Assembly: GCA_011170325.1 (NCBI GenBank)
Contig: DUEX01000005.1
Location: 1-51,900 of the forward strand
DNA length: 51,900 nt
Direction of reading: 5' to 3'
Origin: Dehalococcoidia bacterium
GTDB taxonomy: Bacteria; Chloroflexota; Dehalococcoidia; GIF9; UBA5629
Shown here: positions 1 through 51,900 of the stretch, piece by piece
Layout of the letters: each line of letters opens with the position of its first letter
Position numbering within the stretch: the stretch's first letter is position 1
Translations under genes and position numbers: made by a program
The notes under the pieces: generated by a model
The model's input: only the letters and a program-made list of their open reading frames with translations
The model's database searches: none
Told to the model about the DNA's origin: nothing

Positions 1-1052
1 TCTGGTTTGCCAACGCTGATGCGTAGGCAGTCATTTAGCTCGGGAGTATCAAAGTAACGGACGAATATGCCTTTTCTCTGTAATCTTTGATGGATTGTCT
101 TTGCTTTGCCGTTAAGCACTGAGCAGAGGATAAAGTTAGCTTGGGATGGATAGGATTTTAGCCAGTCTAGCTCGCTGAGCTTAATTAAGAGCCGTTCTCG
201 TTCATCGACTATCGCTTTGATTACGCTACGAAGGTAGTCAATGTCTTTCAGCGATTCTAATACTGCTACTTGGGCAGCGGTATTTACGTTATATGGCTGC
301 TTTATTTTCATTAGATATTCAGCAATATTAATAGGGAAGATACCATAGCCAATTCTCAATCCAGCCAGGCCAGCCCACTTGCTGAAAGTGCGTAGGACTA
401 TTAAATTCGAGTAACCAGGAACTAGAGGAGCCACAGTTGTCCCGCTAAATTCGGAGTAAGCTTCGTCTATGACTACTATAGCGCCGGTATCTAGCAATTC
501 CAAAACATCAGATTCTGGAGTGAGATTGCCTGAGGGATTGTTAGGCGAAGCGATAAAAATAACCTTTGTTCGTTTATCTAAAGCCTTCTTTATGGCAGCA
601 ATATCAATAGAGAAATCTTGTCTCCTAAGTATATTGACTATCTTGCCGCCGCAGACATCAGTACTAAAGGGATACATACCGAAGGTCGGCGGACAGTTAG
701 TCACTTTATCCTCAGGTTCGAGAAATAGCCGCAGGACAAGGTCGATGAGTTCATCACTCCCACTGCCAGCTATGATATACTCCGAACTCAAGCCGACATA
801 TTCTTCCAGTACCTTCCTCAGCTCTCGCTGTTCTGGGTCAGGGTAGAGATGATAATAGGCATAATTGGCTAGAGCCCGCTTTACCTTGGATGAGCAACCA
901 TAAGGGTTCTCATTGCCATCAAGCTTGATCACCTTTTCTGCGGGAATCTCAATGCGCTGGCTCAATACATCGGTTGGCTCAATAGGGGCATAGGTCTTCA
1001 TGTCTTTAAGTTTGGGTCTTACTAATTGTTCGATGTTTTCGGGTGAAATCAT
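1..1052 (-). CDS. hisC: Histidinol-phosphate aminotransferase (3' end cut by window edge)
   Basis: PLP-dependent aminotransferase converting imidazole-acetol phosphate to histidinol phosphate, cytoplasmic, histidine synthesis. About 350 codons are visible with no stop, so only the last few residues should be missing. Reading the minus strand, the N-terminal part has the family motif LDGNENPYG (substrate and fold region), and further on TFSKWAGLAGLRIGYG, whose lysine is the expected PLP-binding residue. The ATG at 1052 overlaps the hisD stop in an ATGA arrangement, so translation is probably coupled. It is the fourth visible gene of the operon hisZ-hisG-hisD-hisC and continues leftward out of the window. 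Confidence 0.95.
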   Translation of the reverse strand, partial: MISPENIEQLVRPKLKDMKTYAPIEPTDVLSQRIEIPAEKVIKLDGNENPYGCSSKVKRALANYAYYHLYPDPEQRELRKVLEEYVGLSSEYIIAGSGSDELIDLVLRLFLEPEDKVTNCPPTFGMYPFSTDVCGGKIVNILRRQDFSIDIAAIKKALDKRTKVIFIASPNNPSGNLTPESDVLELLDTGAIVVIDEAYSEFSGTTVAPLVPGYSNLIVLRTFSKWAGLAGLRIGYGIFPINIAEYLMKIKQPYNVNTAAQVAVLESLKDIDYLRSVIKAIVDERERLLIKLSELDWLKSYPSQANFILCSVLNGKAKTIHQRLQRKGIFVRYFDTPELNDCLRISVGKP

Positions 1053-2380
1053 TTGAGCTCTTTCCCTGTTGCCTGTAACCTTATCTTAATTGCTTGGGCA
1101 TGACCTTTAAGTCCTTCAGCCTCGGCCATAGCTATAGCTGCCTGCCACAACTCTCTCCTGTCAGCTTCGTCAAAGGCAACGATATTAGTGACTTTAAGGA
1201 AATCTTCAATGCTAAGAGGGGAACTGAAACGGGCACTGCCTCCTGTAGGTAAAACATGGCTCGGTCCGGCAATATAATCACCCAGGACTACCGGGGAGCT
1301 ATTGCCAACAAAGATACAGCCAGCGTTATGAATCTTCTCAATATAAGTACTGGCATTACGTACCATTAATGACAGATGCTCTGGAGCATAAAGGTTAACC
1401 AAGTCGATGGCTTCATCCAGACTATCGACGAGCACTATCATACCTCCGGAGTTCATAGCTTCAGTAGCAATAGTTTGTCGCTCTAAATTCGCTAACTGGA
1501 TTTTGATTTCACTATCAACATTGCTGGCTAACTTGGAGGAAGTGGTAATCAAAATTGCTGAAGCTAGAGGGTCGTGTTCAGCTTGGGCTATAAGGTCGGC
1601 GGCACAAAAGGAGGCATTAGCGGTGTCATCAGCTACGACTACTATCTCGCTTGGTCCTTGAAGGCCATCGACATCCACTATCCCATAGACCAGTTTCTTA
1701 GCTATAACTACAAAAATGCTGCCGGGACCGCAAATCTTGTCCACTTTTGGCACTGATTCGGTGCCAAAAGCTAAGGCAGCGATGGCTTGAGCTCCGCCTA
1801 TCTTGAAAAGGCGATTGACCTTGGCAATATCAGCTGCCACGAGCGTTGGTGATGGAATTGTACCATCGTCCCGAGGCGGTGTAGCTACGATAATATCTTT
1901 GACTCCAGCTGTTCGGGCTGGGACAGCTGTCATTAGGACTGTGGAGGGATAAGCAGCAGTTCCACCAGGCACATAGATACCCACCCTATCTAAAGGGCGA
2001 AATTGTCGTCCCAAGCCATGGCTAAGAAAGCCAGCTTCAATTCTTTGCTTACAGGTGGAATGAAATTTATCTATTCTGCTTGCGGCTAGCTTTAGTGCTG
2101 ATATCAGGCTTTCGTCTACCTTTTCATAAGCCGCTGAAATTTCACTCCGAGTTACTTCCAGCGAGGTAAGTTCAACCCTATCTAGTTTCTTGGTGTAATT
2201 CAAAAGAGCCTTATCGCCTTGGTCGCGTACTTCGGCGATGATATGTCCAACTGTTTGCTCTGGAGGAAGCTTTTCCTTTCTTATTTTATCTTCCGACTCT
2301 AGCGATGGCACAGAGAATTCAAAGGAGACTCCTCTGGCCAATAACGGTTTTGCTTTACTAAAGCCTTCGATTATTATCAT
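1049..2380 (-). CDS. hisD: Histidinol dehydrogenase
   Basis: NAD- and zinc-dependent enzyme that oxidises L-histidinol to L-histidine, the last two steps of the pathway. The length (443 aa from the chosen start) is normal. Visible family features are the GPSEIVVVAD segment, the AEHDPLASA block, APEHLSLM, which carries the usual catalytic Glu-His pair, and SHVLPTGGSARFSSPLS near the C-terminus. A TTG at 2395 would give five extra residues and overlap hisG. I prefer the ATG at 2380, which lies one base after the hisG TAG stop, has a GAGAG upstream and yields the typical MIIIEGF start. The gene ends in a 4-base overlap with hisC. Confidence 0.95.
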   Translation of the reverse strand: MIIIEGFSKAKPLLARGVSFEFSVPSLESEDKIRKEKLPPEQTVGHIIAEVRDQGDKALLNYTKKLDRVELTSLEVTRSEISAAYEKVDESLISALKLAASRIDKFHSTCKQRIEAGFLSHGLGRQFRPLDRVGIYVPGGTAAYPSTVLMTAVPARTAGVKDIIVATPPRDDGTIPSPTLVAADIAKVNRLFKIGGAQAIAALAFGTESVPKVDKICGPGSIFVVIAKKLVYGIVDVDGLQGPSEIVVVADDTANASFCAADLIAQAEHDPLASAILITTSSKLASNVDSEIKIQLANLERQTIATEAMNSGGMIVLVDSLDEAIDLVNLYAPEHLSLMVRNASTYIEKIHNAGCIFVGNSSPVVLGDYIAGPSHVLPTGGSARFSSPLSIEDFLKVTNIVAFDEADRRELWQAAIAMAEAEGLKGHAQAIKIRLQATGKELK

Positions 2381-2381
2381 A

Positions 2382-3821
2382 CTAGCTACTCTCAACCGTC
2401 TGGCGAAAGATTTCGACCAGAGAAGCTATTTTTTCTCTCTTGGCGGAAGACTTCAAGCTATCTTTGTTGCCGATAAGGCAAGCTGTAGATTGAAAGAGAG
2501 TGTCCATAATTTTGAGATTATGCTTGGCTAAGGTCTTCCCGGTTTGTGTGTTTTCGATAAGCAGGTCAGCATCCTCAGGTAAGAAGGCTTCACTTGCTCC
2601 CCAAGTAGGAATCAATTTACATTGGCCAACATGGTTATCACGAAGATACTTGTCAGCGATATTTATATACTCTGAAGCTACTCTCAGCGGTGACAATCTG
2701 CTAGCTTGTATCAGTTGCTTCAAATCGTCAATATCGGCTACAGGCATATCTTGGCTAACTACCGCCACCACTTTTACTTCACCAAAGCCAAGGTCAACAA
2801 GCTCAGTAGCTGGGCTTGAGGGGAAGCGATAGAGATGGTCAAGAAGCCAGTCTTTGCCGGTTATAGCCAGGTCAAAATTCCCATTGGCTATTTGGAGCGG
2901 CATATCTTGAGGTCTGATTACTTTAGCATCAACCCAGTCCAGATTGAAAGTTGGGCGGCGATTCAGTGTGTCTCCTGAATAACCTTGCAACTGAAGTCCG
3001 GCTTTATGGAGAAATTCCGAGGTTGGTGTCTGCTGATGCCCATCAGGTAAAGCAAGCCAGACTTTTTCCTCACTGAAGCCAGGGTGGGAACCATTGGAGC
3101 TCCCGGCTAATGTTTGTTTACTTTGTGACCATGGCTTGGCTCCCATCTCAAGTCCATGGCTGAGGTAGGCTATAATCTGGCTGACATTCTTGGTTTGCCA
3201 GCTTTCTCGATTAGCAATAAGAAAGGCACTGGTAGAGAACAGAGTCTTTAGCGAGGCCAAATTCTGAGCTCTTAATTCCGATTCATCTCTTGCCCAGAGT
3301 ACGACCAGGTCGGCATTCTCTGGTGGATAGACTTCAGCAGCTCCCCACACTGGGAAAGTTTTGAACTTCCTCAACCTGAGGTTTAGAGCTGAAGCTTCTG
3401 CTAAATTGGGATACTCAGTTACTATGCGCCAGCTATCCTGTCTGGGTGGCAATTCCTGAAGGCTGGATATATCTCCATGCTGGCTAGCTGCCAAATATAG
3501 ATTGCCTTTATCATATCCTAAGTCAGCTGCCTTGACCAAGGCGCTGGCCGGGTATTTAGCTAAAAGCTCTTCAACCCAATCTAAGCTACAGATGCCCAAA
3601 TCATAGTTACCTATAGCTACTTGGATAGGGATATCTTTTTCTTGGAACATCTTAGCTGAAAGATACGGGAGTCTTGTTGACTGGAGGCGATAAGTTCGCG
3701 TTTCTTGAGCATAGTTTTCAAATCCTAAGCTTACCTCAGTTAATAAGTAGGCTGTAGCTGGTAGAAGTCTCCCCTTGGGTAAGGCTAATTTGACATAATC
3801 TATCTGGTGCCTAGTTAACAA
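2382..3821 (-). CDS. hisG: ATP phosphoribosyltransferase, double-length tandem HisG
   Basis: First enzyme of histidine synthesis, joining ATP and PRPP; the short type (about 200-220 aa) needs the HisZ subunit, which is encoded just upstream. This protein has 479 aa and two HisG-like halves, roughly residues 8-225 and 252-477, joined by a Ser/Gly-rich linker (about 228-250). The N-half keeps the ALPKGRL motif (residues 13-19) but has WARDESEL (176-183) where the PRPP loop should be. The C-half has LPDGHQ (258-263) in place of PKGRL but keeps ITGKDW (320-325) and TQTGKTL (425-431), the PRPP-binding loop. The start is a TTG one base after the hisZ stop, with GGAGG upstream. Identification as HisG is sure; how the two halves share catalysis is inference. 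Confidence 0.9.
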   Translation of the reverse strand: MLTRHQIDYVKLALPKGRLLPATAYLLTEVSLGFENYAQETRTYRLQSTRLPYLSAKMFQEKDIPIQVAIGNYDLGICSLDWVEELLAKYPASALVKAADLGYDKGNLYLAASQHGDISSLQELPPRQDSWRIVTEYPNLAEASALNLRLRKFKTFPVWGAAEVYPPENADLVVLWARDESELRAQNLASLKTLFSTSAFLIANRESWQTKNVSQIIAYLSHGLEMGAKPWSQSKQTLAGSSNGSHPGFSEEKVWLALPDGHQQTPTSEFLHKAGLQLQGYSGDTLNRRPTFNLDWVDAKVIRPQDMPLQIANGNFDLAITGKDWLLDHLYRFPSSPATELVDLGFGEVKVVAVVSQDMPVADIDDLKQLIQASRLSPLRVASEYINIADKYLRDNHVGQCKLIPTWGASEAFLPEDADLLIENTQTGKTLAKHNLKIMDTLFQSTACLIGNKDSLKSSAKREKIASLVEIFRQTVESS

Positions 3822-3822
3822 G

Positions 3823-5061
3823 CTATGCTGAGCCTCCTATTATATTTATGACCTCGCCTACTGAAGCTGCATGTCCCTTTTGGTTTCGGGTCTGGTCGAT
3901 AACAATAAAAGGTGATGGCTCCTCCTGAACAGTAACTAGCCAGCGCCAGTTTAGCTGGCGACTGTTGAAGTCTAGCTCAGCCACATAGCCAGCCTCACGG
4001 AGTGACTGGGCTAGCTGAAAGCAAGACTTTATTATATCTAGCATTGTGGTTTCGCCCCTGATTAAGATTCTCTGCTCTGTCTTCTGTCCAGCCTTAGGCT
4101 GGACCAAATTCATAAGCGGGTTAATATAGAGGGCAAGACCACAGGCTGGAGTGTTTTTACCGCCTATGAGTGGGATAAGGTCATTATATCTACCACCGCT
4201 ACCTATCTTGTTTTCCTTAACTGAGAACTGGAAACAGAGTCCAGTGTAGTATTCGAAACCTCGGGTAGATGTAACATCAATCTGGTAATTACAGTCTAGA
4301 GCATCGAGGAGGCTGGTAACCTCGGCGAAATTGTCAAGCTCAGACTTTAAGTCGAGGGAAATCTGAGGCAGAGCTTTTAAATTTTCTAGGAAGCCGCTGG
4401 ATTTTCCCCTCAAATCAAGGAGCAACGATAACAGCCTGTTGGCATCAGAGTTAGCCGACTCTATTCCTGCCAGCACCTGCCAGTTGCCGTCCAGAACCTG
4501 AGTCAGTAGGCTAGCCTCTTCGTCAGGATTTAGCTTCAGCTCTTTGAGCAGAGCCTTTAACATACCAGCATGGGATAGCTGTATTTTGATATTACTGATG
4601 CCTAAACTGTGTAGAATTTCAGCGGCGAGCAGGATTATTTCCACATCTGATGTCGGGTTAGCACTGCCTAGAAGTTCGACCCCACATTGCCACCGTTCTC
4701 TATTCTCCTTACCTGTTTCTTCGAAAGCGAAGACATTATTCACATAAAAAAGCTTGGCTATTTCTTGCTGGGTTAGATTTTCAATATAGAGTCTGGCAAC
4801 AGGTATAGTGCCGTCTGGTCTCAACACCACCCTTTCCCCACTCCAGCCATCCCAGTCAAGAAAAGAATATACTTTACTCAGCATATTCGGAGTAAGTGTC
4901 CCGGCAGCTGTGAATAGGTGAAGATATTCTAGAGTTGGTGTTCTCACTTCTTGGTAACCCCAGCTGAGACAAGAACTCCGAAACGTATCTTCTACGTGAC
5001 GAAAGCGTTCTGTATCTTCGGGAAGCAAATCTCGAGCGCCTTTACATCTTTGACTTGTCAT
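3823..5061 (-). CDS. hisZ: ATP phosphoribosyltransferase regulatory subunit HisZ (HisS-like)
   Basis: Class II aminoacyl-tRNA-synthetase fold protein of 412 aa. Motif 2 type sequence (RPDGTIPVAR) and GFEYYTGLCFQF, SGGRYNDLI and ACGLAL are visible. HisS enzymes normally read GLDYYTG and have a full anticodon-binding domain; the GFEYYTG form together with its place directly before a short-type hisG points to HisZ, which activates HisG and mediates histidine feedback. A C-terminal region of about 90 residues resembling the anticodon-binding fold is still present. First gene of the his operon, with its own promoter at 5089-5117; it is followed by hisG after a single base. A true HisS is the less likely alternative. 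Confidence 0.88.
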   Translation of the reverse strand: MTSQRCKGARDLLPEDTERFRHVEDTFRSSCLSWGYQEVRTPTLEYLHLFTAAGTLTPNMLSKVYSFLDWDGWSGERVVLRPDGTIPVARLYIENLTQQEIAKLFYVNNVFAFEETGKENRERWQCGVELLGSANPTSDVEIILLAAEILHSLGISNIKIQLSHAGMLKALLKELKLNPDEEASLLTQVLDGNWQVLAGIESANSDANRLLSLLLDLRGKSSGFLENLKALPQISLDLKSELDNFAEVTSLLDALDCNYQIDVTSTRGFEYYTGLCFQFSVKENKIGSGGRYNDLIPLIGGKNTPACGLALYINPLMNLVQPKAGQKTEQRILIRGETTMLDIIKSCFQLAQSLREAGYVAELDFNSRQLNWRWLVTVQEEPSPFIVIDQTRNQKGHAASVGEVINIIGGSA

Positions 5062-5088
5062 AATTCTAGGCCTTTGGCAAGTTGACCT

Positions 5089-5117
5089 ATTCTACACTAA
5101 TCTATTTACCCCTTCAA
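5089..5117 (-). promoter_or_regulatory. Sigma-70 type promoter of the his operon
   Basis: On the minus strand: -35 TTGAAG (5112-5117), 17-base spacer, -10 TAGAAT (5089-5094), giving a leader of about 20 bases before the hisZ ATG at 5061. It faces the nfeD promoter in the same 112-base gap. Confidence 0.6.
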
Positions 5118-5124
5118 TCTCAAT

Positions 5125-5153
5125 TTGCTGTTAGTTTTTGTCTCAATTATAAT
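5125..5153 (+). promoter_or_regulatory. Sigma-70 type promoter of the nfeD-slipin pair
   Basis: -35 TTGCTG (5125-5130), 17-base spacer and a perfect -10 TATAAT (5148-5153). Transcription would start near 5160, only about 14 bases before the nfeD ATG, and no Shine-Dalgarno sequence is visible there. Confidence 0.6.
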
Positions 5154-5173
5154 TAACTTGAGTTCAGTAACAA

Positions 5174-6499
5174 ATGTTCAAAGCTACACTCAGATTCAGC
5201 TATATTCTCTTTTTGGCTGTGATCCTAGCTATAGTCTTCGTTTCCAGTGGAGCCAATGCTGGCTCGTCTGGTATCGAAGTCCTACAGGTTGACGGCACGA
5301 TTGTTCCCGTGGTAACTGATTATATTAATCGTGGTATTAGTCAGGCTGAGTCTAAAGGTAGCACCGCCTGCATTATCGAGTTAAATACACCGGGAGGGCT
5401 TCTGGATTCAACAGAAGAGATAGTCCAGCGGATTTTAAATGCTAAAGTGCCGATTGTAGTTTACGTTTCGCCTAGTGGTGCCTGGGCTGCCTCAGCCGGC
5501 ACTTTTATCACTATAGCTGCCCATGTAGCGGTTATGGCTCCGGGGACTAGCATCGGAGCAGCTCATCCGGTAAGCGTCGGTGAAGAAATGCCCGAAGAAC
5601 AGGCAAAGAAAGTAACTGAGTATTCGGCTGCTTGGATCAGAAGTATTGCTGAGATGCGCGGTCGTGACCCTGAACAAGCTGAATTGGCAGTCACAGAAAG
5701 CAAATCGTTTACTGCTGCTGAGGCATTGGAATGCAACCTTATTGATTTGCAAGCTGATGACCTTGAAAGCCTTGTTGCTCAACTCGATGGCAGGAAAGTG
5801 ACTTTAGCCAGTGGAGAAGAGGTGATTATCGATATTACCGGTCAGGCGCTGAGTAGGAATGAAATGAATGGTATCGAGCGCTTTTTGCATGTCATCAGTG
5901 ACCCGAATATCGCTTATATTCTGCTTACTTTGGCTACAATAGGGCTGATTACCGAGATTTCCAATCCAGGGATGATATTCCCGGGAGTAGCTGGTGGCCT
6001 AAGTTTGCTTATGGCTTTTTATTCTCTGGGTGTGCTCGACGCTTATTGGGGGGGTATATTGCTTATATTGCTTGCCTTTGGATTATTCATCGGCGAGCTT
6101 TTTACGCCGACTTTTGGTATACTGACGGCTGGAGGGGCAGCTTCTTTGGTTATTGGGTCTCTTATTTTGTTTAGTAGTTCATCGCCACTGGAGATAAATA
6201 GAGGCTTAATTGCCGGTGTAACTATTCTCATAGTTGCTTTTGTTATCTTCGTCATCGGTGCTGTAGTTAGAGGCCAGAGGCGGAAAGTAGCTACCGGTGC
6301 TGAAGGACTGGTAGGCAAAGTAGCTATAGCTCAAACAAGTCTTGACCCTAAAGGCACGGTTCTCGTGGAAGGTGAGCACTGGGCAGCTAGGGTTGACGGC
6401 GGCAAGGTAGAGCCTGGAGAGGAGGTGATAGTAGCTAAGGTCGAAGGGCTAAAATTAGTAGTAAGCAAGAAAAAACTAATTAAAAGGAGGAAAAGGTGA
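5174..6499 (+). CDS. nfeD: NfeD family membrane serine protease (ClpP-class, long form)
   Basis: Membrane protease of the long NfeD type, known in archaeal homologues to cleave stomatin partners. Residues 7-27 form a signal or membrane segment. Residues 33-230 are a ClpP/crotonase-fold protease domain with NTPGGLLDST and SPSGAWAASAGTF; S107 is the expected nucleophile and K146 the likely partner of the Ser-Lys dyad. Several membrane helices lie at about 244-360, and a C-terminal OB-fold NfeD domain follows (about 370-435), ending in a basic tail. It overlaps the slipin gene by 4 bases (GTGA), the classic NfeD-stomatin pairing. The 441-aa length is normal for the long form. Confidence 0.92.
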   Translation: MFKATLRFSYILFLAVILAIVFVSSGANAGSSGIEVLQVDGTIVPVVTDYINRGISQAESKGSTACIIELNTPGGLLDSTEEIVQRILNAKVPIVVYVSPSGAWAASAGTFITIAAHVAVMAPGTSIGAAHPVSVGEEMPEEQAKKVTEYSAAWIRSIAEMRGRDPEQAELAVTESKSFTAAEALECNLIDLQADDLESLVAQLDGRKVTLASGEEVIIDITGQALSRNEMNGIERFLHVISDPNIAYILLTLATIGLITEISNPGMIFPGVAGGLSLLMAFYSLGVLDAYWGGILLILLAFGLFIGELFTPTFGILTAGGAASLVIGSLILFSSSSPLEINRGLIAGVTILIVAFVIFVIGAVVRGQRRKVATGAEGLVGKVAIAQTSLDPKGTVLVEGEHWAARVDGGKVEPGEEVIVAKVEGLKLVVSKKKLIKRRKR

Positions 6500-7257
6500 A
6501 TACAATTACTATTTTCGCTATTGTCATAGTAGTATTCATATTACTCTCAGCAGCTATTAGAATTGTCAATGAATATGAGCGCGGTGTTATCTTTCGCTTA
6601 GGACGCTATGTTGGCATCAGAGGACCAGGATTTATCTTACTAATTCCATTTATTGAGCGTATGGTGAAAGTTGACCTCCGCGTCGTCACCATGGATGTCC
6701 CGACTCAGGAATGTATTACTATGGATACTGTTACTGTTAAAGTAGATGCTGTGGTCTATTTCCGAGTAATGAAGCCAGAAGACGCTATACTCAATGTGGA
6801 GCAATTCATTAGAGCCACTTCGCTGCTTTCCCAAACTACCCTACGCAATGTGGTAGGGCAATCTGAGCTTGAAGACTTACTCGCTCATCGGGATAAAATT
6901 AATGAAAAGCTCCAAGTATTAATTGATGAAGGGACAGAGCCCTGGGGAATAAAGGTAAGCATGGTGGAAGTCAGAGATGTTGAGCTGCCTGATACAATGC
7001 AGCGAGCTATGGCAGCTCAGGCTGAAGCCGAACGGGAAAGACGAGCCAAGATTGTCCATGCTGATGGTGAATTCCAAGCTGCACAAAGGCTGGCTGACGC
7101 GGCAAAGGTCATTGCTACTCAACCTTCAGCCCTTCAGCTACGCTATCTGCAGACTTTAGGTACCATTTCTACCGAACGGACTAATACAATAGTGTTTCCT
7201 TTGCCTATAGACTTAATAGCTCCTCTGCTCGGCAAAATCAGCCCGGAGAAGAAGTAG
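6496..7257 (+). CDS. Slipin, stomatin-like SPFH/band-7 membrane protein
   Basis: Membrane-anchored SPFH protein of 253 aa that oligomerises in membranes and is the usual partner of long NfeD. Residues 3-21 form one hydrophobic N-terminal anchor. VNEYERGVIFRLGRY opens the SPFH domain, and WGIKVSMVEVRDVELPDTMQRAMAAQAEAERERRAKIVHADGE is split between the end of the SPFH core and a charged coiled coil (about 170-215). The start is a GTG inside the nfeD stop overlap, with a strong GGAGG before it. The partner protease next door and the 4-base overlap support a joint role in membrane-protein quality control. That role is known for the family and inferred here. Confidence 0.93.
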   Translation: MNTITIFAIVIVVFILLSAAIRIVNEYERGVIFRLGRYVGIRGPGFILLIPFIERMVKVDLRVVTMDVPTQECITMDTVTVKVDAVVYFRVMKPEDAILNVEQFIRATSLLSQTTLRNVVGQSELEDLLAHRDKINEKLQVLIDEGTEPWGIKVSMVEVRDVELPDTMQRAMAAQAEAERERRAKIVHADGEFQAAQRLADAAKVIATQPSALQLRYLQTLGTISTERTNTIVFPLPIDLIAPLLGKISPEKK

Positions 7258-7272
7258 CTGAACTATTATCTC

Positions 7273-7298
7273 CCCTACCCCTTGCAAGGGGGGTAGGG
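7273..7298. terminator. C/G-rich inverted repeat between convergent genes
   Basis: CCCCTACCCCTTG followed at once by CAAGGGGGGTAGGG forms a stem of about 12 pairs with a two-base bulge. It lies between the convergent slipin and birA genes and probably ends transcription from both sides, although there is no clear T-tract. It could also be a copy of a dispersed intergenic palindrome. Confidence 0.5.
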
Positions 7299-7303
7299 TG
7301 AAG

Positions 7304-8086
7304 TCAATTCTTTATTACTGTGACATCGCCGACTACAATTTCGGCGAGGCTACCGTCAGCACGCCGTAAGATGAGATTGCCATTTTCGGTTATGGCTTCA
7401 GCTTTGCCTTGCTCAGCTGATTTGCCAACTCTAACTTGTATCCACTTGCCCAAGGTCTCCATGTGTTCTTGCCATTGTCTATATATAGGTGCTCCAGTTT
7501 GAGCTTCTAAATATAGTTGTTCTAGTTGAGATAGTAAAGCACTGGTAAGCTCAGTCTTCGATACTTCTTTTCCTAGCTCGTGTGACAAGCTGGTAGCTGT
7601 AATTGAAATCTCAGGGAAAGCCAGAGGATTAAGATTGACATTCATTCCTATGCCTATAATAGCAAAGTTTACCCTCTTTCCCCTGAGTTCGCTTTCTATT
7701 AGAATGCCACAGACTTTCTTGCCCCTAATTAAGACATCGTTAGGCCACTTAATCTGTGCCTTGAGACCAGCAATTTGTTCAATGGCTCGGACTGCACCTA
7801 GAGAAGCTACCATAATGAGTTGAGGCAAGCTATTTAGGGAAGGCTGAAGGATGATAGACATAGCCAAGCTGCCCTTAGGTGATAGCCAGGCTCTACCTAA
7901 GCGTCCCCTGCCTGATGTCTGCTCATCAGCAATAACCACAGTTCCCTCGGCTGCCCCTTCTCTGGCTATTTTCTTAGCTACCTCCATAGTTGAGGTAAGG
8001 CTGGGATAGTAATGCAGTTGCCTTCCGATGAACTCGGTATTTAGCTGGCTCCGAAGGGAAGATTCTATATTCTGGCAGTTCGACAT
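7304..8086 (-). CDS. birA: Biotin--[acetyl-CoA carboxylase] ligase, monofunctional
   Basis: Attaches biotin to carboxylase carrier proteins through biotinyl-AMP. The 260-aa protein starts directly with the catalytic domain: QTSGRGRLGRAW (biotinyl-AMP binding loop), KWPNDVLIRGKKVCGILIE and GIGMNVNLN are all visible, and a small C-terminal SH3-like domain follows (about 213-260). The N-terminal winged helix found in BirA repressors is absent, so this copy should be an enzyme only and not a biotin-operon repressor. It stands alone, convergent with the slipin gene and divergent from the sirtuin. Confidence 0.93.
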   Translation of the reverse strand: MSNCQNIESSLRSQLNTEFIGRQLHYYPSLTSTMEVAKKIAREGAAEGTVVIADEQTSGRGRLGRAWLSPKGSLAMSIILQPSLNSLPQLIMVASLGAVRAIEQIAGLKAQIKWPNDVLIRGKKVCGILIESELRGKRVNFAIIGIGMNVNLNPLAFPEISITATSLSHELGKEVSKTELTSALLSQLEQLYLEAQTGAPIYRQWQEHMETLGKWIQVRVGKSAEQGKAEAITENGNLILRRADGSLAEIVVGDVTVIKN

Positions 8087-8173
8087 CGCTTATCATGCTC
8101 CCTAAATAGGCTGATTTCATAGTAGTATAGCGGTAGCCTGGGACCGTGTCTACGGGATGGTACAGGAGACACC

Positions 8174-8202
8174 TTGACATTTTAGCCAGAGCAAATTAGC
8201 AT
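8174..8202 (+). promoter_or_regulatory. Probable promoter of the sirtuin gene
   Basis: Perfect -35 TTGACA (8174-8179), 17-base spacer, weaker -10 TAGCAT (8197-8202); the sirtuin ATG follows 30 bases later with AAGGGG as ribosome site. Confidence 0.5.
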
Positions 8203-8232
8203 TATTCTTGAAATGCCTAAAAGGGGTAAGCT

Positions 8233-9021
8233 ATGGAAACCAGGGATTCGGATTATTTAGCCGATAAAGTTGCTGACTTAATCCTTCAGGCGGATAGGGT
8301 TGTGGTTTTTACCGGGGCCGGGGTGAGCACAGAGTCAGGAATACCTGACTTCCGCAGTCCAGGTGGAATCTGGAGCCGGTATGACCCTGATGAATTCACA
8401 ATTCAAAAGTTTTTAAGTAGTCCTGAAAGTCGGAAGAAACACTGGCAAATGCTCACCGAAGGTGGTCTTTTGGCGGGGGCTGAGCCTAACCCAGCTCATT
8501 ATGCTATCGCTGAGCTAGAAAAATTGGGTAACCTGGACTGTGTCATTACTCAGAATGTAGATAACCTTCACCAAAAGGCGGGAAACTCCCCGGATAAGGT
8601 CTTCGAACTCCACGGCAATATGAGATGGGTGAGGTGCCTGAGCTGTGACAAACTTTTTCCTATAGAGGATATTCTACAGAGGTTGGAACTGAAGAAGGAA
8701 GACGTTCCTGATTGTGAGATCTGCCATGGTATCCTGAAGCCAGATGCTGTCTTCTTTGGTGAGGCATTGCCACAAAAAACATTAAACGATGCTATCTATC
8801 GCTCCCGCAATTGCGATTTTTTCATCGTCATTGGCTCGACCTTGGTTGTTTACCCAGCAGCTTATATGCCCATGTATGCCAAGGAATCAGGGGCTAAACT
8901 GGTCATCATTAATCTCAGCTCAACGCCTATGGACTCTCAGGCTACAGTGCTTATTAGAGGCAAAGCTGGTGAGGCAATGGCGGAGATTATGGAGAAGGTA
9001 AGGAGCAAGCTATCAGCTTAA
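8233..9021 (+). CDS. NAD-dependent protein deacylase, Sir2 family
   Basis: Sirtuin of 262 aa that removes acyl groups from lysine using NAD. It shows GAGVSTESGIPDFRSPGGIW (NAD site), TQNVDNLHQKAG, the catalytic His in ELHGN, two Cys pairs for structural zinc (CLSCD and CEICHG), PDAVFFGE and GSTLVVYPA. The length is normal for a bacterial class U/III enzyme. Acetyl-CoA synthetase, a classical sirtuin substrate through its C-terminal lysine, is also in the window (39292-41286), but far away and in a separate unit, so any link is inference. Confidence 0.93.
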   Translation: METRDSDYLADKVADLILQADRVVVFTGAGVSTESGIPDFRSPGGIWSRYDPDEFTIQKFLSSPESRKKHWQMLTEGGLLAGAEPNPAHYAIAELEKLGNLDCVITQNVDNLHQKAGNSPDKVFELHGNMRWVRCLSCDKLFPIEDILQRLELKKEDVPDCEICHGILKPDAVFFGEALPQKTLNDAIYRSRNCDFFIVIGSTLVVYPAAYMPMYAKESGAKLVIINLSSTPMDSQATVLIRGKAGEAMAEIMEKVRSKLSA

Positions 9022-9038
9022 GGGAGCTTGTATCTGAG

Positions 9039-9179
9039 ATGGCAAGCGAGAATGGCAAGGAAAGCAAGGCTGAGCGAAGGCAGCGAAAGAAAACTAGAAG
9101 GGGATTCAAGCTCCATGGCAGCAGCTTCAGAGCCATATACCAGAATGTCACCAGGCGGAGGCTGAAAGAAAGGAAATAA
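9039..9179 (+). CDS. Possible small basic protein, 46 aa
   Basis: ATG at 9039 opens a 46-codon frame ending at TAA 9177. The product is very rich in Lys and Arg (RQRKKTRRGFK, TRRRLKERK), as in small ribosome- or nucleic-acid-binding peptides. It starts 17 bases after the sirtuin stop, with AGGGAG some 12 bases upstream, so it could be translated from the sirtuin mRNA. I recognise no family, and the shortness leaves chance as a real alternative. Confidence 0.35.
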   Translation: MASENGKESKAERRQRKKTRRGFKLHGSSFRAIYQNVTRRRLKERK

Positions 9180-9193
9180 CTTTGCAAAACGGG

Positions 9194-9222
9194 TTGACAG
9201 GGGTTTTTGACAATGTTAGATT
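9194..9222 (+). promoter_or_regulatory. Promoter of the first lipoprotein gene
   Basis: Perfect -35 TTGACA (9194-9199), 17-base spacer, -10 TAGATT (9217-9222). The TAGATT element and the following 35 bases recur before the second lipoprotein (10384), but the TTGACA does not, so the downstream copy may rely on read-through. Confidence 0.5.
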
Positions 9223-9256
9223 TTTGGCAATTTGAGTTCTATTCGGAGGTGACAAG

Positions 9257-10354
9257 TTGAAAAAGCTAATATTCCCAATTCTGGTGATTTTGCTGATGAC
9301 CGCTGGCTGCATGCCTGTTGTTCCAGCGCCTGCTAATCAACTGCCGATTGCCTATATGGATTCAGTATCACCGACTAAAGTTTCCCCTGGGGGAAAGATT
9401 GCTTTCGAAGGTCATGGCACTGACCCTGATGGGACAGTAGTCGCTTATAGATGGCGGTCAAGCATAGATGGAGAACTAAGCACTTCAGCGAGTTTTGATA
9501 CCACATCTTTATCAGAAGGGACTCATACTATTTATTTTAAGGTTCAGGATAGCAGTGGAGATTGGTCAAGAGAGATTTACTGCCACATCACCGTTCTTCC
9601 TGGTGGGCCTGTCGCACCAGTCATAGACTCCTTTGATGCCAGCCCAGGAGTCATTGCTGAGGGTGAATCTTTGACGTTGAGCTGGGATGTTTCTGGTGCG
9701 GTAGCAGTCAGTATAGCTCCAGGCATAGGCAATGTTGCCCTAGCTGGGACAAGGGTGGTGTCTCCTACCAAGACCACTAGTTATACTTTGACAGCTACTA
9801 ACGAAGTTGGAAGTGTTATGTCTACAATCCAGGTTGTAGTTACTCCGGTGCCGCTGCATACTGTGGAGCTGTTTTCCGTCGCTGCGGAGGATGGTCATGT
9901 TAAGAAGAATGGAGAAACAGGTCCAGACCCAAATGTTGGCGATACTCCCTCGAACGTCGCTATGCAGGCTTTTTTGAGTTTTGATATTTCAATGATACCA
10001 ACTGGGGCTACTATTAAGTCTGCTTCTCTTGATTTGACTACTGGTGATATATTTGGTTCTCCATTTACTAGGCTTGGATGGATGCAGGTTTTCAGTGATC
10101 AGTATGGTTCATTGGACAGCGATGATTTTGTTATTGCTCCTGGATATGGAGCAATAGATACCACTCGTGTGCGGCCAACTCAACCGATCAGTTGTGCCCG
10201 CCTGGTTAGCGCCATTCAAACACAGGTCGATGATCTTAGCTCACGCTTTCAGGTACGAGTACAGTTCGAAAGGTATTCTTTTAACAATCGTGAGGCTGAC
10301 TACCTAGCATTGGGAGCGGGCAAACCCAGGCTTGTTATTGAGTACGAAGATTGA
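9257..10354 (+). CDS. Secreted lipoprotein with PKD-like, Ig-like and DNRLRE-like domains
   Basis: Surface lipoprotein of 365 aa. The N-terminus is a lipoprotein signal with lipobox LMTAGC, so Cys18 should be lipidated. Then comes a PKD/cadherin-like domain (about 29-113, with GTDPDGTVVAYRW and FKVQDSSGDWS), one bacterial Ig-like domain (about 121-197, SFDASPG ... SLTLSWDVSGA ... TSYTLTATN), and a C-terminal module (about 203-365, AFLSFDISMIPTGATIKSASLDL) resembling DNRLRE/CBM96-type beta-sandwiches. The start is TTG, preceded by GGAGGTG. No enzyme motif is present, so a role in adhesion or glycan binding is inference. It is a tandem duplicate of the gene at 10423. Confidence 0.8.
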   Translation: MKKLIFPILVILLMTAGCMPVVPAPANQLPIAYMDSVSPTKVSPGGKIAFEGHGTDPDGTVVAYRWRSSIDGELSTSASFDTTSLSEGTHTIYFKVQDSSGDWSREIYCHITVLPGGPVAPVIDSFDASPGVIAEGESLTLSWDVSGAVAVSIAPGIGNVALAGTRVVSPTKTTSYTLTATNEVGSVMSTIQVVVTPVPLHTVELFSVAAEDGHVKKNGETGPDPNVGDTPSNVAMQAFLSFDISMIPTGATIKSASLDLTTGDIFGSPFTRLGWMQVFSDQYGSLDSDDFVIAPGYGAIDTTRVRPTQPISCARLVSAIQTQVDDLSSRFQVRVQFERYSFNNREADYLALGAGKPRLVIEYED

Positions 10355-10422
10355 TGTACAATAGTGAGGGCTTTTTGTGGTGCTAGATTTCTGGCAACTT
10401 GATTCTAATTGGAGGTGAGAAG

Positions 10423-11794
10423 GTGAAAAGGTTAATATTCCCAATCTTGGTGATTTTGATGATGACTGCTGGTTGCACATGCGTCACCCCGGCTGCTAAT
10501 CAGCCACCGACTGCCTATATAGATTCGATATCGCCGGCTGAAGCTTCCCCTGGGGAAACGGTGGCTTTCAAGGGTCATGGCACTGACCCTGATGGGACAG
10601 TGGTCGCTTATAGATGGCGGTCGAGCATAGACGGTGATTTGAGCGCTATGGCAACCTTTGATATCCCGTCTTTATCGGCAGGGGAACATATCATTATATC
10701 TCAAAGTTCAAGATAATAATGGAACCTGGTCGGATGAGGTTCGAAGTCGTGTCGCTGTTTCTGGTGAAGCTGTTGCTGCACCAGTTATAATCTCTTTTAA
10801 TGCCAGCCCGGGTAGCATCACCTCTGGAGGGTCTTCGACGCTTAGCTGGAATGTTTCTGACGCCACAACGGTCAGTATAGACCGAGGAATAGGCAATGTT
10901 GCCCTAACCGGGAATAGAGCAGTATCTCTGAGCACGACCGCCACTTATACTTTGACAGCTACTAATGAAGCTGGTAGCGTTACCGCTACAGCTCAGGTGA
11001 TAGTTTCAGCAGCACCACCACCGCCACCAGCAGGTCTGCCTGTTATTAGTTCCTTCACGGCTAACCCGGGAAGTATCACGGCTGGCGATGCCTCAACATT
11101 AAGCTGGAGTGTGTCTGATGCGGCAGTAGTGACCATTGACCATGGAGTGGGTGCTGTTGCTGCTGTAGGGAGCACATCTGTCTCGCCGGCGACAACCACC
11201 AGTTATACTTTGACAGCCACCAATGCGGCTGGATGGGCCAGTGCTACTACTCAGATTATTGTCAGTGCAGCACCACCTACGGAGCACACGGTAACTATTC
11301 TACCTGTCGTCGATGAGAGCGGATATGTACGGGATACAGGTGTGCCGTGGCCTAAATTCATATATGTAGGCGATGATAATAATGACATTTCGCTTCAAGC
11401 CTTTGCGAGTTTTGATATATCCGGCATCCCGGCAGGAGCTACAATATTGAGTGTAGTAGTTGATTTTTCGGATTATAATACTATTTATGGGGATCCGTTT
11501 GGTAGTTTGGGATGTCTAAGAGTCTATCCACATGACTATGGCAGTTTAGATGGGGGTGACTACTTTGCTGGCTCCCCATTAGGGGCACTATTGAGATATT
11601 GCTCGGCAGGCGAAATAGTGGCACATAGTGATACCTATGTGAAGGACGCATTGCAGGCGAAAGTGGGAAGCTCGAGGTTTCAGGTGAGATTCCAATTTAA
11701 TGAGACGGCAACCGATGGAGCTGGGGATAATGATTTGGTAGCTTGGACATCTTCCCATTTGCCTAAGCTGATAGTTACGTATAGCGGTCCTTAA
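10423..11794 (+). pseudogene. Paralogous lipoprotein with a frameshift
   Basis: Second copy of the lipoprotein: same signal and lipobox (MMTAGC), same PKD-like domain, then two Ig-like domains instead of one (about 10770-10998 and 11025-11270) and the same DNRLRE-like C-terminal module. The GTG start at 10423 lies where the first copy has TTG, behind the same GGAGGTGA. The frame breaks near 10694-10697: removing one A from ATTATATC restores the frame so that HIIYLKVQDNNGTWS matches the first copy's HTIYFKVQDSSGDWS. Without this the product stops at 10716 after about 97 aa. The downstream frame has no further defect, so the shift is either recent or a sequencing or assembly error. Confidence 0.75.
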
Positions 11795-11914
11795 GCAAGG
11801 TTTCGGCTGTGTGTAACAAAACTAGGCAGCATAGGTCAGCCCTGGGAGAGTTCCCAAATAGTGAGGTGGTTGGGGCTTGTAGGTGACTGGAAGGAATTTG
11901 GCTGAGATCTAGGG

Positions 11915-12163
11915 CTAAACTTCCTCCAGCTCGAAGCGGTAGTTTTCGATAACTGGGTTAGCCAGAAGTTTGTGACACATCTCATTCACCTGTTGTTGAG
12001 CTTCGGCAAGGTCATTTTCCTCGATTCGAATCTCTATATATTTCCCAGCGCGAACATCTTCGACCGAGGTAAAACCGAGATTGTATAACGCCCCTTTTAT
12101 AGTCAGACCCTGCGGGTCATTTACCGTAGGCTTTAGGCTGATATAGACCTTAGCTAGGTACAT
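11915..12163 (-). CDS. purS: Phosphoribosylformylglycinamidine synthase subunit PurS
   Basis: Small (82 aa) bridging subunit of the three-part FGAM synthase (PurS-PurQ-PurL), fourth step of purine synthesis. The sequence shows the family pattern: a first strand with KVYISLKPTVNDPQG, then ALYNLGFTSVEDVRAGKYIEI and a second helix with LLANPVIENYRFELEE. It overlaps the end of purC by 14 bases and is the last gene of the purine operon. PurQ and PurL normally follow PurS but are absent here; the next gene is on the other strand. Confidence 0.92.
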   Translation of the reverse strand: MYLAKVYISLKPTVNDPQGLTIKGALYNLGFTSVEDVRAGKYIEIRIEENDLAEAQQQVNEMCHKLLANPVIENYRFELEEV

Positions 12164-13061
12164 TTCGCAATGTCCTTCCGGTTAAACGACGGTAGGCTTC
12201 ACGGTACCTGTGGGTTGTAGCTTCGATTACTTCAGGTGGCAATATTGGTGCTGGCGGCTGCTTGTTCCAGCCTGAGGCTACTAGCCAGTCGCGAACCGGC
12301 TGCTTGTCGAAGCTCGGTTGAGAACGGCCGACAGTGTACTGGCTAGCATCCCAGAAGCGACTTGAATCTGGTGTAAGTAGCTCGTCAATGAGAATAAGCT
12401 TGCCGTCAGTAAACCCAAATTCAAACTTGGTATCTGCAATGATGATACCTCGGCTTTGAGCATAGTTACGGGCATATTGGTAGATGGCTAAGCTTTTCTC
12501 TTCCAAGCCTTGAGCTGTGCTTTTCCCGGCCAGGTTTTCCAGTTCATCCTTGCTCAAGGGCTGGTCATGCCCGCTTTCGGCTTTGGTGGTTGGAGTGAAC
12601 AGGGGTTGAGGTAATTCCTGACTTTCTTCCAGCCCTTTAGATAGGGATACGCCTGAGATGGTGCCAGATTCTTTGTATTCTGCCCAGGCTGAGCCTGAGA
12701 GATAGCCGCGGACAACGCATTCAACAGGAATACGGTCAGCTTTGTGAACAATCATTGCTCGACCGGCAACATGATTGGGAAGACTAACTTCAGGTGGAAG
12801 ATAAGGTTTGAGTGAGTCGGCACTGTCAATCGCTTTTATCAGGTGATTAGGCGCAATCTGTTTCGTCTTTTCAAACCAGAAGGCGGATAGCTGGTTAAGA
12901 ACTGCCCCTTTATCGGGGATACCGCAGGGCAAGACAAAGTCGAAGGCAGAAATGCGGTCGGTGGCAATAATCAGTAACTTGTCACCTAAATCATAAGTAT
13001 CCCGCACCTTGCCACGGCGAAACAAGGTAAGAGGTAGATTGGCCTCTAATAAAATTGACAT
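12150..13061 (-). CDS. purC: SAICAR synthetase
   Basis: Ligase joining CAIR and aspartate in purine synthesis. At 303 aa it is the longer form, similar in length to yeast Ade1, rather than the roughly 240-aa form of most bacteria. The N-terminal lobe has GKVRDTYDLGDKLLIIATDRISAFD (nucleotide binding, broken here by family variation), then VECVVRGYLSGSAW, and the C-terminal part has IIADTKFEFGF and LIDELLTPDSSRFW. It lies 13 bases after purB and overlaps purS. Confidence 0.95.
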   Translation of the reverse strand: MSILLEANLPLTLFRRGKVRDTYDLGDKLLIIATDRISAFDFVLPCGIPDKGAVLNQLSAFWFEKTKQIAPNHLIKAIDSADSLKPYLPPEVSLPNHVAGRAMIVHKADRIPVECVVRGYLSGSAWAEYKESGTISGVSLSKGLEESQELPQPLFTPTTKAESGHDQPLSKDELENLAGKSTAQGLEEKSLAIYQYARNYAQSRGIIIADTKFEFGFTDGKLILIDELLTPDSSRFWDASQYTVGRSQPSFDKQPVRDWLVASGWNKQPPAPILPPEVIEATTHRYREAYRRLTGRTLRNVPS

Positions 13062-13074
13062 AATGTTACAAAAC

Positions 13075-14421
13075 TTAAGGTGCTTGAGGTGTCAGTTCGC
13101 CAGCTTTAGCTGCTTCAGTCCTCTTTTTCTTGGTTAAACCCAGCCGCTGAAAGACTTTATCCACATGTTTGAGGAAGTAGTTATAGTCGAAAAGCGACTG
13201 TAGCTCTGACCCAGATAGTCGAGCCATTACCTCGGGGTCGGTTTTGAGCAGGTCTAAGAAGCTGGTTTTCTGTTGCCAGGCTTTCATAGAATTGCGCTGG
13301 ACGAGCTCATAAGCTTTCTGCCGAGTCAAACCTTTGTCTATTAGAGCTATGAGCACTCGCTGGGAGAAGACCAAGCCTTGGGTAAGCTCAAGGTTGCGTC
13401 GCATATTTTCAGGATAAACTTGGAGGCCTTTCATTAGTGAAGTGAAGATATTCAAGGTATAATCCAGAACTAGGCAAGAGTCGGGGAGGATAATACGCTC
13501 AGTGGAAGAATGGCTGATGTCACGCTCATGCCACAAAGCAATATTCTCCATAGATGTTATGGCATTACCTCTCACCAGCCGCGCCAGTCCACAAACGCGC
13601 TCGCAGAGTTCTGGATTACGCTTGTGAGGCATAGCTGACGAACCGGTCTGCCCAGCAGCGAACGGTTCTTCAGCTTCTAGAATTTCGGTTCGCTGTAAGC
13701 TTCTGATTTCAGTGGCAAATTTTTCTAGTGAACTGGCGATGATGGCTAAGGTGGTGACAAATTGAGCATGGCGGTCACGCTGGATGATCTGGCTGGATAT
13801 CGGTGCTGGAGCAAGCCCTAGCTTAGCGCAGGCTTTGTTTTCAACCTCGGGAGGTACAGTAGCGTAAGTACCTACTGCTCCGGAGATTTTGCCGGCACTG
13901 ATGGTTCTTTCTGCTTCGGATAGTCTGGCGGCGTTGCGTCTCATCTCCTGTGCCCACAAAGCTAGTTTGAGACCAAAGGTAATAGGTTCAGCATGGACAC
14001 CGTGGGTTCGTCCCACCATGATGGTCTGCTTGTGCTCAACAGCTTTATCTTCCAGAACAGCGATGAGTTCAGCAACGTCTCGGGCCAGAAGTTTTGAGGC
14101 TTCTTTCAACTGGAGGCTCAGCGCAGTATCCATGACATCAGATGAGGTAAGACCGAGGTGGATAAAGCGGGATTCTTCGCCGAGGCTTTCGCTTAATGAT
14201 TGAAGGAAAGCGGTCATATCATGATGGGTTACTTTAAGAATTTCACCAATACGCTCTAAGCTATAATGAGCCGTCCTTATTTTGGGAATAGCCTCTTTGG
14301 GGATTGTGCCTAACTCTGCCCAAGCTTCACAGACAGCTACTTCTACCTGAAGCCACTTATCAAATTTGTTCTCATCCGACCATATCTTCTTCATCTGTGG
14401 TCGGGAATAGCGTTCTATCAT
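13075..14421 (-). CDS. purB: Adenylosuccinate lyase
   Basis: Fumarase-superfamily lyase acting twice in AMP synthesis: on SAICAR, the product of the adjacent purC, and on adenylosuccinate. The 448-aa protein has THGVHAEPITFG (catalytic His region), LTSSDVMDTALSLQL and the family signature GSSAMPHKRNPELCE, which carries the mobile catalytic loop serine. The length and start (ATG 14421) are usual. It lies between purE (15-base gap) and purC. Confidence 0.96.
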   Translation of the reverse strand: MIERYSRPQMKKIWSDENKFDKWLQVEVAVCEAWAELGTIPKEAIPKIRTAHYSLERIGEILKVTHHDMTAFLQSLSESLGEESRFIHLGLTSSDVMDTALSLQLKEASKLLARDVAELIAVLEDKAVEHKQTIMVGRTHGVHAEPITFGLKLALWAQEMRRNAARLSEAERTISAGKISGAVGTYATVPPEVENKACAKLGLAPAPISSQIIQRDRHAQFVTTLAIIASSLEKFATEIRSLQRTEILEAEEPFAAGQTGSSAMPHKRNPELCERVCGLARLVRGNAITSMENIALWHERDISHSSTERIILPDSCLVLDYTLNIFTSLMKGLQVYPENMRRNLELTQGLVFSQRVLIALIDKGLTRQKAYELVQRNSMKAWQQKTSFLDLLKTDPEVMARLSGSELQSLFDYNYFLKHVDKVFQRLGLTKKKRTEAAKAGELTPQAP

Positions 14422-14436
14422 ATCTCCCTCTAGAGT

Positions 14437-14895
14437 TTAAGTCTCAGCCGATTTCTGTTTGTATTTTTCATAAGCGCCTCTTATTTCTCCATATTTGAGA
14501 CCTAGAATTTGAGCTGCTAGCAAGGCAGCATTTTTGGCTCCAGAAGTACCGATACCAACACAGGCCACAGGTACCCCGGCTGGCATCTGGACAATGGAGT
14601 AAAGGGAGTCAGTGCCTTTTAGCTCGCTGGTAGGTAGGGGCACACCAATGATAGGCAAGGTTGTCTGACTAGCCAGGGCTCCGGGAAGATGGGCAGCGCC
14701 GCCGGCAGCAGCGATAATGACTTCTAGGCCTCGCTCTTTGGCTTTCAAACCGTATTCTCTAACCTGTTCTGGGTTTCTATGAGCTGAGGTAATTGAAAAC
14801 TCATACTCGATATCTAGTTGCTTTAGTATGTCCAAAGTTGGCTGTATTAGTGGCTCATCGGTCTTGCTGCCTATAACTACGCCGACTAGGGGCAT
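14437..14895 (-). CDS. purE: N5-carboxyaminoimidazole ribonucleotide mutase
   Basis: Class I PurE of 152 aa, rearranging N5-CAIR to CAIR. It shows [15 protein letters not shown] near the N-terminus (the more common form is GSxSD), SAHRNPEQV with the catalytic His, [14 protein letters not shown] and [12 protein letters not shown]. No purK is in the window, so the N5-CAIR source must be encoded elsewhere. The ATG follows directly on the TAA of purD with no spacer. Confidence 0.95.
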
Positions 14896-16161
14896 TTAGT
14901 TGACCTCCCGAGCTGCAATGTCCTTGCGGTAATGGCAACCATCGAAATGGATGTGAGACAGGTTTTGGTAAACTTTAGCTCTGGCTTCGATCATAGTTTC
15001 ACCGATGGCCGTTACCGTGAGCACTCGGCCACCGTCAGTATATATCTGTGAGTTCCCCCCTTGCCTAGTGCCGGCGTGAAACACCAAAATTTCCTTATCT
15101 AAATTGTCTAATCCTTTTATGGGAAGACCTGTCTCATAACTCCCTGGATATCCGGCTGATGCCATAACCACTCCAACACAGGCATCATTGCTCCACTCTA
15201 TATTCACTTTGCTAAGTCTATTATCGATTATTGCTAGAAGAATATCCACTAGATCGGTCTTAAGACGAGGTAAAATGACCTGAGTCTCCGGGTCACCAAA
15301 TCTGGCGTTAAATTCAAGCACCTTTGGTCCTTCGGTAGTTACCATCAGCCCAGCATAAAGCACCCCCTTATAGGGCATCCCCTCTTCAGCCATTGCCTTC
15401 ACTGCTGGCTTTATGATAGTTTCCGTTACTTGTTTGGTTAATTTGGCATCGAAAAATGCTGGGGGGCTGTAGCTGCCCATGCCACCAGTATTAGGGCCTT
15501 GGTCATTATCGAACGCCCTCTTATAATCGCAAGCTGGTACCATGGGGATAACTGTTTTGCCATCGGTGAAAGCTAAAAGGCTCACCTCTTTACCAGTAAG
15601 ACATTCCTCGATTACCACACTATCGCCAGCCGAGCCAAAAATCTTGGATTCCATAGTAGCTGACAAGGCTTTTAGAGCCTCTTCTTTAGAATCAGCTACG
15701 GTTACCCCCTTGCCGGCTGCCAATCCATCAGCTTTAATCACAATCGGTAGCTTCTGAGATTCGAGGTATTTTCTAGCTTCAGAGTAACTGAAGAAGGTAA
15801 TCCCCTCGGGGCAGGGGATGGCATATTTCTGCATTAGTTTCTTGGCAAAGACCTTGCTTGATTCTATCTGGGTAGCAGCTTTTGTTGGACCAAAAACAGG
15901 CATGCCTAGGCGCTCAAAATAATCTACAATACCTGAGGCTAGAGGTATTTCTGGACCAACAACAGCAAGGTCAATGCCGATATCTTGGGATGCCTTACCT
16001 AGAGCTTCTACATCAATAGGACGAAGGTTCAGATTATGGGCAATGGTAGCTGTGCCAGCATTGCCTGGGGCAATGTAGCTCTCTCTAACTTTGGGACTTT
16101 GGGCAATTTTCCATGCTAGAGCATGCTCTCGAGCCCCACCACCAACAACCATTATCTTCAA
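14896..16161 (-). CDS. purD: Phosphoribosylamine--glycine ligase (GAR synthetase)
   Basis: ATP-grasp ligase, second step of purine synthesis, 421 aa. It begins with KIMVVGGGAREHALAWKI. The ATP-grasp core has PIVIKADGLAAGKGVTVA and VVIEECLTGKEVSLLAF, and FNARFGDPETQVILPRL carries the metal-binding residues. No AIRS or GART fusion is present. The next gene, purE, abuts it. Upstream it follows the 23-codon basic frame and the ferritin-like gene, and all probably share the promoter at 16619-16647. Confidence 0.96.
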   Translation of the reverse strand: MKIMVVGGGAREHALAWKIAQSPKVRESYIAPGNAGTATIAHNLNLRPIDVEALGKASQDIGIDLAVVGPEIPLASGIVDYFERLGMPVFGPTKAATQIESSKVFAKKLMQKYAIPCPEGITFFSYSEARKYLESQKLPIVIKADGLAAGKGVTVADSKEEALKALSATMESKIFGSAGDSVVIEECLTGKEVSLLAFTDGKTVIPMVPACDYKRAFDNDQGPNTGGMGSYSPPAFFDAKLTKQVTETIIKPAVKAMAEEGMPYKGVLYAGLMVTTEGPKVLEFNARFGDPETQVILPRLKTDLVDILLAIIDNRLSKVNIEWSNDACVGVVMASAGYPGSYETGLPIKGLDNLDKEILVFHAGTRQGGNSQIYTDGGRVLTVTAIGETMIEARAKVYQNLSHIHFDGCHYRKDIAAREVN

Positions 16162-16182
16162 AATGGTCTTCTCCCTGTTCTC

Positions 16183-16254
16183 TCAAGCCTTTTTCTTTTT
16201 CCGATGTTTGCCCCGGTTCTTTTTTACGCCCTTTAGTTTCGGTCTATGTGCCAT
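16183..16254 (-). CDS. Possible 23-aa very basic peptide
   Basis: An ATG five bases after the stop of the ferritin-like gene opens 23 codons, with 13 Lys/Arg residues and a KKNRGKHRKKKK core. In size and charge it resembles small ribosomal peptides such as bTHX, but the sequence does not match any I can recall. There is no separate ribosome site, so it would depend on coupling to the gene before it. Kept as possible because it sits exactly in the gap between two genes of one operon. Confidence 0.3.
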   Translation of the reverse strand: MAHRPKLKGVKKNRGKHRKKKKA

Positions 16255-16259
16255 TTCAG

Positions 16260-16523
16260 TCACAGTGTCTCTTTCATGAACTTTTCAGCTTGAACAGGGT
16301 CAAGCTTTTGAATCAATTTAGCCAGTTCGGCGACATGTTCCTTCTCATCATCACGGATATGCTCCAAAACGCTTATGGCATCCTCATCCTCCAAAGTCTC
16401 GATATGCTCTTGATACTGGTTAATAGCTTGCAATTCTCCTATTAAATCCTCACGGAGCATCTCTAGGTCTACTTCCCTCTCATCCTCGATGTCGCTGCCT
16501 TTTTCATCAAAGGGGTAACTCAT
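16260..16523 (-). CDS. Ferritin-like half-protein, encapsulated-ferritin (EncFtn) type
   Basis: An 87-aa two-helix protein. E30, Y37, E60 and H63 are spaced as are E32, Y39, E62 and H65 of the Rhodospirillum encapsulated ferritin (spacing from recall), and RDDEKEH is the typical second-helix motif. Such half-ferritins build the four-helix iron site by dimerising and oxidise Fe(II). No encapsulin shell gene or C-terminal encapsulation tag is visible here. A strong AAGGAGG precedes the ATG. It is the first gene of the purine operon, an odd place for iron storage. Rubrerythrin-like function is the alternative. Confidence 0.7.
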   Translation of the reverse strand: MSYPFDEKGSDIEDEREVDLEMLREDLIGELQAINQYQEHIETLEDEDAISVLEHIRDDEKEHVAELAKLIQKLDPVQAEKFMKETL

Positions 16524-16618
16524 TTCTGCCTCCTTAAGTGTTTGATGATTTAGATAGCTATTATTGCTCTTATCAAAAACTGGGTTGAAGTGTGCTCTGG
16601 AAGCCCACCGGTTAATTG

Positions 16619-16647
16619 AGTATATCTGGTGCCGAGAGTAAAATCAA
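16619..16647 (-). promoter_or_regulatory. Promoter of the ferritin-like/purine operon
   Basis: Minus strand -35 TTGATT (16642-16647), 17-base spacer, -10 TATACT (16619-16624). The untranslated leader would be about 85-90 bases. I looked for a purine riboswitch in it and see no convincing three-way junction. Confidence 0.55.
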
Positions 16648-16740
16648 GCCGTCTCCCTCCTTCAATGCCTTTTATCCGCCCTAAACTTATTCTCTGAAAG
16701 GAGAAGTTTGTCTGTGATACAATGGAAAGGGGTATAAAGC

Positions 16741-17742
16741 TTGTTTTATATACTTTATGGACAGGATGATTTCTCCTGCCATCAGTCGCTAGAGGAGATT
16801 AAGAAGGGGCTGGGTAACTCAGAGATGTTGGCAGTTAATACCAACCTGTTGGATAGTCAGCAATTAAGATTAAGTCAACTCAGAGATGTTTGCAGTGTTG
16901 CTCCGTTCTTATGTCCAGCCCGGTTAGTTATCGTTAAAGACTTGCTCAACCGTTTTGAGCCGAGACCTAGATTGGAACGTCGTGTTAACCATTCCCGAGC
17001 GGAACCTAATTCAGAGCTAGAAGAATGGCAAGGTTTGAGTGACTATGTCAAACAGATGCCACCGACAACTGTGTTAGTATTAATTGATGGTAGGATAAGT
17101 GCCAACAATCCCTTATTAAAGTCTCTGTCTCCACTAGCCAAGGTGATGACTTTTCCTCAGCTACGGAACAGAGAGCTTGCCAACTGGGTACAAAAACGGG
17201 TAAAACAAGGTGGTGGCACCATATCTCCCGGGGCAGTTAACTTGCTCGTTAAGCTTATTGGTGGAGAATTATGGGCTATGAGCAGTGAGATCGATAAGCT
17301 GATTGTCTACAGCTCAGGACACACCATCACCGAGGACAGTGTCAGGCAGCTTACAAGTTACGCTCGAGAAGCCAATATCTTTGCTTTAGTGGATGCTATC
17401 CTCGAAGGTCGGACAAAGGTAGCTCAGCAGTTGCTTCATCAATTACTTCAGGAAGGAATGGCCCCATCTTATCTCTTGGTAATGATTACTCGGCAACTTC
17501 GTTTAATAGTCAGAGCTAAAGACCTAAGTCGTGGATTGTCCCGACTGGAGATTCGGAATAGATTGGGATTAACTTCAGACTACAGTTCGGATAAGGCATT
17601 GAAGCAGGCTAAGGCATACACCTTAGAGCGGATAAAGAGAGCTTATCACAGGCTTTTGGAAGCCGATATCGCCATTAAAACCGGGAGATATGATGATGAG
17701 CTGGCTCTCGACCTTCTAGTTATCGAGTTATGCCAGGATTGA
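16741..17742 (+). CDS. holA: DNA polymerase III delta subunit
   Basis: Clamp-loader delta subunit (333 aa), which opens the sliding clamp. The N-terminus reads FYILYGQDDFS followed by a helix, the standard opening of HolA. PTTVLVLIDGR is the central AAA+-like strand, FPQLRNRELANWVQKRVKQGGG the mid-domain, and LVDAILEGRTKVAQQLLHQLLQEGMAPSYLL, broken by family variation, the lid and collar region. The start is TTG at 16741, chosen because the frame has no better codon and AAAGGGG lies upstream. It stands alone between the purine promoter and a small convergent membrane-protein gene. Confidence 0.88.
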   Translation: MFYILYGQDDFSCHQSLEEIKKGLGNSEMLAVNTNLLDSQQLRLSQLRDVCSVAPFLCPARLVIVKDLLNRFEPRPRLERRVNHSRAEPNSELEEWQGLSDYVKQMPPTTVLVLIDGRISANNPLLKSLSPLAKVMTFPQLRNRELANWVQKRVKQGGGTISPGAVNLLVKLIGGELWAMSSEIDKLIVYSSGHTITEDSVRQLTSYAREANIFALVDAILEGRTKVAQQLLHQLLQEGMAPSYLLVMITRQLRLIVRAKDLSRGLSRLEIRNRLGLTSDYSSDKALKQAKAYTLERIKRAYHRLLEADIAIKTGRYDDELALDLLVIELCQD

Positions 17743-17754
17743 AGGTATATTTTA

Positions 17755-17958
17755 TCAACCTTCGTCGTCATCTTCTGGTGACAATTTTCTAAGCCTTCTG
17801 CGTTTGCTTGGTGGTCGAGTGGGTGGTGGGGGTGTCGGCTTCTGTTCAACAAGTTCCTTGTGATGTAGTAGATAGTACAGAGCCAATGACAGAGCAATGA
17901 TTAGCAAAATGCGGCCACCGTGTTCCAAAAGCCAGTTGACTATTGGTGTCCAATCCAT
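17755..17958 (-). CDS. Small single-span membrane protein with proline-rich basic tail
   Basis: A 67-aa protein from the ATG at 17958; a longer frame begins at 18012 but its extra 18 residues lack a good ribosome site, whereas GGTAGGG precedes 17958. Residues about 16-32 (ILLIIALSLALYYLL) form one membrane helix. The tail is cytoplasmic-looking: PTPPPPTRPP, then KRRRLRKL and an acidic end. No family recognised. The hydrophobic start resembles the first helix of some MscS-type proteins, but there is no channel domain. Confidence 0.5.
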   Translation of the reverse strand: MDWTPIVNWLLEHGGRILLIIALSLALYYLLHHKELVEQKPTPPPPTRPPSKRRRLRKLSPEDDDEG

Positions 17959-18223
17959 AATAGCCCTACCTTTTTGACTAGATTCTAACAGAGGGGAAAA
18001 GTTTGCCAACAAGTCAAATCTTGCTCGTCGAGCTAGATTGGTGGCATCTTCTACTAGTATTACTGTAAGCTTACCTTTGAGCGAGGTGGGGTTATTAGAC
18101 GTGACGTAGCGTGATTGGCTTGACCCCGCACGCTGGAGGAGCTACGATATGGCTAGGTAGATCCCAAATCTCAGTTGGAAAGAATAAGAGAAGGTTCACC
18201 GTCCAAGGTAGGGAGTTAGCCTG

Positions 18224-19651
18224 ATGAAAGTGCTTATTATTCATTTTCGTTCCGCTCCTAGCAGCGGCTGGCAGCGACAGCATCAGCCAGCTGAAGTAGG
18301 TGAGATTGATTCGGCTGGCACCGATGGTGTTTCACTAGAGATGATGAAACGTAAAACCATCCTTGAGGGGATGGGCCATGAGGTGGCGATTTGCTCAGCC
18401 TATAATTGGGCAGATTTTCCTGTGCCGACTCTGGAGTTTGACTCTGAAGAAGTGATTAAGATGATGCGGAATTTCTTCGGGCCTAAGATAATGGACTTTG
18501 CTAGTGAGACTGAGCTCAAAAGAGCATTTGATATTTCCTTATCAGAGCTGAAGCAGAGGCTGGGCAAGGCAATGAGGGATTTCAAACCGAACATGCTATT
18601 TGTCCATAACATACTGTCTCTTCCCGTCCATCCTGTGGCCACGGTAGCTCTAACGGAGCTACTCAGGGGTATTCGGTTACCTTGTGCTGCCATCCATCAT
18701 GACATTTTGAGTGAAGGTGCTTATAAGTTTACTCCGACATGTGACTTTGCTAAATTGGTTCTCGAGGGATATTTCCCTCCAACACTGCCTAACCTGAGAC
18801 ACTGGACGATCAACTCGCGCAACAAGAGAGCTCTTAAGGAGAGGGGGGTGGAGGCCAAAGTTATTCACGATACCATGGATTTTGACCAACAGCTTGACTC
18901 GGTAGAGCAAGCTAGGATTCGGGCACTTCTTCGTAGGGAGTATGGTATCAAGCCAAATGACATTGTACTCTTTGTCGGGGCTCGCATCGTCCCGAACAAG
19001 CAGATGGAAATAGCTGGGCACCTGACAGCTGTCCTGCAGAGTCTCTGCCAAGATGTTGTGGGCAGGAACCTCTACCATGGCGAGGTGTTCTCTGAAGAAA
19101 GCCGGGTAGTGCTTGTATTAGCAGGTCGTCCTGAGCATGCCTTTGCTGATTACCAGAGGAGGCTCTTTGAGCTTTTCGATGCTCTAAAGATTGCTTGGGT
19201 GTACATAGGGAATGAGGTTCGCCCACTGCGCTTGGAGGAGGCAGGATTCTATGCCCTTTATCCGGATATGTATACTATGGCTGACTTTGTCCTATATCCC
19301 ACGGGTTGGGAGGGGTTTGGTAACCAACTTCTTGAAGCCTTTGCCGCTGGCTTGCCTGTGGTGGTATTCGAGTATCCCGTTTTCAAAGAGGATATTGCTC
19401 CAAAAGGTGTTAAGGTGGTATCGCTCAAAGATACTATCCTTGAAGAGCGAGACTCTAGAGGACTTGTAAAGGTACCTGTCGGAGTCCTCACCCGGGCTGC
19501 GCGAGACGTGGTAACAATTTTAACTGTCCGTGATAAGTACCGAAGCATCACTGCCCACAATATTATGGTGGGCAGGAAGTATTTTAGCTTCGATGTGCTT
19601 CGAGCTCACTTAGTTGATGCACTGGGCTGGGCTGGCTCTTACACAAATTAG
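18224..19651 (+). CDS. GT-B glycosyltransferase, family 4-like
   Basis: A 475-aa GT-B retaining glycosyltransferase using a nucleotide sugar. The N-domain has a long insert with the acceptor side; DGVSLEMMKRK is the usual acceptor-contact loop after the first strand. The C-domain has VLFVGARIVPNKQ (start of the donor domain), PDMYTMADFVLYPTGWEGFGNQLLEAF, in which the E-x7-E-type donor motif can be seen, and AAGLPVVVFEYPVF. The ATG at 18224 has AGGGAG upstream. It is the first of two adjacent glycosyltransferases at the head of the glycogen/trehalose block. The acceptor is unknown; synthesis of a glucosylglycerate-like solute or a cell-surface glycan are both possible. Confidence 0.75.
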   Translation: MKVLIIHFRSAPSSGWQRQHQPAEVGEIDSAGTDGVSLEMMKRKTILEGMGHEVAICSAYNWADFPVPTLEFDSEEVIKMMRNFFGPKIMDFASETELKRAFDISLSELKQRLGKAMRDFKPNMLFVHNILSLPVHPVATVALTELLRGIRLPCAAIHHDILSEGAYKFTPTCDFAKLVLEGYFPPTLPNLRHWTINSRNKRALKERGVEAKVIHDTMDFDQQLDSVEQARIRALLRREYGIKPNDIVLFVGARIVPNKQMEIAGHLTAVLQSLCQDVVGRNLYHGEVFSEESRVVLVLAGRPEHAFADYQRRLFELFDALKIAWVYIGNEVRPLRLEEAGFYALYPDMYTMADFVLYPTGWEGFGNQLLEAFAAGLPVVVFEYPVFKEDIAPKGVKVVSLKDTILEERDSRGLVKVPVGVLTRAARDVVTILTVRDKYRSITAHNIMVGRKYFSFDVLRAHLVDALGWAGSYTN

Positions 19652-19689
19652 AGTTTAGGCGAGAAGAGGTGTTGTGATACATTAGCTCT

Positions 19690-20814
19690 ATGAGAATAGG
19701 TGTTAGTGCTCCCATTGTCGAGCCACACCCGACGGGTGTCGGTGTCTATTCAATTAACTTGGTAAATGAGCTGACCAAGTTGTATGATGATTTATTGCTC
19801 TACACTTCATATCCTTCCGCTTTCAAGATTGCCCCGGTAAAGGTGCGTAGGGTGAGCCGTCTCACCAGACCAGAACGTGGTCTCACTGGTTTTTTAAGCC
19901 GCCTAATGTGGATGCAGACCTCACTAACTTTAAGAACCCTTTATGACGGTGCCTCCGTCATTTTTTCCACAGGTTCCGAGGGTACACTATTGCCACTGGT
20001 TCCTCAGGTTGTCACTGTGCATGACATAATTCCTATTCTGTTCCCGAGCTTTCATCCGCATACAAGCGAGCTTATTTTCTTTCGTCGTTTCCTCCCGTGG
20101 ATATTGCGGCGCTCAGCAGCTGCCATCGCTGTTTCAGAAAGCACAAAGAAGGACCTCATCAAGCTCTATCACCTGCCAGCGGAGAAAATCCACGTCATAT
20201 ACGAAGGCTATGAGACGGGGCTTTTCTATCCCCGTGAAAATACCCAAACTGTAACTAGGACATATGGTCTTGAACGCTACATTCACTATGGCGGCAATAT
20301 CTTGCCTCACAAGAACGTTGCTACGCTCATCCAGGCTTTCAAGCTCATTACCTCAAATGTACCGCACCAGCTTGTATTGCAAGGAAGGCGTGACTCCAAG
20401 TATGCGGTGGGGCTTGAGACTATGGTCAAGGAGCTAGGCCTTGAGGGCAGGGTAGTGTTTCTTGGCTACGTACCTCTGAATCATCTTCCCTATTTGTATG
20501 GTGGAGCTACTGTCTTTGTTACCGTGTCACTCAGTGAGGGTTTTGGGCTGCCGCCACTGGAAGCAATGGCATGCGGAACTCCGGTAGTTGCTTCTAAGAC
20601 ATCTTCATTGCCGGAGGTGGTTGGTGATGCCGGCATCTTAGTAGATCCAAATGATGCTGAGCAGATTGCTCGAGCCTTACTGCGAGTAATTGAACACCCG
20701 GAGTTGCGCGCTGATCTTTCCCGGAAAGCTATGAAACGGGCTGCCTTGTTCAGCTGGAGTAAGGCCGCAAGGCAAACGCTTGAGGTATTGAAATCTGTAG
20801 TGAAGGGCAAATAG
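19690..20814 (+). CDS. Glycosyltransferase family 4
   Basis: A 374-aa GT-B glycosyltransferase of the GT4 type. It opens with GVSAPIVEPHPTGVGVYSINLV (acceptor loop with GVG), has TVHDIIPILFPSFH, YIHYGGNILPHKN at the start of the donor domain, and VSLSEGFGLPPLEAMACGTPVVASK, in which the two Glu residues of the E-x7-E motif are clear. Many relatives are mannosyl- or rhamnosyltransferases. It follows the preceding glycosyltransferase after 38 bases and precedes glgC by 155 bases; a separate promoter stands before glgC, so these two glycosyltransferases may form their own unit. Confidence 0.82.
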   Translation: MRIGVSAPIVEPHPTGVGVYSINLVNELTKLYDDLLLYTSYPSAFKIAPVKVRRVSRLTRPERGLTGFLSRLMWMQTSLTLRTLYDGASVIFSTGSEGTLLPLVPQVVTVHDIIPILFPSFHPHTSELIFFRRFLPWILRRSAAAIAVSESTKKDLIKLYHLPAEKIHVIYEGYETGLFYPRENTQTVTRTYGLERYIHYGGNILPHKNVATLIQAFKLITSNVPHQLVLQGRRDSKYAVGLETMVKELGLEGRVVFLGYVPLNHLPYLYGGATVFVTVSLSEGFGLPPLEAMACGTPVVASKTSSLPEVVGDAGILVDPNDAEQIARALLRVIEHPELRADLSRKAMKRAALFSWSKAARQTLEVLKSVVKGK

Positions 20815-20917
20815 GCAAAGCGTCAGTGAAGTTAAATGAGATATCGACTTATTCAATTTGGTAGTTGAGGACTGAGCTATCTAAGAATTATCGCCGCAGT
20901 CTGGAGGGAACATTAAA

Positions 20918-20946
20918 TCGACAAATATTTTAGATTGGGCTAAAAT
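20918..20946 (+). promoter_or_regulatory. Promoter of the glycogen/trehalose operon
   Basis: -35 TCGACA (20918-20923), 17-base spacer, -10 TAAAAT (20941-20946); GGGGAGGTGATGGT precedes the glgC ATG at 20970. From here to 36131 all genes run in one direction with short gaps or overlaps. Confidence 0.55.
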
Positions 20947-20969
20947 GAAGTTAGTGGGGAGGTGATGGT

Positions 20970-22250
20970 ATGAATCGGGTATTAGCTATGATTTTAGCTG
21001 GTGGCGCCAGCGAGCGGTTGAGTATTCTGGCTAGCGAGAGAGCAAAGCCAGCGGTGCCTTTTGGTGGTAAGTATCGCATTATCGATTTTACCCTAAGCAA
21101 TTGTGTTAATTCCGCGATCTATAATGTGGCTGTGCTTACCCAGTTTAATCCTCGTTCCCTAGCCCAACATATCGGTGTCGGCAGACCCTGGGACTTAGAC
21201 AGGATTGCTGGCGGGATTACACTACTTCAGCCTTTTCTGAGCCGGTCAGACCGAGACTGGTACAGAGGTACTGCTGATGCAATATACCAGAACCTTTATT
21301 ATGTGGAAGAACAAAGGGTAGATGAAGTCCTTATTCTGTCTGGCGACCATGTTTACAATATGCGCTATGACCACATGATATCGACTCATCGTAGCAGGGA
21401 AAGTGATGTTACTGTGGCTGTGACCGAAGTGCCCGCATCAGAGATTTCGAGGTTTGGGATTATTGCTCTCGACCACAATGAACGTGTGGTCAATTTTCAA
21501 GAGAAACCGAAGACAGCTAAGAGCAATCTTGCCTCTATGGGGATATATGTTTTTGACAAGAGTGTTCTCATTGATTGCCTTGAGGAGTATGGCCGAAAGA
21601 AGGGTGGTCTTGATTTCGGATATAATATTTTACCTAGCATCATCGGAAAATATAAACTCCATGGCTACAAGTTTCGCGGCTACTGGCGGGATATAGGCAC
21701 TATCGAATCTTACTGGCAAGCTAATATGGACTTGATCGCTGATTTACCTGACTTGAACCTCTATGACCGGACTGCTGAGATCCGGACTGCCTATAAGAAC
21801 AAGCCTCCGGCGAAATTGGGACCAAATGCACAAGCAGTGAGGAGCCTGCTATCTAATGGCACTATCATTAATGGGCAGGTGGAGAACTCGGTTATTTTTT
21901 CAGGGGTATTTGTGGAGGAAAGGGCCGTGGTGAAAGACTCTGTTATTTTGGATGATAGTACCGTAGGCAGGGAGGCTACTGTTGACCGTGCTATTATCGA
22001 TAAGCAGGTCTGGATTGGTCCGGGATGCTATATCGGTTACGGAATCGACTTCACAGCCAATAAAGAAGAGCCAGAGAATCTTAATAGCGGCATAACCGTA
22101 GTGGGCAAGGGGGCTAGAATACCTGGTGATATGAAAGTCGGCCGCAATTGCAAAATCGGCTGTTGGGTGGAAGACGCTGATTTCGCTAGCAAGTCTGTCC
22201 CTAGTGGGGAAAGCGTGGCCAGTAAGAAGCCAAGACGCCATCCACTATGA
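20970..22250 (+). CDS. glgC: Glucose-1-phosphate adenylyltransferase (ADP-glucose pyrophosphorylase)
   Basis: Makes ADP-glucose from glucose-1-phosphate and ATP, the committing step of bacterial glycogen synthesis. The 426-aa protein has the nucleotidyltransferase start MILAGGASERL (the common form is GGGGTRL), AKPAVPFGGKYRIIDFTLSNCVNS, WYRGTADAIYQN, ILSGDHVYNMRY with the catalytic Asp, and the sugar site FGIIALD and NFQEKPK. The C-terminal left-handed beta-helix is seen as ENSVIFSGVFVEERAVVKDSVILDD. It precedes the branching enzyme by 10 bases. Confidence 0.93.
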   Translation: MNRVLAMILAGGASERLSILASERAKPAVPFGGKYRIIDFTLSNCVNSAIYNVAVLTQFNPRSLAQHIGVGRPWDLDRIAGGITLLQPFLSRSDRDWYRGTADAIYQNLYYVEEQRVDEVLILSGDHVYNMRYDHMISTHRSRESDVTVAVTEVPASEISRFGIIALDHNERVVNFQEKPKTAKSNLASMGIYVFDKSVLIDCLEEYGRKKGGLDFGYNILPSIIGKYKLHGYKFRGYWRDIGTIESYWQANMDLIADLPDLNLYDRTAEIRTAYKNKPPAKLGPNAQAVRSLLSNGTIINGQVENSVIFSGVFVEERAVVKDSVILDDSTVGREATVDRAIIDKQVWIGPGCYIGYGIDFTANKEEPENLNSGITVVGKGARIPGDMKVGRNCKIGCWVEDADFASKSVPSGESVASKKPRRHPL

Positions 22251-22260
22251 GAGGTGAAAG

Positions 22261-23949
22261 ATGAAAGTTGCAGCATTTACCTTTGTTTTACATAGCCATC
22301 TCCCTTATTGCCGTAACGCTGGACGTTGGCCTCATGGTGAGGAGTGGCTTCATGAAGCAGCCTTGGGAACCTACATACCACTGCTCGATGCCCTTTATGA
22401 TTTAAGACAAGGGGGCTGTTCTTTCAAGTTAACTGTAGGCTTAACTCCAGTGTTGGTTGAACAGCTGGCTGACTCGCTGGTAATTGCCCATTTGGCGGAA
22501 TTCATCGAAGAGAAAATCAATCGAGCTAAGGCAGATGTAAAGCGATTTGGCAAGGCTAGGGAAGGTCATCTCCTATATCTAGCTAAATTCTATCTTGCTA
22601 GATATCAGCAGATAATGAACAGTTTTAACGAGAGATTTGGACGAGACATAGTTTCTGCCTTCAAACAACTGCAAGACGAGGGCTATGTAGAAATAGCTAC
22701 TAGTGCAGCCACACATGCCTATTTACCGTTGTTAGAAAGTGATTCTTCCATTTACGGTCAACTGCAAACAGGCAAGGAGAGCTATCAACGTCATTTTGGT
22801 GTAAGTCCGTCCTCTGCCTGGCTTCCTGAGTGTGGCTATCGTCCTGCCTATTATACTGACAGCCAAAGCGAGAGCTATATTAAGCCTGGTTTGGAATCGT
22901 TTCTTGCCCAATTAGACATAAGCTGTTTCTTTGCTGAAACTCATACTGTAGAAGGCGGTGAGCCAGTAGGCAAAGCTAGAGAAGAAGTTATTGGTCCCTA
23001 TGCTGATATCCCACGACGCTATGTTGTGCCACTGCCCCAATATTCTGAACCAACGCAGAGGACCACTTACCTGCCTTACTGGGTGCAGACCCCGCAAGTA
23101 GCTGTCATTGGCAGGAATAATCGTACTGGTATGCAAGTTTGGTCTGCGGAATGGGGTTACCCCGGCGACTACCATTATCGTGAGTTTCACAAAAAAGATG
23201 GTATCTCCGGGCTTCAATACTGGAAGGTTACTGGAGCTAAAGTAGACCTGGGTTATAAGGAATATTACGACCCTTATTGGGCAGGGCAACGTGTGGCTGA
23301 ACACAGCTCTCATTATGCCCATTTGGTCGAGGAGTTGGTTACCAATTTCTACCAGGAAACTGGCAAATATGGCATTATTGCTGCTGCTTATGATACTGAA
23401 CTCTTTGGACACTGGTGGTTTGAGGGAGTCGACTGGGTGAAACAGGTCTTGCAGCACCTCAGCCAGAGTGAGCTAGTGGAATTGACCACTACCCACGAGT
23501 TTATAACTAGACATCCACCAGAGGATGTACTTGCCTTGCCTGAAGGTTCCTGGGGGATGGGTGGTGGTCATTTTACCTGGCAAAATGCTGATAACGACTG
23601 GATGTGGCCGATTATTTACTCAGCTGAAGGGAGGATGGAAAAGCTGGTGGCCAAGTATCCTAAAGCTGGTGGGGCAATGAAGGAAATCCTGAATCAGGCG
23701 GCCAGAGAACTAATCTTACTGGAGTCCAGTGACTGGCCTTTTCTCATAACCACAGGGCAAGCTGAAGCCTATGGTAAGAATCGCTTCCTGGAGCACGTGA
23801 ACCGCTTCCAGCAATTGGCTGATATGGCTGAATCAGGACAGGCAGATGAGACGGCTTTAGCCCTGTGTCACCAGCTGTGGGAACTGGATAAAGTTTTCCC
23901 CGGTATTGATTACCGTTCCTTTGCTGAGAGAGAAGGTCAAATCACGTGA
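22261..23949 (+). CDS. 1,4-alpha-glucan branching enzyme, GH57
   Basis: GH57 enzyme of 562 aa that introduces alpha-1,6 branches into glycogen. It starts with FTFVLHSHLPYCR. E190 in WLPECGYRP is the expected nucleophile and D378 in AAYDTELFGHWW the acid/base; GSWGMGGGHFTWQNADNDWMW is typical of the branching subgroup (Thermococcus TK1436 type, from recall). The C-terminal helical DUF1957-type domain covers about 430-560. It replaces the usual GH13 GlgB in this locus. It overlaps glgA around the TGATG junction, so synthase and branching enzyme should be made together. Confidence 0.9.
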   Translation: MKVAAFTFVLHSHLPYCRNAGRWPHGEEWLHEAALGTYIPLLDALYDLRQGGCSFKLTVGLTPVLVEQLADSLVIAHLAEFIEEKINRAKADVKRFGKAREGHLLYLAKFYLARYQQIMNSFNERFGRDIVSAFKQLQDEGYVEIATSAATHAYLPLLESDSSIYGQLQTGKESYQRHFGVSPSSAWLPECGYRPAYYTDSQSESYIKPGLESFLAQLDISCFFAETHTVEGGEPVGKAREEVIGPYADIPRRYVVPLPQYSEPTQRTTYLPYWVQTPQVAVIGRNNRTGMQVWSAEWGYPGDYHYREFHKKDGISGLQYWKVTGAKVDLGYKEYYDPYWAGQRVAEHSSHYAHLVEELVTNFYQETGKYGIIAAAYDTELFGHWWFEGVDWVKQVLQHLSQSELVELTTTHEFITRHPPEDVLALPEGSWGMGGGHFTWQNADNDWMWPIIYSAEGRMEKLVAKYPKAGGAMKEILNQAARELILLESSDWPFLITTGQAEAYGKNRFLEHVNRFQQLADMAESGQADETALALCHQLWELDKVFPGIDYRSFAEREGQIT

Positions 23950-25421
23950 TGAGAATCCTCTTTGTCGCTGCTGAAGCCACTCCGCTGGTCAAAGTGGGAG
24001 GCTTGGCTGATGTTGTTGGTTCATTACCTAAAGCTCTAAGTGAGCTGGGACATGATGTACGAGTGATGATGCCAAGATATGGCGTTATCGATGCCGGTAG
24101 ATTTTCCGTCGCGACAGCGATTGATGATTTTAATATCCGAGTGATGAATACCACAAAATCTGTGTCTTTGAAGGTCACCGAGCTCAGCGATGGTGGTAAA
24201 GTCTATCTGGTGGATAGCGCTGATTTCTCTGGTTCAAGCGAGGTGTACGGTAAGGACGCATTGAAACGTTTTTTCCTTTTCTGCCGGGCTGTCTTGGAAA
24301 TATTACCCAAACTGGATTGGCAGCCGGAGCTGGTTCATTGCCACGACTGGCACACCGCATTGATTCCTCTGTGGCTGAAGAGAAATGACTATCATTATGC
24401 TTCGCTCTTCACCATCCATAATCTAGCTTATCAAGGACCTTTCGATGATAAATTCCTGTCTGACTCTGGACTGAGGAGAGATTGGCAATCTCGGCCAGCG
24501 AATGTGCCTGAACCACCACTCAATTGCATGAGTCAGGGAATCCTCTGGGCTGACATGGTGACTACGGTCAGCGAAACTTATGCTAGAGAGATTGTGACTC
24601 CAGAATATGGTGAGAGGCTTGACCCGCTTTTACGCTATCGACGTGAGAAACTCCTTGGCATAGTTAACGGTTTAGATTATGAGGAATATAACCCAGCTAC
24701 TGACCCTCTTATCCCAGCTAATTATGATTGTTCAACGTTGGATAAAAGGATTGCTAATAAACTAGCTCTCCAGAAGCAAGCTAAGTTGCCTGAAAATGCC
24801 GAAATACCTCTTATTGGTATGGTATCACGTCTCGATGAGCAGAAGGGTTTGGATATTGTGGCCGAGAGCCTTGATTTCTTGCTTCACAAGACGCGAGCCC
24901 AGATGGTTATCTTGGGCAAAGGTATAGAGTACTATCATGGCTTGCTCAAGCAGGCAGCTAACAAATATCTCAAGCAATTAGCTGTGGTTATAGGCTTTGA
25001 CAATGCCTTAGCCCATCGTATCTACGCTGGCTGCGATATGTTTTTGATGCCGTCTCGATTTGAGCCGTGTGGCCTGGGGCAACTTATCGCTATGAGATAT
25101 GGGGCCGTGCCTGTAGTTCGTCGTACTGGCGGCTTGGCTGACACCGTCCAAGATTTGACTCAGAACCTTGGTGAGGGTACTGGTTTTGTATTTCATGACT
25201 ATGATTCAAAAGCCCTAGTGACTGCTATCCGGCGAGCAGTGGATGCCTACCAGGAGAAAGAAGCCTGGCGTAAGGTGATGCAACGAATCATGGCTCTCGA
25301 CTTTTCTTGGCAAGCTTCAGCTAAGAAATATGAGTCTCTTTATTATAAGACCTTGGAGCTAAAAGGCTATGCTAAAAGTCAATCAGCAGTTGGCCTTAGC
25401 CGTAGATTTAGGCGGGACTAA
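23949..25421 (+). CDS. glgA: Glycogen synthase (ADP-glucose)
   Basis: GT5 enzyme extending alpha-1,4-glucan from ADP-glucose. The N-terminus MRILFVAAEATPLVKVGGLADVV (broken here by normal variation) includes the K-V-G-G-L donor loop; VHCHDWHTALIPLW, FTIHNLAYQG, VSRLDEQKGLDI and SRFEPCGLGQLIAMRYG are all present. The ATG at 23949 shares its A with the preceding TGA stop; a GTG one codon earlier is possible but gives a less typical start. Its last 53 bases overlap the next gene, the ROK kinase. It acts between GlgC and the branching enzyme. Confidence 0.95.
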   Translation: MRILFVAAEATPLVKVGGLADVVGSLPKALSELGHDVRVMMPRYGVIDAGRFSVATAIDDFNIRVMNTTKSVSLKVTELSDGGKVYLVDSADFSGSSEVYGKDALKRFFLFCRAVLEILPKLDWQPELVHCHDWHTALIPLWLKRNDYHYASLFTIHNLAYQGPFDDKFLSDSGLRRDWQSRPANVPEPPLNCMSQGILWADMVTTVSETYAREIVTPEYGERLDPLLRYRREKLLGIVNGLDYEEYNPATDPLIPANYDCSTLDKRIANKLALQKQAKLPENAEIPLIGMVSRLDEQKGLDIVAESLDFLLHKTRAQMVILGKGIEYYHGLLKQAANKYLKQLAVVIGFDNALAHRIYAGCDMFLMPSRFEPCGLGQLIAMRYGAVPVVRRTGGLADTVQDLTQNLGEGTGFVFHDYDSKALVTAIRRAVDAYQEKEAWRKVMQRIMALDFSWQASAKKYESLYYKTLELKGYAKSQSAVGLSRRFRRD

Positions 25422-26364
25422 GATTATTGCTGCTGTAGTTCTGCCTGATGGCAAAATAATATCTCGGAACTACTGCCTGACTGTGGCTGATAAAGGCCCC
25501 AAGGCAGTGTTCAATCGATTGTTATCTGCTGCTAACAAGACTGTGACCCAAGCTAAGCTGAAGACCTCTGAGCTAACTGGCGTTGGCATTGCCGCTGCTG
25601 GAGCTTTAGATATGGAAAGAGGGGTTATAACTGACTCTCCTAATTTGCCCAATTGGCATGATATTCCTTTAAGAGATATTCTGGCTGATGGGTTGGGTAT
25701 CACTACTTATCTCATTAACGATGCTAGTGCTGCTGCCTTAGGGGAACATCGTTTTGGAGCTGGGAAAGGGGTAGATAATTTAATCTATCTTACGGTGAGC
25801 ACAGGCATTGGTGGCGGTATAATCATGGGCAGCAAACTCTATTCTGGGGCTGATGGTTGTGCTGGTGAACTGGGGCATATGACAATTGAAGCGGGTGGAC
25901 CGAAATGCAATTGTGGTAACTTGGGCTGTCTGGAGGCTCTGGCATCGGGCACTGCTGTAGCTAGGGAAGCAGTAAGACGAGTTAATGGAGGTGAAACAAG
26001 CTCTATCGTTGAACTTGTTGCTGGTAGGCTTGAAAGCATTACTGCTGAGATAGTGGCTTTGGCTGCAAGACAAGGTGATTCTTTAGCCTGTGATATAGTA
26101 GCGGAAGCTGCTAATTATCTAGGCATTGGTCTGGCAAATCTGGTCAATATTTTCAATCCTGAGCTGATTGTCATCGGTGGCGGTATGTCTCAGATGGGGA
26201 ATATGCTGCTTAAACCAGCCCGAAAAGTGGTTAAAGAGAGAGCTTTCAAACTGCCAGCTCGAACAGTGCGCATTGTTCGTGCCCGCCTTGGCAGCAACGC
26301 CGGGATAATTGGTGCTGCTGCATATGTTTTCGACCAGCAACTAGAAAGGAAGACAAAGGCGTGA
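25369..26364 (+). CDS. ROK family sugar kinase, probable glucokinase
   Basis: ATP-dependent sugar kinase of 331 aa. It shows AVDLGGTKIIAAVV (phosphate loop 1), STGIGGGIIMGSKLYSGADG, ELGHMTIEAGGPKCNCGNLGCLEALASG with the ROK zinc motif C-x-C-G-x-x-G-C-x-E split over the segment, and NPELIVIGGG. Glucose is the likeliest substrate because glucan-degrading GH57 enzymes and a trehalose synthase follow. The ATG at 25369 makes a 53-base overlap with glgA; a TTG at 25390 would shorten it but leave the fold with almost no lead-in. It overlaps the next gene by a GTGA. Confidence 0.88.
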   Translation: MLKVNQQLALAVDLGGTKIIAAVVLPDGKIISRNYCLTVADKGPKAVFNRLLSAANKTVTQAKLKTSELTGVGIAAAGALDMERGVITDSPNLPNWHDIPLRDILADGLGITTYLINDASAAALGEHRFGAGKGVDNLIYLTVSTGIGGGIIMGSKLYSGADGCAGELGHMTIEAGGPKCNCGNLGCLEALASGTAVAREAVRRVNGGETSSIVELVAGRLESITAEIVALAARQGDSLACDIVAEAANYLGIGLANLVNIFNPELIVIGGGMSQMGNMLLKPARKVVKERAFKLPARTVRIVRARLGSNAGIIGAAAYVFDQQLERKTKA

Positions 26365-27662
26365 TTTATTGGGCGCAACTTCTCCATTTCTATCAGCCAC
26401 CAACTCAATCACCTGCTGTCTTGAGGAAGATTTGTGAGGAGTCCTACCGACCTTTGATGAATGTTTTCCTCCAATATCCTCAGGCCAGAGTCACGGTGAA
26501 CATCAATGGTGTCCTCACTGAGATGCTCCATGACTGTGGATATGGTGATGTTATTGATGGGTTTAGACAGCTAGCCAAAAGGGGCCAGATAGAGTTCACC
26601 GGTAGCGGCAAATATCACCCAATCCTGCCGCTTATTCCCCAAAAGGAGGTGGAAAGGCAAATTCAGCTAAATTCAGGAACAAACAGGCGTTTGTTAGGAA
26701 AGGTCTATGAGCCACGCGGCTTTTTCCCGCCTGAGATGTGCTATAGTAAAGATATTGTCTCATCTATCCTGAATTCTGGGCATGAATGGGTTATATTGAG
26801 TGGCATCGCCTGTGGCTGTACAGAGAGTTGGCCAGTGGACAGGATTCACTATATCAAGGAAGGCAATAAACGGTTGCTGGTGCTCTTTCGTGATGACGTT
26901 GTCAGCAACAGAATATCCTTTCGAAATTTGGAAGCGGCTGAATTTCTGGATAACTTAAAGTATATCAAGGGGAAGAAGGAGAACATATATGTTGTCACCG
27001 CCATGGATGCCGAAACCTTTGGTCATCACATCCGGCACTGGGAAGAACTATTTCTGGCCGACGTTTATGAGCAAATTGAATCTAACCTAGGGGTGTTAGG
27101 CAGCCTCAAGCAGAGTACAGTGCTGGCTCATCAGCATAGCCTTTTCCTTGAAAATGGTAAGATGGCTGAAGAAGTCCAAGCTGTGACTATAAGTGAACTT
27201 CTAGAGCTTTTCCCGCTGGGTAGACGTATAGAACCACTGGCATCGTCATGGAGCACTTCTGCTCAAGATTTGGCCGCTGAAAATCCTTACCCTTTATGGA
27301 AGGAAAGAGGTAATGAGATTCATCGTCTTCAGTGGGAACACGTGGATATAACCATCGCATTGGTGGACGAGGCTATGGAAGTTGCTGATAGTGGTGAAGC
27401 TAAACGATTTGCCAATATCGCGCGTGGCTTGCTTGATAGGGCACTGCATAGCTGTCAGTTTTGGTGGGCAAGCCGGAGGCCAATGTGGGATATTAATTTG
27501 ATTCACATGGGATTGCTGGAACAATTACGGGCTATTGTTAACGCGTATCGAGCTATCAACCTTAGCCAGGCTGACGAAGATATCAAGCGGGATTACTATC
27601 ATAAGCTGGTAGCTGCCAGGGATTTGAGGAGCAAGATTAGTGACCGGCTTTTTGTATGGTGA
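26361..27662 (+). CDS. GH57 family protein, paralogue A
   Basis: A 433-aa GH57-type (beta/alpha)7-barrel protein. It begins with YWAQLLHFYQPPTQ, has QIEFTGSGKYHPILPLIP, FFPPEMCYS with the putative nucleophile Glu, AMDAETFGHH with the putative acid/base Asp, and a helical C-terminus with LHSCQFWWASRRPMWD. It is clearly paralogous to the gene at 30384 (shared PPTQ, QIEFTGS, YHPILPLIP, PPEMCYS, HSCQ-WWAS). Substrate unknown; an alpha-glucan hydrolase or transferase is likely from context. The GTG start overlaps the ROK stop by 4 bases. Confidence 0.85.
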   Translation: MIYWAQLLHFYQPPTQSPAVLRKICEESYRPLMNVFLQYPQARVTVNINGVLTEMLHDCGYGDVIDGFRQLAKRGQIEFTGSGKYHPILPLIPQKEVERQIQLNSGTNRRLLGKVYEPRGFFPPEMCYSKDIVSSILNSGHEWVILSGIACGCTESWPVDRIHYIKEGNKRLLVLFRDDVVSNRISFRNLEAAEFLDNLKYIKGKKENIYVVTAMDAETFGHHIRHWEELFLADVYEQIESNLGVLGSLKQSTVLAHQHSLFLENGKMAEEVQAVTISELLELFPLGRRIEPLASSWSTSAQDLAAENPYPLWKERGNEIHRLQWEHVDITIALVDEAMEVADSGEAKRFANIARGLLDRALHSCQFWWASRRPMWDINLIHMGLLEQLRAIVNAYRAINLSQADEDIKRDYYHKLVAARDLRSKISDRLFVW

Positions 27663-27703
27663 AATATACGGTGTTGCCATCATCCAGACTTTGGTGAGTT
27701 GAA

Positions 27704-29083
27704 ATGGGTCAGTGGATTCAGTGGCTAACGGGCAATTGGCTTCAGGTAGCCATTCCAGTAATAGCCTTTCTCGCCTCCTATGTCGTTGGTCTGTGGTTGA
27801 GAAGGGTTGCCTATGATGCTTTCAACCGATGGATTGCGAGAGCAAAATGGGAAGGAAGTCGATTAGTTGTTGAGACGACACGGCGTCCTTTTTTGCACTG
27901 GTTCCTGTTATTGGGCGGTTATATAGCTATTTACGTCTCAGTATTGCCTCCGGAATGGAAAACTGCAGGTGGCAAGATAGTAGCTACCCTGTTTATTCTG
28001 TCCCTAACTTGGGTAGTTGTTAGATTAAGTGAAAAACTCCTAGAACTCAGTTTGCCCAAATTGAAAGCTCCGCCAACCCCAACCACACTAGTAGTAAATA
28101 TTGTCAGAGTTAGCGTCATTGTCGTTGGTGTATTAATAGTGCTTGATATCTGGGGAGCACCAACTACTCCCATTATTCTCGTTCTAGCTGCCGGCCTCTT
28201 TATAGCTGGTTTAGCTTTACGGGACACCATCCTTAACCTTTTTTCGGGAGCACAGGTAGTTTGGGGAGAACAAATCAAAGTGGGTGATTTTATTAGACTG
28301 GGGTCGGGAGAAACAGGTCATGTTACTGGCATCACTTGGCGCAATACCCAAATCAGGACGCTAGAGGGTAGTTCTGTTCTTATTCCTAATAGCATGCTGG
28401 CTCGAACTACTTTGACTAACTACGGGCATCCCGTTAAGGAGGCTACTTTTCCTCTTCACTTCTCCACTCGTCTCCATCTGAAAGAGTTGACCGGGCTTAA
28501 GGCAAGCAATTTGCGTGAGCTGGTCGATACATTGAAACAGGTACCTGACTCAGTTGTTTACTACCATACTCACCACTTCTTGGAGGAGCATCACTATCTC
28601 ACTCCTGAACCGGCTAACGATTTCGCATTATGGGTCAGCGATGCCTTGGGCAACGAGGTGTTGGGAGAGAGGTTGGCCAGTATAGACACCTTTGATTTTT
28701 CCACTATGGGGGCTTTGAAAGAACGGCTTGTGGATGTCATCGAAGACTATCTGGCAAGAAGTCCGGCTGGAGGTACAGCCCCAGAAGGGCGAGAATTTCA
28801 TTTTATTCGGTCGAGAAGTATCATACTCCCTACCCCCTATGTCGCTAGGGACCTGAGGGAATTTGTGGAGGTAATGAAAAAAATTACCATTGACTCCATT
28901 TACTTCCATGTTTTTGACGCTAGGTTGAGATTGCAAAAGGCCACGAACGATTTCTCTATATGGATTGAAGATGGCTTGGGAGAGCAGGAATTGGCTAACG
29001 AAATCTCCCGATTTGACCCTTATCTTTATACTTTGGAGAGTCTCAGAGCCAAAATAATTCAACTTGTTGAGAAGCATATTTAG
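27704..29083 (+). CDS. MscS-type mechanosensitive channel with two C-terminal DUF5752-like domains
   Basis: Membrane channel of 459 aa. Helices lie at about 13-32, 64-82, 91-108, 131-149 and a pore-lining one at about 153-172. The MscS beta domain covers about 175-242 (IKVGDFIRLG, GHVTGITWRNTQIRT, IPNSMLARTTLTNYG). The usual C-terminal vestibule is replaced by a tandem repeat: residues 250-350 and 364-459 align with each other (NLRELVDTL/DLREFVEVM, YYHTH/YFHVF, NDFALWVSDALGNE/NDFSIWIEDGLGEQ, LKERLVDVIE/LRAKIIQLVE). I recognise the repeat as DUF5752-like, a domain I recall near trehalose synthases. It lies between two GH57 genes and 12 bases before treT, suggesting osmotic control of solute or glycogen metabolism. 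Confidence 0.88.
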   Translation: MGQWIQWLTGNWLQVAIPVIAFLASYVVGLWLRRVAYDAFNRWIARAKWEGSRLVVETTRRPFLHWFLLLGGYIAIYVSVLPPEWKTAGGKIVATLFILSLTWVVVRLSEKLLELSLPKLKAPPTPTTLVVNIVRVSVIVVGVLIVLDIWGAPTTPIILVLAAGLFIAGLALRDTILNLFSGAQVVWGEQIKVGDFIRLGSGETGHVTGITWRNTQIRTLEGSSVLIPNSMLARTTLTNYGHPVKEATFPLHFSTRLHLKELTGLKASNLRELVDTLKQVPDSVVYYHTHHFLEEHHYLTPEPANDFALWVSDALGNEVLGERLASIDTFDFSTMGALKERLVDVIEDYLARSPAGGTAPEGREFHFIRSRSIILPTPYVARDLREFVEVMKKITIDSIYFHVFDARLRLQKATNDFSIWIEDGLGEQELANEISRFDPYLYTLESLRAKIIQLVEKHI

Positions 29084-29095
29084 ATAGGGAATTCT

Positions 29096-30343
29096 ATGGA
29101 AGAAGAGATTTACCGACAGTCTAAAAGCAAAATTGAAGATTATGAGACCATTGTTGGCAGAAGCTATATTGAAGAGCTCAAAATACTTGGAGACAGGCTC
29201 TCTGGAAAGATTATTCAGAATATAAACTCCACCTATGTTGGTGGGGGCGTAGCTGAAATCTTGAGCCACTTAGTGCCCTTATTTAATCAACTGGGCGTTG
29301 ATGCTAGATGGAATGTTATTCAGGGTAGTGACAAGTTTTTCGAGGTTACCAAGAAGTTCCACAACGCTCTCCACGGCAAGGACGAGAAGATATCTCCCGA
29401 GGAATTTTCTCTGTTCTTGGAGATAAACCAGCGTAATCTAAATGAACTGAATTTTTTCGGAGACATACTTTTTGTTCATGATCCCCAACCAGTAGCCCTG
29501 ATAGCCAAGAAGGATGAGATCGGTAGAAAATGGGTATGGAGATGCCACATTGATGTATCAAATCCTAATCAGGAAGTATGGGATTTCCTTCGTGGTTTCA
29601 TTCATGATTACGATGCCGTAGCCTTCTCGTCTCCTAGCTTCTCTCGGCAAATACCTGTTAGCCAGTTCTTGATTTCACCTTCGATAGACCCATTGAGTGA
29701 CAAGAACAAGGAGATACCTCCGGAAGCAATTGATTCTGTGCTGGCAAAATATGGCCTAGGTCAAGACAAACCTATGATTGTCCAGGTTTCTCGCTTTGAT
29801 TATCTCAAGGATCCTATAGGGGTGATAAACGCTTTTGAAAGAGTGAAAAGGAATATAGACTGCCAACTGGTCTTAGCTGGTGGTACAGCCAGCGATGACC
29901 CAGAATCGGAAAAGGTGCTTAACGAGGTTATGGAACGAGCAGCAGGAAATCCAGACATTCATATCCTTCTGATACCTCCAGGTAGTGATATTGAAATAAA
30001 TGCCTTGCAGAGGGCAGCTACAATAATCATGCAGAAGTCCTTAAAGGAAGGCTTTGGTCTAACTGTAAGCGAGGCTCTTTGGAAGAGGAAGCCTGTAATA
30101 GCCGGTGCGGTCGGTGGGATACCACTGCAAATTCAACATAGATTCACTGGCCTTTTATGCTACAGCATTGAGGGGGCGGTTTATGCTCTAAGGCAGCTCT
30201 TAACCAACCCCGAATATGCTGGCTGGCTTGGGGAAAATGGCCGACAGCATGTCAAACAAAATTTCTTAATAACTCGCCAGCTTAGAGATTACTTGCTTAT
30301 GTTCCTATCTCTATACTACCCCGGAGACGTAGTTCAGCTGTAA
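29096..30343 (+). CDS. treT: Trehalose glycosyltransferring synthase (TreT type, GT4)
   Basis: GT4 enzyme of 415 aa that makes trehalose from NDP-glucose and glucose, reversible in characterised archaeal and thermophile enzymes. The N-domain has INSTYVGGGVAEILSHLVPL, LGVDARWNVIQG and FVHDPQPVALI; the C-domain has VSRFDYLKDPIGVI, KEGFGLTVSEALWKRKPVIAG with the two-Glu donor motif, and GGIPLQI. ADP-glucose from GlgC and glucose from the GH57 enzymes are available from the same operon. It follows the MscS gene after 12 bases. Very likely a member of the TreT family; the exact donor nucleotide is unknown. Confidence 0.88.
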   Translation: MEEEIYRQSKSKIEDYETIVGRSYIEELKILGDRLSGKIIQNINSTYVGGGVAEILSHLVPLFNQLGVDARWNVIQGSDKFFEVTKKFHNALHGKDEKISPEEFSLFLEINQRNLNELNFFGDILFVHDPQPVALIAKKDEIGRKWVWRCHIDVSNPNQEVWDFLRGFIHDYDAVAFSSPSFSRQIPVSQFLISPSIDPLSDKNKEIPPEAIDSVLAKYGLGQDKPMIVQVSRFDYLKDPIGVINAFERVKRNIDCQLVLAGGTASDDPESEKVLNEVMERAAGNPDIHILLIPPGSDIEINALQRAATIIMQKSLKEGFGLTVSEALWKRKPVIAGAVGGIPLQIQHRFTGLLCYSIEGAVYALRQLLTNPEYAGWLGENGRQHVKQNFLITRQLRDYLLMFLSLYYPGDVVQL

Positions 30344-30383
30344 ATCCTTCGTTTCAACTGTATTTGATGGGAAAGGATGATGG

Positions 30384-31613
30384 ATGTATTGGGTTAATTT
30401 TCTGCATATTTATCAGCCGCCAACGCAAACCGAAGAAATTGTGCGCAAGGTTACTGAAGAATGCTATGAAAAACTAATATCGGTACTGGAAGATGGGCCT
30501 CAAGGAAAAATCACTTTGAATATAAGTGCTGTCCTAACCGAGCAGCTTGACCGTTATGGATACAGTGATGTTATAGAAAGGCTAGGTAAATTGGCAGAGA
30601 AAGGACAGATTGAATTTACCGGCAGCGCCATGTATCATCCCATTTTGCCACTTATCCCTGAAGGCGAGGTAGTGCGACAAATAGAGATGAACACAAAAAT
30701 AAATAAGCGCTATTTCGGTGAGATTTACAACCCTAAGGGATTTTCCCCCCCTGAGATGTGCTACAGTTTTGATGTAGCTAAAATAGTTGCCAAGCTTGGT
30801 TTTTCGTGGATCATAGTAGATGAGCTATCCCTTCAAGGCAAGATAGGAACTGCCAGAGACGACGTAATTTACGAAATTAATGGTCTGGAGAACCTCGGCG
30901 CTTTTTTCAAAGAGCGCCCGCTCAGCGCTGGACTTACTTATGGTAAATACCCTAATGCCCAACTTTTCCTTAAAGATTTGGGAAACAAGTTGAATAGACA
31001 TTGTTATTTATTAACCGGTACTGACGGAGAAATCTACGGGCATCACCGCCCAGGACAGGAAAGACTGCTTGAGGAGGTCTTTGCTCAGGGAGAACCCCAG
31101 ACCTGCACCATTTCTGAACTGTCCCAGTTTTTCCGAAGCGTGGAAAAAGTGACACCACTGCCATGTTCATGGAGTACATGGGAAGATGAAATGGCTCATG
31201 GCATATATTATCCTCAATGGTCATACCCTGACCATGAAATCCACCGACTCCAGTGGTACCTGACTAATTTAGCCGTGCAGATCATCCGTGAGACTCCGGA
31301 GGATTCCGAAGGCTACCAGGAAGGTCGCCACCTTCTTGATGAAGGGCTGCATAGCTGCCAGTACTGGTGGGCGAGCTGTCGCCCATGGTGGGATACTGGG
31401 ATGATTGAAGCTGGAGCGCAGAAACTCTACAATGCAGTTCGTAGTATTAGGAATCTACCTAAAGAGCAAGTTGATAGAGCAAAGTCACTTTTCATTTTCA
31501 TAGTTGAAACAGCTAGAGAATGGCAGGGGACAGGCAAGGCTGAAGCACTGAAATGGAAGTATCTCGAAGAACATAAGGAAGTAACCTCCGAGTTGACTTT
31601 CGGGCAGCACTAA
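30384..31613 (+). CDS. GH57 family protein, paralogue B
   Basis: A 409-aa GH57-type protein and a close paralogue of the gene at 26361: VNFLHIYQPPTQ, QIEFTGSAMYHPILPLIP, FSPPEMCYS (putative nucleophile Glu), TGTDGEIYGHH (putative acid/base Asp) and LHSCQYWWASCRPWWD all line up. The paralogues enclose the MscS-treT pair, so an ancestral gene was probably duplicated within the operon. Substrate unknown; a glucan-degrading activity feeding glucose to TreT and the ROK kinase is inference. The ATG at 30384 is preceded by GAAAGGATG. Confidence 0.85.
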   Translation: MYWVNFLHIYQPPTQTEEIVRKVTEECYEKLISVLEDGPQGKITLNISAVLTEQLDRYGYSDVIERLGKLAEKGQIEFTGSAMYHPILPLIPEGEVVRQIEMNTKINKRYFGEIYNPKGFSPPEMCYSFDVAKIVAKLGFSWIIVDELSLQGKIGTARDDVIYEINGLENLGAFFKERPLSAGLTYGKYPNAQLFLKDLGNKLNRHCYLLTGTDGEIYGHHRPGQERLLEEVFAQGEPQTCTISELSQFFRSVEKVTPLPCSWSTWEDEMAHGIYYPQWSYPDHEIHRLQWYLTNLAVQIIRETPEDSEGYQEGRHLLDEGLHSCQYWWASCRPWWDTGMIEAGAQKLYNAVRSIRNLPKEQVDRAKSLFIFIVETAREWQGTGKAEALKWKYLEEHKEVTSELTFGQH

Positions 31614-31622
31614 GGAGCCTGT

Positions 31623-33527
31623 GTGAAGAAAGTATATGTTATTCTAGCTTTCCATGCCCATGAACCCATTTGGGAGCTTACCCAGAGGCTACTAGAGAAC
31701 GTCGATGACATGGATTTGAGGCAGGCTTTGCAAGATGAGAATTGGCTTCTTAAACGCAGTGCCGAGGGACGTGACATCTATCTGGAACTGGTAAACTTTG
31801 CTCGAGGCATGAACATTCCAGTGGCACTGGAAATTACTAATGAGCTATTGATTCAGATAGCCACCTTTATGCCGAAGACTTTGAACGAGATTAAGAAAGC
31901 TTATCAGGAGCGTTTTTTTTACCCCGTCTACGGTTATGCACACCACACCCATATCGCATTGCTGACTGAGACAGAAATAGAAGACGAGATACGCCTCAAC
32001 CGGGAATACATTCATGATATATTGCAAGTGCCTCAACCGATACATTCTGGTCTTTTTCCCATAGAGGGTTCCATAGATTCGAGCAAGCTTGCCGCTTTGA
32101 AACGAAGCGGCATCGTATGGGTTATCTTCCCCAACTTTGACCAACGCAAGGCTTACTATAAAGCTGATGGTAATCTCAATGAAGAATATGAGCCCTTCTT
32201 GATCTTCCACGACATTATCGCCTTACCACGCCATTTCGCAGTTTCGCAGCATATATGGCGTCCCATTACCAAGTGGAAGACGGAAGGCGTAAAGAGTCAG
32301 GGCTACATCCTGGGACGCTACTGGGTGTTGCCTGAGGAATATCAACACCAGCAATTTGTCCAATTCCCTATTAGCAGGGAGGTAGCTATATCCGAATATG
32401 AGGCGGTTCTGTATCAAGCTTTGAAAGGAGCTCCTGACAAAGGGCTTATCCTGTACATTCAAGATTTGGAACTGATGGACTTTGGCGATGTGGCTCTTGA
32501 TATCATGCGGAGTGCGTGGACTAACGTGATTGAACAAAATGACATCAAAGTGAACTTTGTCACGCCTGATCAGTATTTAGATGAAATTGTGTTGCCTCAA
32601 CTTGACAAGCTTAAACATGTTCGCTTTCATCAGGTGTCTTGGGCTCCTGAAATCAGGTTAGTTCTGCGCTATGATGGCCACTACCCGCCATTAGAAGCAG
32701 GTGAGTTCAGAGGCATTGATGCGACTAAGCAAATTTTCCGGCCACTACCTTTTATTTTCTGGGAACCGGGACGTTATATTGCTGAACTTGTTAACGCTCT
32801 TCTGGCTACTTTCGGCTTGTCACAAGAGATACCTGCGACAGCAGCGCAGCTAAATGAAGCAAATTACGATTTTGGCAAACTCCCCACCAATGTCCAAATT
32901 CTCTTACACTCGCGTATTATCAAGCGAGCCTGCAATTGGGGGTGGTTTCCCAACGAAGGCTTACAGAAAAGACCTTTCATCCATGGCTATTGCCTTGCCG
33001 ACCTTCTTTTTGAGAGATTAGAAACGAGTAATTCTGCTTCTCTCAGAAATGACCTTGTCCTAGTAGACAACTCTTCTTTCTATGGACTTGAGCGCATACT
33101 TGAGGTCATTATTGATACCCGGTGCAGTTACTTAACTGAAGCCCTGGTCAAATTGTCGTTGAAATCTGGCTGGGAATATACCGAGGCATTTGAAGAACTG
33201 GACTTGGCATATCATTGGAGGAGAGAGGCAACCAAGTTTATTCTCAGAGCACAGCATCATAGTGAGCGGCTTCGATTTGCCACCGGAGGCAGGTTCACCA
33301 CAGAGCTGAGGCACATGCTCTTCAACTTCCGTGAATATTGTCGAGCAGTTTTCATCTCCATTGACCGCATACAACGCACTTGGGTGAAAGCTGGAGATGT
33401 AGATACTGTCCTCACCGCCATGTACGAGTACCTTTATAGGCTTTATCCACCCAAATTCCCCGCAATATTGCAAAGCACTTTGAGTGAGGAGGAACTAGAG
33501 GAACTAAAGAAGCCTAAGCTAAGATGA
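31623..33527 (+). CDS. Divergent GH57-like protein, 634 aa
   Basis: The N-terminus KVYVILAFHAHEPIW fits the GH57 first strand with its HxHxP motif, and HHTHIALLTETEIEDEI fits the next helix. LFPIEGSID may hold the catalytic Glu and IQDLELMDFGD the catalytic Asp, but neither motif is standard, so activity is uncertain. The second half (about 370-634) is rich in helices, with WNWGWFPN-like aromatic patches (CNWGWFPNEG), and looks like a long form of the GH57 C-terminal helical region. The start is a GTG behind AAGGAG, 9 bases after the previous gene. Probably an alpha-glucan-active or glucan-binding protein; function not assigned. Confidence 0.7.
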   Translation: MKKVYVILAFHAHEPIWELTQRLLENVDDMDLRQALQDENWLLKRSAEGRDIYLELVNFARGMNIPVALEITNELLIQIATFMPKTLNEIKKAYQERFFYPVYGYAHHTHIALLTETEIEDEIRLNREYIHDILQVPQPIHSGLFPIEGSIDSSKLAALKRSGIVWVIFPNFDQRKAYYKADGNLNEEYEPFLIFHDIIALPRHFAVSQHIWRPITKWKTEGVKSQGYILGRYWVLPEEYQHQQFVQFPISREVAISEYEAVLYQALKGAPDKGLILYIQDLELMDFGDVALDIMRSAWTNVIEQNDIKVNFVTPDQYLDEIVLPQLDKLKHVRFHQVSWAPEIRLVLRYDGHYPPLEAGEFRGIDATKQIFRPLPFIFWEPGRYIAELVNALLATFGLSQEIPATAAQLNEANYDFGKLPTNVQILLHSRIIKRACNWGWFPNEGLQKRPFIHGYCLADLLFERLETSNSASLRNDLVLVDNSSFYGLERILEVIIDTRCSYLTEALVKLSLKSGWEYTEAFEELDLAYHWRREATKFILRAQHHSERLRFATGGRFTTELRHMLFNFREYCRAVFISIDRIQRTWVKAGDVDTVLTAMYEYLYRLYPPKFPAILQSTLSEEELEELKKPKLR

Positions 33528-33613
33528 TGCTTATTACAGACAACCTTATAACAATTAGGGTTTGAAAGAGTGCTGATGTCATAATAGTATTGCTGGTAAA
33601 GAGGAGAACAAAA

Positions 33614-33922
33614 GTGAAAGCAAAGGAACTAATCGGTAGGGAGGTCGTTGGCGCTGATGCTAGGAAGGTAGTAGGTAAAGTTGCTGACAAAGATTTGGAT
33701 GTGGCTAGTGTGGCTATGAGTAACATCGTGGTGGAATCAGGTTTGACAAAGAAAATATCGATTCCACCGGAAGATATTGACGGGAATGGGGGCAGGGTTG
33801 TGCTGAAGGTTATCGGGGATAAGATACGGAAAGCAAGTTATGATTTCAGATATATGGTTCGATATTGTTTCCAAACAATCTGGAGCAAAAGTACTTTTCA
33901 GACTCCTCAACTGTGCAGATAA
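33614..33922 (+). CDS. PRC-barrel domain protein
   Basis: A 102-aa protein beginning VKAKELIGREVVGADARKVVGKVADKDLD, a typical PRC beta-barrel opening here split by the family's usual variation, and running to VVLKVIGDKI at about residue 73. PRC barrels bind RNA or protein partners, as in RimM and photosynthetic reaction centre H. The last 30 residues (from RKASYDF on) are unlike the domain and cover a perfect dyad in the DNA, so the true end of the functional protein may be shorter. A GTG at 33614 behind GAGGAG is better than the upstream TTG-type starts. Confidence 0.7.
   Translation: MKAKELIGREVVGADARKVVGKVADKDLDVASVAMSNIVVESGLTKKISIPPEDIDGNGGRVVLKVIGDKIRKASYDFRYMVRYCFQTIWSKSTFQTPQLCR
33864..33879. 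promoter_or_regulatory. Perfect 16-base dyad upstream of the glucanotransferase gene
   Basis: ATTGTTTCCAAACAAT, two perfect 7-base arms around CC, lies 68 bases before the GH57 gene at 33948 and inside the atypical tail of the PRC gene. Its symmetry fits a repressor operator; a weak hairpin is the alternative. Confidence 0.35.
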
Positions 33923-33947
33923 TTAACGTTAATATATTAGCAATTCG

Positions 33948-36131
33948 ATGAAGCAAATTTACATTGGCTTGGCCATCCATAATCACCAGCCCTTGGGTAA
34001 CTTTCCGTGGGTCCTTGAGCAAGCTTATCAGCAAGCCTACTTGCCTATGGTTGAGGTGCTGGAGAAACATCCTGCCATTCACCTCTCCTTGCATTATAGC
34101 GGTTGCCTTATCGATTGGTTAGAGCAAGTCCATCCTGAGTTCCTATATCGACTGGCTAGGTTGGTAAACCAACATCAAGTGGAAATCATGGGGGGTGCTT
34201 ATTATGAGCCTATCCTGCCAGCCATTCCTGATGCTGATAAATTGGGGCAGACTGCCAAAATGGGTGCTATTATCAGACAAAGATTCGGTTCAAAGTCGAC
34301 TGGGATATGGCTGGCAGAGCGAGTTTGGGAGCCATATCTGACTAAGATCCTAGCCGAGGCAGGTGTGGAATGGACACTAGTTGATGATACCGCCTTCAAG
34401 TTGGTAGGGCTAGAGGGCAAAGACCTCTTCGGTTACTATGTTACTGAGGAGCAAGGTCACTCTGTAAAAGCATTTCCGATTAGTAAGCATCTACGTTACT
34501 CTATACCTTGGCATTGTGTAGACAAGGTTATTGATTACCTGCGTGATGAGGCTTCGGATAAAGAAGGCAAAATAGCTATATTAGGTGACGATGGTGAGAA
34601 ATTTGGTGTCTGGCCTGGAACTTACGACCATTGCTGGCAGAAAGGATGGGTGGATAGATTTTTCACTGAGCTAGAGGCTAACCAGGGTTGGCTGCACACT
34701 ATTCAGCTTGGTGAATATGCTCATCAGTTTCCGCCCCTAGGTAGGGTTTATTTGCCCTGTGCTTCCTATGATGAGATGCTGGAGTGGTCTCTGCCAGCTG
34801 ACAAGTCTTGGGAATATACTAATCTTAAACATCAGCTTGAAGCTGAAGGACGTCAAGATGTAACGCAATTCATGCATAGTGGTTTATGGCGCAATTTTTT
34901 GGTCAAGTATCCAGAGATAAACCGAATGCACAAAAAAATGCTCCGTGTCCATCAAAAAGTTTACCAAGCGCGTGTTCTCGGTGGGGGTGATTGTGGGCTG
35001 GAGGAGCTATGGAAAGGGCAATGCAATTGCCCCTACTGGCATGGCGTTTTTGGTGGGATTTACCTGGCTGATATTCGGGCAGCTACTTATAACCATCTCA
35101 TTCAGGCGGAGAACAAGGCCGATAAGATAATTCGGCAGCATCGTTCGTGGTTAAAGAGAGTGTTTCACCCGAGCCAGGAATGGCTGGAATGGCAAAAGAC
35201 TGACTTTGATGGGGATGGTGCTGAGGAGTTGCTTATTGAGGGCGATACTTTTTCCGTTTATTTAAGCCCTAAAGAAGGCGGCTCTATTTTTGAGTGGGAC
35301 ATTCGCCACCATAACTATAACCTATTCAGCACGTTAGCCAGAAGACCAGAGGCTTATCACAGGATATTGACCGAGCCATCCTCCGAAAAGCAGACCACGG
35401 GAGAGAATGCAATTCCCAGTATACATGACTTGATAAGAATAAAAGACGGGGGATCCTCCCCCTCTTTGGTCTATGACCAGTATCTCCGGTCTAGCTTTAT
35501 CGACCATTTTTTAAGTCCTAAGACGGCGCTTAAGGAATTTGCTACCTATTCTTATAAGGAGCTGGGAAACTTTGTTAACCAACCTTATGACTCTTCAGTG
35601 GAGAGTAGGGGCACCGAAATGAGGGTTTGGCTAAGACGAAATGGGGTTCTACAAATTGGCAGAAAGAGTCTATCCTTTGAAGTAGGGAAGGAAATCAAAT
35701 TGGAGACAGGGAAGGAGAAGATAGAAATAAGCTATCAATTGAAGAACATGAGCGATTCACCTGTTCAGGCTACTTTTGGCAGCGAATGGAATATAAACTT
35801 GCTTGGTGGCGGACACAATGAACAAGCTTATTACCAGGTACCTGGATTTACTTTAGATGACTATCATCTTGATTCCTGGGGTGAGCTGATAGACATTGAA
35901 AGGGTTGTCTTGGGTAATCACCAGTTGGGTGTAGAACTAGAGTTAACGGCAATGCCAAAAATAAGACTGTGGCGTTTCCCTGTGGAGAGCATTTCCAATT
36001 CTGAAGGCGGTATGGAAAGGCTATATCAAGGAAGTTGCCTAGTTGCTTTGTTACCTCTCAATTTGATTCCGGGCGAGGTAGCTAGTCTTAATCTCATTTG
36101 GCAAGTTAAGCCGTCTGTCACTCTAGCATAA
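33948..36131 (+). CDS. GH57 4-alpha-glucanotransferase / alpha-amylase
   Basis: A 727-aa protein with the full architecture of Thermococcus 4-alpha-glucanotransferase: GH57 barrel (about 1-300), helical middle domain (about 300-400) and a C-terminal beta-sandwich (about 420-727) of the DUF1926 type. E124 in WLAERVWEP matches the known nucleophile E123, and D214/D215 in ILGDDGEKFGVWPG match the known D214. HNHQPLGNF near the N-terminus is the first GH57 motif. It transfers or hydrolyses alpha-1,4-glucan chains and probably reshapes glycogen. It is the last gene of the carbohydrate block. Confidence 0.9.
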   Translation: MKQIYIGLAIHNHQPLGNFPWVLEQAYQQAYLPMVEVLEKHPAIHLSLHYSGCLIDWLEQVHPEFLYRLARLVNQHQVEIMGGAYYEPILPAIPDADKLGQTAKMGAIIRQRFGSKSTGIWLAERVWEPYLTKILAEAGVEWTLVDDTAFKLVGLEGKDLFGYYVTEEQGHSVKAFPISKHLRYSIPWHCVDKVIDYLRDEASDKEGKIAILGDDGEKFGVWPGTYDHCWQKGWVDRFFTELEANQGWLHTIQLGEYAHQFPPLGRVYLPCASYDEMLEWSLPADKSWEYTNLKHQLEAEGRQDVTQFMHSGLWRNFLVKYPEINRMHKKMLRVHQKVYQARVLGGGDCGLEELWKGQCNCPYWHGVFGGIYLADIRAATYNHLIQAENKADKIIRQHRSWLKRVFHPSQEWLEWQKTDFDGDGAEELLIEGDTFSVYLSPKEGGSIFEWDIRHHNYNLFSTLARRPEAYHRILTEPSSEKQTTGENAIPSIHDLIRIKDGGSSPSLVYDQYLRSSFIDHFLSPKTALKEFATYSYKELGNFVNQPYDSSVESRGTEMRVWLRRNGVLQIGRKSLSFEVGKEIKLETGKEKIEISYQLKNMSDSPVQATFGSEWNINLLGGGHNEQAYYQVPGFTLDDYHLDSWGELIDIERVVLGNHQLGVELELTAMPKIRLWRFPVESISNSEGGMERLYQGSCLVALLPLNLIPGEVASLNLIWQVKPSVTLA

Positions 36132-36225
36132 GAAGGATTCGGAGAACAATCCCCATTTAAGTTTCCGATTTTAATTAACCGTTGAATCTGGCTGTCAAAG
36201 TGACGGATTTTTCAGATTGGGTGTA

Positions 36226-36234
36226 TGCTATAAT
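36226..36234 (+). promoter_or_regulatory. Extended -10 promoter for a leaderless mRNA
   Basis: TGCTATAAT, an extended -10 with perfect TATAAT at 36229-36234. The expected start of transcription (36241-36243) coincides with the ATG at 36242, so the message would have no leader. No Shine-Dalgarno sequence is possible. Confidence 0.5.
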
Positions 36235-36241
36235 CTAAGAG

Positions 36242-36886
36242 ATGTTGAATGAGCATGATATTCGATACGTACTCAGCCTTTCTTTGGAGGAGGCTGCTTT
36301 TGGCTGTGAAAAGATAACCAAGATAAAAACTGGTGAAGTTTGCTCTTCATGTGAGGGTTCTGGCAGAAGTTCAACGCTAGATTCAACAATATGCCCAAAG
36401 TGCCATGGTATTGGACAAATATATCAGTCTTATCCTATATCAGTACACATACCGGCTGGTGTTAAGGATGGTTATCAGCTCCATGTTAACACCAAGGATC
36501 AAGCTGGACTAAGAGGAGAAGTTTTGGAAGAGCTCGATGTAATAGTTTCTATCAGGGCGCACAAAGTTTTTCAGCGCAGTGACGATGATGTTATTTATGA
36601 GATGCCGTTAAATTTTGCTCAAGCTGCTTTAGGAGCTGAATTGATGGTGCCCACGTTGAAAGGCAGTGTCAAATTAAGAATCCCCCCTGGTACCCAGACG
36701 GGCAGGCTTTTTCGTCTCAAAGGCAAGGGCATTCCTCATCTTGATAGACGGGGTAAGGGTGACCAGTTGGTCAAGATACGAGTGGTAACGCCAACCTCAC
36801 TTGGTGAACACCAACGATGGCTCCTTGAGCGGCTAGCCAAAAGCTTATCCCAAGCTGAATTAGGAGAGAGGAAAAGCAGGCGATAG
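36242..36886 (+). CDS. DnaJ-like protein without J domain, reduced zinc finger
   Basis: A 214-aa protein equal to the substrate-binding part of DnaJ. It starts at IRYVLSLSLEEAAFGCEK (first beta-domain), then has only two of the usual four zinc motifs, C34SSC37EGSG and C51PKC54HGIG, enough for one zinc centre, followed by the C-terminal domains (VHIPAGVKDGYQL, DVIVSIRAHKVFQRSDDDVIYEMPLNFAQAALG split by variation, and LKGKGIPHL). Without the HPD-bearing J domain it cannot stimulate DnaK by itself and may hold substrates or work with a separate J protein. It has its own promoter and ends at a bidirectional terminator. Confidence 0.85.
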   Translation: MLNEHDIRYVLSLSLEEAAFGCEKITKIKTGEVCSSCEGSGRSSTLDSTICPKCHGIGQIYQSYPISVHIPAGVKDGYQLHVNTKDQAGLRGEVLEELDVIVSIRAHKVFQRSDDDVIYEMPLNFAQAALGAELMVPTLKGSVKLRIPPGTQTGRLFRLKGKGIPHLDRRGKGDQLVKIRVVTPTSLGEHQRWLLERLAKSLSQAELGERKSRR

Positions 36887-36889
36887 TAC

Positions 36890-36921
36890 AAGTGGTGATA
36901 GCTGAAGAGTTATCACCACTT
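36890..36921. terminator. Bidirectional hairpin between convergent genes
   Basis: AAGTGGTGATA (36890-36900) and TATCACCACTT (36911-36921) form a perfect 11-pair stem with a 10-base loop, between the DnaJ-like gene and the end of the transporter gene. The right arm contains the transporter's final Lys-Trp-stop codons. No strong T-tract follows on either side. Confidence 0.55.
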
Positions 36922-38187
36922 CTCTTGAGCCAGCCTGGAAGTAAGCCAGGTGCGTAGTGGTTCATCCAATACACCGACTCTGGATTCTAGCCAGCGGATG
37001 TCTCCACTCTCCAGAGCTGCTTTTGCCTCGGGAGTTAGATTGTAACCTTTAAGAGTCTGGTTGGGATTATCTGCGAGTTTGGCTAAGAAGGCGTTGTCAT
37101 CCCTGGCTTTAGCTAACACTGATATTAGAGCTTTGGTTTCTGCATCTAGGTAGCCTGCCTGTTGAGGTTGGAGACGGAGCTTACGGAAGACGTTTGTCAT
37201 CCACGGTCTAGCAGCTACCGCTTCAGCAGCACGCTCTTTACGAAGGTATATAAGCCAATACATGCTGCCTACGAAGCTGCCACCGACTATATTGCCCAGA
37301 GTAACTGGAATGAGATTACCAATAAGACCGCTGGCATTAAGGTTGGCTACTTGACTAGCAGCTACACCAGCTGCATTAAGAACCTCAGACTGTCCTGCTA
37401 TAGCTATGCCCATGGGAATGAAATACATATTCGCAACACTATGCTCAAAGCCACAAGCTACGAAAGCGGTTATAGGGAAGAGGATAGCAAATATTTTGTC
37501 AACAGTTGTACGAGCTCCAAAACAGAGCCAGACAGCTAAGCACACCAAAGCATTACATAAGATACCTCGGGCAAAAGCTGGCCAGAAAGCTAGGCTGACT
37601 TTAGCATTAGCAATCAGTAAGGCGTTAGCACCTACCTTGTAGGCATTCAGCCCCCAGAAATTGCTATAAAACACTACGAGTACCAAGAGTAACGACCCGA
37701 TGAGATTGGTGAAATAAACTATGCCCCAATTTTGAAACAATTGAGTCAGTTTGATTTTGCCACTAAATTGGCTGCCTACCATAAGAGCATTGCCGGTAAA
37801 TAACTCAGCTCCAGCTACTACCACAAGAATAAGTCCTAAGCAGAATACGACTCCGCCCAGCAGCTTGCTTAAGCCAAAGCCAATGTCGATATCAGTAGTA
37901 ACCAAGGTGCAGAACATAGCTCCTAGACCAATGAAAAATCCTGCCAGTATGCCAAGAAGCGAGATAGTGAGGATATCTCCATTTGCCTTGGTTACGCCTG
38001 TGGCTTCCATTTTGACTGCCATCTCTGCTGGTGGTCGACAATCAGTAACAGCAGATTTCTTCAGTTCCTCTAAGGCAGTTTGGAGGCGAGACACTTCAGC
38101 AATCCGGGGTTCTAAAGCTTCTAATGCCTGTGTCTCCTTGCCCGACAAATTTGAGCGCACCATAGTTCTATCCCTCGCTTTCACCAT
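36913..38187 (-). CDS. Formate/nitrite transporter family protein fused to a LigA-like C-terminal module
   Basis: Membrane transporter of the FocA/NirC family with six helices between about residues 85 and 325 (numbering from the longest start at 38211). VAGAELFTGN and CGFEHSVANMYFIPMG, holding the central pore His, are family hallmarks. The N-terminal 80 residues are an extra soluble segment, probably a coiled coil. The last 75 residues (LDAETKALISVLAKA ... NLTPEAKAALESGDIRW ... WLTSRLAQEKW) are not part of the family: they match the stand-alone protein encoded just upstream and resemble LigA-type small domains. I prefer the ATG at 38187, overlapping the previous stop in ATGGTGA; 38211, 38199 and 38163 are possible. 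Substrate is probably a small monocarboxylate or nitrite. Confidence 0.85.
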   Translation of the reverse strand: MVKARDRTMVRSNLSGKETQALEALEPRIAEVSRLQTALEELKKSAVTDCRPPAEMAVKMEATGVTKANGDILTISLLGILAGFFIGLGAMFCTLVTTDIDIGFGLSKLLGGVVFCLGLILVVVAGAELFTGNALMVGSQFSGKIKLTQLFQNWGIVYFTNLIGSLLLVLVVFYSNFWGLNAYKVGANALLIANAKVSLAFWPAFARGILCNALVCLAVWLCFGARTTVDKIFAILFPITAFVACGFEHSVANMYFIPMGIAIAGQSEVLNAAGVAASQVANLNASGLIGNLIPVTLGNIVGGSFVGSMYWLIYLRKERAAEAVAARPWMTNVFRKLRLQPQQAGYLDAETKALISVLAKARDDNAFLAKLADNPNQTLKGYNLTPEAKAALESGDIRWLESRVGVLDEPLRTWLTSRLAQEKW

Positions 38188-38507
38188 TTCTCTTGACATA
38201 ATCGGCACCACAGCCAGGTCGCTAGACGCTTGTCCAGTTTACCCACCCAGCTTTCAATCCTCTGGATATCGCCGCTGGCTAGAGCGGCTTTTTCCTCTGG
38301 GGTCAAGGTGTAATACTCTTTAAGGGCTTCGTGAGGGTTATCTGCCAAGCGTGACAGGAACTCAGGCTCGTCGGCTGCCCTAGCCAACACACTCAGTACT
38401 GCCCATCTTCCAGCCAGGCCTTCCTTTGGGACAACAGTAGGTGCTTTGAACAGATCCTCAACTGTTCTGGTAGTTCCTTCGGTCTTTCTATGAGCTAGCT
38501 TAGGCAT
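38181..38507 (-). CDS. Stand-alone LigA-like small protein
   Basis: A 108-aa soluble protein from the ATG at 38507, which has GGAGG eight bases upstream; a GTG at 38516 would lie within that site. After a basic N-terminus, its C-terminal 75 residues repeat the module at the end of the next gene: SVLARAADEPEFLSRLADNP, YTLTPEEKAALASGDI, ESWVGKLD and WCRLCQEKW. The Y-x-LT-x-EE-x-x-AL-x-x-GD pattern recalls the LigA subunit of extradiol dioxygenases and a group of RiPP-precursor-like proteins, but no catalytic LigB partner is present. Its stop overlaps the transporter start, so the two are co-translated. Function unknown; an interaction or adaptor module is plausible. Confidence 0.75.
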   Translation of the reverse strand: MPKLAHRKTEGTTRTVEDLFKAPTVVPKEGLAGRWAVLSVLARAADEPEFLSRLADNPHEALKEYYTLTPEEKAALASGDIQRIESWVGKLDKRLATWLWCRLCQEKW

Positions 38508-38554
38508 TTTTGTCACCTCCTTCTTTTTTATTTATCTTTCTATAATAACTGTAG

Positions 38555-38674
38555 CAATTACTAGGGTCTCTCTCATCGGTCTTGGGCTCTAATTTTGGTA
38601 GAACCTTAGTCATGTTCAAAAGTCCTTGGTCGTGTCCAAAAGTATTAGACCTTTGATGGAAGAAGGTAATGAGA
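38555..38674. repeat. Intergenic repeat, copy 1
   Basis: 120 bases that match 41471-41569 over their whole length, same orientation (shared blocks GGTCTCTCTCATCGGTCTTG, GTAGAACCTTAGTCATGT, CCAAAAGTATTAGA). This copy has an extra 20 bases that duplicate the CAAAAGT element, giving TGTTCAAAAGT and TGTCCAAAAGT side by side. It lies between the Crp-like gene and the LigA-like gene, just upstream of the latter. Confidence 0.85.
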
Positions 38675-38701
38675 CACCGTAACCAAATGTCATAAGTCGA
38701 G

Positions 38702-39157
38702 TTAGTCCTGTGAGGTAACACCCAGTAACTGGGTGTATGCTTGACGCAGTCTTGTTGCTACTACACGTGCTACTGCCCGGCATGCTCTACAGCCTATCTC
38801 AGGTTTGGTAAGACACAAATCGCACAGTTTCTGTCCATTAAAGGCTAGTACGCTTGTCTTCTCTATGGTCTTTGCTGTAGCAGTACAAGTATATGGCGGT
38901 ATCATAGCTGACCAACCAAAGGTCTCGAAGTTACAAACCGCTTGGACTTGACGTTGGGCCAGGGGTCCCACTTCTAGGATAATTCCTACTAGGCCTTCTT
39001 CCACTATGTAGACCTTGTCCTCCATGCGACCCTGTTTGCATATAATTGTCCCTTGCTCAAATACTTCAGATGTGCACATCTTCTCCACCACACTAAGTTG
39101 CTCATCGGTCAACTCACGAAACAAATCAGACCTTCTTAGTACCTCTAGCTTATTCAT
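38702..39157 (-). CDS. Cyclic-nucleotide-binding-domain protein lacking an HTH
   Basis: A 151-aa protein of the Crp/Fnr sensor fold. It begins LEVLRRSDLFRELTDEQL, then has the beta-roll with FEQGTIICKQGRMEDKVYIVEEGLVGI split over two strands, and the long helix (about 130-145). The winged helix that follows in Crp/Fnr regulators is missing: the protein ends ten residues after the dimer helix. The phosphate-binding cassette (usual FGE-x-AL-...-R-A-T) is altered to FETFGWSAMIPPYTCTATA. Several cysteines (CDLC, CRAC, and C47-type positions) could bind a metal or sense redox. It probably works as a sensor or partner rather than a DNA-binding regulator. It lies upstream of the LigA-like and transporter genes. 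Confidence 0.8.
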   Translation of the reverse strand: MNKLEVLRRSDLFRELTDEQLSVVEKMCTSEVFEQGTIICKQGRMEDKVYIVEEGLVGIILEVGPLAQRQVQAVCNFETFGWSAMIPPYTCTATAKTIEKTSVLAFNGQKLCDLCLTKPEIGCRACRAVARVVATRLRQAYTQLLGVTSQD

Positions 39158-39174
39158 TTTCTACCTCCGATTAC

Positions 39175-39197
39175 TGTGCAGTACTCAGCATTGCACA
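39175..39197. promoter_or_regulatory. Operator-like palindrome before the Crp-like gene
   Basis: TGTGCA (39175-39180) and TGCACA (39192-39197) with partly symmetric centre form a 23-base dyad in which 9 of 11 positions pair. A minus-strand -10 TAGAAT (39199-39204) stands next to it, so the dyad would cover the transcription start of the gene at 39157, a repressor position. Confidence 0.45.
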
Positions 39198-39291
39198 AAT
39201 TCTATTTTGTTTATATACCGTTGCATCACTACCTTCAAAGTGGAGGATTAGAGCCAAAGCTAGTTTCGCCTCCACCAAGCAAAAAGAACGT

Positions 39292-41286
39292 TTAGCTCCT
39301 CTCCTTCACTAGGGCCTCAACCACTGATGGGTCAGCCAAGGTGCTGGTATCACCCAATTCATCAACACTCCCAGCAGCAATCTTGGTTAGTATCCTCCTC
39401 ATGATCTTACCACTTCTGGTCTTGGGTAAAGCATCAGCAAACTGGATCTCATCTGGTGTGGCTATAGGGCCGATCTCTTTACGAACATGAGCCACCAGCT
39501 CCTTCTTGAGAGCATCAGATTTCTCCACGCTAGCATTCAGAGTAACAAAAGCATATATGCCTTGCCCCTTTATCTTGTGGGGCATACCAACGACTGCAGC
39601 CTCTACTACCTTGTCATGGGATACTAGAGCGCTTTCAACTTCAGCTGTGCCTAGGCGATGACCTGATACATTGATAACATCGTCTATACGCCCCATTAAC
39701 CAGTAGTAACCATCTTCATCTATTCTGGCTCCGTCTCCGGTAGTATACACACCGGGGTACTGAACGAAGTAAGTGTTTTTGAACCTTTCTGGATCGCCAT
39801 ATACCCGCCGCATCAAACCTGGCCATGGTTTCTTGATTACCAAATAACCACCCTCATTCGCATCCGCAACAGAGCTGTCCTCCCTGAGTACTGCTAGCTC
39901 AATCCCAGGAAAAGGTAATGTTGCTGAACCTGGTTTAATAGGAACAGCCCCGGGTAGAGGACTAATCAGTATGCCACCTGTCTCTGTCTGCCACCAAGTA
40001 TCCACAATTGGGCACCTGCTCTTACCTATTACATTGTAGTACCACATCCAGGCTTCAGGATTGATAGGTTCACCGACTGTGCCCAGGATGCGTAATGAGC
40101 CTAAATTATGCTTATTTGGCCATTCGTCTCCTTCTCTCATTATCGCCCGTAGTGCGGTTGGAGCAGTGTAGAAAATATTGACCTGGTACTTTTCCACAAT
40201 GTCCCAGAATCTATCCGGATGGGGATAGCTTGGAACCCCTTCAAACATAAGACTTGTGGCCCCAAAAGCCAGAGGGCCGTAGACGATATAACTATGACCT
40301 GTCACCCATCCGATATCTGCCGTACACCAAAAGGTGTCTTCTTCCTTTACGTCAAATATCCACTTGAAGGTCTGGTAGCAGTAAAGTAGATAACCAGCTT
40401 GAGTATGGAGAACTCCCTTGGGTTTTCCCGTGCTGCCGCTCGTATACAGGATAAAGAGGGGATCCTCAGCATCCATTACCTCAGGCTCACAATATGGTTC
40501 TATATTCTCAGCAGCCATCTCATCATCCCAGCTGTAGTCACGCCCCTCTTTCATAGGTACTTCAATATCAGCCCTCTTGACTACAATCACGTCTTTCACA
40601 TCAGGGCAGGCCTCAAGGGCTTCGTCTGCGTTGTCCTTACTCCTGATAATCCTGCCGCTACGGTAGTAGCCATCAACGCAAACGAGTACCTTAGACTCAC
40701 AGTCCAACATCCTATCCCTCAACGCATCAGCACTAAAACCGCCAAAAACGACGCTATGAATAGCACCAATCCTGGCACAGGCTAGCATAGCGATTGGCAG
40801 CTCAGGAATCATGGGCAGATAAATGGATACCCGGTCGCCTTTCTTAACACCGTGCTTCTTCAATACGTTGGCAAACTTGCATACCTCACGGTGCACATCT
40901 TGATAGGTAAGGGTTCTACTATCACCAATGTCACCTTCCCAAATTAGTGCCGCTTTATTCTTTCTCCATGTTTTAAGATGCCTGTCCAAGCAGTTATAGC
41001 AAACATTGAGCTTACCTCCCAGAAACCACTCATGCTTGCCTTCCTTGAAATCTTCGACGAGCACCCTATCCCATTTCTTATACCAATCCAGCTGTTCTGC
41101 CAGCTCTCCCCAGAATTCCTCGGGGGCATCGATAGACCATTGATAAATCTGTCTATACTCGTCCAGACTCTTGATATACGCCTTTTCCCTGAGCTCTTCT
41201 GGAGGTTGGAAAAGTCTTTCCTCCTCCATCACTGAGGTAATTGCTTTTTCTCTAACCTTGGTTTCCTCAGCTACCACTGGTGTCAA
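39292..41286 (-). CDS. acs: Acetyl-CoA synthetase (AMP-forming)
   Basis: Activates acetate to acetyl-CoA through acetyl-AMP. At 664 aa it is full length. It shows [22 protein letters not shown] (P-loop-like A3 motif, broken by variation), WWQTETGGI (acetyl-AMP contacts), the hinge and [16 protein letters not shown], and [15 protein letters not shown] near the end, where the second Lys is the classic acetylation site controlled by sirtuins. The start is TTG at 41286 with AAAGGAGG eight bases before it. It is flanked on both sides by copies of the intergenic repeat, with the transporter group downstream and a two-component system divergent upstream, consistent with acetate or one-carbon acid use under two-component control. 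Confidence 0.95.
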
Positions 41287-41470
41287 TTTTCTTGCCTCCT
41301 TTCTTTATTTACTTTAGGCCGTTCAATTTCGGTAAGCCCACGGTTTTGGCTTCAAGTTTCGACCTCTCCGGCCTCTTCTTCATCATGACGAGTTCTTTAT
41401 TTTAGCTTGTCACTCCATCCCGTCCTTCACGTACAACTTGCCTCTTCTCTGCCTCCTAAACCTAGTCTAA

Positions 41471-41569
41471 CAATTGCCAAGGTCTCTCTCATCGGTCTTG
41501 AGCTCTAATTTTCGTAGAACCTTAGTCATGTCCAAAAGTATTAGAAATTTGATAGAAGAAGGAATGAGA
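41471..41569. repeat. Intergenic repeat, copy 2
   Basis: 99 bases matching copy 1 at 38555-38674; it has one CAAAAGT element where copy 1 has two. It lies in the divergent gap between acs and the response regulator. On the minus strand both copies contain a short frame starting MTKVL-KLE-KTDERD, but the differences are mostly at second codon positions (Pro to Arg or Leu), so protein-level conservation is unlikely. Confidence 0.85.
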
Positions 41570-41626
41570 TTTAGAAAACCCCACATTTCAAAAATGCTTG
41601 AAGCAAATATATCTGGACTGCTGGCA

Positions 41627-41656
41627 TTGGCTCTTTTATCTGGTATGCCTTATAAT
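41627..41656 (+). promoter_or_regulatory. Promoter of the two-component system
   Basis: -35 TTGGCT (41627-41632), 18-base spacer, perfect -10 TATAAT (41651-41656), about 30 bases before the GTG start of the response regulator. Confidence 0.5.
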
Positions 41657-41686
41657 TGGTGCTGAGTCAGCTTGGAGTTGTAAAAA

Positions 41687-42376
41687 GTGAAGTCGAAGAC
41701 CACGGTCTTGATTGTTGATGACCATCCGTTGTTGCGTGAAGCGTTGCGCCAGGTATTTTCTAATCAGAAAGACATGGATGTAGTAGGTGAGGCAGGTGAT
41801 GGTGAAGAAGCCATCACCTTGGTTTCCCAATTGAAGCCGGATATTGTGGTGATAGATATTATGATGCCCAAGCTTGATGGTATTGAAGCTAGTAAGCAGA
41901 TTAAGAAGATTGCTCCAAATACAGCTATATTAATTCTCACTGCCTATGATGATGATAATTATGTGTTGGGGTTGCTTGAGGCTGGAGCGGCAGGTTACTT
42001 ACTGAAGAGTGCTCGAGGGCAAGACTTAGTAGAGGCTATACGGGCTATACAAACTGGTGAGTCAGTGCTTCATCCTAAAATCATCGAGAAGCTGCTCAAG
42101 CGTGCTGTGAGTAAATCAGCTGGGATCGAGGGACCCAAGGCAAGCGAACTCCTAAGTGATCGGGAGATGGAGATATTGAAGCTGCTGGCTACGGGTAGGA
42201 GCAACAAACAGATAGCTGAAAAGTTATGTCTCAGTCTACGCACTGTTAAGGCTCATATATCCAATATTTTTGCAAAGATGAATGTAGCCTCACGTAGTGA
42301 AGCCCTCGTTGAAGCTCTAAAATTGGGACTGGTTACTTTGAGAGATACTGAGCAAGAGGAGAATCTGGGAAGCTAG
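41687..42376 (+). CDS. NarL/LuxR-family response regulator
   Basis: A 229-aa regulator. The receiver domain (1-120) has the acidic pair D11-D12, phosphate acceptor D57 in IVVIDIMMPKLDG, T85 and K107. The C-terminal HTH (about 155-220) has LSDREMEILKLLATGRSNKQIA and LSLRTVKAHISNIFAKM, both typical LuxR-type. The start is GTG, with TTGGAG upstream. The kinase gene follows after 51 bases. The divergent acs gene and the intergenic repeat next to it are natural target candidates, but this is inference. Confidence 0.92.
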   Translation: MKSKTTVLIVDDHPLLREALRQVFSNQKDMDVVGEAGDGEEAITLVSQLKPDIVVIDIMMPKLDGIEASKQIKKIAPNTAILILTAYDDDNYVLGLLEAGAAGYLLKSARGQDLVEAIRAIQTGESVLHPKIIEKLLKRAVSKSAGIEGPKASELLSDREMEILKLLATGRSNKQIAEKLCLSLRTVKAHISNIFAKMNVASRSEALVEALKLGLVTLRDTEQEENLGS

Positions 42377-42427
42377 AACAGGTTGATAGCTCAGCAAGTT
42401 TTTTCCTTAACAAGCAATCGAAGATGA

Positions 42428-43882
42428 ATGTCCACGGCGATGTCGAGTAGATGGCGAAATTTTCATATCTGGTTCATAATCCTTCTCTTTTTAATCTTGA
42501 CTCTGTCTCATTACAATGAACTTCTGCTTGAAATACCTATTGTAGACAAATTATCGTTTGCTTTGTTCTTTGGCTTATCACGACATGTTGTAGAGCGATT
42601 CATCTACTTCCTGCTTATAGCCTATGCCAGTTGGGTGTTAGGAGTAAAAAGTGGTGGTGCTACATGGCTGGCATCTGCTATGGCCATGTTACCAAGGGCG
42701 ATGTTTATTTCTTCTAGCTCCAGAGATGCCTTGGTCGAGAGCATCGCTGCACTTATTATCGGTGGTTTGAGTATCGCGTTTATTGAGGTACGCCGGAGGT
42801 ATCAGCGGCAACAAGAGGAGTTGAAGGGAATCGCAACGGCCTTGAGATCATCCCAGGAAGACTATCAAGAGCTTTTTACTAATGCCAGCGACGCTATCTG
42901 GGTTCATGACCTTGAAGGTAACATGACTATAGTCAATAAAGCCACTGAGGCACTCACGGGCTATTCCCCAAGTGAATTAATCGGTAGAAATGTTTCCCAG
43001 TTTCTTTCCCCAGAGGCGTTACTTCTAGCTAGAGAAGTGAAAGCTAAACTGTTAGAAGGTGAGGCTATAGAACAGCGCTATGAGCAACGTATAATTAGGA
43101 AAGATAGAACAGAGGCAATTGTTGAATTGGCTACCCGCCTAATCAAGGTCGACAGTGAGCCAAATGCCTTTCAGAATATTGCTCGTGATGTAACTGAGGA
43201 AAGAAGATTGAGGGACAGTCTCCACATTCAAATCCATAAGAACCTCATGGCTCAGGAAGAAGAACGGAAACGCATTGCTCGCGAACTCCATGACGATATT
43301 GCCCAGTCTATATTGCTACTATCGCGTCGGCTCGATATTCTAATGTCCATGGCTGACCGCAAGGTGTCAAAAGCAGTAGTAGGTGAGCTGGAGCAGTTGC
43401 ATGGCATAACTGATGAGGTTTACAAAGACTTACAGCGCTATGCCCGAGACTTGAGGCCGAGCATCTTGGATCAGATGGGACTGGTGGCAGCTCTGAATTG
43501 GTTGGCTGAGGAAGCTAGCGAGGAACTGGGAATCAAAGTTGAACTGAAAGCGAGCACAATGCCTTCGCTTTCTTCGGAAACGGAGCTAGTCATGTTCCGC
43601 ATTGCTCAGGAGGCTTTGAATAACGTCCGGAAACATGCTGAAGCCTCTGAGGTCAGTATTACAGTGGAGTCAGGTGACGGTAATGTGAAGATGACTATCA
43701 CGGATAATGGTAGGGGTTTTTCTATGCCTAGATTGACTGGGGATCTAGTTAGGGAAGGGAAACTCGGTGTATTGGGGATGGAGGAGCGAGCACGTTTGAT
43801 CGGAGGTAACTTGGAAATAAAGTCTGAACCGGGTAAAGGTACGACTATAATCGCAGAAGCACCGTGTAAAGGCAACCCATAG
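42428..43882 (+). CDS. Membrane histidine kinase with PAS domain, NarX/DesK type
   Basis: A 484-aa sensor kinase. Residues about 14-28, 57-75, 78-95 and 103-120 are membrane segments, with a short coiled coil to 140. A PAS domain covers about 143-260 (QELFTNASDAIWVHD, TGYSPSELIGRNVSQFL). The HisKA_3 dimerisation domain has ERKRIARELHDDIAQSI with H288 as phosphorylated residue, and the ATPase domain has EALNNVRKHAEAS (N box), TDNGRGF and GKLGVLGMEERARLIGG. It pairs with the response regulator just upstream. The PAS domain may bind a cofactor or ligand; nothing in the sequence names the signal. Confidence 0.92.
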   Translation: MSTAMSSRWRNFHIWFIILLFLILTLSHYNELLLEIPIVDKLSFALFFGLSRHVVERFIYFLLIAYASWVLGVKSGGATWLASAMAMLPRAMFISSSSRDALVESIAALIIGGLSIAFIEVRRRYQRQQEELKGIATALRSSQEDYQELFTNASDAIWVHDLEGNMTIVNKATEALTGYSPSELIGRNVSQFLSPEALLLAREVKAKLLEGEAIEQRYEQRIIRKDRTEAIVELATRLIKVDSEPNAFQNIARDVTEERRLRDSLHIQIHKNLMAQEEERKRIARELHDDIAQSILLLSRRLDILMSMADRKVSKAVVGELEQLHGITDEVYKDLQRYARDLRPSILDQMGLVAALNWLAEEASEELGIKVELKASTMPSLSSETELVMFRIAQEALNNVRKHAEASEVSITVESGDGNVKMTITDNGRGFSMPRLTGDLVREGKLGVLGMEERARLIGGNLEIKSEPGKGTTIIAEAPCKGNP

Positions 43883-43980
43883 CTTTTACATGATGTGAGT
43901 GACACTCCCTTTTGGCTTGCTCTTTGTCTTACGGTGGAATGTTTTGGGCTATTCTCATAGTTTGTTCCAGTTGCGGTTAA

Positions 43981-44009
43981 TTGACACTAGAGCAATACTC
44001 CACTAAAAT
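43981..44009 (+). promoter_or_regulatory. Promoter of the alaS-ruvX-aro operon
   Basis: Perfect -35 TTGACA (43981-43986), 17-base spacer, -10 TAAAAT (44004-44009). The leader would be about 12 bases, just long enough for GAAAGGTGG before the GTG at 44028. Confidence 0.6.
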
Positions 44010-44027
44010 CCAGAAAGGTGGTGAATA

Positions 44028-46700
44028 GTGACCAGTGATGGAATCCGCGAAGCCTTTCTTAGTTTTTTTGAGAAGAAACAACACGAGGTTATCCCCAGTT
44101 CGTCTTTAGTCCCTCGTGATGACCCTACCCTGTTGTTAACTACTGCTGGTATGGTGCAGATCAAGCCTTACTTTTTAGGATTAGCTGTGCCGCCTAATCC
44201 TCGTTTGGCTTCGTGCCAGAAGTGCTTCCGCACCACTGATATCGATTCGGTGGGCGATGCTAAGCATCTTACTTTCTTTGAGATGCTGGGCAATTTCAGC
44301 GTGGGGGATTATTTTAAGCCGGAAGCCATTGCCTGGGCATGGGAATTCGTCACCCAGCGTTTAAAGCTTCCGCCTGAGCGACTATGGGTGAGCATTTATT
44401 TGGATGATGATGAAGCATTTAACTGTTGGCGGGAAGTAGGCTTTCCTGAAAAGAGAATACTAAGGTTTGGAGAGGAAGATAATTTTTGGGGTCCGGCCGG
44501 AGATTCGGGGCCTTGCGGACCGTGTAGCGAGATTCACTACGATTTCGGCGAGGATGTTGGCTGTGGTAGGCCTGAATGTAAACCTAATTGCGATTGCGGC
44601 CGCTTCTCCGAAATCTGGAATCTAGTTTTTACCCAGTACAATCAAGACCTTGATGGTAAACGTACTCCATTGCCTAGGCCAAATATCGATACCGGGATGG
44701 GGCTAGAGAGGACCGCGGCTGTCATGGAAGGGAAGACGTCAGTCTACGAGACAGACCTTTTCCTACCTCTACTTGCTAGAATATGTGATTTAACAGGGGA
44801 AGAATACGGCAGGGACGAGGTCGCTGACCAGGCTATTAAGATTATAGCTGAGCACAGCCGAGGCATCGCTTTTCTTATCGCTGATGGCGTTTTGCCGTCC
44901 AATGAAGGAAAAGGCTATGTCCTGCGTCGGATATTGCGCCGAGCCTGCTTTTTCGGTAGAAAACTGGACAAGGAAGAGCCATTTCTAAGCGAAGTAGCTG
45001 AAGTTGTTGTCAGCAAAATGGGGCATGTATATCCTGAGCTGGTAACTAACCAAAGCTTTGTAAGGGAAGTAGTTAAGACAGAAGAGGAAAAGTTTATCGG
45101 CACTCTGGATGCTGGGATTAATCTCGTTGAAAAAGCTGTTGATGAAGCTATAGGTCGTGGAAGAAAATATCTTGCAGGCGAAGAAGTCTTCCGTCTGTAC
45201 GATACTTATGGTTTTCCTTCGGAGTTAACCGCCGAAATCGCCCGGGGGAGAAACTTAGCTGTTGACCTCGAAGGTTTTAAAGCTGAGATGGAAAAGCAGC
45301 GGGAGAGAGCCAGGACGGTTCAGAAACTCAGTGTCAGTGGGGTGATTGAAATGAAAGGTAAGGTTCATGCGAAACTTATACCCCCGGAACCTCTACCCCA
45401 ACTGACTAAGTTTGTTGGTTATGGTAAATTGAGTAGTAGCTCCAAAGTGAACTGCATGTTGGACCAAGAATCTGGTGATTCCATAATGTCTGCTGAGAAA
45501 GGTCGAAAGGTTGCTGTTGTCTTGGATGAAACACCTTTCTATGGCGAGATGGGAGGCCAGGTGGGAGATACCGGCAAGATAGTTGTCAATTCCAATCAAA
45601 TTGATGTTACCAATACCGTCTGGTCGCCTTTTGGCAATTTAGCTGAAGGAGCAATTGTCCATCTGGGGCAAGTTGTCAAAGGTACTATCTCAGTTGGCGA
45701 TATCGTTGAGGCTGAGGTTGATGTAGACCGCCGCCTTGATATCGCTCGCAATCATACTGCGACTCACCTACTTCAGGCAGCTTTGCGTCAGGTGCTGGGG
45801 AACCGTGTTTCTCAGAGGGGCTCGCTGGTAGCTCCTGGCCGACTTCGCTTTGATTTCTCCCATTTGACAGCTATCAGCAAACAGCAGCTTGACGAGATTC
45901 ACCACCTAGTCAATGAAAGGATACGCCAGAATCTACCAGTGAAAAGCAAGGTTATTCCGTATAAACAAGCTATTGCTGAAGGTGCTATTGCCCTTTTTGA
46001 GGAGAAATATGGGGAAACAGTCAGGGTAATGGAAATCGGCGAACCTCCGATGAGTGCCGAGCTTTGCGGTGGCACTCACGTCGAATCAACCGGAGAAATC
46101 GGTCTCTTTCTCATAGTTAGTGAAAGTAGCATTGGTACCGGTTTGCGCCGAATCGAAGCCGTCACCGGGAGAGAAGCTGAGGCTTTCCTTGGGGAGCGCC
46201 TCGGGATTTTGGAGGCTATAGCTGAGGAGATGAGAAGCTCGCCTTTAGAAGCCAGGGAGAAGATGAAAGCTCTCGCTGCTGAGCTAGCTGCAGAGCGTAA
46301 ACGCTCGGCATCCTTGCAGAGAGAGCTGTCACGGAATACGGTTGAAGCTTTACTTGGGCAAACGGAGCAAGTGAATGGAATAAAGGTCTTAGCTACTAAA
46401 GTGCCGTCTTCTTCGATGCCTGTATTGAGGGAGATGGGAGATTTATTACGGGATCGGTTGAAGAGCGCGGTGATAGTTTTAGGAACGGTTTATGATGGCA
46501 AGCCTGGCTTTATGACCATGGTGACTCCAGATTTACTGGATAAAGGGTTACACGCTGGTGAAATAGTAAAACAGGTAGCAGGGGTCACCGGCGGCAGCGG
46601 TGGCGGTAAAGCAGAAATGGCCCAAGCTGGCGGTAGAGATAAGAATAAGCTTGACGAGGCTCTTGGATTAGTCAAAAAGTTAGTTCAGAAAATTGGCTAG
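44028..46700 (+). CDS. alaS: Alanyl-tRNA synthetase
   Basis: Class II synthetase charging tRNA-Ala, 890 aa, full length. The aminoacylation core opens with REAFLSFFEKKQHEVIPSSSLVP (split by variation) and has FRTTDIDSVG, FFEMLGNFSVGDYF and NIDTGMGLERTA. The editing domain has the zinc-binding HTATHLLQAAL and CGGTHV. The C-terminal C-Ala domain ends with GGSGGGKAEMAQAGG. The start is a GTG behind GAAAGGTGG. It heads an operon with ruvX, aroE, sppA, aroC and aroKB. Confidence 0.97.
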   Translation: MTSDGIREAFLSFFEKKQHEVIPSSSLVPRDDPTLLLTTAGMVQIKPYFLGLAVPPNPRLASCQKCFRTTDIDSVGDAKHLTFFEMLGNFSVGDYFKPEAIAWAWEFVTQRLKLPPERLWVSIYLDDDEAFNCWREVGFPEKRILRFGEEDNFWGPAGDSGPCGPCSEIHYDFGEDVGCGRPECKPNCDCGRFSEIWNLVFTQYNQDLDGKRTPLPRPNIDTGMGLERTAAVMEGKTSVYETDLFLPLLARICDLTGEEYGRDEVADQAIKIIAEHSRGIAFLIADGVLPSNEGKGYVLRRILRRACFFGRKLDKEEPFLSEVAEVVVSKMGHVYPELVTNQSFVREVVKTEEEKFIGTLDAGINLVEKAVDEAIGRGRKYLAGEEVFRLYDTYGFPSELTAEIARGRNLAVDLEGFKAEMEKQRERARTVQKLSVSGVIEMKGKVHAKLIPPEPLPQLTKFVGYGKLSSSSKVNCMLDQESGDSIMSAEKGRKVAVVLDETPFYGEMGGQVGDTGKIVVNSNQIDVTNTVWSPFGNLAEGAIVHLGQVVKGTISVGDIVEAEVDVDRRLDIARNHTATHLLQAALRQVLGNRVSQRGSLVAPGRLRFDFSHLTAISKQQLDEIHHLVNERIRQNLPVKSKVIPYKQAIAEGAIALFEEKYGETVRVMEIGEPPMSAELCGGTHVESTGEIGLFLIVSESSIGTGLRRIEAVTGREAEAFLGERLGILEAIAEEMRSSPLEAREKMKALAAELAAERKRSASLQRELSRNTVEALLGQTEQVNGIKVLATKVPSSSMPVLREMGDLLRDRLKSAVIVLGTVYDGKPGFMTMVTPDLLDKGLHAGEIVKQVAGVTGGSGGGKAEMAQAGGRDKNKLDEALGLVKKLVQKIG

Positions 46701-46709
46701 GGTTTCAAA

Positions 46710-47132
46710 ATGCGTAGCTTAGGATTAGACATTGGAGATAAAAGAATAGGAGTTGCCATCAGCGACCCCGAAGAGATTCTGGCTAGTCCACTGACCACTA
46801 TCCTCAGGGATGATGATGACAAAGCCATAGATGCTATTCTTGAACTCGCTAACAAACACGGGGTGCAACGGATTGTGGTTGGTTTGCCTTATTCTTTAGA
46901 TGGTAACATTGGCACGCAGGCCAACAAGGTAATGATTTTTATGGGAAAGCTTTCTAAATGCACGGGAGCTGACATTGAGACTCGGGATGAGCGGTTATCT
47001 ACTGTAGCTGCCGAGCGTTTGCTACTAGAGGCTGGTGCTAATAGAAAGAATAAAAGGAAGCTACAACGTGATGCTGCGGCCGCAGCTTTCGTTTTGCAAG
47101 GGTACTTGGATAGCCTGAAAGTTTTTGACTAA
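46710..47132 (+). CDS. ruvX: Holliday junction resolvase-like protein RuvX/YqgF
   Basis: RNase-H-fold protein of 140 aa, known for pre-16S rRNA 5' maturation and proposed resolvase activity. It shows LGLDIGDKRIGVAISDPE (first catalytic Asp), IVVGLPYSLDGNIG and DERLSTVAAERLL, then the DAAAAAFVLQGYLD C-terminal helix with the last catalytic Asp. Standard length. It follows alaS after 9 bases, as in many bacteria, and abuts aroE with no gap. Confidence 0.94.
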   Translation: MRSLGLDIGDKRIGVAISDPEEILASPLTTILRDDDDKAIDAILELANKHGVQRIVVGLPYSLDGNIGTQANKVMIFMGKLSKCTGADIETRDERLSTVAAERLLLEAGANRKNKRKLQRDAAAAAFVLQGYLDSLKVFD

Positions 47133-48014
47133 ATGGCACAGTATATTGGCGTCATCGGTTATCCACTGAAACATTCGCTTTCGCCTGATTTCCAGCAAGC
47201 TGCTTTGGATTACTACCAACTTGATATTCACTACGAAGTCTGGGAGACAAAAGTTAAGGACCTATCATCTAGGATAAATCAACTAAGGCAGCCTCAAAAT
47301 CTTGGAGCAAATGTAACTGTACCTTATAAAGAGACAGCTTTACATTTAATAGACGAGGTTGATAATCTGGCTAGCCTAATTGGTGCAGTGAATACAATAG
47401 CTAATCGAGATGGCAAGCTTGTAGGTTTCAATACTGATGCTCATGGTTTCCTTCAGGCATTACGGGACGATGGTAAGTTCGAACCCGAGAATAAGTGCGT
47501 GGTAATTCTTGGTGCTGGTGGAGCTGCCCGAGCCGTGAGTTTTGCTCTTCTTCAGGAAAATGTGACTTCATTGGTTATCATGAATCGGACCCCGGCGCGG
47601 GCTGAGGCTCTGGTGGACCGTTTAACAGAGTACGCTGTTGATAAAAGAATACGGACCGAGGTTATTGCCTTGCTGTGGCAAGACTCAAGACTTCGAGAGG
47701 CGCTAGAGCATTGTCAGTTAATAGTCAACTGCACCACTTTGGGAATGGAATATTCTTCTCAGCAGGAACAATCACCTCTCACAGCGGATTTGATCCCCAA
47801 AGGTGCTTTGGTCTATGAGTTAGTGTATAATCCTTCAGAAACACCCCTATTAAGAATGGCTAGGGAAGCGGGTGCTGGTATCCTTGGTGGTTTGCCTATG
47901 TTGGTTCATCAAGGGGCTGCTTCTTTCAAGTTGTGGACGGGTAAGGAAGCACCACTTGACATAATGTTTTTGGCGGCCAAACAAGCCTTATTGAAAGTAG
48001 GAGGTGAAGCATGA
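47133..48014 (+). CDS. aroE: Shikimate dehydrogenase
   Basis: NADPH-dependent reduction of 3-dehydroshikimate, 293 aa. It has GVIGYPLKHSLSPDFQQAAL (shikimate site), NVTVPYKETAL with the catalytic Lys, NTDAHGFLQAL with the catalytic Asp, the Rossmann loop VVILGAGGAARAV, and NCTTLGM. The ATG directly follows the ruvX TAA. The last 4 bases overlap the sppA start (ATGA). Confidence 0.96.
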   Translation: MAQYIGVIGYPLKHSLSPDFQQAALDYYQLDIHYEVWETKVKDLSSRINQLRQPQNLGANVTVPYKETALHLIDEVDNLASLIGAVNTIANRDGKLVGFNTDAHGFLQALRDDGKFEPENKCVVILGAGGAARAVSFALLQENVTSLVIMNRTPARAEALVDRLTEYAVDKRIRTEVIALLWQDSRLREALEHCQLIVNCTTLGMEYSSQQEQSPLTADLIPKGALVYELVYNPSETPLLRMAREAGAGILGGLPMLVHQGAASFKLWTGKEAPLDIMFLAAKQALLKVGGEA

Positions 48015-48922
48015 AGGGAAGACAGGCAATAATCAGCATAGCCATTTTGTTGATTATATCCGCGGTACCTCTTGCCTGCACCAGCGCGGGAAACAAAATT
48101 GCGGTGATTTCACTTAACGGTTCTATTGAGGCGGGGGGGGGTAGTCTATTTTTCGGTGGCAGTGTTATCACTCCGCAGTTGGTTCGAAGCCAACTGAAAC
48201 GGGCTAAAGAAGATGGCGCAATAAAAGCGGTTGTCCTTCAGATAGAAAGCCCGGGAGGCAATGTGGCTGCTTGCCAGGAGATCGTCAATGAGATTGGAGA
48301 GGTGGAAAAACCAATAGTGGTAAGTATGGGAACCCTGGCTGCCTCTGGCGGCTATTTTATCTCGGCAAAAGCTGACAAAATTGTGGCTCTCCCAGGCACT
48401 CTAACCGGGAGTATTGGAGTTATTGCTCAAGTAGCTAATGTTAAAGGACTATTTGAGAAGCTTGGAATAGAGATGGAGGTTTTCACAGGCGGGAAACATA
48501 AAGATATGTATAGTGGTCTCAGGGAGTTAACCTCTGAAGAGCAGGAGCTTATGCAGAAGATGACTGACCAGTTCTACGACCAGTTTGTCCGAGTGGTAGC
48601 TGAGGGCAGAGGTTTGAGCGAGGGCAAAGTTAGAGACTTAGCTACGGGTCAACTTTATACTGGGGAACAGGCTAAGGAGCTAGGTTTGATTGATGAGTTG
48701 GGCGGACTCGAGACTGCTATAGACTTAGCCGCTAACTTAGCTGGTATTGAGGAACCAGCAGTGGAGTATTATAAGCCTGAAGTTCCTTCTCTATTGAGTT
48801 CCCTATTGGGGATGAACTGGCAAAAGTTGCAAAGTATTATTCAAATGCAGTCATTAGGTGCTGAAGGTATTATACTTCTAGAAACCATAGGTAATCCTTA
48901 CCCAGAGCCTCAGTATCGATAG
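48011..48922 (+). CDS. sppA: Signal peptide peptidase SppA, 36 kDa type
   Basis: Membrane-bound serine protease of the S49 family that degrades cleaved signal peptides. The N-terminal anchor spans about 5-22 (IISIAILLIISAVPLAC); Cys23 follows it but the preceding VPLA is not a good lipobox. The protease domain has ESPGGNVAACQEI and MGTLAASGGYFISAKADKI with nucleophile S112; K164 in GGKHKDMY is the general base, at the same 52-residue spacing as S147 and K199 of Bacillus SppA. At 303 aa it is the short single-domain form. It sits inside an aromatic-amino-acid operon, a position without obvious functional reason. Confidence 0.92.
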   Translation: MKGRQAIISIAILLIISAVPLACTSAGNKIAVISLNGSIEAGGGSLFFGGSVITPQLVRSQLKRAKEDGAIKAVVLQIESPGGNVAACQEIVNEIGEVEKPIVVSMGTLAASGGYFISAKADKIVALPGTLTGSIGVIAQVANVKGLFEKLGIEMEVFTGGKHKDMYSGLRELTSEEQELMQKMTDQFYDQFVRVVAEGRGLSEGKVRDLATGQLYTGEQAKELGLIDELGGLETAIDLAANLAGIEEPAVEYYKPEVPSLLSSLLGMNWQKLQSIIQMQSLGAEGIILLETIGNPYPEPQYR

Positions 48923-48946
48923 ACAAGTTATGAAGGGATAGAAAGT

Positions 48947-50107
48947 ATGGGGCAATTTCGTTTCGTTACTGCTGGTGAATCTCATGGCAAAGGCTTAGTG
49001 GCAGTTATTGAGGGGATGATATCCGGCTTGTCTATCAGTGAAGAGAATATAGCTCGGGACCTTAAACGGCGGCAGGCTGGTTATGGACGTAGCCCTCGCA
49101 TGGAAATAGAACAAGATAGGGCAGAAATTGTCTCGGGAGTACGCTACGGGCTGACTATGGGTAGCCCGATAAGCCTTCTAATTTGGAATCGTGACTGGGA
49201 AAACTGGCAGGAGACTATGAATGTTGCCCCTGTGAGCAAAGAAGTAGGGCCAGTAACCTCTCCTCGTCCGGGACACGCTGACCTAGCTGGAGTAACCAAG
49301 TACGGGACTGGAGATATTCGTCCGATTTTGGAACGGGCGAGTGCTAGAGAAACGGCAGCTAGAGTTGCTGTCGGAGCTGTAGCCCGAAGATTCCTCGAGG
49401 AGTTTGGCATCGCTATCCACAGTCACACAATAAGTATCGGCAATCACCGGATGAAACAGAGTAAGCCTGTTGATTGGCAACAAGTAGAGAACTCAGCTGT
49501 CCGCTGTACTGATGCTGAAGCGGAAAAGGCAATGATGGCAGCTATTGATGAAGCCAAGGCTAAAGGAGACACTTTAGGTGGTGTTTTTGAGTTAATTGCT
49601 GCTGGTGTTCCTGTTGGATTAGGTAGCCATGTCCAGTGGTATCGTCGGCTTGATGGGCAAATCGCCCAGGCAATAATGAGTATCAACGCTATAAAGGGTG
49701 TTGAAATAGGAACTGGCTTTGCCCTAGTTAACATGAAAGGTTCTCGAGTCCATGACATAATCGAGCCCAATTCGGAGGGGATGGCCTCTCAGTGGCACCG
49801 AGCTACCAATCGAGCCGGTGGCATTGAAGGTGGAATAAGCAATGGACAACCAATCGTAGTTCGGGCAGCGGTGAAACCAATTGCTACTCTTGGTAAACCA
49901 TTGCCATCTGTAGATATATACAGTGGAAAGACAACCGAAGCTCATTATGAACGTAGTGACATCTGTGTCGTCCCTGCAGCTGGGATAATTGGAGAGGCAA
50001 TGCTGGCTACCGTTCTAACGAACGTCATGCTAGAAAAGTTTGGCGGTGACCATTTAAAGGAGACTTTGGCCAACTATCACAGCTATATTAGCTCTCTTTC
50101 CTCCTGA
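48947..50107 (+). CDS. aroC: Chorismate synthase
   Basis: FMN-dependent enzyme converting EPSP to chorismate, 386 aa. It shows FRFVTAGESHGKGLVAVIEG (first signature), LKRRQAGYGRSPRM, RPGHADLAGVTKYGTGDIRPILERASARETAARVA (in pieces, the second signature) and GGISNGQPIVVRAAVKPI. Full length. It precedes aroKB by 7 bases. EPSP synthase (AroA) and DAHP synthase are not in the window. Confidence 0.97.
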   Translation: MGQFRFVTAGESHGKGLVAVIEGMISGLSISEENIARDLKRRQAGYGRSPRMEIEQDRAEIVSGVRYGLTMGSPISLLIWNRDWENWQETMNVAPVSKEVGPVTSPRPGHADLAGVTKYGTGDIRPILERASARETAARVAVGAVARRFLEEFGIAIHSHTISIGNHRMKQSKPVDWQQVENSAVRCTDAEAEKAMMAAIDEAKAKGDTLGGVFELIAAGVPVGLGSHVQWYRRLDGQIAQAIMSINAIKGVEIGTGFALVNMKGSRVHDIIEPNSEGMASQWHRATNRAGGIEGGISNGQPIVVRAAVKPIATLGKPLPSVDIYSGKTTEAHYERSDICVVPAAGIIGEAMLATVLTNVMLEKFGGDHLKETLANYHSYISSLSS

Positions 50108-50114
50108 AATCATT

Positions 50115-51785
50115 ATGCGTCGTCGGAAAGTCAGTAGCAATATTGCTCTTATAGGTTTCTCGGCTACCGGTAAGTCAATTGTAGCTAAGAAGGTAGCTGA
50201 ATACATGAACTGGAACTTCATAGATACCGATGATGAAATAGTCAGGTTTAGTGGCAAAGCTATCCCCGAAATCTTTGAGCAAGACGGCGAGGACAAGTTC
50301 AGGCAGCTAGAACGTCAAGCATTGAGACAGGCCTGCCAGAAGGGCAATGTAGTTATTGCTACCGGAGGTGGGGCTATCCTCGACCCTAGAAATCAGGAAT
50401 TGCTTCTCAAAACCAGCACGGTCGTTTGCCTGGAAGCCAGGGCGGAGACAATTTACCAGCGTCTATTACAAGACACCCTTTATTCTTCCAACCCTGTAGT
50501 TCGCCCGCTTCTTGCTGGTGATAACCCGTTGGAGCGTATTGGGCAGCTTAAAGCTTTTCGGCAGCCTTATTATGCTATGGCTGAGTGGACAGTTCATACT
50601 GATAACTTGACTCTTGAAGAGGTAAGCCAAGAGGTGATAAAAGGCTGGCGATATGCGAACCGCCACCGCAAAGATGAGGCACAATCTGCGAAAGCTAACT
50701 TGGCTTGCGAAGTAAAAACAGCTACCGGACCTTATCCTGTATTTGTTGGCTGGGGTTTACTGGACAAGTTAGAGGAAAAAATGAAGCAGGCAGGTTTGTC
50801 AGGCGTAGCCAATGTCATCAGCGATGAAACTGTTTTTTCTGTGTATGGTACCCAGGTCAGGAGAGCACTAGAAAGTGGTGGCTTTATAGTCAATTACTGC
50901 TTAGTGCCACCTGGTGAAGCCACGAAGAATATCGACCAAGCAGTCGAAATCTATGACTTCCTCATCGAGCATCGTGCAGAAAGAAGTGATGTAATCGTTG
51001 CCCTAGGTGGTGGCATGGTTGGTGACCTAGCTGGATTTGTGGCGGCGACCTACTTACGTGGGCTATCTTGGGTGCAAGTTCCTACTAGCCTTGTCGGCAT
51101 GGCCGATGCTAGCATTGGGGGCAAGGTCGCTATTGACCATTCCCGAGGGAAAAATCTGATTGGTGCTTTTTATCAGCCGCGTCTTGTTCTAGCTGATGTT
51201 CAAACTTTGACTACTTTACCCCAGCGAGAATTGACCTCAGGTTGGGCTGAGATCATCAAACACGGTTTGATCCTCGATTCTGTTTTTTTTGAGTTTCTCG
51301 AAGCTAATGTTGAAAACCTAATCAGGTTGAGGCCTGAGATTACTTCGAAAGTGATTGCTCGTAGCGCTAGTATCAAAGCTCAAGTCGTCGCTGAAGATGA
51401 GAGGGAAGTTGGGAAACGCATTATCTTAAACTATGGACACACTATAGCTCACGGACTTGAAGCAGCTAGTAAATACGAACATTTTCTCCACGGTGAGGCG
51501 GTAGCTGTTGGTATGATCGGAGCAGCTAAGCTCAGCCACCGACTGGGACTTTTATCGCAAAGTGCGGTGGAACGCCAAAAAGCACTTTTGGAGAAATTCC
51601 ATTTACCCATTGATTGCTCCGGAGTAAATCTAGCTGATGTGCTTACTGCTATGGAAGTGGATAAGAAAGTGCGAAGTAAAGTAATCCAGTGGGTCTTGCT
51701 CGAAGACATTGGCAAGGCAGTAGTACACGGCGATGTACCGGCAGAAGAAGTCATTAACGTTCTTCGAGAAGTGATAAAATCTTGA
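50115..51785 (+). CDS. aroKB: Bifunctional shikimate kinase / 3-dehydroquinate synthase
   Basis: One 556-aa protein carrying two steps of the shikimate pathway. Residues about 8-170 are shikimate kinase: P-loop GFSATGKS (14-21), FIDTDDEIV, FRQLERQAL and ATGGGAI. Residues about 195-556 are dehydroquinate synthase: VALGGGMVGDLAGFVAATYLRG (NAD loop), QVPTSLVGMADASIGGK, GWAEIIKHG and LNYGHTIAHGLE with the metal-binding His. The two enzymes are not successive in the pathway. Such AroK-AroB fusions are known, for example in Thermotoga. The order is kinase first. Its stop overlaps the TTG start of the next gene. Confidence 0.94.
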   Translation: MRRRKVSSNIALIGFSATGKSIVAKKVAEYMNWNFIDTDDEIVRFSGKAIPEIFEQDGEDKFRQLERQALRQACQKGNVVIATGGGAILDPRNQELLLKTSTVVCLEARAETIYQRLLQDTLYSSNPVVRPLLAGDNPLERIGQLKAFRQPYYAMAEWTVHTDNLTLEEVSQEVIKGWRYANRHRKDEAQSAKANLACEVKTATGPYPVFVGWGLLDKLEEKMKQAGLSGVANVISDETVFSVYGTQVRRALESGGFIVNYCLVPPGEATKNIDQAVEIYDFLIEHRAERSDVIVALGGGMVGDLAGFVAATYLRGLSWVQVPTSLVGMADASIGGKVAIDHSRGKNLIGAFYQPRLVLADVQTLTTLPQRELTSGWAEIIKHGLILDSVFFEFLEANVENLIRLRPEITSKVIARSASIKAQVVAEDEREVGKRIILNYGHTIAHGLEAASKYEHFLHGEAVAVGMIGAAKLSHRLGLLSQSAVERQKALLEKFHLPIDCSGVNLADVLTAMEVDKKVRSKVIQWVLLEDIGKAVVHGDVPAEEVINVLREVIKS

Positions 51786-51900
51786 GAATCGCTCTAAGTA
51801 ACCAGAGAACATTTTTCAACTACGTCGATATCCTGAAACTCCGTGAAACCGGTTTACTTACTTTTATCGGAGCCTGTTCAGCAATCATTGCTGCTGGGGG
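51782..51900 (+). CDS. Probable UbiA-type prenyltransferase, heme O synthase-like (5' part only)
   Basis: A TTG at 51782 overlaps the aroKB stop (TTGA) and opens a frame that runs to the window edge, 39 codons. The visible sequence (FFNYVDILKLRETGLLTFIGACSA, in two pieces) matches the start of protoheme IX farnesyltransferases: a short cytoplasmic lead, then a K-x-R-x-T segment before the first membrane helix. The family call is tentative because the DxxxD motifs lie outside the window. Confidence 0.6.
   Translation, partial: MRIALSNQRTFFNYVDILKLRETGLLTFIGACSAIIAAG

Follow-up and report, generated by a model that had tools for sequence, protein, structure and literature searches.

The window, a stretch of 51,900 nucleotides from a Dehalococcoidia bacterium, carries on its minus strand a segment of a histidine operon in the order hisZ, hisG, hisD and the beginning of a hisC-like gene (Table 1). 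ATP phosphoribosyltransferase (ATPPRT), whose catalytic subunit is HisG, is the first enzyme of histidine synthesis. The hisG gene of the window encodes a tandem protein and is the sole HisG detected in its own draft genome, which is 92% complete. The product of the gene directly upstream scored 213 bits, under the HisZ model cut-off of 271.65, and is best read as HisZ because the true HisS (476 bits, cut-off 286.75) is encoded on another contig. A HisZ that is encoded and distinct from HisS is a mark of the short-form ATPPRT, and a HisZ-like neighbor of this kind was found here and in nearly all tandem loci described below. HisF and HisI are encoded elsewhere in the genome and HisA is partial, while a search of the same 92% complete draft did not find HisB. 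The contig breaks within hisC, and the remainder of the his operon probably lies in an assembly gap.

Table 1 Genes, domains and key residues of the tandem hisG locus (residue numbers are those of the tandem protein; PaHisG, HisG of P. arcticus)
Feature	Position	Strand	Remarks
Tandem hisG, 479 aa	2382..3821	minus	TTG start, 1 base past the hisZ stop codon
hisZ, HisRS-like regulatory subunit	3823..5061	minus	directly upstream of tandem hisG
hisD, histidinol dehydrogenase	1049..2395	minus	overlaps the hisG 3' end; Pfam PF00815, E = 5e-158
hisC-like aminotransferase	1..1052	minus	truncated by the contig start; identity read from the translation
N half, residues 1-228, HisG, putatively pseudo-catalytic	3138..3821	minus	TIGR00070 115 bits; structural match Z 22.3
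Linker, about residues 229-252	3066..3137	minus	low model confidence
C half, residues 253-479, putatively catalytic	2385..3065	minus	TIGR00070 124.4 bits; structural match Z 19.2
ALPKGRL, residues 13-19	3765..3785	minus	equivalent of the PaHisG SKGR loop; varies among N halves
R42	3696..3698	minus	matches PaHisG Arg56, which crosses the interface; among 106 N halves, R in 100 and K in 5
WARDESEL, residues 176-183	3273..3296	minus	lost N-half PRPP loop; motif in 1/106 N halves
DGHQ, residues 260-263, in place of KGR-I in the C half	3033..3044	minus	D 105/106, G 106/106, H 106/106, Q 91%
R288-R289, C half	2955..2960	minus	R 84% and 93%; alignment to Arg56 ambiguous
R303, equivalent of PaHisG Arg73 (ATP gamma-phosphate)	2913..2915	minus	106/106 C halves, 21/106 N halves
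ENTQTGKTL, residues 423-431, C-half PRPP loop	2529..2555	minus	105/106 C halves

The sequence-only reading had proposed two HisG copies in one double-length protein, and profile searches bore this out, as the N half (115 bits) and the C half (124.4 bits) each score alone above the NCBIfam TIGR00070 hisG cut-off of 75.75. Pfam reports HisG (PF01634) in two stretches and no other domain. Aligned with each other, the halves share 32% identity across 214 aa (E = 7e-36), far more than chance would give. With 479 aa and two domains, the protein falls outside the short form, in which a HisG chain consists of one domain of about 200-230 aa. It falls equally outside the long form, HisGL, which is marked by a C-terminal regulatory domain, since its second half is a catalytic-type HisG domain. 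The pattern of the PRPP loop, [DE]..[TS]Gx[TS], is present in the protein by virtue of the C half and is missing from the N half. The tandem is very probably the working ATPPRT of these organisms, and the enzyme would be active.

The tandem chain was modeled as a monomer with AlphaFold2 on a 48-sequence alignment; over its full length, the mean pLDDT is 88 and the pTM 0.85. Confidence falls in the linker (pLDDT 63 for residues 231-240 and 60 for residues 241-250), and all other blocks reach at least 74 except the N terminus. The N half (model residues 6-228) matched 2vd3 with a Z of 22.3 and P. arcticus HisG with a Z of 21.7, and the C half (model residues 251-479) matched 4yb6 with a Z of 19.2; the next-best fold other than HisG reached a Z of 10.9. 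These structure comparisons with VIA-align were made chain by chain and speak to the fold of each half, dimer geometry being outside their scope. A pTM of 0.85 far exceeds the value that would result from one placed half, which suggests that the two equal halves are confidently placed relative to each other in the model.

The fusion is not a local oddity but is present across much of one Chloroflexota class, Dehalococcoidia. Matches to the tandem protein were found in 35 of 41 near relatives (own genome included), a few of them partial, and a search of the genome collection returned 32 fusion loci with titles mostly naming Dehalococcoidia or Chloroflexi. By our count, the tandem occurs as a single open frame in about 50 families of the class; other families encode an ordinary single HisG, mostly with a C-terminal extension. 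In a survey of 400 genomes of the phylum, every full-length match (E < 1e-120) belonged to the class itself. None of the sampled other-class genomes gave a tandem; about 250 of them gave only shorter matches, and among those listed each is a single domain that aligns with the C half, the best at E 1.4e-37 over residues 250-474. For conservation and synteny we used a non-redundant set of 106 distinct tandem loci. In 105 of these, HisZ is encoded upstream, the lone exception being at a contig end, which agrees with the partnership with the adjacent HisZ proposed from the sequence; HisD lies downstream in 99, and two more loci stop at contig ends.

Several loci of the class depart from this arrangement. 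Three genomes (G138, G245 and G287; loci L152, L153 and L157) encode an ordinary single HisG in addition to the tandem, of which only the C half was detected in G287, close to a contig end; replacement or dual use of the two HisG forms is possible in these genomes. Many single HisGs (L085-L092, L094 and L159-L174) are extended at the C terminus by about 100-114 aa and are preceded by a weak HisZ/HisS-like match, and those of the class without a HisZ/HisS-like neighbor have an extension of 77-80 aa instead. At one locus (L177:2358-3657), the N-half and C-half HisGs lie in two overlapping frames between hisZ and hisD, with about 46% and 56% identity to their counterparts in the window protein and with the linker nearly absent. 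This is either a real gene fission or an assembly frameshift; unless the assembly is at fault, the locus suggests that the two halves are able to function as separate chains, in a heterodimer-like manner. A 563-aa open reading frame (L179) encodes a tandem HisG interrupted in frame at several points by a repeated SRESRVETPDSRLQTPD-like peptide, which seems to stem from a short DNA repeat that is present in copies and translated. In the chromosome-level metagenome-assembled genome CP070642.1, the tandem hisG is in two pieces (L038 and L063), with the N half and a truncated C half at one site and the other C-half fragment approximately 370 kb away, the break being due to either rearrangement or misassembly.

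To place the two halves, a maximum-likelihood tree was built from 26 halves of each kind together with 20 singles and two references. In this unrooted tree, the N halves form one clade (support 100/100) and the C halves another (100/98), and the singles and references are separated from both (100/95). A one-residue gap and signature residues that singles rarely show are likewise common to the N and C halves. If the root is placed at any point among the diverse singles, the N and C halves come out as sisters, and the fusion arose once. Thus, the halves are each other's nearest relatives, as in gene elongation, a single internal duplication and fusion having given rise to the catalytic subunit. 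A fusion of two distant HisG paralogs is disfavored by the same clustering of the halves apart from singles and references. Both halves are under purifying selection, with a median dN/dS across 106 pairs of 0.149 for the N half and 0.098 for the C half; these values are rough, as many dS exceed 1. The N halves are the more divergent, with a median identity of 0.44 against 0.54 among the C halves.

We compared functional residues in 106 tandems and 43 single HisGs of the class, aligning each half separately onto the single-HisG alignment so that the halves did not influence each other, and numbering residues as in P. arcticus HisG (PaHisG). In that enzyme, Arg32 is the arginine of the SKGR motif and Arg56 that of SRKL (PMC9734150). 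Arg56 extends from its own subunit over the interface of the dimer to the PRPP pyrophosphate in the partner, and the R56A substitution costs 42-fold; R32A costs 25-fold without HisZ and less than 4-fold with it (PMC9734150). Arg32 would act in cis, since only residue 56 is attributed to the adjacent subunit (PMC9734150). A third arginine, Arg73, touches the gamma-phosphate of ATP (PMC10795190).

The motifs named in the sequence-only reading were all correctly placed (ALPKGRL at residues 13-19, WARDESEL at 176-183, LPDGHQ at 258-263 and TQTGKTL at 425-431), with ITGKDW at 320-325. The missing PRPP loop of the N half, one of its observations, proved to be general, as did the retention of the loop by the C half. 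In PaHisG numbering, the position of D176 is acidic in 1 of 106 N halves, 105 of 106 C halves and all 43 singles; G181 is kept in 15, 105 and 43, respectively, and the position of T183 is Thr or Ser in 6, 105 and 43. The Arg73 position shows the same division, being Arg or Lys in 21 of 106 N halves, in every C half and in 43 of 43 singles. The interface-crossing arginine follows the opposite pattern. At the Arg56 position, Arg is as frequent in N halves (100/106) as in singles (41/43; P = 1), and the surrounding R/K-x-[YLF] motif is found in 103 of 106 N halves and 41 of 43 singles against 11 of 106 C halves. When the C halves are placed separately, 28 of 106 have Arg in the Arg56 column; because R288-R289 lies near this position and aligns to it in some C halves, whether the C half has lost the trans arginine depends on the alignment, and the R288-R289 pair might replace Arg56. 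Taken together, the N half appears to have lost the residues for its own use and kept the one that it can lend, and the C half mostly shows the converse.

The PKGRL/LPDGHQ contrast, from which complementary decay of the two halves had been proposed, carries less weight. The PKGRL of the N half is variable, with the arginine in 59 and the lysine in 85 of 106 sequences and with PAGD, PTGD and other variants in distant families. The C halves have neither the lysine nor the arginine of KGR, and the aspartate, glycine and histidine that occupy the site are invariant or nearly so; D-G-H is a fixed alternative, not decay. Variability of these residues in ordinary single-copy HisG had been named as an observation that would count against the proposal, and it is seen in part, the KGR arginine being present in just 5 of the 43 singles of the class. 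Of complementary decay, the loss of the N-half PRPP loop therefore stands, while the invariance of DGH and the purifying selection on both halves argue against the rest. The strong signal is the reciprocal pattern across the halves. The N half also has near-invariant residues of its own, namely Y37, Q67, Y73, C78, W82, E85, R149, Y165 and P167.

On this evidence, one copy appears to be catalytic and the other, lacking a substrate site, appears to lend it a key arginine. We consider it somewhat probable (about 0.6) that the tandem protein is a covalent pseudodimer with a single active site in the C half, to which the pseudoenzyme N half supplies R42, and that two such chains join a HisZ tetramer. 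The two halves of one chain would most likely pack like the canonical HisG dimer. The cleft of the C half would then be the only catalytic site, its intact loop binding PRPP and R303 binding ATP. R42 would reach in from the N half and stabilize the pyrophosphate leaving group, possibly helped by the invariant H262, which, as a guess, does some of the work of Arg32. The N half, presumably unable to bind PRPP in the usual way, would serve as a pseudoenzyme scaffold. HisZ would bind as it does in short-form enzymes generally, for a complex of HisZ4 and two tandem chains with two sites instead of four. The pseudodimer of the sequence-only reading is thus retained with one surviving site, which is probable, and hence with an altered HisG:HisZ chain stoichiometry; its other option, a composite site, sits poorly with the varying PKGRL. 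A more far-reaching version, which we regard as doubtful, is an obligate class-wide pseudodimer whose dead half donates the arginine finger and also has a ligand-binding or HisZ-sensing role of its own, so that allosteric activation and histidine inhibition would pass through a fixed asymmetric HisG pair, not a symmetric dimer.

Other arrangements have to be weighed against the pseudodimer with a C-half site. The active sites could form between C halves of different chains, with the N halves pairing together or only binding HisZ. R288-R289, conserved at 84% and 93%, could provide the trans arginine for such an arrangement, and the model, being a monomer, is silent on other chains; but pairing of this kind leaves unexplained why the N halves retain Arg56 at the level of single HisGs (100/106 vs 41/43), and the pTM of 0.85 for one chain points to intrachain packing, so that we find it unlikely. 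Slightly less credible still is an N half that acts as a regulatory domain, its cleft, strongly conserved despite the missing PRPP loop, binding a nucleotide, PR-ATP or another effector. The residues nearly invariant in the N half and its dN/dS of 0.149 do argue for a function beyond that of a mere linker, although structural roles and contact with HisZ account for the conservation equally well.

The composite site, in which PKGRL of the N half faces the PRPP loop of the C half across one active site and DGHQ is a decayed remnant, fits the window protein as it stands and draws on the lysine kept in 85 of 106 N halves. It is nevertheless improbable, as distant N halves carry PAGD, PTGD or similar while the C-half DGH is invariant, Arg occupies that position in only 5 of 43 ordinary singles, and known HisG has both motifs in the cleft of the same subunit, by implication of PMC9734150. 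That the locus is a decaying gene or an assembly artefact would be in keeping with genomes that are largely metagenome assemblies and with the relative whose hisG is broken in two places (L038 and L063). Decay, pseudogene and artefact alike are refuted by the low dN/dS of both halves and by 106 distinct conserved open frames in many genera at a constant operon position, and we give this explanation almost no credence.

Compared with the known short-form HisGS-HisZ enzymes (Psychrobacter arcticus 5M8H/6FU2, Acinetobacter baumannii 8OY0, Lactococcus lactis 1Z7M and Thermotoga maritima 1USY), the HisG fold matches both tandem halves with Z of 16.5-22.3. The tandem likewise has no HisG C-terminal regulatory domain reported by Pfam, adjoins a HisZ, and in its C half keeps the PRPP loop and Arg73. 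It differs in having two HisG copies per chain, one of them without the PRPP loop and Arg73, and in the DGH that replaces KGR in the catalytic copy. In contrast to HisG4:HisZ4, the chains would be expected at HisG2:HisZ4, with two active sites per HisZ tetramer. The long-form HisGL of Mycobacterium tuberculosis, Escherichia coli and Campylobacter jejuni has the catalytic domain family in common with the tandem; however, HisGL carries a C-terminal regulatory domain and needs no HisZ, whereas the tandem has a second catalytic-type HisG domain and a HisZ. HisZ is itself a HisRS-like pseudoenzyme, a dead paralog kept as a complex partner much as the N half would be, but the dead paralog of the tandem is a HisG and is fused to the catalytic subunit.

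Gene elongation is known from hisA and hisF, which arose by tandem duplication and fusion and retain internal similarity; the same report saw no evidence of internal repeats in the remaining his enzymes (PMC7284861). The elongation of hisA/hisF is universal and gave a symmetric barrel, while that of hisG is found in one class of our sample and would have given an asymmetric pseudodimer. Our literature search, which covered few subscription papers, found no paper on a duplicated HisG, so an earlier description may exist.

ATPPRT is a textbook allosteric enzyme, and the HisG arginine that crosses the interface is thought to carry the activation signal from HisZ. The fusion would let single-site mutants hit one active site only, which a symmetric homodimer cannot do, and such mutants could test the idea that the interface arginine carries this signal. 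With the tandem, hisG would join the his genes known for elongation, and the usual assumption that each HisZ tetramer goes with four catalytic sites would be altered for a large bacterial class.

Follow-up and report, generated by a model that had tools for sequence, protein, structure and literature searches.

Why does a mechanosensitive-type channel carry a DUF5752 domain, and why does its gene stand directly before a gene for a trehalose synthase? The gene lies in the window analyzed here, a 51,900-nucleotide stretch of a Dehalococcoidia bacterium (contig DUEX01000005.1, positions 1 to 51,900), among glycogen and GH57 genes. The features that bear on the question are as follows.

20970..26364, + strand: GlgC-like gene, GH57 branching enzyme, GlgA (GT5) and ROK kinase (Pfam)
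26361..27662, + strand: GH57 enzyme upstream of the fusion gene (PF03065, 2.4e-39)
27704..29083, + strand: MscS-type membrane part fused to DUF5752/OrfY, 459 aa (ORF, Pfam, AlphaFold model)
27704..28267, + strand: membrane part, residues 1-188, five predicted transmembrane helices (model, Foldseek, phmmer)
28289..28420, + strand: MscS beta domain, strands at residues 196-239 (PF00924 at 174-241)
28451..28747, + strand: DUF5752 repeat 1, residues 250-348, YYHTH and NDFALW motifs (PF19027 on this half, 9.7e-32)
28793..29080, + strand: DUF5752 repeat 2, residues 364-459, YFH and NDFSIW motifs (PF19027 on this half, 2.1e-31)
29096..30343, + strand: TreT, a GT4 trehalose synthase, 12 bases 3' of the fusion gene (PF21269, 8.9e-55)
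30384..36131, + strand: more GH57 genes, a PRC-barrel protein and a GH57 alpha-amylase/4-alpha-glucanotransferase (Pfam)

Pfam analysis identified the MscS beta domain (PF00924) at residues 174-241 (4.6e-16; 59.1 bits, cut-off 20.2) and DUF5752 (PF19027) at residues 251-456 (1.3e-68; 230.9 bits, curated cut-off 23), the latter match covering nearly the full profile (positions 4-208 of 208). The two DUF5752 halves of about 95 residues are homologous to each other (hhalign probability 99%, E 2.9e-18, against E 0.01-0.6 in 20 column-shuffled control runs), and each matches PF19027 at about 1e-31, as an earlier sequence-only reading had expected for residues 250-350 and 364-459. That reading had spoken of a duplicated DUF5752-like domain; the family and the two homologous repeats were confirmed, but the domain is not itself duplicated, as the PF19027 model already spans both repeats and the fusion holds one complete DUF5752 with an internal duplication. 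PF00924 was found in 29 of 30 aligned proteins, the remaining one being a stand-alone DUF5752. The third, alpha/beta vestibule domain of MscS (PF21082) was matched in none of the 30, and is present in ordinary MscS genes from the same neighbourhoods. DUF5752 thus occupies the place of the third MscS domain with the beta domain retained, so that the earlier claim that the repeats replace the normal vestibule is right for the third domain and wrong for the beta domain.

An AlphaFold2 model was built from ten homologues (mean pLDDT 81; pTM 0.55, a low value that does not fix the relative placement of the membrane and DUF5752 parts). It predicts five long N-terminal helices (residues 12-47, 52-78, 83-120, 124-149 and 155-171/173-188), the last kinked in the prediction like TM3a/3b of MscS, followed by a small beta domain (196-239) and two copies of a long strand plus helices. 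The modelled N-terminal part matches YnaI (9h95, Foldseek E 1.3e-9) and MscS structures (E about 1e-9), and phmmer also links the membrane part to MscS/YnaI. YnaI has five transmembrane helices, as predicted here. The fusion thus appears to share the kinked pore helix and beta domain of the MscS family (E. coli MscS, YnaI) and differs in the replacement of PF21082 by DUF5752. A short MscS chain from Trypanosoma cruzi (9bgq) also resembles the model (TMt 0.73 over 121 columns), but is without DUF5752. A fold search among viral proteins gave generic MscS matches only.

For the C-terminal part, the nearest solved structure is 4cso, OrfY of Thermoproteus tenax (phmmer 5e-23, alignment over 208 residues), to which the model also matches by fold (Foldseek E 1.5e-13, probability 1.00, TMt 0.66). 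The two share the same two-repeat domain, which is a separate chain of 216 residues in T. tenax and the C-terminus of a channel-type protein here. The sequence-only reading had named an ordinary MscS vestibule as the result that would tell against it; such a vestibule, modified or not, is ruled out for the repeats, since the predicted fold is that of OrfY and PF21082 is absent from the 30 members. The depositors' label on 4cso would make the fusion a membrane-tethered transcription factor. Apart from the PDB label nothing points this way, and the domain is fused to a channel and none of the scans matched a DNA-binding family, which makes this role highly improbable.

We take T. tenax orfY to lie upstream of treT, the same place as DUF5752 here. 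The 2008 literature reportedly places orfY upstream of a 'unidirectional' TreT, and the abstract of Kouril et al. is said to describe an upstream orfY of unknown function in a TreT-OrfY cluster conserved in many archaea and a few bacteria. By these accounts the OrfY-TreT pairing is already known, and to our knowledge no function has been assigned to OrfY since 2008, despite its released structure. A study of T. tenax refers to Kouril et al. 2008 on the unidirectional TreT pathway (PMC3634074), and the TreT of Sulfolobus acidocaldarius is functional in vivo (PMC7688234). The literature search returned no papers on DUF5752 by name or on OrfY with T. tenax, the matches listed for 4cso/OrfY/PF19027 concerned other things named orfY, and no description of an MscS-DUF5752 fusion was found in the literature searched.

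The distribution of the fusion was surveyed in 60 relatives and in samples of the phylum Chloroflexota (400 genomes) and the class Dehalococcoidia (393), mostly or all fragmented drafts and many of them MAGs, and the gene neighbourhoods were retrieved. Tandem DUF5752 was found at 52 loci in 47 genomes; they were drawn from overlapping samples of a single class and share descent, and so do not count as 52 independent events. At least part of MscS is encoded at 49 of the 52, and L136 is cut by the contig start. True stand-alone DUF5752 genes are those of L070, from another class, and L140 (214 and 229 residues). Outside Dehalococcoidia, the sole tandem DUF5752 in the phylum sample is the stand-alone one in genome G078. 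S. acidocaldarius, a control genome of the survey, gave matches to both DUF5752 and TreT, and a search for DUF5752 on plasmids gave no match.

The fusions span 16 GTDB families of the class, and TreT lies immediately 3' of the tandem DUF5752 on the same strand at 51 of the 52 loci; the sole locus without a downstream TreT (L068) is at a contig edge. Gaps between the two genes range from -32 to +134 bases, plus one of -124, and in many cases stop and start overlap by one base, as would fit translational coupling. A gene for TPP is nearby at 38 loci and one for GT20 TPS at 35, and the commonest arrangement is a trehalose operon, TPS-TPP-[MscS-DUF5752]-TreT, the order also seen around a second fusion copy in the window's own genome. 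The GH57/glycogen context of the window is a minority form. Its order (GlgC, GH57 branching enzyme, GlgA, ROK, GH57, fusion, TreT, more GH57) is found again in L045 and L047; ROK is missing in L050 and L055, and the context is partial in L068 and reduced in L063 and L065 (GH57, Glg and ROK were annotated by Pfam and, in relatives, by BLAST against the window's genes).

These data bear on several proposals of the sequence-only reading. The position between GH57 and TreT genes was borne out by Pfam, and the survey it had called for, of fusions and of their co-location with treT, gave the counts above. Its expectation that the neighbourhood is kept in related genomes held for treT, but not for the GH57/glycogen genes. 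A GH57 enzyme held at the membrane is unsupported because these genes flank only a minority of the loci, and GH57 is likewise ruled out as the conserved partner, with TreT kept in both contexts. Its proposed link between osmotic shock and trehalose turnover stays an inference.

Stand-alone DUF5752 (L070, L140) also lies directly before TreT, so the pairing is one of OrfY with TreT and not merely of channel with TreT. DUF5752 goes with one TreT clade whether or not a channel is present, and the fusion joins the channel to the same operon. On the simplest reading, DUF5752 is a TreT partner that in Dehalococcoidia became part of the cytoplasmic mouth of a channel of MscS type. We propose, tentatively and at somewhat less than an even chance, that the OrfY moiety, at the cytoplasmic opening of this osmotic channel, binds or regulates TreT and makes synthesis responsive to tension. 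The protein would form an oligomeric, conducting channel in which the cytoplasmic vestibule domain has been exchanged for OrfY/DUF5752, and this part, sitting where the pore meets the cytoplasm, would dock or regulate TreT. Trehalose synthesis would thereby be placed at a tension-gated channel and respond to it: at high osmolarity trehalose would be made, and on down-shock the channel would open, solute would exit and synthesis at the pore would halt. The adjacency of DUF5752 and TreT may, for its part, arise from co-expression alone.

A simpler role would be that of a release valve, a trehalose-permeable MscS-type channel co-expressed with synthesis, with DUF5752 as a structural substitute for the vestibule (in assembly or as a solute filter) and without contact to TreT. 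The MscS vestibule is thought to work as a solute filter. A further, ordinary MscS gene lies just upstream of TPS in L069 (11443-12783), L128 (2448-3821) and L134 (2408-3751), those of L128 and L134 having all three MscS domains by Pfam. The valve also agrees with the model for T. tenax, in which trehalose exits via the channel on stress relief or downshock (PMC3634074). However, channel-free DUF5752 still lies directly before TreT, so its role is not one in channel structure alone, and L120 (4036-4983) retains DUF5752 and the beta domain with room for one membrane helix at most, no further MscS sequence upstream and TreT still next downstream. We therefore regard the simple valve as unlikely, though not strongly so.

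In the TreT tree, the DUF5752-linked TreTs form a single clade (support 100/99). The class has two further TreT clades, both without tandem DUF5752; at one locus of these latter clades, L087, a single-repeat protein is encoded upstream. The copies from glycogen contexts (L001, the window, with L045, L047, L050 and L055) cluster together (84/85). By its N-terminal domain (PF21269) and its place in the DUF5752-linked clade, the window enzyme is classed as probably of the unidirectional type. Its best solved relative is 6zj4, a trehalose phosphorylase/synthase (417 bits), which we take to be the T. uzoniensis TreT named in PMC11046441. Against NCBIfam NF041139 (TreT_Thcocales) it scores 361.3 bits, below the cut-off of 775, and is not the Thermococcales equivalog.

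Co-evolution was also considered as a sign of specific contact between DUF5752 and TreT, and was rejected: an initial mirror-tree partial correlation of 0.63 drops to 0.29 once TPS and TPP are included. As this lies below the values for TreT-TPS (0.47) and DUF5752-MscS (0.34), it is not specific evidence for the pair; the value for MscS-TreT is about zero.

Divergence is fastest in the membrane part (mean distance 0.54; DUF5752 0.35, TreT 0.32), where the pore helix shows loose conservation, as might be expected if the MscS part were a non-conducting anchor that merely tethers TreT to the membrane. By alignment of the homologues, this helix is less Gly/Ala-rich than that of E. coli MscS, and conduction is for that reason not assured. 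Yet the residue pairs R173-D174, G194-D195 and P228-N229 of the pore helix and beta domain are nearly invariant and the entire architecture is preserved in 16 families, which leaves a mere anchor improbable.

Within DUF5752, the alignment revealed invariant residues in both repeats (Y286, H288, D306 and W310 in repeat 1; H402, R409, N415, D416 and W420 in repeat 2). These polar and aromatic residues could equally form a ligand pocket, and the domain might then bind trehalose, trehalose-6-phosphate or NDP-glucose and set the tension threshold of the channel, its stand-alone form setting TreT activity. The YH...NDFxxW signature recurs in single-repeat proteins and as an added domain in HAD-HerA and response-regulator/PPDK proteins, which would suit a sensory or regulatory module; the single-repeat relatives, however, are mostly away from trehalose genes, and the invariant residues may be structural. 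Ligand gating of this kind is, in our view, unlikely.

The proposed coupling of TreT to the channel has two precedents. In T. tenax, an MscS-like channel gene is co-transcribed with trehalose synthesis in the msc-gt-tpsp operon; the MSC protein (197 residues) resembles the MscS membrane region and inhibits growth of E. coli, with partial relief at higher osmolarity (PMC3634074). This operon likewise joins an MscS-like channel with trehalose synthesis, but its channel is a separate protein, and TreT and OrfY lie outside it. The cytoplasmic domain of E. coli MscS is reported to bind another protein, FtsZ (PMC4440785). A broader and doubtful extension is that OrfY/DUF5752 is a general adaptor that couples the biosynthetic enzyme TreT to a tension-gated channel, as one polypeptide in Dehalococcoidia and as separate OrfY and short MSC in Thermoproteales, which if true would put a trehalose synthase under direct control of membrane tension. 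A natural OrfY-channel fusion in 16 families, with TreT adjacent wherever testable, serves as a Rosetta-stone clue to a link between OrfY and osmotic release, and it makes OrfY function directly testable. Coupling, if real, would physically tie a metabolic enzyme to a mechanosensitive channel.

The single-repeat DUF5752 unit (YH...NDFSxW) occurs as stand-alone proteins of about 100 residues (L087, L091-L097, L099, L100), as a C-terminal domain behind a HAD phosphatase and a HerA-type ATPase (L072-L075, L077, L078) and inside a response-regulator/PPDK protein (L076); in L091 and L095 the small gene lies amid glycogen genes. In the window, 31623-33527 encodes a 634-residue protein amid the GH57 genes that scores 19.9 bits for GH57 (cut-off 21.2) and is found at the same position in relatives with 71-83% identity. 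A DnaJ-like protein (36242-36886) shows the C-terminal domain together with part of the zinc-binding region, with no J domain reported. Further downstream, a formate/nitrite transporter (36913-38211, - strand) has a C-terminal tail that resembles the adjacent 110-residue protein (38181-38516, - strand), itself a weak match to the Frankia_peptide (Franean1_4349-type) RiPP family (PF14407, 26 bits, below the cut-off of 48).

Follow-up and report, generated by a model that had tools for sequence, protein, structure and literature searches.

A Y-L-R/K motif behind the last transmembrane helix is described for formate-type FNT channels, and both termini of FocA lie on the cytoplasmic side of the membrane (PMC5572259). 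The E. coli channel FocA has a soluble partner, PflB, which attaches to its cytoplasmic N-terminal helix and presumably gates it (PMC11841067). How formate channels are controlled outside this FocA-PflB pair is an open question, and a survey of prokaryotic FNT proteins found no conserved residue in either the N- or the C-terminal regions (PMC5525234). The LigA-like fold, on the other side of the present comparison, has so far been associated chiefly with leaders of RiPPs and subunits of dioxygenases. In borosin systems, a LigA-like domain binds the enzyme, either fused to it (OphMA) or as a free leader (SonA) (PMC8429565).

Here we describe a locus in which the two meet. The window, i.e., the whole 51,900-nucleotide stretch of DNA that was analysed, belongs to a Dehalococcoidia draft genome of 1.8 Mb (92% complete) and encodes a FocA-like channel with a LigA-like module at its C-terminus next to a small protein carrying the same module. 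With FocA channels (PMC11841067, PMC5572259) the window channel has in common the FNT fold, the equivalents of Thr91 and His209, the Y-L-R motif and the expectation of a soluble partner on the cytoplasmic side. However, FocA-type channels have short C-termini and receive PflB at the N-terminal helix, whereas the window channel extends past Y-L-R into a folded domain of 75 residues that also exists as a free protein. The module shares its LigA-like domain with the Os1348 / Franean1_4349 'NHLP clan' (NF038399, PF14407), and the window free copy passes NF038399. Unlike those proteins, it comes without a core peptide or a recognised maturase and forms the end of FNT, FdhA and receiver proteins, with a conserved helix running to QEKW. 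Borosin SonA and OphMA likewise use a LigA-like helical bundle as a binding domain in free or fused form, but the window locus has no recognised methyltransferase or core peptide, and the partners of its module are formate proteins. LigA subunits and the LigA domain of DesB resemble the module in overall fold, whereas sequence similarity is weak and no LigB gene was recognised near the window pair. The formate dehydrogenase that bears the module in other genomes is of the same type, a NuoF-like protein plus FdhA, as the NAD-dependent FdhAB of deep-sea Dehalococcoidia (PMC5736913), which belong to the same bacterial class; the passages found in that report mention neither a C-terminal module nor an adjacent small protein.

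Nor is such a module mentioned in the passages found in papers on formate metabolism in Chloroflexi, and a literature search for Os1348/NHLP proteins together with formate dehydrogenase found nothing. The sequence-only reading of the window knew of no described FNT transporter with such a tail; we found none in the literature searched, and the FNT survey cited above agrees. The parts belong to known families, and their combination appears to be undescribed in the literature searched.

Results

The gene pair and the FocA-like channel

Both open reading frames singled out by the sequence-only reading were confirmed on the minus strand (Table 1), and the close matches of the window in our searches were Dehalococcoidia assemblies. 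The free-module frame (38507-38184, stop codon at 38181) starts with ATG behind GGAGGTG. The channel gene stops at 36913 and most likely starts at ATG 38163, which follows a GAGGGA-like site and lies 17 nt beyond the free-module stop. A start-site comparison placed an in-frame channel start 0-38 nt past the upstream stop in most relatives, and we chose ATG 38163, giving a channel of 416 residues, because its spacing matches. The gene overlap noted in the earlier reading arises only if the channel is started at the upstream GTG (38211), and it is probably an artefact of start choice.

Table 1 Features of the module locus in the window
Feature	Position	Strand	Evidence
C-terminal LigA-like module of the channel, residues 342-416, ends QEKW	36916..37140	-	module HMM
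Flexible linker, residues 310-341	37141..37236	-	pLDDT and identity among relatives
FNT transmembrane core, residues 41-309	37237..38043	-	3kcu alignment; AlphaFold2 model, Foldseek FocA matches
FocA-like FNT channel (predicted formate channel) with C-terminal module, 416 aa	36913..38163	-	PF01226, phmmer, start spacing
Free LigA-like module protein, 108 aa (module = residues 34-108)	38181..38507	-	NF038399 and AlphaFold2 model
Cyclic-nucleotide-binding-domain protein, no recognised DNA-binding domain	38702..39157	-	PF00027 E 9e-10
Acetyl-CoA synthetase (ACS), same operon direction	39292..41286	-	PF00501, PF16177
NarL-type response regulator, divergent from operon	41687..42376	+	PF00072, PF00196
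PAS / HisKA_3 histidine kinase	42428..43882	+	PF00989, PF07730, PF02518

Over their last ~75 residues, the two proteins can be aligned with a single one-residue gap (YY in the free copy, one Y in the tail), at 61% identity and with an E-value of 5e-22 in a search inside their own genome. The local score of 213 compares with a mean of 31 (sd 4.7, maximum 52) over 500 shuffles, which bears out the likeness noticed in the sequence-only reading. The LTPE-KAAL-SGDI block and the QEKW ending are visible in the alignment as common to both copies.

The channel matches PF01226 (Form_Nir_trans) with 241 bits against a cut-off of 34.6 (E 1e-71), and its best solved relatives in phmmer are the Vibrio/E. 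coli FocA structures 3kly (E 5e-64) and 3kcu (E 2e-59). Matches to the FocA structures stop by residue 309, ahead of the tail, and the core of the channel model matches E. coli FocA in Foldseek. Alignment with 3kcu places Thr123 and His241 at the FocA pore residues Thr91 and His209, and the Y-L-R motif at residues 306-308, past the last transmembrane helix. The cut-off of the FocA equivalog TIGR04060 was missed (243.1 versus 290.1 bits), and for this reason we call the protein FocA-like rather than FocA and regard it as a predicted formate transporter. Beyond the core, the linker has a pLDDT of about 40 over much of its length in the AlphaFold2 model, and its identity among close relatives is 26-70%, compared with 82-90% in the core. 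The tail is modelled as separately folded helices (pLDDT about 84), and the module HMM match runs to the channel C-terminus. Because the termini of FocA face the cytoplasm, the tail is expected on that side; by analogy with FocA, the channel would be a pentamer with its tails on the cytoplasmic face.

Downstream of the channel, an 11-bp hairpin (36890-36921) lies between two convergent genes and spans the last two codons and the stop of the channel gene; it is weak compared with shuffled sequences (z -1.8). The convergent gene (36242-36886) encodes a DnaJ C-terminal domain and a partial zinc finger without a J domain.

Family and fold of the module

The label LigA-like, given earlier to the small protein, was upheld by the match of the free copy to NF038399 (Os1348 family NHLP clan protein), which reaches 44.1 bits against a cut-off of 40; the channel tail scores 29.9 bits, below the cut-off. 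The match to PF14407 (Franean1_4349-type RiPP precursors) is 26.3 bits and does not reach the cut-off of 48. Compared with solved structures, a module profile matched Os1348 (6lk7), the borosin precursor SonA and the C-terminal binding domain of OphMA with E-values from 0.0035 to 0.3. The AlphaFold2 model of the free copy, a moderate one with pLDDT of about 70-79 over the module part, gave VIA Z scores of 7.2-7.6 with DesB/LigA, 5.7 with OphMA and 4.9 with Os1348. The Foldseek E-values of the module model are weak (0.9-2), and the fold assignment therefore leans on the profile matches and the VIA Z scores together. On these grounds, the module is predicted to have the fold of LigA, Os1348 and the borosin-binding domain.

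In all three settings, free, FNT and FDH, conservation of the module extends to the final residue, and the ending is nearly always QEKW; in the channel tails of genome G160 and locus L103 this ending is lost and the sequence has drifted. Among the genes around the window pair and in two operons scanned by family search, no RiPP maturase was recognised. Near the pair we also recognised no LigB dioxygenase gene, and the genes around it (ACS, cNMP-binding protein, response regulator, histidine kinase, DnaJ-like protein) include no borosin alpha-N-methyltransferase. Franean1_4349-like proteins elsewhere in the phylum carry a short variable tail after the domain. At a separate locus (L158:1562-14657, genome G433), five consecutive large proteins carry a related leader of LigA-like type close to the N-terminus and, after it, RLSKSSLF-type motifs. 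This array resembles a distinct cluster of RiPP-like or secreted proteins.

Distribution of the module

We searched 393 genomes of the class and found the module in 28 of them; all module-bearing sequences come from uncultivated assemblies. The FNT genes in this sample comprise 12 with a tail and about 40 without, some of the latter being fragments. The tail is thus uncommon among FNT proteins in the class, which supports the sequence-only reading. A module gene lies directly upstream of all 12 tailed FNTs and of none of the ~40 untailed ones (Fisher 5e-12, uncorrected for relatedness); the untailed genes have no module in their vicinity either.

A scan of one genome per species yielded 40 loci, mostly from Dehalococcoidia. 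Selected free and FDH-tail forms served as queries, so that the scan may under-sample tailed FNTs that lack a free copy; the class search, with its 12 versus about 40 FNT genes, is independent of that selection. Single module loci, some of them degenerate, occurred in assemblies labelled Desulfobacterales, Syntrophaceae, Thermoleophilia, Deltaproteobacteria and Clostridia. The contig of the Desulfobacterales locus may have been misassigned, as the nearest relatives of its module are from Dehalococcoidia.

The module on formate dehydrogenase and receiver proteins

The module also ends the catalytic subunit (FdhA) of an NAD-type formate dehydrogenase. The tailed FdhA is complete, covering positions 1-671 of the 672 in TIGR01591 before the linker and tail, and its operon has the order free module, NuoE-like, NuoF-like and FdhA with tail. 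Some operons have an in-frame TGA in FdhA, as expected for selenocysteine. At one further locus (L134:9990-10216), the free-module gene ahead of NuoE-NuoF contains one in-frame TAG and could be a pseudogene, an assembly error or a gene with a recoded stop. In genome G368, the FDH tail lacks its first half and no free module was seen upstream. A few free modules also stand beside untailed formate dehydrogenases (L131, L132, L092).

Untailed members of the formate dehydrogenase family occur in the genomes whose channel is tailed. An FTHFS match was found in 24 of the 28 genomes checked. Both tailed forms may coexist only in G160 within the class sample, where the assignment is uncertain and the FDH contig truncated. 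Genome G662, a one-contig chromosome, has a tailed channel and two free modules and no tailed FDH.

Receiver-domain proteins likewise end in the module. At L101, a receiver-module protein replaces the free copy directly before the tailed channel, and at L127 two receivers plus the module lie upstream of a histidine kinase. These fusions tie the module to two-component signalling. The forms on formate dehydrogenase and on receivers had been missed by the sequence-only reading; with them, what looked like an odd transporter becomes one bearer of a shared part of formate handling. As far as the sequences tell, the module has a gene of its own and is also built onto a predicted formate channel or a formate dehydrogenase in some uncultivated deep-environment bacteria.

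Two other arrangements were observed. A receiver is fused to the N-terminus of an acetyl-CoA synthetase (L094:6256-8673, genome G381), right behind a free module and ahead of an acetate transporter-like gene. A module remnant, LANGNLEKIESWVGDLGEHLETWINVGLAQGKW, lies in an apparent hydrogenase/Hyp cluster beside a 775-aa receiver-domain protein (L173:7702-7800, genome G134) and may mark a third kind of partner.

Operon context and partner exchange

Among the tailed-FNT loci with enough sequence, a module gene is immediately upstream in 17/17, one of these being the receiver-module fusion; a response regulator is near in all 17 and a histidine kinase in 16. Where enough upstream sequence was available for tailed-FDH loci, the module gene came first in 10/10 and kinase plus regulator were found in 7. 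The window fits this pattern, with kinase and NarL-type regulator divergent from ACS, the cNMP-binding protein, the free module and the channel. According to the operon maps, ACS recurs in tailed-FNT operons, and the cyclic-nucleotide-binding protein in those of several relatives.

A conserved site in genus g15, which belongs to the same order, has the gene arrangement HK-RR-free module-X-MetF-HK-RR-RR-HdrA. In G134 and G112, position X holds NuoE-NuoF-FdhA, the last of these tailed; in G188 and G364 it holds a tailed channel. The downstream flank consists of MetF, a cNMP-binding kinase, two receivers and HdrA-like proteins, and the flanking proteins are 67-87% identical between G134 and G188. 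G188 keeps an untailed FdhA that is 62-65% identical to the tailed FdhAs. Free module and two-component system are thus the constant part of the site, whereas the formate protein that bears the tag can be exchanged.

Evolution and selection

In a tree of 75 module sequences, the FNT tails fall on one branch (81/93), the FDH tails form a weakly supported group, and most free copies lie outside both. The window tail neighbours other FNT tails and the window free copy other free copies; free copies group largely by taxon, whatever their partner. A duplication at this locus, for which the earlier reading had proposed a phylogeny of tail versus free copy, is contradicted by the grouping of the tails of all FNTs, and we rejected a local origin of the tail from the neighbouring gene. 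As the window copies group apart, the duplication is old.

Purifying selection acts on the tail much as it does on the channel core: dN/dS of the tail is 0.03-0.06, and values for tail and free module are mostly 0.03-0.07, like those of the core. Unlike these parts, the linker and the N-terminus of the free protein drift. A core-corrected mirror-tree test of co-evolution between free copy and adjacent tail gave no support (partial r -0.24, 14 pairs).

Discussion

The identity of the module, its free and fused forms, its association with two-component operons, the selection on the tail and the partner swap are observed. They lead us to a tentative reading, held at somewhat less than even confidence, in which the module is a LigA-fold docking or regulatory domain that, with the free copy and the two-component system, controls a formate-handling protein. 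The helical module would mark this protein, a FocA-like channel in some genomes and an NAD-type FDH in others. On the channel, five copies would hang from the pentamer on flexible linkers at the cytoplasmic side, where they could bind the co-expressed free module and/or module-bearing receiver proteins. Formate import or, alternatively, CO2/formate conversion would then be tuned to the state of the cell by the complex itself and by the PAS histidine kinase/response regulator pair. We infer both the binding of the free copy by the tail and an effect of this binding on flux. Gating by exchange with the free copy, as suggested in the sequence-only reading, would be one such effect, and the co-evolution test lent it no support.

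This docking reading draws on the pairing of a module gene with tailed FNTs (12/12) and tailed FDHs (10/10), on the partner swap and the selection on the tail, and on G368, where a damaged FDH tail coincides with no free module. The same fold binds, fused or free, in borosin pathways (PMC8429565), which also makes the docking site suggested by the sequence-only reading plausible, and the control of FocA by PflB in E. coli offers a precedent. We count against it that tail and free copy gave no co-evolution signal, that free modules next to untailed FDHs indicate that the tail is not always needed, and that QEKW is lost in the channel tails of G160 and L103. A bolder version, possible but in our view rather doubtful, is a homotypic adaptor system in which the module on free proteins, receivers, channel and FDH couples formate entry to two-component signalling post-translationally, the tagged protein being exchangeable and the adaptor retained.

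The same observations could be explained differently. The channel or enzyme might be the input of a sensor whose tail holds or frees the module according to formate flux, the freed module prompting an expression change through the kinase and regulator while transport itself is ungated. We consider this unlikely: the response regulator near 17/17 tailed-FNT loci, the kinase near 16, the presence of both at 7/10 tailed-FDH loci and the existence of receiver-module fusions fit it well, but the kinases carry PAS domains and could sense alone, a module fused to a kinase was never seen, and three tailed-FDH loci have no kinase next door. Low probability also attaches to a passive tail, serving oligomerisation, stability or localisation by binding something outside the operon, with the free copy as a paralogue that has a separate job. 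Such independence would agree with the lack of co-evolution and with free copies beside untailed FDHs, but it sits poorly with the near-perfect gene pairing, the persistence of the free copy when the partner is exchanged and the combined loss of tail and free copy in G368.

That channel and FDH bear the same module also brings to mind direct channelling, in which the channel tail docks the FDH tail and imported formate is passed to the enzyme. We judge this very unlikely, as channel and FDH alternate at one site, only G160, with its truncated FDH contig, may have both tailed proteins, and G662 combines a tailed channel with two free modules and no tailed FDH. As a general mechanism, docking between the two tails was rejected, because most genomes have one tailed class only. 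We see hardly any chance of a RiPP connection, in which the free copy would serve as precursor peptide and the tail would be a leader, either relict or decoy. The free copy does pass the 'NHLP clan' cut-off of NF038399, and the phylum has Franean1_4349-like proteins with a short variable tail elsewhere, but conservation of the module runs to its very end, and enzymes and a channel carry it. With no variable core after the domain and no maturase recognised beside the window pair or in the two scanned operons, we rejected the RiPP precursor as a candidate.

Returning to docking and control, the fused and free module suggests a part for formate traffic that appears to be undescribed in the literature searched. 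It would be a compact, portable domain, present on a channel, on FDH and free, with a two-component system adjoining. Its hosts are uncultivated Dehalococcoidia with formate and Wood-Ljungdahl genes, in which a fold of RiPP leaders and dioxygenase subunits appears to be reused on proteins of central metabolism. A short set of constructs, the channel with and without tail and with and without free copy, makes the proposal testable.

Other features of the window

Three further loci stand apart from the module. A 479-aa ORF at 2382-3821 resembles, by eye, two tandem HisG (ATP phosphoribosyltransferase) domains and lies beside a HisZ-like protein. At 10399-11794, two overlapping ORFs (105 and 378 aa) are jointly like the lipoprotein-like protein at 9257-10354, likely representing a frameshift or a broken duplicate. 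Finally, a 556-aa ORF at 50115-51785 reads like a fusion of shikimate kinase and 3-dehydroquinate synthase.
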